Both the position numbers and the translations under genes were made by a program. Shown in pieces: positions 1 to 64,000 of a stretch of 64,000 nucleotides of DNA. A model generated the notes under the pieces. The model made no database searches, was not told where the DNA came from, and worked only from the letters and a program-made list of their open reading frames with translations. The stretch covers positions 627,366-691,365 of the forward strand of contig PSQN01000003.1 of the NCBI GenBank assembly GCA_002989075.1. Direction: 5' to 3'. Positions within the stretch are counted from its first letter, which is position 1. Every line of letters starts with the position of its first letter. The DNA is from Arthonia radiata (Eukaryota > Ascomycota > Arthoniomycetes > Arthoniales > Arthoniaceae).

Positions 1-244
1 AAGACGGTAATTCCGTCTATCTAAAACTGTTAGTCTCAGTCTATCCCGTGTTGTCTTAGACTACGGGCCAGCTGTCTAGGACGGGTCGTGCAATGCTTCT
101 TTTTGTCCTAGGCCCGGGCTACTAGGCCCGATCCTTTAGGTAAAAGGCTTGTTCTATTCTAGACCGGGACAGCTGGTAGGACCTGTCCAATACTTCGGGC
201 CCCTGAGGGTTCTGGCTAACCAGCTAGTTGGTTAATTTCCAACA
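1..244 (-). mobile_element. Copia-family LTR, cut by the window edge
   Basis: This is the 5'-terminal half (in element sense, reading on the minus strand) of the island's commonest LTR. It ends at 244 in ...TTTCCAACA, the reverse complement of the family start TGTTGGAAA. It matches the LTRs at 8510-9014 and 25891-26395 almost base for base and is among the less mutated copies. The left part lies outside the window, so solo LTR and element end cannot be told apart. Confidence 0.9.
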
Positions 245-1804
245 CCTTTATCTTTACTAGTCTTAGTATCTCTATATATATTTTATACTCTAAAGGTATT
301 CTAATTTTAGTTATACTCTTCGTTAGCTTAAGAGCGTAATAAATCTTAATTTAGAGTTTTTTAAAGACTTTAAGCTAACTTGTTCTACGCTATAACTATA
401 TTAATATTTATATATTAACTAGACGTAAAAATACTTTAATAAGAGTATTCGCCGCTCGTCTTTATAGCTATTCCTACGAATTCTATAGAACTTATAGTTT
501 AAAGATATAGATAAGCAATCTAGTTTTTTATAGCTAAAAGGTTGTTATTAGCCGTCTTTAGGATCTTTTTACTTATAGTAGGCTTAGCCGCTAGTATAAG
601 GGTAGCTAAGCTTACTAGTATAGTACTATTATCTACCCGTTTAGATAGGTTTAAATAATTGCTTTAAGTAGGATCTTATAGTAAGTAGTATATAGGCTCC
701 TGCTTTGCTATTGCAGCTATATTTAAAGATATAATTAGACTTAAAAGCTCTTTTAGCAATAGTAGAGATTTATCGTTAAATCCGCTATTAAGGATTGTTT
801 ATAGGTTCTCTAAATACTATTAGAGATAGCTAACTAAATTAGTGTCTAAAATTATACTTACCTTGTATACCTAGAGATATAGTATATATAGCTATATATA
901 GTTTCGCTTTTATATATATTAACGTTCTCTCTATGAATTTTACTTTATAGCGATATTAATTTATAAAACTAATATATTGTACAAAGACTATTAATTATAG
1001 TCTCTCGTAGTCGCTAAAGCTAGAATATCTTTAAAAGTAAACTAGAATAGAAAATTAACGTAAAGAAGGCCGCTATCGTAAAGAGAGCTAATTTTATAGA
1101 AGTAATAAATAAAGTAGATTGAAAAGGAGATACTGTAGTTAGTAAATAATATAGTATAGTAGAAGCAGTAATAAACTTTTAGAGATACTAATAGATTAGT
1201 TAGCTAAATAGCTCTAGACGGTTGCTTTAACCTATAATAGCGTACTACTACCTAGCGGCAATTACAATAGCTAATATTTACCTAACGCTAGTCTTTATAG
1301 CCGGCCTAATTGCTTAAAATTAGTATATAGTTAGTACTTATAAGTAAACGTAATAGCAATTTATGCGGATCTATAGCTCTAGCGGTCGCACTCCTATTTA
1401 TTATAGTATATTAATAGAACTATCTATATTTCTAAGCCTCTAACGCTAAGTTCAACTAGAATTTTGCTTATCTTCTTCTATTTATATATATTAACAGACT
1501 AAGAGCAGCGAGTAAAGACGTATAGTTATAATAGTAGATACTATAGAGACTACATTGTTTTAGCTACTAATTGTCTATTAGCAGAAAAAGATATAGTATG
1601 TAGAGAATAGCCTAATACTGTTTAAAGTAGCTAATAGCCGGCTAAAACTATAGGGTTCGTTACTTGAACTAGATACCGTATCGATTACAGTACTTAAGAA
1701 ACTAGCTTGGCTAAGAATATCTATACAGTAGGCAAATTTAGATAGTAATAACTTAAGCGTATAACTACTTATATGCCCGACGGACGTAACTTATAGCGGT
1801 AATC
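245..1804 (+). other. Unidentified degraded coding-like relic (left part)
   Basis: No long open frame remains, but base use is less extreme than at 2850-4060. The plus strand, roughly 1200-1800, reads as protein-like stretches broken by TAG codons, as expected when CAG and TGG codons are hit by RIP. The stretch continues across the solo LTR at 1805-2310 into about 2311-2850, so the two parts were one sequence before that insertion. I do not recognise a domain. It could be a DNA-transposon gene or a captured host gene, and no terminal repeats were found. Confidence 0.4.
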
Positions 1805-2310
1805 TGTTGGAAATTAACCAACTAGCTGGTTAGCCGGAACCCTCAGGGGCCCGGAGTATTGGACAGGTCCTACTAGCTGTCCCGGCCTAGAATAGAACAA
1901 GCCTTTTACCTAAAGGATCGGGCCTAGTAGCCCGGGCCTAGGACAAAAAGGAGCATTGCACGACCCGTCTTAGACAGCTAGCCTATAGTCTAAGACAACA
2001 TAGAATAGACTGAGACTAACAGTTTTAAATAGACAGAATTACTGTCTTATATAGTAAGTTACGAGTTATCTGGCCCCTATTAAAAGAACAGATATCTAGT
2101 AAGTCCTGTACGGGCCGCTAGACTTAAATATATAAGCTAGAATCTCTCTAGAGGATTTTAGCTAACAAGATAGACAACACAATAATAGCTTCTCTTTGTT
2201 ACTAAGTATTGTACCTGTAACAAGCCTAAGTATTGTACTAGTCCTAAGCTAGTCTCGTCTTTCTACTCTTTGTAGTAGTATCCTTCTTCTTCTCTGTACC
2301 CTTTTTAACA
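1805..2310 (+). mobile_element. Solo copia LTR, TSD TAATC
   Basis: A complete 506-bp LTR in plus orientation, TGTTGGAAA...TTTTTAACA. It is flanked by TAATC at 1800-1804 and 2311-2315, a perfect 5-bp target-site duplication, and there is no internal region. This is the footprint left when a complete element recombines between its two LTRs. Confidence 0.95.
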
Positions 2311-2315
2311 TAATC

Positions 2316-4062
2316 TAATAAGTAGGATTACCGGTAAAGGTAAAAGAACGGTATTAATAAACTATAATACGTAAGGTATATACTTATAGTAGTACGTTTA
2401 ACGTTAATCGTTAAGCGCTTAAGCTAAGAGCAAAATAGAGGTCGAATGCTATTTTTATCTTTATATAGTAAGTAGTAAATCTATTATAAGTACTATACTC
2501 ACGTAAATATAAAAAGAGCGGGTTAAAAGAAAATCTATAGTCGAGGACTTAGCTATATAAATAGACTTATTAAATATAGAATTAGAGTTATATTAGCCTT
2601 AAACTAACCTATAGTTGTAATATAGATAAGAAAAAAACCTATAGTAGATAGAAAGAACTTAGTCTAGCGTAAATAGAGACGCCTTAAGCGAGGGTAAGAA
2701 AGAAAGATAGTACAAAAGAGCAGCAAGACTATATAGTTTTTAAGTACGTACAAGCTATATATATAGAGCCGTTATAAACTAGCTAATAGATCTAATTAGC
2801 TCGCCGAGGAAGTAGCTTCCTGTTGCGGGCAATCTAGTATGTAGATTACTAAATAATATTATAATTCTTTAGTTATAAAAGACTAAAAAAGATAAATTTA
2901 TTAAAAAAATTAGTAATAATAAAATAGTAATATTATTTAATATAAAAGCTTATTTATAAAGTTATATAAGCTACTTAATTAACTTAAATATAAATAAATA
3001 TATTATTTTTAAAGTTAGTTAATATATAGAATTCATAAAGATAGTAAATTAAAAAGTTTATATATTATATAAACTTTAAATTAATAAATTTTATAAATAA
3101 ATAGCTAAAATTAAGAAAGATAAAAGTTAAATAAAGTATATTTTATATTTAAACTCAATAGTTAATATAAGCTTAAATATTAGTATAAGTAAAATTAAAA
3201 CCTCTTTTATTATTTAAAAGAATATTTTTAGCTTTAGTTAATAAAATTTAAAAAGTTAAATTTAAAGAAATAAATAAAGAATATCTTTTTATATATTTTT
3301 ATATAAAAATTAAATATTTTTTAAGTTAAAAAATAATTTATTTTTAATTTTTAGTTAAAAAGTTAAGATTTTTTAACTCTTAAGCTTATTTAATTAGTCA
3401 ATATTGATTTAATAAAAATAGAAATATTTATTATAGTAGTACTAATTAAAACTATAAATAAAGTAAAGACTTTATTTTTATTAATACTTGTATTCAATAG
3501 AAATAAGTTAATTTTTATTATTAAAATATATAAAAACAATATTATAATAGTTATCAAAACTATTATTTTTATTAATATTAGTAAAAATTAACTAAAGTTA
3601 GTAAATAAAATAGCTTTAATTAGTTTAATTATTATTATTAAATTAAAAAATATTAGAACTAAAATAATAAATAAAAGCTAATTAAAGACTTTAAGAATTA
3701 GTTTTATTTAATTATATAGTATAGTATAAATAATTTATGTTAGTTCAATAAATAATAGTAGTAAATTTTTATATAAATTAACTTAACTTATAAAAATAAT
3801 AAATAAGATAATAAATATTTTTAAAAGCTTTATTATTTAAGTTATTTATGAAAAAGTTATTTAAATATACTTTAGTTAATAATTCAACTATTATTAATAA
3901 GTTTTTAAAATATAAAAAGATATAAAAATTAATATATATTTTAAGTATATATTAATAAACTTTTAATACCTTTAAAGTTAATAATTATTAAACTTTTTAA
4001 AATTAACTATATACTTAGATTTAGAAGTAGATACTTAAGATACAGTAGATATATTATAAATT
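2316..4062. other. Right part of the unidentified relic, then extreme AT-rich DNA
   Basis: Positions 2316 to about 2850 continue the coding-like relic that begins left of the solo LTR. From about 2850 to 4062 the DNA is almost only A and T, and any open frames there are what such composition gives by chance. I see no LTR, terminal repeat or recognisable domain in the second part. It is most likely a transposon saturated by RIP. Confidence 0.4.
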
Positions 4063-5374
4063 AGTTTTAAACCTTTTTAGCTCTTAATATTCTAACTTAA
4101 TTTCTAACTTATATTTTAATAGTTAAATAGTATATTTAAACTATACTATTATCTTTAATCTTCTTATTTTTAGTTTAGTATATTAATTAGATAATTTAGA
4201 TTCTATTAATTTATATAGAGATATTATCTACTATCTTATTCTTATTCTATATCTAATTCTTTTTATATTTACTATTTAAATAGAGCTCTTAGTATTATAT
4301 TTCTACTATTATTAGTTTAACTTCTTATTAAGTAGTAGCTATAAATAGATAGCTATTTTAAAGACTTAAGGTTAGTTAGTAGTATTAGAAGAGGTTAATA
4401 CTTAAATATAAGTATGATTTATAGATATAGTAGAGAAAGAATTATACGTTCTATAAAAACTATAAAGAAAATTAAACTAAGGTATATTTATAATAGTTTT
4501 CTATATAAAATAAAAAGTCTTTTAGCCTATAAAACTTAAATAGACCGCTTAGAGCTAATTAATAGTATTAGTAGGCTTTTTTAGTTTAGTCTTAGTCTAG
4601 AATATATTAAACTAGGTATATAATTAAAGAGCTACGTTAAACTAATAAGTTAATTTTTATATAGCTACTATAGTATTACCATTTAGAGATTAAAGATAGT
4701 CTTTAACGCTTTAAAGTATATTAATATAAATAGCTTTTATAGATAATTACTTAGAGAAGAGAGATATAGTAGAGTATAATTTATACTATAGTATAACTAA
4801 GATTTAAAATATAGAACTAAAACTTAAAAAATCTTATAAATAGGTGTATAAAGTACTCTATAGAACTTAAAGAAAAGAAAATATAACTTAAAGGTACTTA
4901 ATAAGAACTAAAAGACCTATATAACCTAGTATAGTCTTAGAAGAAGAGTTAGTAAGATAGTTTTATACTATAAATATAAACTAGAGCTAATAATCAGAAA
5001 GAACTAAAATAAGAAATAATAATAAAGACTAATTACTACTAAAATTATATATAATAAACTATAGTAGCTACTATAGTAGTTTTAATTGAATTTTAGTATA
5101 GAAAAATAAACTAATAATAGTAGAGATATAATACTAAGAGCTCTATTTAAATAGTAAATATAGAAAGAATTAGATATAGAATAAAAATAAGATAATAAAT
5201 AATATCTCTATATATATTAATAGAATCTAAATTATCCAATCAATACGCTAAACTAGAAATAGAAAGATTAGAGACAATAGTATAGTTTAAATATACTATT
5301 TAACTCTTAGAATATAAGTCAGAAATTAAGTTATAATACTAAGAGCTAGAAAGATCTAAAACTATTTTAAAACA
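4063..5374. repeat. Inverted repeat, arms about 260 bp, spacer about 790 bp
   Basis: The arm at 4063-4319 is the reverse complement of 5107-5374. The two are readily aligned, and most differences are transitions. The spacer 4320-5106 has no recognised domain; the best coding-like piece is short and lysine/glutamate-rich. The layout suits a DNA transposon with long terminal inverted repeats, a foldback element, or two opposed LTRs of an unseen family. No clear target duplication was found at the outer ends. Confidence 0.65.
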
Positions 5375-6156
5375 ACTTCTTATATCTAAACAATCTTATA
5401 TAAAAAGTAATTTTTAATTATTTTTAGATATATTTAGTTAACTTCTATATTACTAATCTTAAAGATAATATCTACTATATAGAAATTCCCTTTAAGAATA
5501 TAATAATTAAGATTATATCTATACTCTTACTCTTCTTTACTACTATAGTACTACTAATATAGTATTATTAAAAGAGTAAGTAAACTAAACTAGATATATT
5601 CTACTTACTATAAAGAAAACCTAGATTAGAATAAGAACTTTAAATAATCTATATTACGCTATAATAGTAGATTACTAAGTTTAGAGGCTTATAGCTACTA
5701 AAGAGCTAAGTAAAGTAATTATTAGTATTATATACTTTTAGAACCTAGCTACTATACTAATAGCTAGTATAGTCTATACTAGTAATAGTATAATAGTACT
5801 TATCTTTAAATAGTATTGTTATTAAATAAGCTACTTACTATAGAAGTAATAACTATAGTATTCTAGAATCCTAAGAAATATAGTAGTAGATACTTAGTTT
5901 TAATTTATAATACCTTTCAGTAGGCTTTATATCAATACTAAAAATAGATAATATCAACTAGACTATAGTATATTATTAAGAAGCTAACTAAGTTAGACTA
6001 TAGTTATTTTATTAAGAGTATAGCGCTATTATTATATATAGAACCTACTTTAGCTATATTTAGTACTATATAAAAATATAGAGTTAAAACCAGTTTAGTT
6101 AGCTAATTCAAATTTACTATAGCTAATATAGGAAATACTAGCGCTATACTAGTATA
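5375..6156. other. AT-rich relic without recognised content
   Basis: RIP-like, TAG-rich DNA between the inverted repeat and the Gypsy3 LTR at 6157. No open frame, domain, terminal repeat or RNA gene was recognised on either strand. Confidence 0.4.
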
Positions 6157-6367
6157 TAATATATACATTAACTAAAAGAGTATATAATTAAATTCAATAG
6201 ATAATAGTATTAAAAAACTATAGTAAGAAGTAAAAGAGCAAAGCTTTAAATTATTAGTAAATAAATAAAGCTAATTAAATAGAGTAAACTAAAAAAAATA
6301 ATAATCTAAAGTTAGCTAGACTAACTTTAGTAGAATTTAGAGAATTTTAGCTAGAGTTTTATTACTA
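6157..6367 (-). repeat. Gypsy3 LTR (3' LTR of the minus-strand fragment)
   Basis: 211 bp, the same length as the Gypsy3 LTRs at 8369-9089 (after removing its nested insertion) and 28776-28986. In element sense it starts TAGTAATA (probably TGGTAATA before RIP) and follows a purine-rich tract in the adjoining internal DNA. Confidence 0.8.
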
Positions 6368-8368
6368 TTTCTCTTTTAAACTAGTAAATATTCTTATTTA
6401 TTAATAAGTTAACTTATTTATTATTTTTGGTAATCAATAATAGAGTTAAGTTATTTAAAGCTCTAATTAGTTTAATTTATATAAAGCTAGTAGTTAATAT
6501 TACTATTATATATTTACTTAAAAAAGATATAGTATATATAGCTAGTAATAAATTTATAGTTTAAAGAAAATAAATAGCTACTAAACTATATTACTAATAA
6601 AGAGATAATAAAAATAAAATAAAGCTAATACTAATTAAGAAGCTAAGTAGACTAATAAAAAGTAATTTTAGATAATAGCATTAGTACTAATAAGAGCTCT
6701 AATTTAAGTATTTTAAAGAGCTTTAGCTTAATTTTAAATTATATAGTAAACTAGATACTAAAAGATTATAATATATATTATAATCTTTAAATAGAGAGTA
6801 TTAATAGACTCTTAAATAGTATTATAAAGCTTTATATTAAATATATAAGATCATTAGCCGTTTTACTACTAATAATAGAGCTAAAAGATAATATAGTTAT
6901 AAAAGTAAATATTAATAGATATATTAAGCTTAATTATAAGTTAAATAAGTATATTAAGAGTAGTTAAATTAGAGTAGTAGAGCTACTATAATAATATTCT
7001 AGTAAAATTATTATAGAATTATTAACTATAACTAAAACTAGAATATTAATAATTTATAAAGAGTAAAAAGAAAATTTAAATAGAAGAGATAGAAGAACAA
7101 CCAAAGGAATAGAGATAAAAGATAAATTTTTATCCTTATCTTTACTTTTATCTTTATCTTTTAAGTATTTAAAATTTAACTATTAAAGCTTAGATATATA
7201 TAAATAATACTTATAGTAGTCTTATAGTACTACTTAGCTATACTGAAGATTATTAATAAAATACTATTTAAATTTATTATTATAAATCTATTATTTTACT
7301 TATACTTATAGTTTTTTACTTATTTTTATAATTAATTAGATCTTTTAATAATATACTCTTTTTTACTATTAATATTCTTGAATAAAAGGTTTTTCGTTAT
7401 TTAATTTAAAAAAAGATTATTTTTATTAAGCTATAAAATATTAAAATAAAAGATAAAATAAATATTATAATATAACTATAAAAGCTTGAGGTTATAAAAA
7501 ATATTTATCTTCTTTTTAATTTTAAAAAGATCTATAAACTTAAATTTTAGTTTTTTATATAAGTCAATAAGCTTTAAGTTATATATTAAGAAATAAATTT
7601 ACTAACTTAGCTACTAGTTAATATTTATTTGATACTTATTAGCCTACTACTTTATTTATTTCTAACTTTCTTTAATTTTAATATATATAAAGCTTTAAAT
7701 CTTACTATACTAGTTAATAATAGGGTAAATATTTTAAAAAGTAATCTAATTTCAATAATTTTAATAGTTAGTAAGAAGCTTAGTTAGTTAAAATTATATC
7801 CTAAAATAATCTTTTGGCTAATAAAAAAAAGCGTAAATCTAGTAGTTGTATTCTTTATTAAGTTTATAGTATATTAAATAATAGAAAGATACTTAAACTA
7901 GTTATTCTACTTTTATAGGTAGTAGTACTAAAGATATATCTCTATTTCTTAGTTAATAATCTGAATTTGTTTATTAATTTATAAATAGTAGTTAATAGAG
8001 AGATATAGCTTAATATCTACTAAATTAGTAAGTATCTTTTAAAAATTATTAGTTTAAGAAGTTTTATATTTAATAATAATTATTTTTAAAACCTTTATAT
8101 AGTAGTAAATGTTATAAAAGAATAGTTTAGTAGTATTTTTAATAAAAAGACCTTTTTTACTATAATAGTAGAGAATATTAAAGTACTCTTTACTTAGCTA
8201 GTTAATAATATTAAGAATAGTATTATTTTACTAAATATTATTTAAAAGAGCTACTATAAAATTTATTAAAATATTCTATTATAAAACCTAAGATATACTA
8301 GTAGACTATTAAAGCTCTAAACATTACTAGTAGTTATATTTATTATATATATAGTAGTAGTAATTCTA
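6157..8368 (-). mobile_element. Gypsy3 fragment: integrase to 3' LTR
   Basis: The reverse complement of this stretch matches 26690-28986. It therefore holds, in minus-strand order, the integrase core, a chromodomain region, a 3' untranslated part and a 211-bp LTR (6157-6367). The 5' two-thirds of the element is absent: the fragment stops inside the integrase zinc-binding region, exactly where the plus-oriented Gypsy3 LTR begins at 8369. It is heavily RIP-mutated with many breaks, and is a fossil. Confidence 0.8.
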
Positions 8369-9089
8369 TAATAATAGAACTCTAACTAGAATTCTTTAGA
8401 TTCTATTAGAGTTAGTTTAGCTAACTTTAAATTGTTTTCTATTTTAATCTATTCTATCTAACTAGCTTTATTTATTTACTTATTGTCTAGAGCTTTACTC
8501 TTTTACTTTTGTTAAAAAGGGGCAGGGAAGAAGAAGGATACTACTACAAAGAGTAGAAAGACGAGACCAGCTTAAGACTGGTGCAATACTTAGGCTTGTT
8601 ACAGGTACAATACTTAGTAACAAAGAGAAGCTGTTGTTGTGTTGTCTGTCTTGTTAGCTAGAATCCTCTAAAGAGATTCTAGCTTATATATCTAAGTCTA
8701 GCGGCCTGTGCAGGACTTACTAGATATCTGTTCTTTTGATAGGGGCCAGATAACCTGTAACTTACCGCATAAGATAGTAATTTCGTCTATCTAAAACTAT
8801 TAGTCTTAGTCTATTCTGTATTGTCTTAAACTACGGGCCAGCTGTCTAGGACGGGTTGTGCAATGCTCCTTTTTGTTCTAGGCCCGGGCTACTAGGCCCG
8901 ATCCTTTAGGTAAAAGGCTTGTTCTATTCTAGGCTAGGACAGCTGGTAGGACCTGTCCAATACTCCGGGCCCCTGAGAGTTCTAGCTAACCAGCTAGTTG
9001 GTTAATTTCCAACAACTTTTTACTATAGTTTTTAAATACTATTACCTATTAATTCTAACTATATACTCTTCTAGTTAATATATATATTA
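8369..9089 (+). repeat. Gypsy3 5' LTR, split by a solo copia LTR
   Basis: 8369-8509 plus 9020-9089, which is 211 bp without the 505-bp insertion and its 5-bp duplication. It aligns along its whole length with 28776-28986, mostly with transition differences. Confidence 0.8.
8510..9014 (-). mobile_element. Solo copia LTR, TSD ACTTT
   Basis: A 505-bp LTR in minus orientation flanked by ACTTT at 8505-8509 and 9015-9019. The uninterrupted target is visible in the sister Gypsy3 LTR near 28905-28920, which confirms the insertion point inside the Gypsy3 LTR. Confidence 0.95.
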
Positions 9090-10628
9090 ATAAAACTATA
9101 GTTATCTCTTTACTTTATATATACTAATCTATAGATAAAACTTAATTAGTAATCTATTTAGAAAGTCTTAAGCTTCTAAAACTTAAAATAAAATAATCTA
9201 CTAACCTTCTATCTAAGAAAGTTAACTAGTATTAGCGCTAATTATATAGACCTTAAGAGTCTATTCTATATATAAAGTAAACTCTATAAAAGATAGTTAA
9301 CTTTCTAATCTACTAATTAGGTAAAGCTAATAATCTTTTAAAACTAATCTATATTACTAAAATTTTTATCTAACTATAAATAGTTAATTTAGCTTATTAA
9401 AGTCTTTAACCTTTTTATTTAAGAATATAAAATATTATTTTAGTAAAATTTAAAGCTTAATAATAAGTATTAAGCTAAAAGAATAGAGCTTAAGAAAGCT
9501 AACTATATTTCTATTAAATCTAAATATTAGTACTAAGCTAAATAGACTAAGAAAGAGTTTAATACTAGAAATACTACTATATATACTACTAAAACGCTTA
9601 GTAAACTTACTACTAAGTAGAAAAAGAACTAGAAACTTATTAATAAAGTTGTTTATTTTAAGATATAAGCTTAAAAGGATAGTAATAATACTAACAATTA
9701 GCCTATTAATTAGCTTATAAATAAGCTAAATAAGCTAAATAAGACTAAAAAGAAAACTAATAGAACCGCTATTTAGCTTACTTAGTTTAAAAAGATAGTT
9801 AATTAGCTTCTAACGTAGCTAACTACTAATAAAGACTAGCTATACTCTAGTACTCTATCAATAGTCTTTAATAGTAAGCTAATACTCTCTAATTTAGTAC
9901 TATTTACTAGTAAATAGAGCTTACCTAACTTTAATAAGTATTTTATATAAAAAGACTAAATAGTTTATAAGCCTTATTTTAACTAAGATTAACTTTAACC
10001 AAAAAAGAACTATATTAACTATATCTTCTTTTATTTATTTAATAAGATATACTATTATATTACGCTATTTTAGTCTTTTATAGTAAAAAAGTTACTTTAA
10101 GTCTTTAATAACTTTTACTCTAGTCTTTATTAGATCTATAAAGTTTAAAATAATTTTTATATACTTAAGTAAAAGTCAATAAAATTTATTAACTTTTCCA
10201 GTATTTTTAAAGAAAAGATATAAGTAAGAAAAATAATAAAGAAAGAATAATTTAATTACTTTAAAGGTAAGCTTTATTTCTATCTTTAAGAATATATATT
10301 AAATCTTAATAAGTTAAATTACTCTTTATTTAAGTTAATTAAATATGTATATAATATTAACTAAGTCTTTTAATAAATAAAGACTATTAAAACTACTATA
10401 ACTACTTATAGCCTAACTTTTAGTACTATTCTTTAAATAGCTAAAAAGAACTATTTAACTAAGTAACTAGTTAATACTATTAAGTAGTATTTTTACTATT
10501 AAATTATCTCTTATAACTTATTTAAGTACTATATTAACTCTAATAGTCTATTATTTTACTTACTAAAGAAGTATATTTATATTTAGAATACTAAAAAGAA
10601 TTAATCAAAAAAGAAGTCTATTTTAAAG
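9090..10628 (+). mobile_element. Gypsy3 internal 5' part (gag side), inferred
   Basis: This follows the Gypsy3 5' LTR directly and ends at the copia LTR at 10629. The plus strand reads as a lysine-, asparagine- and glutamine-rich protein relic. I do not see a zinc knuckle or a clear capsid signature, so the gag assignment rests on position only. The bias toward Lys, Asn and Ile is what RIP produces. Confidence 0.4.
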
Positions 10629-11135
10629 TATTGGAAATTAACTAACTAGCTGGTTAGCCGGAACCCTTAGGGGCCTAGAGTATCGGACAGGTTCTATCAG
10701 CTGTCTCAGTCTAGAATAGAACAAGCCTTTTATCTAAAGAATCGGGCCTAGTAGCCCAAATCTAAGATAAAAAGGAGTATTGTACGATCTATCCTAGACA
10801 GCTGGCCTATAGTCTAAGACAATATAAAATAGACTTAGAGACTAATAGTTTTAAATAAACAGAATTACCGTCTTATACGGTAAATTATAGGTTATCTAGC
10901 CTCTATTAAAAGAATAGATATCTAGTAAGTTTTATACAAGCCGCTAGACTTAGATATATAAGCTAGAATCTCTTTAGAGAATTTTAGCTAATAAGACAGA
11001 CAATATAATAATAGCTTCTCCTTGCTACTAAGTATTGTACCTGTACTAAGCTTAAGTATTGTACTAGTCTTAAGCTGGTCTCGTTTTTCTACTCTTTGTA
11101 GTAGTATTTTTCTTCTTTCCTGCACCTTTTTAACA
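10629..11135 (+). repeat. Copia1 5' LTR
   Basis: 507 bp, family LTR in plus orientation. The terminal TG reads TA, as RIP would give. It is followed at once by the primer-binding site. Confidence 0.9.
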
Positions 11136-11148
11136 GGTTATAAGCCCG
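11136..11148 (+). other. Copia primer-binding site (half-tRNA type)
   Basis: GGTTATAAGCCCG lies directly after the 5' LTR and recurs, reverse-complemented, next to the LTRs at 35209 and 47404. It lacks the TGG expected for a full tRNA 3' end. It closely resembles the Drosophila copia site GGTTATGGGCCCAG, which pairs with the anticodon-arm region of a cleaved initiator-Met tRNA. Confidence 0.65.
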
Positions 11149-11949
11149 AATTAGCAACAATTTCTTTTAAATTTCCTTTTTAGAAAATATTTTCCCTACG
11201 ACACCTATCGACACCTCCGAACAATTCTATTACCAATCGACTCTAAATTTTTAGCTTAATTTAACTATTAGAACAGAATTTCCTTTTTTTTTTCAGAAAT
11301 CTCCGACTATATATTCGGCTATAGACTCCTTTTATAAGATTCCTAAACTTAAGGGCTCGACTAATTAGGACATTTAGTCGATTCGAATAGAGGCCCTTTT
11401 AACTAAAAAGAGCTACAGTAATGTTATAATCCCCTTTTCTGGCTATTTAGCTAGAAATATTACCGAAGCTAGCCGTTAGAAACAGTCGACAAGGGCAGCA
11501 GCCCTTATTCGACTAACTCTAGAGAACGGTCTCCTTATTTAAATAAAGGGGATTTATAACTCTCTAGAGCTTTAAGATAGCCTAAAAAGGTTATACGAAT
11601 CAAAAGGTTTTAGTTTCGAGTTTCTAATTTGCAAGGAGCTCTTTAGCACTATACTTAGTAAGATAAAAAACCTTAAGCTTTATCTTACTAAAAGTAGACA
11701 ATTAACAGATAATTTAGTAACCTAAGGACTAGTACTACCCAACAAGGTGGTAGCTGTCTACGTTCTCTACAATCTAACCTTCCAATACAAGTATACGGTA
11801 GCTATTATTAGCCAAAGCTACCGGCAAACGACTAGCGATATAAATTTACAGGACTTATTTAGTTAACTTATAGACGAGTCTCGTCGAATCCGCGGTAGTA
11901 CCCCAGCAAAAAAGGTTTTTACTGCAATAGACAATAAATCGACGTAAAG

Positions 11950-12145
11950 TATAATGCATAAACGTCCCGATGGCGAATTGGGACGGAATATTGTCTATTT
12001 AGGAAGACTGCGATCCTGGGAGGATATCTTCCCTCTAGTGGACGTATCCCTTTCTAGTCTCCTTAATAATTAGCTTGAACACTAGTAGGGCCTATTTAGA
12101 CCCTTTTTGCCACCTAAGTGCTCCCTACCCTATACCCAGATTACA
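11950..12145 (+). repeat. Gypsy1 5' LTR
   Basis: 196 bp, TATAATG...ATTACA. It differs from the 3' LTR at about fifteen positions by eye, nearly all transitions. Confidence 0.92.
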
Positions 12146-15100
12146 TCCTAATTATTCTAAACCTACGAGGGGGGCGGCCGGCAGTTAGGTACCTTATTGA
12201 CGTCGCTTAGGGATTAACCCGGTATAATTAAGTATAGCCGAGACTCTATATACACGTTAAAATAAATAATATTAAAATTAATTGATGATCGGTACTAGCA
12301 AGTACCGTGTTCAAAGAGAACGAGCAAGAAACTAAGCACGCGACGGTAGTCGCTTTATATCCGCTATACAAGCAGAATACAGAGCGTAGCAAAATATAAC
12401 CAACGCCGAAGAAGACTAGGACCCTTATATAGGATCTAGCGACAACGATAAGCAAGAGGGCTTACAAGCCGGCAAATAGACGCCGAGCAGATCGCGAACT
12501 GGGAAGAACGATAGTCTAAACTAAAACAATAACGACAACGAAGGGGCTTACTAAGGCTCTAACCGCGAAGAATCCCTCTTTAGCGCCTTCTTAAGCGTTA
12601 AGGTACGAAAGCTGAGACAAGAACTACTAGCATAGCAGCAGCAGCACACTATTAAGAAGCTTAAGCTCGAAAAGCGAATAATCGAAGTTAAGCTCTAGTC
12701 TATCTACAATTCGAGGGCTGGTAGCAAGTAGCTACGGGGCGATTTAAGCCTTTAAAGTTAGATTAACGAGCTCCTTAAGAAAAAGGCGCCTAAGCTCGAG
12801 AGAGCTATAGACTCTATAAGCACTTAATAAACTTAGACTATTAAGAAAAGATTTTAGATAGCTAACGTATCGGACTCCGACAACGTTTGTATTATTACCT
12901 AGTACGTTTAAGGACTCCCTAGAGACCTAGCGGATAGGTAGCGAACTTACGTTGAAGAGAATAAAGAGAAGACGTCGCTCTACGTATAAGCGTACTTTAA
13001 AAGATAGGTAATAAAATATATTGTCGACCTAGCTATAGCTACTATAGCTAACGCAGAAAAGTTCTTTACGTTAACGTAGAGTTCGACGTAGAAGCTCGAG
13101 GACTTCCTAAGCTTTCTATAGAACAAAGAAACTAAGTTGCTAGGTAGCAAGATACTAGACTTAAATTGGGCCGCATTCTACTATACACGCTTACTTTTAT
13201 AGATTAAGGCGAAGCTAATTAAGCAAGGTCTCTTAGAGAACCTGCTTAAAGATATAAACGAGCTTCTAAAGAAAGTTTATTAATATATAAATATTAATTG
13301 TAGTATATCGCGAGACGCCCGCAACACTAATATAAACCGAGATCGCTCCGGTAGCGGATCGGGTACAAACTGTGGCGGTTATAACGCTAGAGTATCTCCA
13401 CAGGGGTCGGGCCGCGGACGAGGCAGTTTATACCGAGGACGAGGCAACTTACCGGTCCGACAAAGAGACAATAGCTCTGCCGCACAGAGGCAACCAGGGT
13501 CGATATACAGTAAGGCAAACATTACCTACTTTATATACAATTAGAAAGGGCATTATACTACTAAATGCACTACGCCCTAAACTAGTGTCAATTCGACGCT
13601 AGTTAGGTAGAGAAACGATAGGCCCCGAGGGTAAGCCTCGCGTCCCTAAAGCTTAGGACTGTTAATTAATAGCGAGGACAAATTAAAGTCTCGGTACAGC
13701 TAAGCAGGTCGCCGCAAGAGGTTCTTACGCTAATAGATTCCGATGCAGAGATTAACCTTATTAATTATTATATTGTGCTTAAAAGAGGATAGCAAAAATT
13801 ATATAGAGTAAAGCTCTTGCATACCAAGTTCCTTAATAAAAATAAGCTGTAGCTCTACGGCGCTTATAACGTAAACGTAACCGTAAGAAACGTGTATAAG
13901 GAGGAACAGCATTGCTAACTCTACCTATATTTAGCTAACTTTGTAGGATACAGCCTCGTCTTAGAATACCCATAGCTTGAGCAAGTTAAGCCTCAGATTA
14001 GCTAGACGATAAGAACAATCGCTTAGAGAAACCTCTCTACGCCCGAAGAACGGGTAGTAGGAGCTAAATCTATTGAGATTGTCAATAAAGACGTAATTTT
14101 AGTATATTTATAAAGAGGCGAATAGTACTACTCCGCGATCCCGTAGATAGAAGCAGATAGACGTTATAAATATTAAATAGCGGTCCTATTAGACGTTAGT
14201 TCGCCGCTAGACTGGACCCCAGATAGCGAGCCTAAGAAAGTAGAGAAGCGAGATAAGCTTCCTCCTTAGTACGCTAAATATAAAGATATCTTTTCTAAAG
14301 AACTATTAAGTAAGCTTGCGCCGCTTAGTAAGCATACTTATAAGATTGAGCTCAAGGATAGTATAAAACCTCCGTATAAGCCAATCTACCCTGTATCGTA
14401 GAATAAGCTAAAGACGCTCCAAAAGTACCTAGATACTATAATTAAGAAAGGGTAGATACAACCCTTTACCAGTCTAACGGGTGCCCTAGTCCTATTTGTG
14501 CTTAAGACAGACGAATCGTTAAGACTGTATATTAACTACCGCGGTTTAAACAATATAACTATAAAGAATCGCTACGTATTGCCGCTAGTCTCTAAGATTC
14601 TTAATTGCCTGCAAGGCTCGAAGGTGTTTACAAAGCTTAATCTTTGCGATGCCTATTACCGTATCTATATCCGTAAAGGGGATAAGTAGAAGACAGCGTT
14701 TTGTACCCGATACGGGCACTATAAATACCTAGTAATACCTTTTAGACTAGCAAACGCCTCTGCTACGTTCTAGGTATATATCTATAAAGCTATAGGCAAT
14801 CTTGTTGATACCGTGTATATCGTTTATATAGACGATATCTTAATTTTCTCTGAAGACGAGGAAAGTTATAAAGGCTATATTAAAGAAGTTCTACGAAGGC
14901 TCCGTAAATAGGGTTTATTTGTAAAGCTGTTTAAGTGTTAATTTTATATTACCAAGGTTTCTTTCCTAGGGTTCACCGTAGAAGTCGATAATGTTAAAAT
15001 AGACCCAGAAAGGATACAAACTATAGCCAAATAGCTAGTTCCTACCACCGCAAAGCAGATCCTGTCCTTCCTAGAATTCGTAAACTTCTATCGGCGATTT

Positions 15101-17779
15101 ATCTACGGATTTAGCCGTATCGTAGTGCCAATAAACGCACTAACGAAAGACGTTAAGTTTGTCTAGGGCAAAGCCCAACAAGAAGCTTTTAAAGCGCTAA
15201 AGTAAGCCTTTATAAATACACTAGTACTAACGTACTTTAACCCGGTACTATTAATCGTTTTAATAACTAACGCATTAGACTTTATAATAGTAGGCATCTT
15301 ACTTCAGCTAAGGGGAGATAGCTGATTACTATTGCCGTTAAATATTAACTTAGGCTTATCTACACTAAATATAGTAGACATCGCCTAGACTAGTACCAAT
15401 AACAAGGCAGATATATATCTATATCCGGTAGCGTTCTTTTTAAAGAAATTTATAGACGCTAAGCTAAAATATAATATCTATAATAAAGAGCTTATAGCAA
15501 TATAGGCTAGCTTTAAGTACTAGCGCTATTACCTTATTAGTGTATAGTACTTAGTAAAGGTCGTAACAGACTATAATAATCTGCGGTATTTTATAACAAC
15601 GAAAGCATTGTCTCGCCGATAGGCGCGCTAGGCAGAAGACCTGTTAGTATTTAACTTTAAAATACTATACCGTACGGATAGCAAGAACCTAGTAGACGCG
15701 CTGTCGCGCCGTCTAGATTACAAGAATTTGCGTGGAGCAAAGGAAGACAACGCTAATAAGATATTTCCGAGCCTATAGCAGAAGCTTAGGAGAGGTACTA
15801 CTTTGCCTAGTGCTGGGGAAGAGCCCCCTAGCCTAAAAGAAGATATAATTGCTGTCTTAATTATATTGCTTAAAAATTAGTTTGAACACTGTTAGCGGTT
15901 TAGTTACCAACCTAAAACCCCGGACGCGACTGTAGCCCAAATCGGAGGTAGATCGGAGTTAAATACAGACCTTATGTAGGACGCCTAGAAGCGAGAAACG
16001 CGTTCGTCTTCCCCTACTAATGCAGAGCCTTTTCTAGTAGCTCTCGTATTACGAGTTAAGGTAGTTGCAGCTACCGCTCTTAAAATAGCTTATAATAATA
16101 CTCCTCGGGGTCTTACGACCCTAATCCTTAAAGCTTAGTAGAGGGACGCCTTTATAAAGTAGAAAGTATCGGAGTTAAAATTATTAGCTAGGACTAAAGG
16201 TCAGCAGAGTAACAAAACAGCAATAGATCGCCGTTAAGCTGATATAAGAAAGCGCCGTACGAGTCGAATCGACTCAGATGCCCTAATAGGGCCTAACTCG
16301 GACTCCGAGTCTCTAAAGTACGTAAAATAGTTAGTCGACAGCTACAAATTGTTGCGCTAAGGTAGCAAAATCTAGATACTAGAATGCCCTGCGTTAAAGC
16401 ATAAAATCATAAGCAGAAATTATAATAATAAGCTTGCTGACCACTTTAAGGTCGAAAAGACCCTTAAAATCCTAAGACGTAAATATACGTAGAAAAAGAT
16501 AGTAACGTATATCAAAAACTTTGTTGCTGAATGCAATATATACCAACAAACAGCCGTAAAGAGATATAAGCTATATAGCGAAATGGCGGCAATGTCGGTT
16601 CCAATTAGCTCCTTTAAGGACCTATTCTTAGACTTTGTTATTAAACTACCGATAGTTCTTTTAAAGAACGGAGACATTGTTAATTTAATTCTTGTAGTTG
16701 TAAACCGCTTCTTTAAGTTTATAACCTATATTCTAGTTAGTAAAACTATAGATACTATAGAGCTAGCAGAAGTGCTTTACAAACACTAGGCGAAAACGTT
16801 AGGATTCCTGAGGAGCCTCTTGTTTGATAGAGGATCTATGTTTACTAGCTTATATTAGAGCACCTTTTGCCAGTATTTAGCCGTAAAACGAAGGTTAAGC
16901 ACAGCATTTTACCCTCAAACTGATAATTAAACCGAGCGCTAGAACTAGGAGCTTAAAAACTACCTGCGTATCTATATCTCTTAGGATCAAGATAATTAGC
17001 ATAAGTATCTAGAAGAAGCTACTTTTGTGTACAATTTAAAAGTTTATTTATTAACAAAAATTTCGCCGATTAAATGTGCGTTCAGTCGCGTTATAGACGT
17101 ACTAGACGGCGCGCCGCCGCTAGATCGGCACCGCACCGTAGTTAAGCCGAACAACCTTTCTATCGGTAAGGATACCTCCCGTTAAGGGGGAAGGTAGCCT
17201 AGACTAGAACATTCTATAGTAGTTAAGTATATAAAAGAACGCCTTCTCCGCTAACAAGAAATAAAGTAGCAGCTAGAGAAAGCTTAGTGTCTATAGATAG
17301 AATAGTATAACACTAAGCACACACTAAAACACTATACAGTAGGTAACTTAGTGCTGCTGTCGTTAAAGAACCTTAAGACAAAGAGGTCAATAAAGAAGCT
17401 CGACGATCGAAGCTTAGAACTATTTAGGATCCTTAAGAAAGTAAATAAACAAGCTTACTAGCTGGTACTACTAGACTCCTACCGCATTCACTCTGTCTTC
17501 TATGTATCCTTACTAAAGCTATATCGCCGTCGGCCTGGTACGAAACCGCCTGGTCCGGTTAAAGTCGATAGTAGTAAAGAATAGCTCGTTAAGGCGATCC
17601 GCTTTAAGGTTAAGAACAAAGACCAGTATTGGACCAAGTAGCAGGGGTAGTCGGAGGCAAATAACACGATAGAGCCACGGGTACATCTTAAAGACTCTAA
17701 CGCCCTCAAGAAATTTAAGAAGCGTAAAGATACTGAGCCGAGAGGCAAGCGTCTAAGACAAACTAGACAACGTAGATAA

Positions 17780-19749
17780 GAAAGGGCTACAAGCCTACGC
17801 GATTAGCCTACGATATAACGCCGAAGAGAAGGTAGATTACCTAAAGTATAGTTCTAAACATAGAATTAGTATAGTATTAAACTTTAAGACTATTTATATA
17901 TAATTGTAAAGCTTAAGCTATAAGAAAGCTAAAATGAGACTTGTACAGGGAGAAAATATAGAACTATTCCGATAGGCCAAGGAAAACTACTTACACAGAC
18001 TAAAACCCTAGCCAAACAAAAGGCAGAAAACTACGAGAAGACCACCCAAACTAGCACCAAAGTTAGTACGGATCGGCGGTATAATACTACTTAACCCAGC
18101 CGCGACCACCGTCGACGCGGTTCTAAATCTAATTAACTAGATCTACCATAGTTAGCTCGTAAGGAGCCTTATTCGTAGGCGACTAAGGGCTGTACAACCC
18201 TATACCAGAATCGAAGCTCTAGCGTAGCGCCTTAATACGCTTAAAATCGTTAGTATCGGCCTACTCGACCGACTTAGTGCCTAGACCGCGCTACCAGGCC
18301 TATAGCTAAACGTAAAAGGCGCAAAGTAGAGTAAGATAGTCGTCGCAGAAAGACTCTTCGTTATCCCAGACGTCCTTGCTAGAGGTTAAGAAGAAGTTAA
18401 CGCGTACAAGAAGGTTGTAGGCACGTCTCTACCGAGCGGGGACCTAGTATACGTCAATATAAGGTCAATTAGTATCTAAGACGGGGGAGTATTAGACTTA
18501 CTATCTTATACTTGTCTCCCGACCTCTCAACACTAGTATAGCGAGCATACTTAGCGTACTGTTCCTTAGGCTACTCGTAGGTCTAGTCCTCGTAATACTT
18601 AAAATTAGAGTTTGCGGAAGGACTACTACGTACAGCTATATCGCTAAATAAGGCCTTTATGCAACGGCAGCACACTAAGACGTAAGCCTCTAGCTAAGGC
18701 TAAATTGACGCAGGCACAACGTAAAAAGCGGGATTCGAGGAGGTAGACCGGCGAGACTTTGTAGGCGACTCGGGCTTATAAGTAGTACCGTAGTAATAGA
18801 GAGAACGAACGATCTCGTTATCGTTAGAGTCGTCTTTATAGACGTAACGCTTTCAACGAGCTAGAATGCTAATATTCAGACTAAGATAAAGCAATAAGAG
18901 ATAGTAGACTTACAAGGAGTCGTAGGAGAAAGAGATACGCTATCTAGTTTAGGAGAGCGTAGACTAAAAGAAGCCGCAGATAATTTAAGAATTGGTAAAG
19001 CAACCTTGGGAGCTTTCTTCTTGCGGGCGTTATAAAGAAGAGCTTTAAGATTAACGGCAGCTTTAAGGTCCTTAATGCCGCGAGTTGAGCGGCGAGTTGG
19101 CGCTTTAGGAGAGCTCGCTCTAGCAGCGGGTTTGTTAACGGGGTTGAAACCCGACATAGTAGAGATTGTAAAGGCGAATTGAAGGCAATCTAACACCAGA
19201 TTAGCTACAAACTTATTACCTAAGAAGAGAATTAAAGGCCTACTAGAGAAGAGAAGCTTGTAGGCCAAGCAGAAGAGTATAATAATGTTAAAGAAAGAAA
19301 GAGAAAGTTTAAAAGAGCAAGAGCCTTGTTTTATATCTATTGTTAGGTACCGATAACAAAGCTTCCGCCTACAGGTACTAATATAGGAGTAAAGAAGCCT
19401 ATTTACGTAGGTTGCTACTACCTATAGGGGCAATTAATCGGCAAAAGCGTGTATAAGAGCATACAAAAGAACGTAAAATTAGGTAAAAATAATATACAAC
19501 CTTATCACCGAGCTTATAACTTAGGCTCGGGAGCTTTAAATTAAAAGTGAAGCTTAGCACTATAACTCGGTGCTATAGAAAATTAGCACTAAACGACGCG
19601 TAGAATAATAGTAAGCAACATTACTCTTTTCCCGACTAAACGTAGACATAAGCCAGCGGGTTTTTAACGAGGTTATTGCCCTGCGTAAGACGATAAATAG
19701 AAGGTGCGATAGAGATAGCGGATTACACCCGGATCAAGGGCGATCCTCC
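17780..19749 (-). other. Gypsy1 extra 3' region with antisense coding signal
   Basis: About 2 kb between the chromodomain and the 3' polypurine tract, where many Ty3/gypsy elements have only a short untranslated part. On the minus strand the longest open frame is 18876-19268 (130 codons; an internal Met near 19157 is the likelier start). Its product is basic and rich in Ala, Lys, Ser and Pro, with a TRRSTRGIKDLKAAVN stretch. Coding-like signal continues on the same strand to about 18050, broken by TAG codons. No known domain was recognised. Part of a fossil element; not claimed to be expressed. Confidence 0.5.
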
Positions 19750-19766
19750 TTAAGGGGGAAGGTAGT

Positions 19767-19962
19767 TATAATGTATAAACGTTCCGATGGCGAATTGAGA
19801 CGGAATATTGTCTATTTGGGAAGGCTGCGATCCTGGGAGGATATCTTCTCTCTAGTGGACGTATCCCTTTCTGGTCTCCTCAATAATTAGCTTGAACACT
19901 AGTAGGGCCTATTTGGGCCCTTTTTGCTACCTGACTGCTCCCTGCCCTATACCCAGATCACA
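19767..19962 (+). repeat. Gypsy1 3' LTR with upstream polypurine tract
   Basis: 196 bp, TATAATG...GATCACA. It is directly preceded by the polypurine tract TTAAGGGGGAAGGTAG at 19750-19765, the usual plus-strand primer position. Confidence 0.92.
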
Positions 19963-22900
19963 TAAAGGACCAAAGAAAAATTAAAATCTCTAAGTAAAAA
20001 CTAAGAAAAATGCCCCTTTTATAACAAAAAGGGGCATAAACCGGCAACTTGTTGGAAAAAATACTCAAACCTCCGGCTAAATTCTAACAAAAGCTCTAAA
20101 AACACCGATTTTTTAATGTTTTCTGTATATAGTTTTAGTCTATAAGAAGAACAATGCTTTACAGCATTACTAGACAGAGTTAATTACTCTACTAATTCTT
20201 AAATCCTCGATATAAGCTTAATAAGCTATATTTACTTAAATATTGATCTTCTAACGGATATCCGGCCAACTAATTGGATTATTCGTTAGAGAGGAGGAAA
20301 GTTAATTTAAGCCTTATAAATAGATAAAGCAAAACTATTCTTTAAGAATAAAATAATTGTTCTAAACGAAGTTTTATTTGTTAAAGAATTTAAAATTAAC
20401 CTTCTAAGCTTTAATAAGCTTAAAAAGAGGGGAGGTAAGGTAACTCTTAGCTAAAATAAGCTAAAAGTTAATTAGACCGGATAACTAACTACCGAGAGGC
20501 GGTATATTAACAGCTTAATAGTAATAAAAGCTCAGACTATTAATACAGTCCAATCTTTCTACACTATTTCTTCGAAAACTGACCTTTGTATTCAATTAAT
20601 GGGACATATAGGCAAAAACGCCTTAAAACAGCTTAAAAAGGTTGCCCTAGGAATAGATTATTCGGACAAATTGAGAGATAATTGCTAAATTTGCTTTAAA
20701 GTAAAGGCAACAACTAAAGTTAGCCGAAAAACTCCGGACAAATTGGCCAATTATTTAGAAAAAGTCTACTTAGATATTTGCGGGCTAATTGTACCGCAAA
20801 CCCCTTCTAAAGGTCGATTATTTACTAGCTTTATAAACAATAAAACTTGGTATACAACTACTAAGGTACTATAGTCTAAAGATTAGGTTTTTAACGCACT
20901 ATCTATCTATATTATTCGAAAAGAAACGCAGTCCGAGTATCCTTTTAAAAGACTATACTTAAACAACGCAAAAGAATATTGGAAAGGCCGGGTAAAACAG
21001 CTTCTAGAACAAAAAGAAGCTATTTTAACGATATCTGTATTATATACTCTTTAGCAAAATAAACGAGCCGAACGCTTTAACCGAACAATTGTTAGTAAAG
21101 TTCGAGCAATACTTTATACCGCCGGACTACCCTAGATATATTGGGGTAAAGCGCTAAAAGCAGCTATTTATATTTATAACAGGACCCCTTATACCGGATT
21201 ACCGGGGTTTACTACCCCGTACAAAGCAAAATACGGCAAAAAACTGGATGTTAGTACTATTAAAATCTGGAGCTTAGTTACTTATCTTAAAGAACTTAAA
21301 CTAAAAAAACTAGAAGCCAGAGTAACTATCTATATCCTAATAGGCTACGGATCGAACTAATATAAGCTTTTAGACCCTAATAGCCAAAAGGTTTACTAAA
21401 GGAGAGACGTTTACGTCTAAAAAGGAAAATTTATTTGAAACCTACGGGGATCTACGGTTAATCGATTAACCAAGAGTATTTCTAAAGAGCCTAAAGAACA
21501 ACTAGAAGTTAAGTTCAAAAACGAGCTAAATCCGACCGCTAAATCTTAAGATAATAGAAAGATACCTCCCGATAAAGAAGGAAGTTCTCTATATAAGAAG
21601 CAGTATACCCCCCCTATATCTTAACAACTAGCAGACAAATCTAAATAAAAACTATACTAAAGTAGAGCTTTAGACGAGTCTAACCTTCCTACCGAGTTAG
21701 ATTACAAAAGTACCGAAGATCCCGGCTAAGCAGACATTGATTGCACCCAGAAAATAGATTTTATATACAAAAACGCCGACAAAAATTAGTTTAACAAGTT
21801 TTATAATAACCTAGAATAATACACCGAATAGGCCTTAGTTGCAGTTACTAAAGAGCCTAATAACTTAAAAGAAATAAGAGTATCTAAGGATTGACCTTCT
21901 TAGCTAAACGCAATGCAGTCGGAGCTTAAAGAGCTAGCTAACTAAGAAACTTAGATATTAATTAAGCTATTACCGGGTAGAAAGGCGCTAAAAGGATGCT
22001 AAGTACTAAAAATAAAGTATTCTTCGAAGAGCGAGCCAATTTTTAAAGCCTACTAGATAGTTAAGGGCTGCTAGCAAAGACCCGGCCTTAATTTTACAGA
22101 GACCTTTATAAATATAGTAAATTTAATTATCTATCGGCTTATACTAGCCTTAGTAGCAGAGAAAGACTAGAAAATAAAGTAATAGAACGTAAAATTAGCT
22201 TATCTTAACGTAAAGTTAGACAAGATTGTCTATATTGAGTAACTAACTAGCCTATCTAACGGAACTAATAAAGTTTGTTGAATAAAAAAGGCCCTTTACG
22301 GTCTAAAACAGGCCGACCGACAGTAGAAAGCCTATCTTCGAGAATTACTAAGGGGAATAGGTTTCGAACCTCTAGTATCTAATTAGTCGGTTTATATTTA
22401 AAGAACTAAAAAGCAGGCAAATTTAATCGTCTATATAGACGATATATTAGCTGTATTCGATTCTACCGAAACAATCTCTGGAATCTACTAGAAACTAAAT
22501 AGAACTCTTATAGTTAAGAACTTAGAAGACGTTAGTAAGCTTCTAGAAATTAAAATTATTTGAGATCGCTTAGCGAAAACGATTCGTCTAGACTAGTCGA
22601 CTTATTTAGCTAAAACTTTAACCAAATACTCGAAAAAAATGGCCGAATGTCTAGGAAAATACCGCAACCCGTCGGCTTAAAATTAGTACCGAATTCTAAC
22701 CAAGCTAGTAGTACCAATATTTCTAATTATTAGCAACAAATTGGGTCGATTTTGTATCTAATAACAAAGACAAGACCCAATATTGCCTTTATAACTAGCC
22801 TACTAGCCCGGTACATATTAAATCCTAGTAAGAAGTACTAAAGAGTTTTAAGTAGCCTTTAGGCTTACTTAAATAAAACTCCTAACCTTAGCCTTTACTA

Positions 22901-23552
22901 TAAATCTTCCTTAATAGACGGTATAACCGGCTATTGTAACGCAGATTGGGGGGGGAACCTTAGTATTAGGAGATCGACTACCGGCTATATCTTTTTACTC
23001 AGGAACGGAGCCCTTAGCTAGAATTTAAAGCTATAAAAAACGGTCGCCTTAAGCTCTTATAAGGCCGAATATATAGCCCTTAAAGAAGCTATAAAGAAAT
23101 AGTTATTTATCTAATTAATTGCTATCAAACTGTCCGGAACTTTCGAAGAAAATTCGATTACTACCATTTTAGCGGGTACTTTTAAAAAGTTTGCAGATAA
23201 AAAGATTCGGCGGGCTCTAACGCACCAGACAAGCATATATTTACCCGAGCAAGCCGGTTGAATTAGACCGGAGACCCCGGTTTTACCGGTAAAACTGTTA
23301 CTTATCGACAGCAATTCGACAAAAGAACTTACAAAAAACCCTACCTTCTAAGCTAAATCTAAGTATATTGATATACAGTATTACTATGTTAGAGAAAACG
23401 TTCAGGCAGGCCAAACAGAGCTTAAATACGTTTCTATAAAGAAACAATTAGCAGACGGTTTAACAAAACCGATCGACTTAGCTAAAATACTAACGTTTAG
23501 AACTCAAATTAGCTTACAATCCGGCTAAAACAACTAGTCAATTAAGAAGGTA

Positions 23553-23987
23553 TGTTAGAAATTAACCAACTAGCTGGTTAGTCGGAACCCTTAGGGGCCC
23601 AGAGTATCGGATAGGTCCTATTAGCTGTCTTGGTCTAAAATAGAACAAGCCTTTTATCTAAAGGGTCGGGCCTAGTGGCCCGGGTCTAGGACAAAAAGAA
23701 GCATTATAGACGGAATCACTGTCTTGTGCGGTAAGTTACGGGTTATCTGGCCCCTATTAAAAAGAATAGATATCTAGTAAGTCCTATACGGGCCGCTAAA
23801 CTTAAATATATAAGCTAGGATCCCTCTAGAGAATTCTAGCTAACAAGACAGACAATATAACAACAGCTTCTCTTTGCTACTAAGTATTGTACCTGTACCA
23901 AGCCTAAGTATTGTATCAGTTCTAAGCTAGTCTCGTCTTTCTACTCCTTTTAGTAGTATTCTTCTTCTTTGCTGCACCTTTTTAACA
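23553..23987 (+). repeat. Copia1 3' LTR (short variant)
   Basis: 435 bp, TGTTAGAAA...TTTTTAACA, shorter than the 505-508 bp of the other copies. It follows the family polypurine tract at about 23541-23550. Confidence 0.9.
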
Positions 23988-24099
23988 CTAATTAAGAGAT
24001 AGGTTACTAAGTATATAAGACTTAGCTAAATTAGCTCTAGTAAGATAGACTATATCTTTTTTCTACTATTTATTTAAAAAGTTAATAATAGTTTCTATC

Positions 24100-24605
24100 T
24101 GTTAAAAAGAGTGCAGAAAAGAAGAAGAATACTACTACAAAGAGTAGGAAGACGAGACTAGCTTGAGACTAGTGCAATACTTAGGCTTAATATAGGTACA
24201 ATACTTAGTAGCAAGGAGAAGCTATTATTATATTGTCTGTCTTACTAGCTAAAATTCTTTAGAGAGATTCTAGCTTATATATCTAAGTTTAGCGGCCTAT
24301 ATAGGACTTACTAGATATCTGTTCTTTTGATAGGGGCCAGATAACCTATAACTTACTGTATAAGACGGTAATTCCGTCTATCTAAAACTATTAGTCTTAG
24401 TCTATCTTATGTTGTCTTAGACTATAGACCAGCTGTCTAAGATAGGTTGTACAATGCTTCTTTTTGTCCTAGGCCCGGGCTACTAGGCCCAACCTTTAAG
24501 GTAAAAGGCTTGTTCTATTCTAGGCTAAGATAGCTAATAGGACCTATCCGATACTCTAGGTCTCTAGAGGTTCCGGCTAACCAGCTAGTTGGTTGATTTT
24601 CAACA
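24100..24605 (-). mobile_element. Solo copia LTR, TSD CTATC
   Basis: A 506-bp LTR in minus orientation flanked by CTATC at 24095-24099 and 24606-24610, inserted in the Gypsy3 reverse-transcriptase region. Confidence 0.95.
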
Positions 24606-25890
24606 CTATCTTTATATTAATTACTAGAGTCTTAATACTATTACTTATAAAAACTAGTATTCTTTTCTACTAATTAATAAAATAATTACTTAAGATATAA
24701 AAGTTAAATAGTACTTAAAGATTAATTTCTTTTAGACCTTTTATTAGCTTTAAATAGATCTTAGATATAAATATTTAACTATCTTTAGTATATAGTATAA
24801 AAACTATAAGTTTTATATAATATTTATAGAACTTTATAACGCCTTTAGCTTCTTCTAAGAGTATATAAATAGTAAATATATAGAAATACTTAACTATTTA
24901 ATCTTTATTTATCTTAATAACCTTATTATTTATAATAACTTAAAAAAAGAATATAAAAAGTATCTTAAAAAGGTTTATATTTAGCTAAAGAAGATAAAAC
25001 TAATTATAAATATTAAAAAATATAAGTTTTATAAGTAAAAGCTTAAGTTTCTTAAACAAATTATTATCTTTAACTATATTTAAATAGATCTTTTTTAAGT
25101 TAAAGCAATTTTAAAGTAAACAAAACCGACTAATATTACTAGTATTTAACATTTTTTTAGCTTTATTAACTACTATTATTAATTTATTAAGGATTTCTTT
25201 TAGCTAGTTTAGCTAATTAATATTTTATTATAAAAAGATACTAAACTATAAAACAAAGCCTATAACTAGATCTTTTAAGTAGTTAAAGATATAATTATAA
25301 CTAAGTTAGTACTTTACTATTTTAATTCTATTTAGTAGATCTTTTTAGAAAATAACTCTAATAATATAGTTATTACTAGGGTATTTAGCTAGCTAAATAA
25401 TAATAGAATTCTTTATTTAGTAGTCTTCTCTTTAAAGAGTCTTAGTCTAACTAAATATAATTATACTATTTATAATAAGAAAGTAATAGCTATTATTAAG
25501 TATTTTAAGAAGTAGTCTTTTTAGCTTTAATTTTCTAATCTAACTATTCTAATTTAGATTCTTACTAACTATAAATTATTTAAATACTTTATAGTTAAGT
25601 AAAAACTTAAGTACTATCAAGCTATTTACCTTAAATTACTATTAAACTTTAACTTTAAGATTATTTACTATTTAAGAGCTACTAATAGAAAGACTAATAT
25701 ATTAACCTACTAAATTAAACTAGTTTAATATAGTAAGACTAATCTTAATCTCTATTAAATAATTCTAAAGCTAGAGAATTTAAATCTATATATTCTTAAT
25801 AACTATAAGAATAACTATAAGTCCTTAGTATCTCTAATATCTATAAGTTCTATTAAGTAAGAAGAATTAAGTCTTCTAGTATATATTAAA

Positions 25891-26395
25891 TGTTAAAAAG
25901 GGGCAGGGAAGAAGAAGGATACTACTACAAAGAGTAGGAAGACGAGACCAGCTTGAGACTGGTGCAATACTTAGGCTTGTTACAGATACAATACTTAGTA
26001 ACAAAGAGAAGCTGTTGTTGTGTTGTCTGTCTTGTTAGCTAAAATCCTCTAGAGGGATCCTAGCTTATATATCTAAGTCTAGCGGCCCGTATAGAACTTA
26101 CTAGATATCTATTCTTTTGATAGAGGCTAGATAACCCGTAACTTACCGCATAAGACGGTAATTTTGTCTATTTAAAACTGTTAGTCTTAGTCTATCCTGT
26201 GTTGTCTTAAACTACGGGCCAGCTGTCTAGAACGGGTCGTGCAATGCTCCTTTTTGTTTTAGGCCCGGGCTACTAGGCCCGATCCTTTAGGTAAAAGGCT
26301 TGTTCTATTCTAGGCCGGGACAGCTAGTAGGACCTGTCCAATACTCCGGGCCCCTGAGGGTTCTAGCTAACCAGCTAGTTGGTTAATTTCCAACA
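25891..26395 (-). mobile_element. Solo copia LTR, TSD TTAAA
   Basis: A 505-bp LTR in minus orientation flanked by TTAAA at 25886-25890 and 26396-26400, between the RNase H and integrase parts of Gypsy3. It is one of the least mutated copies in the island. Confidence 0.95.
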
Positions 26396-28775
26396 TTAAA
26401 TAGGTAAACTATAGTAGATTTATACTTAAAGATATTTAAGAGGCCCTTATAGCTAGTACTAATAAGAAGTTAATTTATAGCTATTAAATTAAATACTATT
26501 AAAATAAAGAAGTTCTTCTATTTTATTTAAATCTACTGGTAGTTCTAAGCTTTTACTATATATAAGTAATTAAAGAGATATATATCTTACTAAAAATAAG
26601 ATATATTAGATTCAAAAAGATAGTCTTTACTATTAATTATATTAAATACTATAATCTTAGGTAAAATTACCTTCTTTATTAATACTTATAGAACTACTAC
26701 TACTATATATATAATAAGTATAACTACTAGCAATACTTAGAACTTTAATAGCTTATTAGTATTCTTTAGATTCTATAATAAGATATTTTAATAGATTTTA
26801 TAGTAGCTCTGCTAAATAATATCTAGTAAAATAACGCTATTCTTAATATTATTAATTAACTTAGTAAGGAATACTTTTATATTCTCTACTACTATAGTAA
26901 AGATAGTCTTTTTACTGAAAATACTACTAAACTGTTCTTTTATAACGTTTACTACTATATAAAGGCTTTAGAGACAACTATTACTAACTATAGAATCTCT
27001 TAAACTAATAACTTCTAAAAGATACTTACTAACCTAGCAGATATTAAGCTATACCTCTTAACTATCTACTATTTATAAACTAATAGGTAAACTAAGATTA
27101 TTAACTAAAAAATAGAGGCTTATCTTTAATACTACTACTTATAAAAGTAAAATAACTAAGATTATTAACTAAAAAATAGAGACTTATCTTTAATACTACT
27201 ACTTATAAAAGTAAAATAACTAATTTAAGTATCTTTTTATTATCTAATATACTATAGATTTAATAAAAAATATAACTACTAGAATTAAGTATCTTCTTAT
27301 TAGCTAAAGAATTATTCTAAGGTATAGTTTTAACTAACTAGACTCTCTATTAACTACTAAAACTATCTAAAATTGAGTTACTTTCTAAAATATCTAAACT
27401 ATTACTAACTAGTATAGTAATATTTAAAGCTTTATATATACTAAAATTAAAGAAAGCTAAAAATAAATAAAGTAGTAAGCTAATAAGTACTAAATAAATA
27501 TTAACTAGTAGCTAAGCTAGTAAATTTATCTCTTAATATATAATTTAAAGCTTATTTATTTAACTAAAAAACTAGAGTTTAAGTTTATAGGCCTCTTTAA
27601 GATTAAAAAGAAGATAAAAATCTTTTATAAGCTTAAGCTTTTATAGTTATATTATAAGGTTTACTTTGTCTTTTACTTTAATATTTTATAGCTTAATAAG
27701 AATAATCTTCTTCTTAAGCTAAGTAGCTAAAAACTCTCTATTAAAGGATATTAATAGTAAAAAAGAATATATTATTAAAAAAATTTAATTAATTAAGAAA
27801 ATAAGTAGAAGACTATAAGTATAAGTAAAATAGAAGAGCTATAATAATAACTTTAAGTAGTATCTTATTAATAATTTTAAGTATAGCTAAGTAGTACTTT
27901 AGAACTACTATAAGTATTATATATATATTTTTAAGCTTTAGTACTTAAATTTTGAATACTTAGAAGATAAAAATAAAAGTAAAGATAAGAGATAATAATC
28001 TATCTTTTATCTCTATTTTTCTAGTTTTTTTTTTATTTCTTTTAATTAAACTTCTTTTCTATTCTTTATAAATTATGAATATTCTTATTTTAGATAATAA
28101 CTCTATAATAATTCTACTAAAATATTATTATAGTAGCTCTATTATCTAACTTAACTACTTTTAATATACTTCTTTAGCTTATAATTAAGTTTAATATACC
28201 TATTAATATCTACTTTATAACTATATTATCTTTTAGCTCTATTAGTAGTAAAATAACTAATAATTCTATATATTTAATATAAAGCTTTACATTACTATTT
28301 AAGAGTTTATTAATACTCTTTATCTAAAGATTACTATATATGTTATAATCTTTTAGTACCTGTTCTACTATATAATTTAGAACTAGACTAAAACCCTCTA
28401 AAATACTTAAATTAGATTTCTTATTAGTGCTAATACTATTATTTAAAACTAGACCACTAATATTTGTCTTACTATAACTATTTTCTATTAATCTACTTAG
28501 CTTCTTAATTAGTACTAGCTTTATTTTATTTTTACTATCTATTTATTAGTAATTTAATTTAGTAGCCATCTATCTTCTTTAAGCTATAACTTTACTACTA
28601 GCTATATATACTATATCTTTCTTAAGTAAATATACAATAGTAGCAATAACTATTAGCTTTACGTAAATTAAACTAATTAGAGCTTTAAGTAACTTAACTC
28701 TATTATTAGTTACTAAGAACAATAAATAAGTTAACTTATTAGTGAATAAAAATATCTATCGGTCTAAAGAAGGGG

Positions 28776-28986
28776 TAGTAATAGAACTTTAACTAAGACT
28801 CTCTAGATTCTACTAAAGTTAGTTTAGTTAACTCTAAGTTATTTTCTATTTTAGTCTATTCTATCTAGCTAGCTTTATTTATTTACTAATTAGTTAGAGT
28901 TTTACTCTTTTACTTCTTACTATAGTTTTTTAATACTATTACTTATTGAATTTAACTATATACTCTTCTAGTTAATCTATGTATCA
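28776..28986 (+). repeat. Gypsy3 3' LTR
   Basis: 211 bp, starting TAGTAATAGAAC after the purine tract AAAGAAGGGG and ending near TATGTATCA. It is an uninterrupted copy and shows the pre-insertion sequence for the solo LTR at 8510. Confidence 0.8.
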
Positions 28987-29056
28987 AAATATTGTTTTTA
29001 AGTTTTAACAGAGAAACAAATAATTTTACTAATAGTTCTTAAGTAAGCTATAAAGT

Positions 29057-29871
29057 ATAGCTTAAACTAAGAGAAAAGAAAGTCTTTATAATAATAAAAT
29101 AAGTAAAACTAGAGTAGAATTATAGTACCGTAGCTGTATTACGGCCGTTCTAGGCTCGCTCCAATTCTAGAGCGGCCCCGGGTCTAGATCGGCCTAGAGA
29201 CGTCTAGTATATAGAGGCGTCTATCTATATTCTTTTCTTGCTTCTTAGTTATTTGTCTATTGTCTAGCAAATATATTGTGCTTTGCTCTATTTACTACTA
29301 GCCCTATAAGAATTAGATAGTATTAAAGGCTTAGAATTATAAAGACTATAGAATAAAAATTATTAGAAGAATTTGGTTAGAAGTTTATATACGTTACTAG
29401 CTAATATTCTAAACTACTTAATCTAGAAATATTTAAAATTATCTAATTAGAAAGGTAGAAAGCTAGCTAAGTCAAGCTTAATTTATAATTATAATATATA
29501 CTATATTATAGATAATATTGAAAAAGATAGTAATTTTATCTCTAGTATATCTCTAGTAATTACCTCTTTAGAGAATTTTTTAGCTCTAGCTATATAGATT
29601 AATACATTGTATTCTTATTATTATAATTATAAATTAAGCTTAACTCGACCGGCTCTCTATCTTTCTAACCAGGCAATTTTAGGTATTTCTAGATTAGGTG
29701 GTTTAGAATGTTAGCTTGGTAACGTATATAAACTTCGGACTAAATCCTTTTAATAGTTCTTATTCTATAGTCTTTATAATTCTAAGCCTTTAGTACTATC
29801 TAATTCTGCTCTAGTTCTACTTGTTTTACTTATAAAAGATAACTTTATTTTAAATAATAAAGCTTATACAG
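29057..29871. repeat. Foldback-like inverted repeat with a small insertion
   Basis: The arm 29309-29495 is the reverse complement of 29620-29807 (about 188 bp, mainly transition differences) around a 124-bp centre. Homology continues outward: 29097-29122 pairs with 29808-29831 and, more weakly, to about 29057 and 29860. The left arm is split by 29123-29308. The right side abuts the Gypsy2B LTR at 29872. No open frame was recognised. It is a palindromic repeat, possibly a non-autonomous DNA transposon. Confidence 0.7.
29123..29308. mobile_element. 186-bp insertion flanked by AGAATTA, possible small LTR
   Basis: This GC-richer block interrupts the left arm of the inverted repeat; its absence from the right arm shows it is an insertion. 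AGAATTA occurs at 29116-29122 and again at 29309-29315. It starts TAGTACCG and ends CCCTATA, which could be TG...CA ends after RIP, and has a TATA-like stretch followed by a T-rich tract. A solo LTR of an unseen family is my best guess, though a 7-bp duplication is long for an LTR element. Confidence 0.45.
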
Positions 29872-30308
29872 TATAACGCCGGTCGCTGGGAGAACCAAAC
29901 TAAGGCTTACTTATCTTATATACTTATTAACCTTAGTAAGGGATATCTTATATACTAAAGACTAAAAGGCAGGAGAGGTAAGATAAATTATAAAGAGTAA
30001 GAAAGACTTAACTAAGTAAATAGAAGATAAAGTACGTTACTTAAATATAGGTAAAAAAATAATATTTAAGTATTAAGTTAATAATCTAAAGTTTATTTTA
30101 AAATTAGCTATTAGTTTAGCTATATAGTTTAAGATATATAAGGAAGTTTCTTTATATCTATTAGACTTAATAATATCTACATTAGATTTATAAAAATATA
30201 AGCTTTTAAAGCTGTTTTATTTAATAATGCTTATAGTAGGTTTATAAGCTTAGTTAAAAATAATAATAATAGAGCTAAAATAACTAATAGTAGTTAATAC
30301 TTAGAAAT
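29872..30308 (-). repeat. Gypsy2B 3' LTR, cut by a copia insertion
   Basis: Begins TATAACGCCGGTCGCTGGGAG, the reverse complement of the Gypsy2 LTR end, and stops at the copia LTR at 30309. Strongly RIP-mutated. Confidence 0.75.
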
Positions 30309-30816
30309 TATTAAAAAGTTGCAGAAAAGAAGAAGAATACTACTATAAAGAGTAGAAAGATGAGACTAGCTTAGAACTAGTACAATACTTAGACTTAGTA
30401 TAGATACAATACTTAGTAGCAAGGAGAAGCTATTATTATATTATCTGTCTTATTAGCTAGAATTCTCTAAAGAAATTTTAGCTTATATATTTAAGTTTAG
30501 CGGTCTATATAAGACTTACTAAATATCTATTTTTTTTAATAGAGACTAAATAACCTATAACTTATTGTATATAATAGTAGTTCTGTCTATTTAAAACTAT
30601 TAGTCTTTAAGTTTATTCTATATTATCTTAGACTATAAGTTAGCTGTCTAAAATAGATTATACAATACTTCTTTTTGTCTTAAACTTAGGCTACTAGGCC
30701 CGATCCTTTAGATAAAAGGCTTATTCTATTTTAAACTGAGATAGCTAGTAGAACCTATTTAATACTTCGGGCCTCTAAGGGTTTCAGCTAACTAGCTAGT
30801 TAGTTAATTTTTAATA
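30309..30816 (-). repeat. Copia tandem, left LTR (3' LTR of the left copy)
   Basis: 508 bp, strongly AT-shifted; the terminal TG and CA read TA. It joins the Gypsy2B LTR on its left side. Confidence 0.9.
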
Positions 30817-33800
30817 TATCTCCTTAATCGACTAGTTATTTTAGCCGGATTATAAGCTAATTTAAGTTCTAAATATTAGTATTTTAGCTAAGTCAATTAG
30901 TTTTATTGAACTGTCTGCTAATTGTTTCTTTATAAAAACGTATTTAAGCTCTATTTAGCCTGTTTAAACGTTTTCTCTAATATAGTAATACTGTATATTA
31001 ATATACTTAAATTTAGTTTAGAAGGTAGAGTTTTTTATAAGTTCTTTTGCTAAATTACTGTCGGTAAGTAATAGTTTTATTAGTAAAACTAGAGTCTTTA
31101 GTTTAATTTAACCAGCTTATCTAGGCAAATTTATGCTTACTTAATACTTTAGAGTCTGTCGAGTCTTTTTATCTACAGACTTTTTAAAAGTACCCGCTAA
31201 AACGGTAGTAATTAAATTTTCTTTAAAAATTCCGGACAGTTTAATAGCAATTAATCGGATAAATAATTATTTTTTATAGCTTCTTTAAGAACTATATATT
31301 TAGCCTTATAAGAGCTTAAGACGACTATTCTCTATAGCTTTAAATTTTAGCTAAGAGCTCTGTTTCTAAGTAGAAAGATGTAGCCGATAGTCGATCTTCT
31401 AGTACCAAAGTCTTTCTCCTAATTTACGTTATAATAGCTAGTTATACCGTCTATTAAGAGAGATTTATAGTAAAAGCTAAAGTTAAGAGTTTTATTTAAG
31501 TAAGCCTAAAGGCTACTTAAAACTCTCTAGTACTCTTTACTAAAATTCAATATATACCGGGCTAGTAGGCTAGTTGTAAAGGTAATATTAAGTCTTATCT
31601 TTGTTATTAGATATAAAATCGATTCAATTTGTTGCTAATAATTAGAAATATTAGTACTACTAGCTTAGTTAGGATTTAGTATTAATTTTAAGCCGACGGA
31701 CTGTAGTATTTTTCCAGGTATTCGGCCGTTTTTCTTTAAATATTTGGTTAAAATTTTAGCTAAATAAGTTAACTAGTCTAGACAAATCGTTTTTGCCGGG
31801 CGATCTCGAGTAATTTTAATTTCTAGAAACTTACTAACGTCTTTTAAGTTCTTAACTATAAGAGTCTTATTTAGTTTTTAGTAGATTTTAAAGATTGTTT
31901 CGGTAGAATTAAATACAGCTAATATATTGTTTATATAGGCGATTAAAATTACCTACTTTTTGGTTCTTTAAATATAAACCGACTAATTAGATACTAAAGG
32001 TTTAAAACTTATTTCCCTTAGTAATTCTTAAAGATAGGTTTTTTACTATTAGCCGGCCTATTTTAGACCGTAAAGGGCCTTCTTTATTTAATAAACTTTA
32101 TTAGTTCCGTTAGATAGGCCAGTTAGTTGCTTAATATAGATAATTTTGTCTAACTTTGCGTTAGAATAAGCTAATTTTACGTTCTATTGCTTTATTTCTT
32201 AGTCTTTTTCTGCTGCTAAGGCTAGTATAAGCCGATAAGTAATTAAATTTACTATATTTATAAAGGTCTCTATAAAATTAAGGCCGGGTCTTTGCTAGCA
32301 GCCCTTAACTATCTAGTAGGCTTTGAAAATTAGCTCGCTCTTTGAAGAATACTTAATTTTTAGTACTTAGCGTTCTTTTAGCGCCTTTCTACTCGGTAAT
32401 AGCTTAATTAATATCTAGGTTTCTTAGTTAACTAGCTCTTTGAGCTCCGACTATATTGCGTCTAGCTAAGAAGGCTAATTCTTAGATATTCTTATTTCTT
32501 TTAAGTTATTAGGCTCTTTAGTAACTATAACTAAGGTCTATTCGGTATATTGTTCTAAGTTATTATAGAACTCGTTAAACTAATTTTTATCGGCGTTTTT
32601 ATATATAAAATATATTTTCTGAGCGCAATCGATATCTACCCAGCTAAAGTCTTCAATACTTCTATAATCTAACTTAATAAAAATGTTAGACTTATTTAGA
32701 GCTCTAGTTTAGTATAGTTCTTATTTAGATTCGTCCGCTAGTGATTAAGATATAGAAAAGGTATACTATTCCTTATATAGAGGAATTCCTTCTTTATTAG
32801 GAGGTATCTCTCTATTATCTTAAGATTTAGCGGTCGAATTTAGCTTATTTTTAAACTTAACTTTTAGTTATTCTTTAAGCTCTTTAGAAATACTCTCGGT
32901 TAATTAATTAACTATAGATCTCTATAGGTTCTAAACAAATTTTTCTTCTTAAACATAGACGTCTCTCTCTTAGTAAATCTTCCGGCTATTAGAGTCTAAG
33001 AGCTTATATTAGTTCGATCTGTAGCCTATTAAGATATAAATAGTTGCTCTAGCGTCTAATTTTTTTAGTTTAGATTCTTTAAAATAAGTAACTAAGCCTT
33101 AAATTTTAATAGTACTAATATTCAGTTTTTTACCGTATTTTACTTTGTATAGGGTAATAAACCCTGATAATCTAGTATAGAGGGTTCTATTATAAATATA
33201 GATAGCTACTTTTAACGCTTTACCTTAATATATTTAAAGTAGCCCGGTAGTATAAAGCATTGCTCGAACTTTACTAACAATTGTTCGATTAAAGCGTTTA
33301 GCTTGTCTATTTTACTAAGAGATATATAGTATAAATATTATTAAAATAGCTTCTTTTTGTTTTAGAAGCTATTTTATCTAGCCTTTTTAATATTCTTTTG
33401 CGTTATTTAAGTATAATCTTTTAAAAGAATACTTAGATTACGTTTCTTCTTAAGTAATATAAGTAAATAGTACGTTAAAAATCTAGTCTTTAGACTATAG
33501 TACCTCGGTAGTCGTATACTGGGTTTTATTGTCTATAAAGTTAGTAAATAATTAACCTTTAGAAGAGATTTACGGTATAATTAGCTCGCAAATATTTAAG
33601 TAGACTTTTTCTAAATAATTAGTCAATTTATTAAGAGTTTTTTAGCTAATTTTAGCCGTTGTCTTTACTTTAAAGCAAATTTAGCAATTATCTTTCGATT
33701 TGTCCGAATAATTTATTTCTAGAGCAACATTTTTAAGCTATGTTAAGGCATTTTTGCCTATATATTCTATTTGTTAATACTAAAGGTTAGTTTTTAAAGA

Positions 33801-35208
33801 AATAGTATAAAGAGATTAGACTGTATTAATAGTCTAAGCTTTTATTACTATTAAACTGTTAATATACCGCTTCTCGGTAGTTAGTTATTCGGTCTAATTA
33901 ACTTTTAGCTTATTTTAGCTTAGAGTTACCTTATCTCTTCTCTTTCTAAGCTTATTAAAGTTTAGAAGGTTAATTCTAAATTCTTTAACAAATAAAACTT
34001 TGTTTAGAACAATTATTTTATCTTTAAAGAATAGTTTTATTTTACTTATTTATAAGGCTCGGATTAACTTTCCTTCTTCTTAACAAATAATCTAGTTAAT
34101 TGGCCAAATATCCGTTAAAAGGTTAATATTTAAGTAAATATAGCTTATTAAGCTTATATCGAGGATCTAAGAATTAGTAAAATAATTAATTCTATTTAGT
34201 AATACTATAAAGCATTGTTCTTCTTGTAAGTTAGAACTATATACAGAAAATATTAAAAAATCGTTATTTTTAGAGCTTTTATTAGAATTTAGCGGGAGAT
34301 TTAGATATTTTTTCTAATAAGTTGCCGGTTTATACCTCTTTTTGTTACAAAAGGGGTATTTTTCTTAGTTTTTACTTAAAATTTTTAATTTTTCTCTGAT
34401 TCTTTACGTTAATTTATTGTTTATTACAGTAAAAACCTTTTCTACTAGAATGCTACCGCGAATTTAGTAAGACTTGTTTATAAGTTAACTAAATAAGTTC
34501 TATAAACTTATATTGCTAGTCGTTTACCGGTAGCTTTAGCTAATAATAGCTACTACATGCTTATATTCGGAAGTTAAATTGTAAAGAATATAGATAGCTA
34601 CTACCTTGTTAAGTAGTACTAGTCCTCGGATTACTAAATTGTCCGTTAATTGTCTAATTTTAATAAGATAAAGCTTAAGGTTTTTTATCTTACTAAGTAT
34701 AGTACTAAAGAGCTCCTTACAAATTAGAAACTCGGAACTAAAACCTTTCGATTTGTGTAACCTTTTTAGACTATTATAAGGCTCTAGAGAGTTATAAATC
34801 CCCTTTATTTAAATAAGAGGACCGTTCTCTAAAGTTAGTCGAATAAGGGCTACTACCCTTGTTAACTGTTTTTAGCGGCTAGCTTTAGTAATATCTCTAG
34901 CTAAATAGCCAGAAAAGGGGATTATAACATTACTGTAGCTCTTTTTAGTTAAAAGGACCTCTATTCGAATCGACCAAATGTCTTAATTAGTTGAGCCCTT
35001 AAGTTTAGAAATCTTATAAGAGAAGTCTATAGCCGAATATATAGTCAGAGATTTCTAAAATAAAAAAAAGGAAATTCTGTTCTAATAGTTAAATTAGACT
35101 AAAGATTTAGAGTCGATTGATAATAGAATCGTTCGAAGGTACCAATAGATAAAAGATTTTCTAAAAAGGAAATTTAAAAGGAATTGGTACTAACCCGAGC
35201 TTATAACC
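30817..35208 (-). mobile_element. Copia tandem, left internal region
   Basis: It aligns end to end with 35716-39324 plus 46618-47403 on the same strand. In minus-strand order: gag (from about 35190 down), a zinc-knuckle region near 34340, integrase (about 33900-32900), reverse transcriptase (about 32450-31850) and RNase H (about 31450-30850). It is much more AT-rich than the right copy. Complete in length, with many breaks and no long open frame. Confidence 0.88.
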
Positions 35209-35715
35209 TGTTAAAAAGTTACAGGAAAAAAGAAGAATACTACTATAAAGAGTAGAAAGACGAAACTAGCTTAAAACTAGTACAATACTTAAGCTTAGTA
35301 TAGGTACAATACTTAGTAGCAAGAAGAAGCTGTTATTATATTATTTATCTTATTAGCTAAAATTCTCTAGAGAAATTTTAACTTATATATTTAAGTTTAG
35401 CGGCCTATATAGAACTTACTAAATATCTATTTTTTTAATAGAAGCTAGATAACTTATAACTTACCGTATAAAATAGTAATTTTATTTATCTAAAACTATT
35501 AGTCTCTAAGTCTATTTTATATTGTCTTAGACTATAGGCCAGCTGTCTAGAATAAGTTATATAAGGCTTCTTTTCATCTTAAACTCGGGCTACTAGGCCC
35601 AACTCTTTAAATAAAAGGCTTGTTCTATTCTAAACCGAGATAGCTGGTAGAATCTATTCGATACTCTAGACCTCTAAGGATTCCGGCTAACCAGCTAGTT
35701 GGTTAATTTCCAACA
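35209..35715 (-). repeat. Copia tandem, shared middle LTR
   Basis: 507 bp. On its right begins the 3' end of the right copy (polypurine side). On its left lie the primer-binding site and 5' end of the left copy. One LTR thus serves both elements. Confidence 0.9.
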
Positions 35716-38700
35716 CACTCCCTTAATCGACTAGTTGTTTTAGCCGGATTGTAAGCTAATTTGAGTTCTAAACGTAAGTATTTTAGCCAAGTCGATTGGT
35801 TTTGTTAAACTGTCTGCTAATTGTTCCTTTGTAGAAACGTATTTGAGCTCTGTTTGGCCTGCCTGAACGTTTTCTCTAACATAGTGATACTGTATATCAA
35901 TATGCTTAGATTTAGCTCAGAAGGTAGGGTTTTTTGCAAGTTCTTTTGCCGAATTGCTGTCGGTAAGTAACAGTTTTACCGGTAAAACCGGGGTCTCTGG
36001 TATAATCTAACCGGCTTGCCCGGGCAAATATATGCTTGTCTAGTACGTTAGAGCCCGCCGAGTCTTTTTATCCGCAGACTTTTTAAAAGTACCCGCTAAA
36101 ACGGTAGTAATCAAATTTTCTTTAAAAATCCCGGATAGTTCGGTAGCAATTAATCGGATAAATAACTGTTCCTTTATAGCTTCTTTAAGGGCCATATATT
36201 CGGCCTTACAAGAGCTTAAGACGACCGTTTTTTGTAGCTTCGAATTCTAGCTAAGGGCTCCGTTCCTGAGTAGAAAGATATAGCCGGTAGTCGATCTCCT
36301 GGTGCTGAGGTTCCCCTCCCAATCTGCGTTACAATAGCCGGTTATACCGTCTATTGAGGGAGATTTATAGTAAAGACCAAGGTTAGGAGTTTTATCTAAG
36401 TAAGCCTAAAGGCTACTTAAAACTCTTTAGTGCTTCTTACTAGGATTCAATATGTACCGGGCTAGTAGGCCAGTTGTAAAGGTAATATCGAGTCTTATCT
36501 TTGTTATTAAATACAAAATCGACCTAATTTGTTGCTAATAATTAGAAATATTAGTACTACTAGCTTAGTTAGGATTTAGTGTTAATTTTAAGCCGACGGG
36601 TTGTAGTATTTTTCCGGGCATTTGGCCGTTTTTCTTCGAGTATTTGGTTAAAATTTTAGTTAAATAAGTCGACTGGTCTAGGCAAATCTTTTTTGCCGGG
36701 CGATCTCGAGTAATTTTAATTTCTAGGAACTTACTAACGTCTCCTAAGTTCTTAATTGTAAGAGTCTTATTTAGTTTCTAGTAGATTCTAGAGATTGTTT
36801 CGGTAGAATCGGATACAGCTAATATATTGTCTACGTAGACGATTAAAATTGCCTGCTTTCTGGTTCTTCGAATATAAACCGACTGATCGAATACTAGGGA
36901 TTTAAAACCTATACCCCTTAGTAATTCTTAAAGATAGGCTTTCTACTGTCGGTCGGCCTGTTTCAGACCGTAAAGGGCCTTCTTTATTCAATAAACTTTA
37001 TTAGTTCCGTTAGATAAGCTAGTTGGTTACTCGATATAGACAACCTCGTCTAACTTTGTGTTAGAATAAGCTAATTTTACGTCCTATTGCTTTATTTTCT
37101 AGTCTTTCTCTGCTGCTAAGGCTAGTATAAGCCGGTAAATAATTAAATTTACTATATTCGCAAAGGTCTCTATAAAATCGAGGCCGGGTCTTTGCTGGCA
37201 GCTCTTAGCTACCCAGCGGGCTTTAAAAATCGGCTCGCCCTCCGGAGGGTACTTAATCTTCGGTATCCGGCGCCCTTTTAGCGCCTTTCTACCCGACAGC
37301 AGCTCGATTAATATCTAGATTTCTTAGTTAGCTAGCTCTTTGAGCTCCGACTGTATTGCGTCTAGCCAAGAAGGTTAATTCTTGGATACCCTCATTTCTT
37401 TTAAATTAGTAGGCTCTTTAGTAACTGCGACTAAGGCCTGTTCGGCGTATTATTCTAGATTATTGTAGAACTCGTCAAATTAAATTTTGTTAGCGTTTTT
37501 GTATGTAAAATCTATTTTCTGGGCGCAATCGGTGTCTATCCGGCCGGGGTCTTCGGTACTTTTATAATCTAACTCAGTAGGAAGGTTAGACTCGTTTAGA
37601 GCTCTAGATTAGTATAGTTTTTGTCTAGATTCGTCCGCTAGTTGTTGAGATATAGGGGAGATATATTGTTCCTCGTATAGAGGACTCCCTCCTTCATTAA
37701 GAGGTACCTTCCTATTATCTTAGGATCCAGCGGTTAAATTTAGCTTATTTTTGAACTCAACTTCTAGTTGTTCTTTAGGCTCTTTAGAAATACTCTCGGT
37801 TAATCGATTAACTATAGATCCCCGTAGATTACAAACAAATTTTCCTTCCTGAACGTAGACGTCTCTCCCCCAGTAAACCTTCCGGTTATTAAGGTCTAAG
37901 AGCTTATATTGGTTCGATCCGTAGCCTATTAGAATATAGGTAGTTGCTCTTGCGTCTAGTTTCTTTGGTTTAGGTTCTTTAAGGTAAGTAACTGAGCTCC
38001 AGATTTTAATAGTACTGATATTTAGTTTTTTGCTATATTTTGCTTCGTACAGGGTAATAAACCCCAGCAATCCGGTATAAGGGGTCCTGTTATAGATATA
38101 GATAGCTGCTTTTAGCGCTTTACCTCAATATATCTAGGGTAGCCCGACGGTATAAAGCATTGCTCGAACTTTATTAATAATTGTTCGGTTAAAGCGTTCG
38201 GCTCGTCCGTTTTACTGGGAGATATACGGTACGAATATCGTTAGAATAGCTTCTTTCTGTTCTAGAAGCTATTTTACCCAACCTTCCCGGTATTCTTTTG
38301 CGTTGTCTAAGTATAATCTTTTAAAAGAATGCTCGGACTGCGTTTCTTTCTAAATAATATAGATAGATAGTGTATCGAAAACCTAGTCTTTAGACTATAG
38401 TACCTCGGTAGTTGTATACCGGGTTTTATTGTCTATAAAGCTAGTAAATAATCGACCTTTGGAAGGGGTTTGCGGTACAATTGGCCTGCAAATATCTAAG
38501 TAGACTTTTTCTAAATAATTGGCCGATTTGTCTGGAGTTTTTCGGCTAACTTTAGCCGTTGCCTTTGCTTCGAAGCAAATTTAGCAATTATCTCCTAATT
38601 TGTCCAAATGATCTGTTCCTAGGGCAACTTTTTTAAGCTGTTTTAAGGCGTTTTCGCCTATATGTCCTATCCGTTGATGCCAAAGGTCAGTTTTTGAAGA

Positions 38701-39324
38701 AATAGTGTAGAGAGATCGGACTGTATTGATAGTCTGAGCTTCTATTACTATTAGGCCGTCAACATACCGCCCCTCGGTGGTTAGTTGTCCGGTTCAATTA
38801 ACTTTTGGCTTGTTTTGGCCAAGAGTTACCTTACCTCCCCTCTTTCTAAGCTTGTTGAAGCTTAGAAGGTTAATTCCGAATTTCTTAACAAACAAAACTT
38901 TGTTTAGAACAATTGTTTTATTCTTAAAGAACAGTTTTGCTTTGCCTGTCTAGAAGGCTTGGATTGACTTCCCCCCTCCCCAACGAATAATCTAGTTAGT
39001 TGGCCGGATATCCGTTAGAAGGTCAATATTCGAGCAAATATAGCTTATTAAGCCTGTATCGAGGATCTAAGAATTAGTAGAGTGATTGACTCTGTCTAGT
39101 AATACTGTAAAGCATTGCTCTTCTTGTAGGTTGAAACTATATACAGAAAACATTAAAAAATTGGTGTTTTTGGAGCTTTTATTGGAATTTAGCCGGAGAT
39201 TTGGGTATTTTTTCCAATAAGTTGCCGGTTTATGCTCCTTTTTGTTGCAAAAGGAGCATTTTTCTTGGTTTTTACTTAGAGATTTTAATTTTCTCCGGTT
39301 CTTTGTATCGATTTGTTGTCTATT

Positions 39325-39774
39325 TGTTACGATCTTACTATATTGGGCTAGTATAGAGCTAAGCGCAGCCAGCCTTATTAAAGCATCATACAGCATACCC
39401 GACAACTTCAATATAGCGACGTCGGCAACGTCGCTATATCGCAATAGAATCCCGACTACGCGATAAAAAGACTGTCGGGACCGTTAAACACAGAGAAACA
39501 TACCTATATACCTTAGACTATATAGCTAGACTAATAACCGACCTTAGAATAGACTTTAGTCTATTAACTTAACATTTAAATATAAGTTCCTTAACTATAT
39601 TTAAGTAACGTACTTTACCTTCTGTTTACTTTAGTCAAGCCTCTTTTACCTTCTATAATCTGTCTCGCCTCTCCTATCTTTTAGTCTCTAGCACACAAAA
39701 CACCCACTACTAAGGTTAATAAGTACACAAGGTAAGTAAGCCTTAGTTCGGTCCTCCCAGCGACCGACGTTATA
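39325..39774 (+). repeat. Gypsy2 5' LTR
   Basis: 450 bp, TGTTACGATC...CGTTATA. By eye it differs from the 3' LTR at about forty positions, all transitions, with no length change. Confidence 0.93.
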
Positions 39775-42700
39775 CTTTAACAGACTCGCTACAAAAGCAG
39801 AGAAAGTAGATTAATTATATCTACTACTTCGGCACCCAACAGCCGCGACGCTGCGGATAGATTAGCCAACAGAATAACTAGCACAAGTAAGATATTAAAC
39901 GTTAACACTAAGATAGGAAAAAGCTTCTTAGATAAATGTTCCGAAGTTACTTTATTTTTAATACGCCTAGCTATATACTTTAAAACTTATAAAGACTAGT
40001 TCCTAAACAATACTACTATAGTTTTATTTGCTATCTCTTATATAGATAGAGATACCTATAAGTAAGTTAAGTACTACCTCGACGATTTCTTGTTTACTCC
40101 GATAAAGAGTAGGCGCAAGGATACCGACGAGTTCTTTGCTAGCTTTATCTTCTTTTAGAAGAAGCTTCGTAAAATCTTTAGACAGACCGACGCTGGACGC
40201 GTCGCTATTAGGAAGCTTAGGAACCTTAAGTAGATAGAACCAGCGAGCAGATACGCCGTCGAATTTATATAGTATACTAATTAAACAGAATAAGACAAGA
40301 AACCCCTTATCGAGACCTTTTATAAAGGACTTAAGAATTATGTTAAGAAAATAATTTATATTCGTAGAGAGAAGTTCGATGATCTCGACAACTTTATACA
40401 ACGAGCAAAGGAGATCGACGACAGTAACTTCGAAAGACAAATAAAAAAGAAGGGTAACCCTACTAATAGGTTCTATAGAATAAAGAATCGAGCAAACTTA
40501 CGATAAGACCGAGGCAATTCAATAGAGTTAGATTTTATCAAGCTTCGGGGGAAACTAAACAACCAGAAACGAGAATACAGAATAAAGAACAAGCTATGCT
40601 TATATTGCAGAAAACCAGGGCATTAAGTTAAAGAATGCCGTTTCAAGAAACAATAGTTCAACAGTACCGGCAGAAACGGGCACAACAACCGATCTTAGAA
40701 ACCCTGTCTTCTACGACAACAGTTTAATATAACTACTCAGACAAAAGAGGACAATAGTCGCGATAAGGCAATAAAACTACTAGCAGCCTTCTCCGACCGC
40801 TGATAGAAGGACCCGACCGAGGGTTGTCTTCTCTAAAAATTAGGTCTCTTACAGAAGACTATCCAGAACTAGTATAAGTACGTTACTAGACTAACTAAGG
40901 AGCAGAAGGACATCTACTGGAATACCTTCTGTAACTAGAAAAACACTCACTAGGTTTCGTTCAATAAGAAGCATAACGAGTAGAACTTATTTAACTTACA
41001 CAAAAACTAGGACACAGACATTAAGTTATAAGAAGAAACAAAGAAACAACAAATAAAATAGGAACAACAAAATCTACAGGACTGGAACAACATTAACTAT
41101 ACTATTCTAAGGCATTAGATACTAAGTACCGTTATACCACACAAAACACTATTCTAAACCGCGTGCTACGATAACAATTGTACGATCTATAAATCTAACA
41201 AACAAGAATTAGGATGATAGCCGAAGAAACTAATATCTTTGAAACAAGATTCGATACAAGAACTAGACCTTATCCGAGGACAACCTAAGTTATCTTATCT
41301 AAAGACCTAAGAGAAATCTAAGGAAGAATAGACCGTAGAAGCTAAGCAAGATAGTAGCTACAATACGTTACAGACAAAACAACGACTCGAAGACAAAAAT
41401 ATAGATTCTAATAGTACAGAATCCTCGCTTAAGAACGATTATAACTAGAAAGAGCAAACCTCAATCCGTTGGAAAGAAATAATATAGAGACTTTATTAGT
41501 TAGCCTTTTACGATAGAAAGTTAAGCGCTAATAGAGATATTAATAATATTCTAGGATATATTTACTTACGCTTATAACAACTAGTAAACCACCTTATTAG
41601 GGGTTTAGAATTGCGTAGTTAGTACTAATATCTTCGACTAACAATATATAACCTACAGATACGATAGGTTTTAACTAGCGATAGTTATATAATTAAAGCA
41701 GGGATCGTAAACGACAAACTAGACGTTATAATAAAAGTAGTACTAGAACACCCTATACAGGCATTCTTACAGCAAATTAACCGACAATAGGTTCCGGTAC
41801 CTAAAATACTCTAGAACGTATACGATTAACAGAGAAAAGACTAGGCCGACTGCTTTAAGGGCAGTAGTATCGGCCCGTTCAACGGTTAGACTCTCTAGAA
41901 GTCTAGCTCTACGCGAGCTTAACTACCTATAGAATATATATGTATACTCGGGCAACAATAAACTATAGAAGCATTAAAATTATAATCGATTTAGACGCAA
42001 TAGGCAACTTTATCTTAATACGCTACGTTAAGGAGTACTAAATATAAACATAAAAGAAGAAATTACCCTACGTACTGTTTAGATTTTAAGGAGCAGAGAA
42101 AAGAGTTAACTACAAGACTTTGCTAATAGGTATAATAATTGAAGACTATTAGAAAGAAATTACTTATAATATTATAGATATTAACTAGTATTACGCCGTA
42201 CTAGGTATACCCTAGTTGCAACAATATAACCTAGAAGTAGATTAAAGAACTAAGAAACTTCTCTTTACTAGATACAAGCACTCTAGATAAGAGTCGTTCT
42301 GCGGAATAGATACTTTACAAGCTATTTTTAGTAGTAAGAATAAGGAGCGCGATAAAGAACTTATACGGGTTAGTACTACTATACTCTAACATTTAGACAT
42401 CTTACAAGAAAAGTCTAACGCAGTATCTTATCTGTAGCCAACTACGCGCAAGTATAAATAAGAGACAACTATACGCCAACGATTCTATACGACAACAAGT
42501 ACTCAGTTAATTACTAAGATACCCGAAAAATACAATTAATTTCGATATCTATTTAAGGAAGCTGAGCCGGACTTAGCTCTCCTAGAACACAAACCGTAGG
42601 ATTATACAATACCTTTATAAGAAGGCAAGACGCCAACATTTGGTTCAATATACTCCCTATTAGAAGCAGAAAATTAAGCGCTCTGCGACTATCTTAACAA

Positions 42701-45399
42701 AAATCTTAAGAAAGAATTTATCTAAAAATTAATATTACTAGCCGGATACCTGATACTCTTCGTACCAAAGAAGAATAGTAAACTACGACTCTACGTAGAT
42801 TATAGACAATTAAACAGAGTAACTATTAAAAACCGGTACCCTTTACTACGCATCGACAAAATAACAGACCGATTGTATAACGTACAATAGTTTACTAAGT
42901 TTAACCTATAAAGAGCCTATAACTTAATCTGTATAAAGGAAGGTAAAGAATGAAAGACGGCCTTCTAAACTAGATACAGACTTTTTAAGTATTGCGTTAT
43001 ACCTTTTAAGCTAATAAACGTACTAGTATTATTTTAGAAACTAATTAACAACACACTTAGTAATTATCTGGACATATTTATAACTGCTTACCTAGACGAT
43101 ATCCTAGTATACAGCTAAATACTAGAAGAACATAAAGAACATATTAAGAAGGTATTAGAAAGATTGGCGCGTGCCGATTTATAAATTAATATCGAGAAAA
43201 TACAGTTTTACCAACAATCTGTCGAATTTCTTAGATTTATAATTACCGAATACGGTCTCTAAATGAAAGATTCGAAGATCTAATCTATTCTAATCTAGCC
43301 TATACTAAAGAATATAAAACAATTACAACAGTTTCTTAGTTTTGTTAACTACTACAGGCGATAGATATTTAACTTTAGCCAAATTATAGCACCGCTGTCT
43401 CAACAGACAAAATAATCGACAGGATTCTTCTAGACGCAAAAAGAACAATCAGTATTCAAAGAGCTTAAGGAAGCTTTTAAGATCGGGCCCGTACTAGCAA
43501 TATTCGACCCTAACCTGCCGATTATTATAGAAACAGACGCGTTAGACTATATAATTAGAGTATGTATAAGTTAAAACAACAAAGAAAGAAAGCTTAGACT
43601 AGTAGCTTTCTACTCGAGAAAGATATTACCTATAGAATAGAATTATAATATCTACAATAAAGAGCTCTTAGCTATTATAGCAGCATTCGAAACATAGCGA
43701 GCTTACCTAGAAGGAGCAAACTATACAATTATGTATACATAGACTATAAGAACCTAACTTACTTTATAACAATAAAGAAACTTAATTGCAGATAAGTTAG
43801 ATAGTTAAAGACTATAACTCTATACAACTTTATTATTATCTACAAAAAGGGTTTTAAGAACGATAGAGCCGACGCTCTAAGCCGACGTTTAGATTACCTT
43901 AATAACAAGAAACACGTCGAACACGCAATATTCCGAGAACACAATAATGAGATTAGATACAATTAATTGGCTATAACAATCGAGTTTGTTATCGAACTAG
44001 ACAGCCGAATTCTAGATATCCTAAACGACCCTAAGACCTACTAGAAAAACGAGAAACAACACCTAGGATTAACTAAGAACAATAAAGGCTATTACAAATT
44101 TTAAGGTAAAATCTATGTTCCGAGGAATCTAATCCAATATATTATTAGTAACTTCTACGATAACCTAACAAAGGGACACAAGGGCATCGACAACACTATT
44201 AAAAAGATTACATAAACCTACTATATTCCGAGAATCTAACACTACGTCGAGAACTATATCCAAGAATGTAATATATACGCAAGAACCAAGCACCCGAGGT
44301 ATTTACTATACAGTAAACTATAATTACTAGAAACACCCGAGAGACTATAGTATACAGTCTTACTAGACTTTATTACTAAGCTACTAACCTTTAGGGATCT
44401 ACTTACAGAAGTAGTCTACGATGCTATTCTAGTTATATACGACAAACTAACAAAGTACGCGTACTTCGTATCTTACAAGGAAGCTAGCAATTTAGAACAA
44501 TTAGTATATACATTCCTTCGGATTATCCTGGCAAACTATAGTTAACCACAAAAAATTGTCTTAGACAGAGACCAAAAATTCGTCTTGCGATTTTAAATAT
44601 CCCTAATGCAACAACTAGAGACAAAATAAAAGATATCTACGTTATTTTATCCGCAAACAGATAGACAAATAGAACGGACAAATTAAACGTTAGAACAATA
44701 TCTGCGGGCATATATTAACTACTAGTAAAACGACTGGGTACAATTACTACTAGTAGCGCAAGTAGCGTACAACGATACAAAGAACGATATAACCAAGATA
44801 ACACCGTTCTATATCTTATACGGCTATTACCCTCTTTAGGGTAGATAACTACAAAACACTATAGAAAACGATACTGCTACGCGAATAGCAACGAATATAA
44901 AAACCCTGCACCAGCAGTTAAAGGCAGACAGCGAGTTTATTAACGAACAAACAAGAAAATAGTATAACAAGTTAAGAACTACCTTAAACACAGGTATAAA
45001 AGAGGGGGAAAGAGCTTACTTACTTATAAGAAATATAAAAACTATCAGACTAAGCAAGAAACTTAACTATACTAAGACAAGACTGTTTAAAATCTTATAG
45101 CAATTGGGACTCATAACATTCAAACTTAAACTTCTAAAGATAATAAGAATATATCCTATATTCTACGTAGCGCTGTTAGAACCAGCCTATTTCCGAGAAG
45201 TAGAACGACCTAACTCAGAAATCCTTTCTAACAATTAAGAACCCGAGTATAAGGTCGAAATAGTTCGAGCTTACAGATAATACCGAGGCAAACGACAGTA
45301 TCTTATAAAGTAGAAAGAATATTCCGAATACAAAAATTAATGGAAACCGAAATAAAACCTAATTAACTATAAAGACACTATTTAACGATATTAGAACTA

Positions 45400-46147
45400 G
45401 AATATTAATCGGTCGTAGTAACACTAATACTCTAATCTACTATCTAATGTACCTTACCGGCACTTAGGTTACCTATAAACGAACCAGCCTACTATATTAG
45501 TAGCCTACTATCTAACTTTAGAAACGGATTATTACGAAAATCTATACTTAGGCTACTTAGCACATCTACGATATTACTACCGAACATAGCCGCCAACCAT
45601 TCTTCTTTAAACAATATGTTATTCTAATTTATTTTGTTCTGCGCCTAGATACGCAACCTTTCGAGCTTCTTCTTTAAATCTATAACCGCCGCTTTAGTAA
45701 CTTTACGCTACCTTTTTGCCGTACGAACGACTTTCTTCTCTTTCGCTAAACGCTTACGTTGCTTCTAGAGGGCATTCGACACCTATAAGTACTAAGAACA
45801 GATACTCCGAGCTAAAATAGATTAAATTTATATTAAAAAACAGACGTAGGATAGGAACTAACCATTCTCTAACAACGGGTGAACGTTACACAACTTCTTG
45901 TTACAAGTATACATAAAACACGATACCTTCCTAAACTTTAGAACACACTTCTTACTTAAATAAGCGCAGCGGGAATATAGAGGCATCTCTCGGCTATAGA
46001 CTTCAACGAGGACAGTATTAATCTTAAGCGCTTTATTAGCGTTAAAAACTTTCTTAACTTTAGGTATAACGACTTATAGAACTAGATCTACTATAGAGAG
46101 ACAACAAAGTTTTAATGTCTTTAGGGCCGTTAAGGACGACTAGCCTT
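45400..46147 (-). other. Gypsy2 3' region with antisense coding signal
   Basis: Between the chromodomain and the polypurine tract the minus strand has protein-like stretches. One from about 46060 to 45880 is cysteine-rich, with paired cysteines and His spaced like a zinc-binding fold. Another from about 45770 to 45640 is a lysine/arginine-rich, coiled-coil-like segment. The plus strand here shows no comparable signal. No family was recognised, and the cysteine spacing only loosely recalls transposase C-terminal zinc ribbons. Fossil remnant, interrupted. Confidence 0.4.
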
Positions 46148-46162
46148 AAAGAGGGGATCTTG

Positions 46163-46612
46163 TGTTACGATCTTACTATATTGGGCTAGTATAGGGCTAA
46201 GCGCAGCCAGCCTTATTAGAGCATTATACAGTATACCTAACGACTCTAATATAGCGACGTTAGCAACGTCGCTATATTGCAATAGAATTTCGATTACGCG
46301 ATAAAGAGACTATCGAGACCGTTAGACACAGAGGAACATACTTATATACCTTAGACTATATAGCTAAACTAATAACCGACCTTAGAATAGACTTTAGTCT
46401 ATTAACTTAATATCTAAATATAAGTTTCTTAACTATATTTAAGTAACGTACTTTACCTTCTGTCTACTTTAGTTAAGCCCCTTTTACCTTCTGTAATCTG
46501 TCTCGCCTCTCCTGTCTTTTAGTCTCTAGCACACGAGACATCTACTACCAAGGTCGATAAGTATACAAGGTAAGTGAGCCTTAGTTCGGTCCTCCCAGCG
46601 ACCGGCGTTACA
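46163..46612 (+). repeat. Gypsy2 3' LTR
   Basis: 450 bp, TGTTACGATC...CGTTACA, the less mutated of the pair. It carries an inverted motif, TAGCGACGT...ACGTCGCTA, near 46253-46275. Confidence 0.93.
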
Positions 46613-47403
46613 CTATTGCAGTAAAAACCTTTTCTGCTGGGGTACTACCGCGGATTCGGCGAGACTCGTCTATAAGTTAACTAAATAAGTCCTGTAGACT
46701 TATATCGCTAGTCGTTTACCAGTAGCTCTAGCTAATAATAGCTACTGTGTGCTTGTATTCGGAGGTTAGATTGTGAAGGACGTAGGTAGCTACTACCTTG
46801 TTGGGTAGTGCTAGTCCTCGGGTTGCCAAATCGTCCGTTAATTGTCTAATTTTAGCGAGATAAAGCTCAAGGTTTTTTACCTTACCTAGTATAGTGCTAA
46901 AGAGCTCCTTGCAAATTAGAAACTCGAAACTAAAACCTTTCGATTCGTATAACCTTTTTAGGCTATTTCAAAGCTCTAGAGAATTATAAATCCCCTTTGT
47001 TTAAATAAGGGGACCGTCCTCTAGAGTTAGTCGAATAAGGGCTGCTGCCCTTGTCGACCGTTCCTGGCGGCTAGCTTCGGTAATATCTCTAGCTAAATAG
47101 CTAGAAAAAGGGATTATAACATTACTGTAGCCCTTTTTAGTTAAAAGGGCCTCCATTCGAATCGACCAAATGTCTCAATTAGTAGAGCCCTTAAGTTTAG
47201 GGATCTTGTGAGAGGAGTCTATAGCCGAATATATGGTCGGAGATTCCCAAAAAAAGGAAATTCTGTTCTAATAGTTGAATTGAGCTCAAAATTTAGAGTC
47301 GATTGGTAATAGGATCGTCCGGAGGTGCCGATAGGTGTCGTAGAGGAAATATTTTCTAAAAAGGAAATTCGAAAGGAATTGGTGCTAACCCGGGCTTATA
47401 ACC

Positions 47404-47910
47404 TGTTCAAAAAGGTACAGGAAAGAAGAAGAATACTACTACAAAGAGTAGAAAGACGAGATCAGCTTAAAACTAGTACAATACTTAGGCTTAATATAGG
47501 TACAATACTTAGTAGTAAGGAGAAGCTGTTATTATATTGTCTATCTTGTTAGCTAGAATCCTCTAGAGAGATTCTAGCTTATATATCTAAGTCTAGCGGC
47601 CTGTGTAGGACCTACTAGATATCTGTTCTTTTAAATAGAGGCCAGACAACCTATAACTTACTATATAAGACGGTAATTTCGTCTATCTAAAACTATTAGT
47701 CTTAGTCTATCCTGTGTTGTCTTAGACTATAGGCCAGCTGTCTAGAACGGATCGTACAATGCTCCTTTTTGTCTTAGGTTCGGGCTACTAGGCCCGATCC
47801 TTTAGGTAAAAGGCTTGTTCTATTCTAGGCCGGGACAGCTGGTAGGACCTGTCCAATACTCCGGGCCTCTAAGGGTTCCGGCTAACCAGCTAGTTGGTTA
47901 ATTTTTAACA
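47404..47910 (-). repeat. Copia tandem, right LTR (5' LTR of the right copy)
   Basis: 507 bp, minus orientation, with the primer-binding site on its left side (about 47391-47403). Its right end joins copia internal sequence of opposite orientation at 47911. Confidence 0.9.
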
Positions 47911-50390
47911 TTATACTACCGGGCTACTTTAGATATATTAAGATAAAGCGCTAAAAGTAGCTATCTATATTTATAATAGGACTCCTTATACTAGATTACT
48001 GGGGTTTATTACCCCGTATAAAGTAAAATACGGTAAAAAACTGAATGTTAGTACTATTAAAATTTAGAGCTTAGTTACTTATCTTAAAGAACTTAAATTA
48101 AAAAAACTAGACGCTAGAGCAACTACCTATATCCTAATAGGCTACAAATCGAACCAATATAAGCTCTTAGACCCTAATAGCCGGAAGATTTACTAAGGAA
48201 GAGACGTCTACGTTTAGAAAGAAAAATTTGTTTAGAACCTACAACAGTTGGAGCTTAAAGAGCTAGCTGACTAAGAAACCTAGATATTAACCAAGCTACC
48301 GCCGGGTAGAAAGGCGCTAAAAGGGCGCTAGATACTAAAGATTAAGTATTCTTTAAAGAGCAAACCGATTTTTAAAGTCCGCTGGGTAGCTAAGAGCTGT
48401 TAGCAAAGACTTAGCCTCAATTTTATAGAGATCTTTACGAATATAGTAAATTTAATTACTTAACGGCTTATATTAGCCTTAGTAGCAGAGAAAGACTAAG
48501 AAATAAAGCAATAGAACGTAAAATTAGTTTATTCTAACGTAAAGTTAGACGAAGTTATCTATATTAAGCAACTAACTAGCCTATTTAACAGAACTAATAA
48601 AGTTTATTAAATAAAGAAGGCCCTTTACGGTCTAAAATAGGCCGACCAATAGTAAAAAATCTATCTTTAAGAATTACTAAGGAGAATAGATTTTAAACCT
48701 CTAGTATCTGATTAGTCAGTTTATATTTAAAAAACTAAAAAGCAGGCAATTTTAATTATCTATGTAGACAATATATTAGCTGTATTTAATTTTACCGAAA
48801 CAATCTTTAGAATCTATCAGAAACTAAATAAGACTCTTATAGTTAAGAACTTAGGAAACGTTAGTAAGTTTCTAGAAATTAAAATTATTCGAGATTGTCT
48901 AGCGAAAACGATTTGTCTAGACTAGTCGACTTATTTAGCTAAAATTATAACTAAATATTCGAAGAAAAACAGCTAAATGCCTGGGAAAATACTGTAGTCC
49001 GTCGGTTTAAAATTAATACTAAATCCTAATTAAGCTAGCAGTGCCAATATTTTTAATTATTAGCAACAAATTAGGTTAATTTTATATTTAATAATAAAGA
49101 TAAGACCCGATATTACCTTTATAACTAACCTACTAGCTTAGTACATATTAAATTCTAGTAAGAAGTACTAGAGAGTTTTAAGTAGCCTTTAAGCTTACTT
49201 AGATAAAACTTTTAACCTTAGCCTTTACTATAAATCTCCCTTAATAGACGGTATAACCGGCTATTATAACGTAAATTGGGGGGAAGACCTTAATACTAGA
49301 AGATCGACTATCAGCTATATCTTTTTACTTAGAAACGGAGCCCTTAGCTGAAATTTAAAGCTATAAAAAATAGTCGCCTTAAGCTCTTATAAGGCCGAAT
49401 ATATAGCTCTTAAAGAAGCTATAAAGAAATAGTTATTTATCTAATTAATTGCTACCGAACTGTCTAAAATTTTTGAAGAAAATTCGATTACTACCGTTTT
49501 AGCGGGTACTTTTAAAAAGTTTGCGGATAAAAAGACTCGGCGGGCTCTAACGTACTAAATAAGCATAAATTTGTCCGAGTAAGCTAGTTAAATTAGACCG
49601 GAGACTCTAGTTTTGTCGGTAAAACTGTTACTTACCGACAGCAATTTAGCAAAAGAACTTATAAAAAACTCTATCTTCTAAACTAAATCTAAGTATATTG
49701 ATATACAGTATTACTATATTAGAGAAAATGTTTAGACAGGCTAAATAGAGCTTAAATACGTTTTTATAAAGAAACAATTAGCAGACAGTTTAATAAAACT
49801 AATCGACTTAGCTAAAATACTAACGTTTAGAACTTAAATTAGCTTATAATTCGGCTAAAATAACTAGTCGATTAAGAGAGTATATTAAAAATTAACTAAC
49901 TAGCTAGTTAGCCGAAACTCCTAGGAGCCTAGAGTATTAAATAGGTTCTACTAGCTATCTCGATTTAAAATAGAACAAGCCTTTTATCTAAAGGGTCGGG
50001 CCTAGTAGCCCGAGCTTAAAACAAAAAGAAGCATTATACAACCTATTTTAGACAGCTAGCTTATAGTTTAAGACAATATAAAATAAACTTAAAGACTAAT
50101 AGTTTTAGATAGACAAAATTACTATCTTATATAGTAAGTTATAAGTTATCTAGCTTCTATTAAAAAGAACAGATATTTAGTAAGTCTTATACAGACCGCT
50201 AAACTTAAATATATAAGCTAGAATCTCTTTAGAGAATTCTAGCTAATAAGACAGACAATATAATAACAGCTTCTCCTTGCTACCAAGTATTGTACCTATA
50301 CTAAGCCTAAGTATTGTACTAGTCCCAAGCTGGTCTCGTCTTTCTACTCTTTATAGTAGTATTCTTCTTCTTCCCTGCACCTTTTTAACA
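47911..50390 (+). mobile_element. Copia3: 3' half of a copia element
   Basis: Plus-oriented copia internal sequence beginning inside integrase, at the equivalent of about 21121 in Copia1. It runs through reverse transcriptase and RNase H to a 3' LTR (49883-50390, 508 bp). The 5' LTR and gag are absent. The left end coincides exactly with the end of the opposed LTR at 47910. Heavily AT-shifted and broken. Confidence 0.88.
49883..50390 (+). repeat. Copia3 3' LTR
   Basis: 508 bp, starting TATTAAAAATT (TGTTGGAAATT after RIP) and ending CTTTTTAACA. It is followed by Gypsy2B leader sequence. Confidence 0.9.
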
Positions 50391-50919
50391 ACTAAAGTAG
50401 TAAATATAATTAATTTACTTTCTTTACTTTTATAGCGAGTTTATTAAAGTATAATTCTAGTCGCTAAGAATATTAAATTAAGGTTTACTTATCTATATAC
50501 TTATTAACCTTAGTAAGAGGTATCTTATATACTAAAGACTAAAAGGTAAAAGAGATAGAATAGATTATAAAAAGTAAGAGGAGCTTAACTAAGTAAATAA
50601 AAGATAAAGTATATTACCTAAATATAGTTTAGAAACTTATATTTAAATATTAAGTTAATAAACTAAAGTTTATCTTAAGATTAGCTATTAGTCTAGCTAT
50701 ATAGTCTAAGGTATATGGGGAAGTTTCTCTATATCCGTTAAGCCCGACAATACTTATATCGGGTTTATAGGGAATATAGGCTTTTAAAGCCGTTTTGTCC
50801 GATAATGCCTACAGCGGACTTATAAGCTTAGTCGGGAATGATGCTGATAGGGCTGAAATAACTGGCGGTTGTTGACACTTGGAAATGCGCTAGACCGTCT
50901 GGAGCTGGTGCTCGTAACA
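50391..50919 (-). mobile_element. Gypsy2B 5' LTR and leader, island edge
   Basis: The leader fragment is 50391-50449 and the LTR 50450-50919, ending CTCGTAACA (TGTTACGAG in element sense). The left half is saturated with RIP-type changes. From about 50740 the sequence keeps CG, CAG and CTG and looks nearly unmutated. Confidence 0.8.
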
Positions 50920-51073
50920 TATAGATAAGTATATTAGTAGTTAATTATATAGGAAACCTTTATTATAATTAATCTATCATCTAGTTAGAGTATTATATAG
51001 TACCTTAATTTATTCTATTAATACTTCTACTCGTTTTATAAAGTAGCTAAGTATCTGATTCTACTATAGAATC
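50920..51073. other. AT-rich spacer between island and UGGT stop codon
   Basis: 154 bp of TAG- and TTA-rich DNA between the last LTR and the UGGT stop. It probably includes the UGGT 3' untranslated region. Its composition resembles the RIP-mutated repeats rather than the genes to its right. It belongs to no repeat I can identify in the window. Confidence 0.55.
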
Positions 51074-54000
51074 TTACAATTCATCCTTCTTGCTTGCCGC
51101 CTCACGCTGCAGTTGCTCCTGTTCACCTATGATGTGACTTCCACCCACAACGCCATCAACTAATTGACTCGCCATTTCGCTGCGCTTCGCCACTGCAGCG
51201 ATTTCATTATCGTACATTGTCCATTCTGGGACCTGCCGCCTCGCCCGATCCAGCTTGGGCTCTTTTGTTTGTGGATTGTTGCACAGATCTATGGTGCGTG
51301 CATCCTTCAGCGATTCATCGCTGCACCATGTTTCGCACCAGAGCCACTCCTGCGGCAAGCTGTGGATGGGCAAGTTGTGCTGCATGTGGTTCGGCAGATC
51401 TTGGTCCAAGTTGCTCAAGCTGCCAGGGTCCGCACTGAGGCTGTGGTATTGTTGTCGCAGACGGTCGCCAGCAGCCATCTGTCGAAAGCGCTTCAGATCC
51501 ACCACGTACAATGCGGAGATGTGGTACGGCTTGCCACGCAGAAAGTTTTCCCAGTACCCCTGCTTCCAAAAACGGAAGCCTTCCATTTCTGTGCGACTAT
51601 CGCACATGGGAGTGAATCCGTAGGGAGCACCCTCCAAATTATGCTGAACAAGATCGTACATATCAGTACGCACGATCTGATCGGCGTCAACGAAGATGAC
51701 CTTGTCGAGATCCAGAGGAAAGAGTACGTCCAAGAAGAGAATTTTGTAACCCCAGATCGTGCGTTGTTTCTCCTGCTGCGCGCGCAGCCAATGCGGCCAC
51801 TTGTACGTAACCATTTCATACGTGAAGCCATAAGTTTGGGCAACAGTAGGCAAGAACGCCTTGAAGGATGGTGAAAGAAATTGCTCGACGAACCAAAATT
51901 TGACTGTGTGGTTCGTGTGTCGCATCACGCTGATCATCATGATGTTGAGCATCCGTTCATACAAGTGGCCCGAGGCGACGGAGAAGATGTTGATGTCAGC
52001 CTGCTTTGGCGCTGGCGCTGGGATCATGCCGCTCATTCCGAGGACATCTTGACCCCACTTGAAGCCACGTGCAATATAGTCTCCGGCTTGAATATTGGAC
52101 AGGCCCGCTTTGGCCAGGATGTCATCAGCGAAGCCCGCACTCTTCGCGATGATGTCTGCCGCAGTGTTTGACGACGCCTCGAGAACATCTTCTGTCTCCA
52201 TTCCAGGCCTGCGAGCCAAGCGAGGAAACACAGTTGATCCCTTGAAGCTTGTCAGCAAGATGTCGGTCGAGTCGTCACCAGGCTGCGCTGCATAGCCCTC
52301 CCTTCCTGCGCTTTCAATGGTGAAGATACGGTCGCTTGCACCATGTTTCAATTCGAGATTATACACCCCAGGGTTCGCTTTGAATTGGAAGTAGCCCAGG
52401 TTAGCCATGACAATGGTGCCTGCGTGCTCTTTACCTGCTTCGGTGCTGAGGACGAGTTGAACGCCTCGTGGAGGAGCACCAGTCGCACTGTCCCTGCTGT
52501 GACCTTCGATGAGTATGCTCTCCAGCTCATATGAGGCGCTGATACTGGCATAATCTTTCAATGAGCTCAGGCGAAGATTGTCGAGGTCATGCACAGACTG
52601 CTTCGGAGCAACGAGCCACAATGGTGAGACATCCATGGTCATCGTCAATAGCGCATTCTCAGGTATTCCGGAGAATCTTGCGCTTTCTTTCGCAACACTC
52701 CCGGACTGGTCGAAGCGAGGAATGTGGTGTAGCACATGGCGATAAAAGCGTTTAGTAGGCAGCTCCTGTAAGCGCTCGCGGGGATTCAAAAATATCTTCA
52801 TGTGTACCCCGGTGAGCTGTGATAGCACATCAAGGATCGGTAGCCACCGTTGGGCAGTGTCTGAAGACGGATCAATCGTCGCAACGACGTGTAATACAGC
52901 CTCAGCAGAATCCCCGAGGGGGATGCACGTCTCTAAAGTGCTCCATTGGTCGAAGATGTTCGTACGAGGCCCTGGTGCATTGTCGTAAATGCCCTCTGGG
53001 ACGTCTGAGACTGTTGACAAGGCGAGCAATGTTGAGATTCTCCCAACAGCAAACGGATCCTGCAGACCCGGGGCGACTTGTAGATCTTCCATAGCTGCCA
53101 AGGTTGGCTGCGCCCGCTTCTTCTGTTCGTAAGATAATGCAACAGCAAGATCGCTGGCAGTAAGTGTTCGACCTTCGGCTAGAGGGCCGATGCGCCTACC
53201 ATTGACGATCACGGCACGATCACCCGCATAGAGACCGAAAGCATGGGCAAGCTCTATTGACGACGCATCTCCGCTGCCGTTACTCGATGACTGTTGTTTC
53301 ATTAGCACTTCAGTGAGATACAACGCAATGCGTTTCTTGTGGGGAGACGTCAGCTCGGGGTAGTCTCTGTCCAATATGTCTTGCATGCGAGCAATACTAT
53401 CAGTCGTCACTTGTGATTTGGCTTCCGTCGTCTGTGGCAACTGCATAATCTGCAATCGCACCTCAGGGTGAAGCTCCGCGAACTGAGCAGCGTGCAGGAC
53501 CAGGTCAGCTCCCGACCTCTCGTTCAGATCGGCGATGACCAGCAGGCTGGTAAGATGAGTACTATCAGTAGCCTCGCTGCTCTGGAAGTAGGGCGTGCCA
53601 TCGAATACAGTCTGATACTTGTCGGATAGCGCCGCAACGTCGAAAAGCGTGACGCTCTTCTCATCCTCAGGGATCAAGAGCGGGTCACGATACTGGGAAG
53701 AGCCATTGAGATACAGGCCTGGCAGCCAAGTATCATCGTCAATGGTCTCCTCGAAAACACCTTGCTGGATGATACGAAGATCCAAGGTCAAGCGTTGGGA
53801 CAGAGTCTGCATCCAGGCCTCGTCGCGCACGACTGGCACGCCGTTGGCAAAGGCAGGGGTCTTGGTGTCATTAGAGCCGAGACGAGCGATGTATTGTTCT
53901 GCACTGCTTGCACGAGACACGAGTTCGTTGGCCCTGGGTACCTCACTCAATGACAATTCTTGATGCCCTCGACGAAGTTTGGCACCTTCAGTGACAGTGA

Positions 54001-55673
54001 CGAAGGCCTTTTCATATGGGTTCGTGAGCTGTTGAGCTTGCAAGCTTGACTGCAGATACCGCATCATAGCCGACAGACCGTAGGCATCATAAAGGTGATA
54101 TACTGTTTGCGCTTGAGCAGCAGTGGCATCATCCTTGACAACTGGCACAATGCCAAAGCGAATGGGAACTGTGCGCTTCACGAAGTTTTGCAGGCTATCA
54201 ACAACTTCGAACACCTCCTGAGCATCGCTCATGTCCAAAGGGTAGATCACAGTATGAGCGTTCTTGCGCACCGTGGGAAGTTGACCAGGAAACATTCTCT
54301 GTAAGTAAGCGTTCACTGTATCCGGCCACTCCGCGTAACGCTTATCCTTCTCCAGGTCATTCAGCCAGATGATAACGTTTCCTCCTTCAGCATCATCGCG
54401 GAAGTCGTAGCGCTGCACGTCGTCACTACCCTGAGCGGATACCAGCTTGGGATGGGAGACCAGTCTGATAGCATCAGCCGCTCTCAGACCCTGCGTCTGG
54501 AGTCTGTTGATGAACTTGCGCTCGCGGCGGAGAAGATCGAGCAACGTGTAGGCGTCGATCTCTCGTGGAGAGATTTGCTGTCCATTGAGCCAGAGAGCAT
54601 TGAAGCCCGGTCGTAAAGCGATCTCTCGGTTCGCATAATGCTCGCGTAACAATGCTTTGCTTGCGTTGTGCTGTGCAAGAGCTGAGGAGTACTTAGGGAA
54701 ATCTTGAGATATCTTCAGCAAAGTGTCCATTGGGTCATCGCTGGACATGATGTAATTTGCGGCGTTGACACCCAAATTGCGGAGCTCCGAAGAGGACAGA
54801 GGCTTGACATCTGCCACGTCGCCCCCATCCAAGTCAATGTCTTGTTCAAAATCTGGGCCCCTTTCTTGCTCTTTCGCAACGCCAGACTCGCGGTCGTCAA
54901 TCACGATGTAGTCTGTCCGCTTGAGAGCGAGCTCCACGCCATACCCACTGACAGTCAGAGGCTCGCCATGCTCGGTAGCATCTGGCCGATATCGTAGGAT
55001 GAAGCCAGACTGACCGTGCCGTTGCAGCCATGAAGTGTACTCGTCTCGGAAGCCGGGCGATGTGGGATTAATATACAGGGTGAGGGGTGGTGACTTGGAA
55101 GTGTCGCCGTAGACGCGATCGAAGTCCAAGACACGAGGGGGATGTGTGGATACGCCTTTGCAGCGATCTTCGATACGGATTTGTCGGTCTTGACACCAGG
55201 CCTCGATGGCTTTTTGTGGAGTGTGTCCACGTTCGGTATGTGAGCTGTTTCTCTCCACAATTGAGCGCCAGAAGTGAAACTGGGCTTCGACCTTAGGAGC
55301 GCTGGCGTGTGTGGCGACCGCTAAGTCCCAGCTCGCTAACGCGTGTGGGTCAGAGATATGCCCGTCGTCTTGCAAGATGCGGCGGAAGGTTGTGTACGAT
55401 TGTTCGTCTGTTCGACCATGGGTTTCAAGACGGCCAGCTGCAACAGATGCCAGCAAAGGGAAGTAGGAGGAAGCGTTCTCGGTCGCAGCGGATTCTCTTG
55501 CGTGGGCGTCAGCATGGCCCTCTTCAGCGGTAACGTTGAACGTACAGAAGTTCGAGAAAGAAGGGAGGCGCGGGGAAAGAGGTGTGGAGGTCGACGTCAA
55601 CTGTGGGCGCGGCCGCAGCCGAGGAGGAGAGGGCGCAGAGGAGGGGTAGGAGAATAGTCAGAGGCCGTTGCAT
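51074..55673 (-). CDS. gpt1: UDP-glucose:glycoprotein glucosyltransferase (UGGT)
   Basis: UGGT is the ER-lumen folding sensor: it puts a glucose from UDP-glucose back on N-glycans of misfolded glycoproteins so that calnexin rebinds them. I read complement(join(51074..55496, 55546..55673)), 1516 aa, the usual family length. Exon 1 starts MQRPLTILLPLL, a signal peptide of about 22 residues, then runs into a conserved PPFFLELL stretch. A 49-nt intron (GTACGT...CAAG, branch site CTGAC) joins it to ESAATENASSYFPLL. Without this intron the first Met of the long open frame (55600) gives a protein with no signal peptide, so 55673 is preferred. The C-terminal GT24 catalytic domain spans about residues 1211-1490, with the metal-binding VDAD at about 1312-1315. 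The last four residues are KDEL, the ER retention signal. Identification is firm; the symbol follows fission yeast gpt1. Confidence 0.95.
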
Positions 55674-56299
55674 ATTGGTCAAGGAGTGAATGAATGAGCA
55701 GGAATGGGGATGATCATGGCCGAGATGGTTGCATCTTTGGCAGAGTGCCGTTCAGGGCCTAACGTGACGCTCCAGCAGCACTGGAGACGCGCGGCAACAG
55801 AGCGTTGGAGCGAGATCGATCGATCTCGAAGATGCTATCTCGAGTGCTCTCCATACTCAAGACGATTGAAGACATAGTTGGGCGCCGTCCACCTTCGCAA
55901 CTTAGAAATTCCCAAGCGCAACAGCGCCCGTGACACTCCGCCCGCGCGATATTGACGCAGAGAACAGAGCACATTGACCCTCGCCGGCACCCAGCCAGGA
56001 GGGGCTTTGAGCACGGGCCAGCCCGAGGCGATCTGCCTTTTCGGGTATATGGTGATGTTTGCCTGCTCAAATCTGCAACTCCTCCTTCTCACGACGAGAA
56101 CAGGGTACGCCTTTCGACAAACCTGTCCCACCAACCCGATCAGCACGCCCTTCAATTTCATTAAACGCGTGACGCGCCGTCTCCTGGAACACGTCGTAAG
56201 TCAACGCATCCCTACTCAACTCACTTCCCCTCTGCTTCCCTCATCCGCCTTGTCCGCCTTCCTCCCTGCCTCCCTCACTTCGATTCTTCGCGACTCACC
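55674..56299. promoter_or_regulatory. Divergent promoter region of UGGT and the Reb1-like gene
   Basis: 626 bp between two start codons facing away from each other, so it must hold both promoters and 5' untranslated regions. A C/T-rich stretch (about 56219-56290) precedes the Reb1-like start, as is common in fungal promoters. Short open frames exist on both strands but none has a recognisable product. I found no binding site that I would assert. Confidence 0.55.
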
Positions 56300-58633
56300 A
56301 TGAGTCGGTTCTTACAGGCCTTAGGAGCCGCCAAGGCTGCATTTGCTGAGCATTGGCACGCACAGCCAAATCAAAATCAAAATCCACACCCATACACGAA
56401 CCCAAACGCCGACCCGCAAGCAGAGAGCACCGACTCTGCCCAGTCCTCCCGACTGTCCACCCAAAGTTCGATACAGAGCTCGCCGCAGTTGTCCTTACAA
56501 AGCTCCCCACCCAGTTCGCTGTCGAGTATCGCGGAAAGCTCGATTATGGCAAGAAAGCCAAGAAACTCGAGACAAGGCGCCTCCTTGCAAGGGGACAAGG
56601 TCAAGCGGAACCTCGACGCGTCCAACAGCGCGTCCCATCAGGCGTCCCACCTCCCACCTGGCTCACTCGTGGCCGGCACTTCTACCAATACACTCAGAAA
56701 TACGCAAGACACCATCGTGCCCTCCTCACAACCCCCAGCCAACCAACAAGCAGCGACGCCTCGATCGTCTTCCAACAGACGGGCCGCAGGCCGTGCCACC
56801 AATAGCCGACAAGACGACGCCATGTCTCAGTCACAGGCTGAGAGCAGCTTCATGGCACAGGCAAATGCTCATGCGCGCGGTCATCTCATGACCCCAATGC
56901 CATCATCAGCTCTCCCCTACGACCCACCAAATCCTCATATCCCGGCTTACTCCAACGATGAGCCAATGAACGCTGATCACATCGCCTCTCTGCAAGCTGC
57001 CGTCGACGAACCTGACAACAACGACGGGGATGAAATCGTTCAACAACCCGGCACGAACAAGCGCCGCCGCGGACGTCAGCCAGCTTCGACCAACAAGCGG
57101 CAGCGACCAGAGCCTGGAGTGGTCGGCATCAACGGGGCTGCGCCAACGGGCCCCGATGACCCCAAGTTCCCTCGCGATGGCCCCTTCACCGAGGTCGAGA
57201 GGGCTCACGTCGATCGGTTTGCCACTAGCTTTCGTCAATTCCACGGCATCAGTGAGGAACATTTGAACAACATTGTGCAGAACAAAGAGCGAAGAATGGA
57301 CGACGTTACGCGTCACTTCTGGTTAGACCTCTACCGCGTACTCCCAAACCGGGATCACAAAGCAATGCAGCGTCATGTTCGACGTCGCTTCCACAACTTC
57401 ACTAAGCGAGGCAATTGGGAGCCAGAGGAGGACCAGGAGTTGAGGAGACTGTTCAACGAACGCGAGAATTCTTGGAAGTGGATTGGCGAGCAAATCAATC
57501 GCATGCCCGAAGACTGCAGAGATCGCTGGCGCAACTATGTTGTCTGTGGCGATAATCGGCGTACCGATCATTGGACCGAGGAAGAAGAGCAGGAACTGTC
57601 AGTCGCTGTCCACGATGCCATCCGCGACGTCAAGACCGCCGCGAAGAAGAGAGCCCAGGAGCAGCAGCTTGCGTTCCGTGAAGATCAAGACTGGGTCGAA
57701 AAGATCAACTTCAACGATGTTTCCGTCAAGATGGGCCACACTCGCAGCCGACTTCAATGTCTCCAGCACTGGAAGGCTATCCAGTCCCGTGATCTGGATG
57801 ACAAGCCAAAGCGTCGAATTAATCGCGTGCGACCCCGGACCAGACCTTCTGACACTTCCCGTGAGGCAAAGGCGCACTACAACCAGATGCTTCCTGGTGA
57901 CAAGCACGAGATGACCCGCATGGTTCGTGACACTGAGGCTCAGTCTGAATTTGATGTACCCTGGAGTCTATTGGCTCAGCGCAGCACGATGAAGTGGACA
58001 TTGGCGGATTGGAAGTACGCTTGGTCACGAATGAAGATGCTTGATCCGCGTGGTGAGTTCCGCGAACAAGTCGCTGCCATCGTCGAATGGTATGAGACTC
58101 ATCATTCTGGCGAAGAACTCGCCCGCAAGTTCCAGGACACTAGTGCGGAGCCTGCCAACGTCTCTGCCAACGGCGATGGAGCTACTGACGGCATGGAAGA
58201 CCACATGGCCATCGACCCCATCCTCGATGTTGAGGATGGCACTCCGCGCTCCAACCAACAAGCTCAGGCTGTTGCCGTCGCTGAGGCATCTTCTGCAGCC
58301 AAGTCCAAGCGCGGTCGCAAGTCCAAGACCTACAAGTCTGCTGACCGTATCAGCACCTCCTCCGACTCTCGCAGTCCTCCTGAGCAATCATCCTTATTGG
58401 ACTACGTCACCTCATCGCAGCGTCCGGCCGACCAGGCATTTGTTCGCCATGCCAACGGCATGCAAGCTCCCACTGCCCACATGGGTGGTGGATATGAGGA
58501 CATCGATGGTAGCGACGGCGAACCTGAATTGCCGCCAATCCGACACGAGGGCGAGAACGACACGCGCGCGAGCAATACCTTACAGCCCGAGGAAGCCGCC
58601 ATTGCGGCGCTCAATGGCATGCGCAATATGTAG
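56300..58633 (+). CDS. Reb1/TTF-I-like Myb DNA-binding protein
   Basis: A single-exon gene of 777 aa. The N-terminal third is low-complexity (Gln, Asn, Ser, Pro), with a serine-rich run and a basic NKRRRGR...NKRQRP segment at about residues 250-270 that suits a nuclear signal. The core holds a helical region at about 290-370 and two Myb/SANT repeats. The first, at about 372-420, reads NWEPEEDQELRRLF...CRDRWRNYVV; the second, at about 423-495, starts at HWTEEEEQEL. A weaker Myb-like segment lies at about 549-580. CRDRWRNYV between two Myb repeats is typical of Reb1 and TTF-I, which bind rDNA terminators, stop RNA polymerase I and block replication forks. The protein should be nuclear or nucleolar. 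The C-terminal tail is acidic and serine-rich, probably disordered. Family is confident; the exact role is inferred. Confidence 0.85.
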   Translation: MSRFLQALGAAKAAFAEHWHAQPNQNQNPHPYTNPNADPQAESTDSAQSSRLSTQSSIQSSPQLSLQSSPPSSLSSIAESSIMARKPRNSRQGASLQGDKVKRNLDASNSASHQASHLPPGSLVAGTSTNTLRNTQDTIVPSSQPPANQQAATPRSSSNRRAAGRATNSRQDDAMSQSQAESSFMAQANAHARGHLMTPMPSSALPYDPPNPHIPAYSNDEPMNADHIASLQAAVDEPDNNDGDEIVQQPGTNKRRRGRQPASTNKRQRPEPGVVGINGAAPTGPDDPKFPRDGPFTEVERAHVDRFATSFRQFHGISEEHLNNIVQNKERRMDDVTRHFWLDLYRVLPNRDHKAMQRHVRRRFHNFTKRGNWEPEEDQELRRLFNERENSWKWIGEQINRMPEDCRDRWRNYVVCGDNRRTDHWTEEEEQELSVAVHDAIRDVKTAAKKRAQEQQLAFREDQDWVEKINFNDVSVKMGHTRSRLQCLQHWKAIQSRDLDDKPKRRINRVRPRTRPSDTSREAKAHYNQMLPGDKHEMTRMVRDTEAQSEFDVPWSLLAQRSTMKWTLADWKYAWSRMKMLDPRGEFREQVAAIVEWYETHHSGEELARKFQDTSAEPANVSANGDGATDGMEDHMAIDPILDVEDGTPRSNQQAQAVAVAEASSAAKSKRGRKSKTYKSADRISTSSDSRSPPEQSSLLDYVTSSQRPADQAFVRHANGMQAPTAHMGGGYEDIDGSDGEPELPPIRHEGENDTRASNTLQPEEAAIAALNGMRNM

Positions 58634-59605
58634 ATGGTAAGAAAAGCAACACGTTTGGGGAGACTCAGACTTGCAAGGTAGGCTTCAGGCTCGCTCGAGT
58701 GCGCTTGAATCTATGTGCTGACAATGCTAGTCACTGCGAGAGTGGTTTCGGCAATTTGTTTTCTATAGTCTTTTGCTTCCAGGGGTCTTGTGAAGGGGGG
58801 TCACTATGTCAAGTGATCCTGTTTTCTTTCTATGCTCTCGGTGTGTGAGTGCTGTTCATGGGCGTGCGCGCTATTCGGTCTTGAGGCGTTAGGTTCTTTC
58901 ACTTGGGAAAAGTTACAATGCGCACCAGTGTGCCTCAGCAATGTCTCCGAGGCGTTGCCCAAGCTCCAGTCTCCGGCGTTTTCGCACTACGCATTACTCA
59001 ACGCGCTCTTTCATCTCGGTCGTACGATTTCACAGCATTACTTAGCGCGTTCATACGCCAGCATCTTGGGTTGCGTCCAGGAGCATCATTCTGGCGCCAA
59101 CATCTGCTATTGCAACACGCGGAAAATGTCAAAGGGCGGACAAAAAAGCAATGCAGGGTCCGTGGGTAATGGGCGTCGGTGTGGTGTCTATGGGGGTTCT
59201 GTCTGTCTCGTCTTCTCTCAGGCAGCAAGTTCTATGTTGACTTTTCACGGCATGTCTTCTTGAGTGACATGCACCCGTTTGTAATAGTAGCTAGTTGTGG
59301 TCCAGTTTCTGTGGGGAGTATGTGGGGAATCTTCGGGTTTCAGAATGGCTCTGGCGAACGCGTTGTCCATGAGATCTGCACACGCATTCTGCACCTCTTC
59401 ATTCACCTGGGTATATCACGAACTGCGGCAGACTGTTCAAGCATGCTGCATGCGCGTGACTTGCGCGTACCTTTCGCGTGTGAGTGTCCAATACAGGCGC
59501 TAGCCGCTTCGAGTCGAACGTGCGCGACCCACGCATCTCAAATCGCCAAACAAGCATGCACAATTCTTTCATCTCAACATAGCCGACTTCGCATGAGCAT
59601 GTGCG
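58634..59605. other. Intergenic region, no gene seen
   Basis: 972 bp between the Reb1-like stop and the MFS start. It should contain the 3' end of the first transcript and the promoter of the second. Open frames of 76-157 codons on both strands overlap each other and lack recognisable domains or supportive splice sites. I treat them as chance. Confidence 0.6.
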
Positions 59606-61421
59606 ATGTCACTCGAGCGCCGCAAGCACGCGGACTCCACTTCGAGCGCTGATCCTCTGCTCTGCCGATCGCTGAGGGCGGTGACGGAAGGCGTTGATGG
59701 CGATGATGTCGACGGAGTCGATGGGGATTCGAGCGGAGCTCTCAAGTCCGAGCCGGAGTTTGGATTTCTCGAGGCAGTCAGGTTATATCCCAAAGCGGTG
59801 GCATGGAGTGTCTTCTTCAGCATCGGTGTCATCATGCTTGCTTTCGACCCGCAACTGTTGGGCAATCTGTACGCTATGCCGGCTTTCAGAAGGGACTTCG
59901 GGTCGGTGTATAAGGGTGTGGTAGGCCAATTGATTCTCGTGTTGCGCTTTCATGCTATCGAGGACTGGCGATATCGAAGAAGAAGAAGCCCCATGATGGG
60001 AGAATAGGATGGCAACTACATCTCATCAATCCGATCTGCCCTGTGTAATAAGCTTGCCTCAACGCAAGCTGCAAAAGCCATCGCCCCTGCTGACACGAGG
60101 CCAGTACATCATCCCCAGCATCTGGCAGTCCACGCTCTCCCTCGGCAACCCACTCGGCCAATGCTTCGGCGCGCTCTTCGCCGCCATCCCCATGGACCGC
60201 TTCGGCCGCAAGCTCACCTTCATCGCCTGCGTCGTGCTCACCACCCTCTTGATCTTCGTGCAGTTCTTCGCTACCAATCTGAAAACACTCCTTGTTGGCG
60301 AGCTGCTCGGTGGTCTCGTGCTTGGAGCCTACGTGGTCATCGCCCCTGCCTATGCGAGCGAGGTATGTCCGTTGGCGCTGCGCGGCGTGCTGACGAGCTG
60401 GACAAACGTGTGTTTCGTATTGGGACAGCTGCTGGCGAATGGTGTGACGGCGTGGACGCAGGCATGGGAGGGTCGGTGGGCGTACAGGGTGCCGTTTGCA
60501 TGTCAGTGGATCTGGTGTGCGATGATCGTGCCGGGTATGGTGTTTGCGCCGGAGTCGCCATGGTGGCTGGTGCGGCAGGGACGCGAGCAGGAGGCGGAGC
60601 TGTCGTTGAGGAAGCTGAGCAGCAAGCGCGTGGATGTGAAGGCAGCGCTGGAGAAGATTGTGCAGACGGATGGGTTGGAGAATACACAGGCGACGTACAG
60701 CGACTGTGTCATCAACGAGGGTGGAAACAGAAGACGAACGGAGATCTGCGTGGGGGTTTATGCGATACAGGCGCTCAGTGGCATCTTTCTGGTCAACTTC
60801 TGCACGCTGTTCTTCGAGCAGACGGGCTTGGATCCAGAGCAGGCGTTCGACATGGGTGTGGGCTTCCTGGGCGCGGGGCTGATCGCCGGGGTGCTCAATT
60901 GGTTTGTCATGGGCTACGCCGGTCGCAGGAAGATATACGTTAGTGGTGTCGCCGTGTTGGCGGCGCTGCAACTGTTCATTGGTCTGCTGGGCTGCCTACC
61001 CAATGATGGATCCTCCAAGACCGTGGCGTGGGCACAGTGCGCGCTGATGCTGGCATGGAACTTCACATACAACCTTACTATTGGACCAATTTGTTTTGTG
61101 ATTATGTGCGAGGTGAGCGCCACCAGAGTCAGAGCAAAGACGATTGCAGTGGCGACTGTTGTACAAGCTCTCTTGGGCATCATCATGACTCTGTTGATAC
61201 CTTACGCGATGAACCCAGATGGAGCAGACTTACGAGGCAAGATGGGCTTTTTATGGGCCCTGCTCGCCGCCATGAGCTGGGCCTGGGCATACAGAACAAT
61301 TCCAGAGACGCGAAACAAGACCTTTGAGCAGCTGGACCTGTTGTTCGAGCATGGGGTGGAGACTAAGAAATTCGCAGACTGTGATGTCGTTTTTGCTCTA
61401 ACTGATAATCTGTATACATGA
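59606..61421 (+). CDS. MFS sugar transporter, maltose/alpha-glucoside permease type
   Basis: I read join(59606..59915, 60100..61421), 543 aa. The 184-nt intron joins DFGSVYKG to QYIIPSIWQ in frame; translation straight through would stop after GE. Donor GTGTGG is not consensus and CTGAC lies close to the acceptor, so the exact sites deserve a check. Family signatures of the sugar-porter group are visible: PMDRFGRK after the second helix, PESPWWLVRQGR (about residues 254-265, the double Trp being usual in maltose permeases) and PETRNKTFEQLDLLFE (about 505-520). About twelve hydrophobic segments are present. It should be a plasma-membrane proton symporter for a disaccharide or related sugar; the substrate cannot be told from sequence. 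It ends 116 bp from the convergent F-box gene. Confidence 0.88.
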
Positions 61422-61537
61422 TACGAGCCTGCTTAGATAGCGGTCGTTCATCTTGAGAAGCTAGCTATCAGAGCCCAATGTTTCGCGGCTTGGTGTGGAA
61501 AGACCGCCGAAAGCCTTGTGGGCGAGGGGCCAACGGG

Positions 61538-63067
61538 TTAGATTCGTCGTTGACTCTGCAAATGGTGCCAGGGTCTGATCGTCGCATCAGCCAGAAATGT
61601 GCGCGAGATGCCACAATCTCTCAGCATCTTCAGCTCATCCTCACGAGATTCAGGAACACCGAAGTCAATGACAGCACGCTCACAAGCTTCCTCATAAGGT
61701 TGTAGCCATGTAATAGGTGTTTCAGCAATAGCAGGCGGCAGTAGGCAGACTTGCTCCCATAGACACAACCGTCGAAGGGCAGGAAAGTCATGTCCAAAGA
61801 GACTCGTGGCCAGATCTGTGGTGAGTTCACCCACGTTCGCATTGAAGTATATCTCTTCGATGGATCGAGGCAAGTTGCCTTTCACATTTCTATCCTCTGA
61901 GAGGATCTCAAATGGATCAACAAGCACAAACCTCAAATTGTACAGTCCGACGAGCGAGCCCAATCGATCGCCGTGAATCGGTATCTCGCCACTGGAAGAT
62001 GAAGTCTCGCTGTCAAGATCATTGGCCGGTAAAGAAATAGCGACAGCTTCGAGTGTTTCCGATGAGCGCAACAGGGCTTGCTTGAGCTCGAGGTGCGAAG
62101 GAGGCCAAGCCCAATCTACATGGGAAGCCTCCACTTTCAATGTGCGCAGGCGAGAGAAGCACGCCAGCAGCTTTGGTATATCCTGTCCGTACTGGTAGGT
62201 CCACTCGGTATATGACCGGAATATCAAATGCAGATGTTGCAGGCCCGATGCAAAGCGCGTGCCACGAAGTTGAGAGTGCAGTGGATCCGAAAGATTCAGG
62301 TTGAGGCAGGAAAAGCTGCGAAGGTTGGAGACCTCGGTGACGGCGCGGAAATCGTCGGTGGAGGTCCTCACCAAGCTTCCGCGATCCTTGCGGTCGGTCC
62401 AGACGTCACGATAAATAGAGATGTCTTCGAGATGTCGTAGGGGCCCATAGACAGCGCGATGGCTCCCTGAAGCGATGCTCAGAAGTAGGTCAGGGCCTTC
62501 TGGTTCAATATTAAAGGAAAGTCCGAGTGAAAAGGACCGGAGATTGACGGCATAAACCAGAATTAGTGCGACGGGAAGTTGGGGCAACTCAGTGAGTGGT
62601 CCGGCGAGTCCTGAATGCAGATACTTCATGCCCAGATTGTGGCCAAAGTATTCACGCATGCGCATTCTGCCGCCGTCGTCCGTGTATGACTCGTGAAGAT
62701 CCTCAATGTTGCAACACTTCAAGTTAATCACCTGAAGTGACCGGACCGACGCAGCTCGGCGAGTATTGCCAATGATAGCATTGCAAGCGCTGTGGAGAGC
62801 TTGTGGTCGTTGGGCAGCGCCATCGATCTCAAGATGACGATAAACCTCGGTGATGGCCAACTCATACCAAGCCTTTGAAGTGCTCGAGAGCGTGACGCAG
62901 GAAGAGCGACGTGAATCAGGGTGCATAGATTCAATGATGAAAAGCTTGACATCCATCGGCAGCAACTCAAAAGGCGACAGCTTGCGTGCGGGTTTGGAGC
63001 TGCGCTTGCGGGATCGCTTGCGGGATCGGTTCCGAGCCATGGTGTTGAGGGGCTTGATCGATGGCAA
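61538..63067 (-). CDS. F-box-like protein
   Basis: Intronless, 509 aa. A very basic start (RNRSRKRSRKRSSKPARK, about residues 12-29) is followed at about 30-80 by LSPFELLPMDVKLFIIESM...SCVTLSSTSKAWYELAITEVYRHL, an F-box-like helical motif (Pro-x-Glu-Leu/Val at its start, Val-Ser-Lys-x-Trp-like at its end). F-box proteins recruit targets to SCF ubiquitin ligases through Skp1. The rest has leucine-rich, irregular repeats (for example LRSFSLGLSF, LRSFSCLNLNL, LRTLKVEAS) that may form an LRR-like target-binding solenoid. This is a large, fast-evolving group in filamentous ascomycetes and the target is unknown. A second Met at 63040 is an alternative start. It is convergent with the MFS gene. Confidence 0.72.
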   Translation of the reverse strand: MPSIKPLNTMARNRSRKRSRKRSSKPARKLSPFELLPMDVKLFIIESMHPDSRRSSCVTLSSTSKAWYELAITEVYRHLEIDGAAQRPQALHSACNAIIGNTRRAASVRSLQVINLKCCNIEDLHESYTDDGGRMRMREYFGHNLGMKYLHSGLAGPLTELPQLPVALILVYAVNLRSFSLGLSFNIEPEGPDLLLSIASGSHRAVYGPLRHLEDISIYRDVWTDRKDRGSLVRTSTDDFRAVTEVSNLRSFSCLNLNLSDPLHSQLRGTRFASGLQHLHLIFRSYTEWTYQYGQDIPKLLACFSRLRTLKVEASHVDWAWPPSHLELKQALLRSSETLEAVAISLPANDLDSETSSSSGEIPIHGDRLGSLVGLYNLRFVLVDPFEILSEDRNVKGNLPRSIEEIYFNANVGELTTDLATSLFGHDFPALRRLCLWEQVCLLPPAIAETPITWLQPYEEACERAVIDFGVPESREDELKMLRDCGISRTFLADATIRPWHHLQSQRRI

Positions 63068-63313
63068 TGGAAAATCGAGGCAGCAGAAGCAAAGGGATGA
63101 GACGGCTGAGAGTGGAAGGATGAAGGTAATGGAGGAGGGTGGAATTTCATGAAGACCTAAAGGGCGTCATGAGGCTCATTTGGGAAGAGCGGTCTGAGTG
63201 GAGGCAGGCGCGACCAGTCTCCTCACCGCCGCTGCCACACTACACCTGCAGATCGTCATATTCGGATTGGCACCACAATGCACAAGATAGCTTTCAGGGA
63301 GGCATGACGTACG
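63068..63313. promoter_or_regulatory. Short intergenic region upstream of the F-box-like gene
   Basis: 246 bp that should hold the F-box-like promoter and, if the next gene is real, that promoter too. No specific element was recognised. Confidence 0.4.
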
Positions 63314-63663
63314 ATGTACCAGCCCAGCGATGAGAGCCATCAAGTCTCCATGATGACAGCTGAAGCTTCGACGCTTGAGGTGGTGAGCATCGGAAGCAAC
63401 TTAAATTGCACGATCTCTGCTGCTAAAGATCAAGCGCAGACGGAGCTGTCACGCTCGCAAGGCCAACCCGCAGATCGACCTATTGCATCCGCGCCCGACA
63501 GTCTGAACGTCATGGAAGACGAGCATCGCAACCACAAACGGAGGCGCTGTTGTGGTGAGTGGTTTTCGTGATGAGTAGTGTACTATTACAATATTGTACA
63601 GGCAGTTCTCCATGCTTGGCAGGAAGCGCTCGTAGTCCAAGTGCTGTCATGATGATGAGGTAG
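63314..63663 (+). CDS. Possible small spliced gene, unknown function
   Basis: A candidate only. The open frame from the Met at 63314 reaches a good intron: GTGAGT at 63555, ACAG ending at 63601, 47 nt. Joining 63314..63554 to 63602..63663 gives 100 aa ending ...SPSAVMMMR. An in-frame stop at 63305-63307 limits upstream extension. The product is polar and Ser/Ala/Gln-rich, with a basic NHKRRRCC stretch just before the intron, and no recognised domain. It could equally be an untranslated exon or chance; transcripts would decide. Confidence 0.3.
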
Positions 63664-63812
63664 GATGTATTATTGCTGTCGTGCCCGGCAGAACCATCCT
63701 CGTCTCCTGGTGCTCGCGCGCAGCCATCAGCGCACCCTGATATCGTATCACCCGTCTTGTCTTTTTGCTCATGTACAGTCTGGCTCTCGTTCGCCCATAT
63801 CCAGTGTGGTTC

Positions 63813-64000
63813 TCATACAGTCTCCGGGATCAAGAAGTCGCCGAACCCCATTTGCAGCGCCACGACGCCAGCCTGCGGCGCAGTCAGCGCTCGTTCTGTG
63901 CCATCCGCGAGACCTGCCGCTACGCAACGCCACAAAATTCAACTCACCACGAACATCGCACTCGCTTTCATCACACTTCGGTTCTCAGGCGCGGCGACGG
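63813..64000 (-). CDS. tom6: Tom6-like mitochondrial import subunit, 3' end
   Basis: Tom6 is a small tail-anchored subunit that stabilises the TOM translocase of the outer mitochondrial membrane. The minus strand reads from the window edge: APENRSVMKASAMFV, a 75-nt intron (63947 to 63873, GTGAGT...GCAG, with a GCTGAC branch site), then AGVVALQMGFGDFLIPETV and a stop at 63813-63815. A PENRSV motif, a single hydrophobic helix and a (D/E)-hydrophobic-LLP-like end are the fungal Tom6 pattern as I know it. The N-terminal exon lies beyond the window. The short length makes the family call moderate. Confidence 0.55.

Follow-up and report, generated by a model that had tools for sequence, protein, structure and literature searches.

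The nest of retrotransposons at 29872-50919 of the window is probably the product of an LTR-LTR recombination between two copia insertions of the same orientation, which would have fused them and deleted the DNA between. The window is a 64,000-nucleotide stretch of Arthonia radiata (assembly GCA_002989075.1, contig PSQN01000003.1, positions 627,366 to 691,365 of the forward strand). A preliminary description, made from the letters alone, had proposed that one such event accounts for four anomalies of the nest: two copia interiors with one LTR in common, unlike flanks outside them, a Gypsy2B element with both LTRs and almost no body, and a Copia3 copy that lacks its 5' half. The analysis presented here supports that proposal through a hybrid middle LTR, through the haplotype and flanks of Gypsy2B, through an interrupted Gypsy2B leader and through lost neighbors that were not found nearby.

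Results

Setting and anatomy of the locus

The GC content per 2 kb is 17-43% over most of positions 1-51000 and 54-57% beyond 52000. A sharp border separates the AT-rich repeats from a block of ~54% GC (51000-64000) that carries UGGT-like, Myb-domain and sugar-transporter genes and a weak F-box-like one. The UGGT-like protein (51077-55657) has its closest match in Coniocarpon cinnabarinum (64% identity over 96%), a nameless protein matches at 65% over 89%, and the next named matches come from Chrysothrix (53%) and Alyxoria (54%); all three genera belong to the Arthoniomycetes. Just left of the Gypsy2B nest lies a 0.5-kb imperfect palindrome (29309-29807, 77% self-complementary), and AT-rich DNA at 27090-27217 holds two head-to-tail copies of a 64-bp unit that are 98% identical. 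At locus L035 (G000:C15), a 949-bp direct repeat (283-1231 and 5094-6042) is 100% identical, which would reflect either a very recent duplication or an assembly fault.

Self-alignment and edge inspection resolve the array into a truncated Gypsy2B 3' LTR, copia A, a shared LTR, copia B with a nested Gypsy, the 3' part of Copia3, 59 bp of Gypsy2B leader and the Gypsy2B 5' LTR, in that order (Table 1). The three LTRs of the span 30309-47910, which had been assigned to two copia interiors with one LTR in common, were reproduced by self-alignment. The middle LTR has a primer-binding side on one flank and a polypurine side on the other, and no other locus among the 40 + 40 junction matches that were scored combines the two on one LTR. 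The description of Gypsy2B as an element with both LTRs, TACAG/TATAG flanks and almost no body was likewise recovered from self-alignment and edges. What is left of Copia3 amounts to 1972 bp of interior and the 3' LTR; three relatives in the window read unbroken across its start, which bears out the claim that its 5' half is missing exactly at 47911.

Five of the eight stop-to-stop pieces of copia B matched copia-type Pfam families, and their order on the minus strand (gag, GAG-pre-integrase, SH3, RVT_2) agrees with the minus orientation given to the copia elements earlier. The gag_pre-integrs and SH3_retrovirus matches lie over their cut-offs, the Retrotran_gag_2 match (E 0.00027) lies under its own, and RVT_2 was matched twice, once over the cut-off (E 8.3e-08) and once under it (E 0.001). 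One of eight plus-strand pieces of the Gypsy at 39325-46612 has a weak RVT_1 match (E 0.0068, under the cut-off). The name Gypsy2B is that of the preliminary description, the body of this element being absent from the locus. Rfam gave 0 matches at gathering scores.

Table 1 Features of the array and solo copia LTRs of the window
Feature	Position	Strand	Basis or remark
Solo copia LTR, identical 5-bp duplication GATTA	1805-2310		
Solo copia LTR, identical 5-bp duplication ACTTT	8510-9014		
Solo copia LTR, identical 5-bp duplication CTATC	24100-24605		
Solo copia LTR, identical 5-bp duplication TTAAA	25891-26395		
Gypsy2B target duplication, left (TACAG)	29867-29871		Partner TATAG one C/T change away
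Gypsy2B 3' LTR, truncated, without the 33 bp matching 50887-50919	29872-30308	-	Alignment, edges
Copia A 3' LTR (left LTR), heavy load of repeat-induced point mutation (RIP)	30309-30816	-	Edges, LTR alignment, RIP state
Copia A interior, ~70% of RIP-variable sites mutated	30817-35208	-	Self-alignment, RIP state
Shared LTR, putative A/B hybrid (5' LTR of A, 3' LTR of B)	35209-35715	-	Non-RIP characters, RIP switch inside
Putative crossover, 99% interval, best point 35677	35610-35705		RIP switch fit
Copia B interior, 3' part (RVT_2, SH3, GAG-pre-integrase pieces), ~20% mutated	35716-39324	-	Pfam, RIP state
Gypsy insertion in copia B, CTATT target duplication on both sides	39325-46612	+	Self-alignment, edges
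Copia B interior, 5' part (gag piece, primer-binding side)	46613-47403	-	Self-alignment, Pfam
Copia B 5' LTR (right LTR)	47404-47910	-	Self-alignment, edges
Copia3 interior, 3' part only, TTATA start at copia B boundary	47911-49882	+	Self-alignment, edges
Copia3 3' LTR, then single flank ACTAA	49883-50390	+	Edges
Gypsy2B leader adjoining its own 5' LTR, cut by Copia3	50391-50449	-	Edges, relatives
Gypsy2B 5' LTR, complete	50450-50919	-	Edges, relatives
Gypsy2B target duplication, right (TATAG)	50920-50924		Edges

Flanks of the array and of other insertions

Inspection of the edges confirmed that the outer copia flanks are unlike, with GAAAT on the left (30304-30308) and TTATA on the right (47911-47915). 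Transversions lie between these two motifs, and C-to-T or G-to-A changes alone cannot relate them. GAAAT belongs to the normal sequence of the Gypsy2B LTR and TTATA to that of a copia interior, and related copies continue unbroken across both. Flanks that fail to match are not typical of the window, where at six other insertions the two 5-bp duplications are still identical: the four solo copia LTRs whose ends could be delimited (Table 1), an element with ~197-bp LTRs flanked by TAAAG/TAAAG, and the nested Gypsy flanked by CTATT/CTATT. Of the 11 aligned LTR copies, the solo LTRs at 8510 and 25891 carry the least RIP.

The array is not the sole case of its kind in the window, since the flanks of the left-hand copia (10629-23987) are also unmatched (TAAAG/CTAAT). 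The element with ~197-bp LTRs and TAAAG duplications interrupts this copia, which is short of 73 bp in its right LTR, shows a weak RIP switch (gain 14) and may be another inter-element product. A simple inversion between it and the array was considered and rejected, as the four flanks stayed unpaired after reverse-complementing by hand.

A RIP switch inside the middle LTR

RIP-like state was scored at columns that vary only between C and T or between G and A, and since these columns were picked as variable among the copies at hand, the fractions are to be read as relative: 70% of 1267 sites are mutated on the A side (the A-left LTR, interior A and most of the middle LTR) as against 20% of 942 on the B side (the rest of the middle LTR and interior B). 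A single switch at 35677/35678 gains 280 log units, the best of 300 shuffles reaching 7.9, and the interval within 3 log units of the optimum is 35658-35684; a fixed-rate fit with a flat prior puts the switch at 99% in the range listed in Table 1. Moving the switch to 35209 costs 71 log units. Placing it at the LTR end (35715) lowers the likelihood by 8.3 log units, and a non-homologous joining exactly at the LTR/interior border was rejected on this ground. As controls, the best switches within single elements gain 6.3 in the A interior, 5.7 in the B interior, 7.6 in Copia3 and 14.0 in the left nest. When the middle LTR is scanned alone, its switch falls at column 477 and is reached in 1 of 500 permutations; weaker switches in the LTRs of B-right (23 of 500) and Copia3 (10 of 500) indicate that the LTRs are not perfectly even in RIP. 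The C-to-T changes of A relative to B follow a RIP-like pattern, with 163/232 at CpA, 124/286 at CpG, 104/323 at CpC and 94/534 at CpT.

Characters that RIP cannot explain point to A for the first part of the middle LTR, which is A-like at three of the four non-private non-RIP differences between A and B, namely an indel at the start, position 11 and a TA at 299-300. An extra base near the LTR start in B-right and in the LTRs at 1805 and 24100 is absent from the middle LTR, a T at position 11 is confined, among the 11 copies, to A-left and the middle LTR, and the TA that is missing in B-right and others is not lost here. A 1-bp run-length difference at alignment column 224 is common to A-left, Copia3 and the LTR at 23553, is not A-like in the middle LTR, and counts against the fusion model. 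Position 90 is also A-like, but as a G/A difference it could be RIP. Beyond position 300, that is, in the last 207 bp of the shared LTR, A and B have no non-RIP difference, and because of this the B origin of the right end is read from RIP state, with 2 of 13 variable sites mutated versus 8 of 13 in A-left. Judging from the RIP switch inside it and the mostly A-like non-RIP characters of its first 300 bp, the middle LTR looks like an A/B hybrid.

Gypsy2B around the array

Thirty Gypsy2B matches were fetched, one of them the window's own, and the two LTRs of the window were aligned with 29 others (27 loci plus the two LTRs of L021, with L031 left out). Both window LTRs carry the same four minority characters, and all four occur together in one of the 29 others (L021b); this haplotype was spotted afterwards in the same alignment and not predicted in advance. 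Transversion distance was discarded as a test of the pair, which it does not single out: the 3' LTR has 10 of the 29 others, and the 5' LTR 23 of 29, at a shorter distance than its own pair mate. Despite this distance, the haplotype and the flank pair favor assignment of the two LTRs to one element.

The 59 bp of leader stand between the Gypsy2B 5' LTR and the Copia3 LTR. In 26 of 29 relatives the leader runs on with conserved sequence past the point where Copia3 stands here, in support of the earlier claim that Copia3 had inserted into the Gypsy2B leader. The main matches at L012, L021 and L031 have no such continuation; L031 does, however, have a second LTR whose alignment extends into the leader. 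Two fetched Gypsy2B relatives both look nested or rearranged.

The preliminary description had proposed checking that the missing parts do not occur nearby. A search of the window and 10 kb to either side turned up neither a Gypsy2B body nor another part of Copia3. Besides known copies, the 33-bp Gypsy2B end and the 30 bp that precede the Copia3 break have one match each in this range, with 4 and 3 purine/pyrimidine mismatches, respectively, which is about chance level by estimate.

Junctions and assembly

The left junction (120 bp) was matched whole only here among 41 matches listed (40 of 449 candidates scored), and the right junction (120 bp) only here among 42 (40 of 547). Gapped matches to the left junction raised the possibility of a same-site copia insertion in Gypsy2B elsewhere, which was rejected when none of the four that were fetched had a Gypsy2B LTR ending at a copia LTR. 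No second three-LTR array was seen among 40 of 495 and 40 of 419 candidates scored, which is a weak statement; the scored candidates include 10 element-like LTR pairs, 7 of them at 4.1-4.4 kb. The shared LTR finds its best match outside itself at 89% identity over 503 bp (40 of 514 candidates scored), and across the switch the best is 92% over 190 bp (40 of 495). The window is without any N, and the genome of 33.5 Mb lies in 16 contigs.

Discussion

The question is how two copia interiors came to share one LTR between flanks that do not match. In the event that we propose from the sequence, copia A (minus) would have inserted in the 3' LTR of a minus-strand Gypsy2B and Copia3 (plus) in the leader of that element, and copia B (minus) would then have inserted in Copia3. 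Homologous recombination or single-strand annealing would have paired the LTR at the right of A with that at the left of B, and all DNA between them would have been deleted: from Gypsy2B the body and 33 bp of LTR, from Copia3 the 5' part with the 5' LTR, and one copia LTR besides. The product would be one hybrid LTR that links two full interiors, with the join near its right end, and another Gypsy entered copia B at 39325, either before or after the fusion. One event would suffice for the four anomalies because everything between A and B had to go.

RIP load offers a relative order for these steps. On the scale used above, 171 of 802 sites are mutated in B versus 270 of 454 in Copia3, and from its lower load copia B is probably younger than both A and Copia3. 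A and B keep a sharp contrast in RIP to the two sides of the join, and RIP that acts after a fusion should hit both halves of the linked repeat; for these reasons the fusion is most likely later than most of A's RIP. In its left part, the middle LTR has 79-89% identity with the other aligned copies and 83% with B-right, so that the recombining LTRs were perhaps ~80-87% identical. LTRs at this level are poor substrates for homologous recombination, which counts against the favored explanation. A run of 16 bases near the best switch point (35667-35682) is the same in A-left and B-right. That LTR-LTR recombination has taken place in the window is shown by the four solo copia LTRs, whose duplications are intact.

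Could a different history leave the same structure? In one version, DSB repair would have followed a break that deleted the Gypsy2B body and half of Copia3, and a fresh copia cDNA (B) would have recombined with the LTR of A and been end-joined to Copia3, so that B never inserted in Copia3. We consider this route improbable: it would yield the same hybrid LTR, the same RIP contrast and a lone TTATA without partner, but it requires a rarer pathway, and the right end of B is the exact LTR terminus at 47910/47911 as in ordinary insertions, though full-length cDNA would match too. Slightly less probable again is an origin by unequal exchange, with a homologous chromosome, a sister chromatid or a nested copy at another site as partner, in place of an intrachromosomal deletion. 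The product would look identical; however, the near-matching flanks and the one haplotype in the Gypsy2B LTRs indicate that the partner was probably the same locus, both junctions are whole only here among the matches listed, and the reciprocal junctions are absent from the 84 kb scanned.

A false join of two copia loci by the assembly would be expected inside an LTR, where the switch indeed lies. The copies are nevertheless far from identical, as the best other match to the shared LTR illustrates, the window has no N in an assembly of few contigs, and the outer Gypsy2B ends fit together, all of which makes a misassembly very improbable. The pattern LTR-interior-LTR-interior-LTR could also arise if unequal crossing-over between the LTRs of a single element, or cDNA integration into an LTR of that element, turned it into a tandem array. 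Such an array predicts equal outer flanks and similar RIP in both interiors, whereas GAAAT and TTATA differ by transversions and the interiors differ in RIP as described; moreover, A-left and B-right have non-RIP differences, two of which segregate in the family (the start indel and the TA at 299-300), and an origin from one element is hardly credible. Fusion of two copia insertions by recombination between their LTRs, with deletion, remains the preferred reading.

A study in plants (PMC7251063, citing Shirasu 2000 and Vitte and Panaud 2003) describes what homologous unequal recombination between LTR retrotransposons leaves behind. The middle LTR of the array belongs with these products, and the present case comes from a fungus with RIP, which separates the two parents. 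The LTRtype paper (PMC5379124), in the parts drawn on here, reports 10 LTR-IN-LTR-IN-LTR complex elements in Arabidopsis, and a legend names LTRs from two different elements. The locus resembles them in its three LTRs and two interiors in one orientation, and differs in that RIP load places the join inside the shared LTR and the deleted nest can partly be named. For copia copies of Sclerotinia sclerotiorum, a RIP fungus, unequal target repeats were read as recombination between similar elements (PMC5004834); a three-LTR array and a mapped join are present here and in neither case in the passages concerned. In the parts of the report on crapaud in Podospora that concern it (PMC10787394), solo LTRs arise by LTR-LTR recombination, and full copies under RIP have a two-peaked GC distribution; the reaction is the same, within one element there and between two here.

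Recombination between the LTRs of different elements is already known, and the locus is a well-resolved new example of it. The unusual part may be the use of a RIP contrast to place and order the event, and our literature search found no paper that combines RIP, LTR retrotransposon nesting and a recombination breakpoint, which is thin evidence. By driving repeats apart in sequence, RIP is commonly said to protect genomes from recombination between them. We give an even chance to the broader reading, drawn from this one sequence, that a RIP-laden LTR recombined with a fresh, ~80-87% identical LTR near short perfect matches, and that RIP contrast is a general recorder by which ectopic recombination in RIP fungi can be dated and mapped. 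The order of events can be read here in that one parent was probably mutated before the fusion. If this holds generally, a sharp change of RIP inside an LTR would provide a simple genome-wide test of how often mutated repeats recombine and remove DNA.
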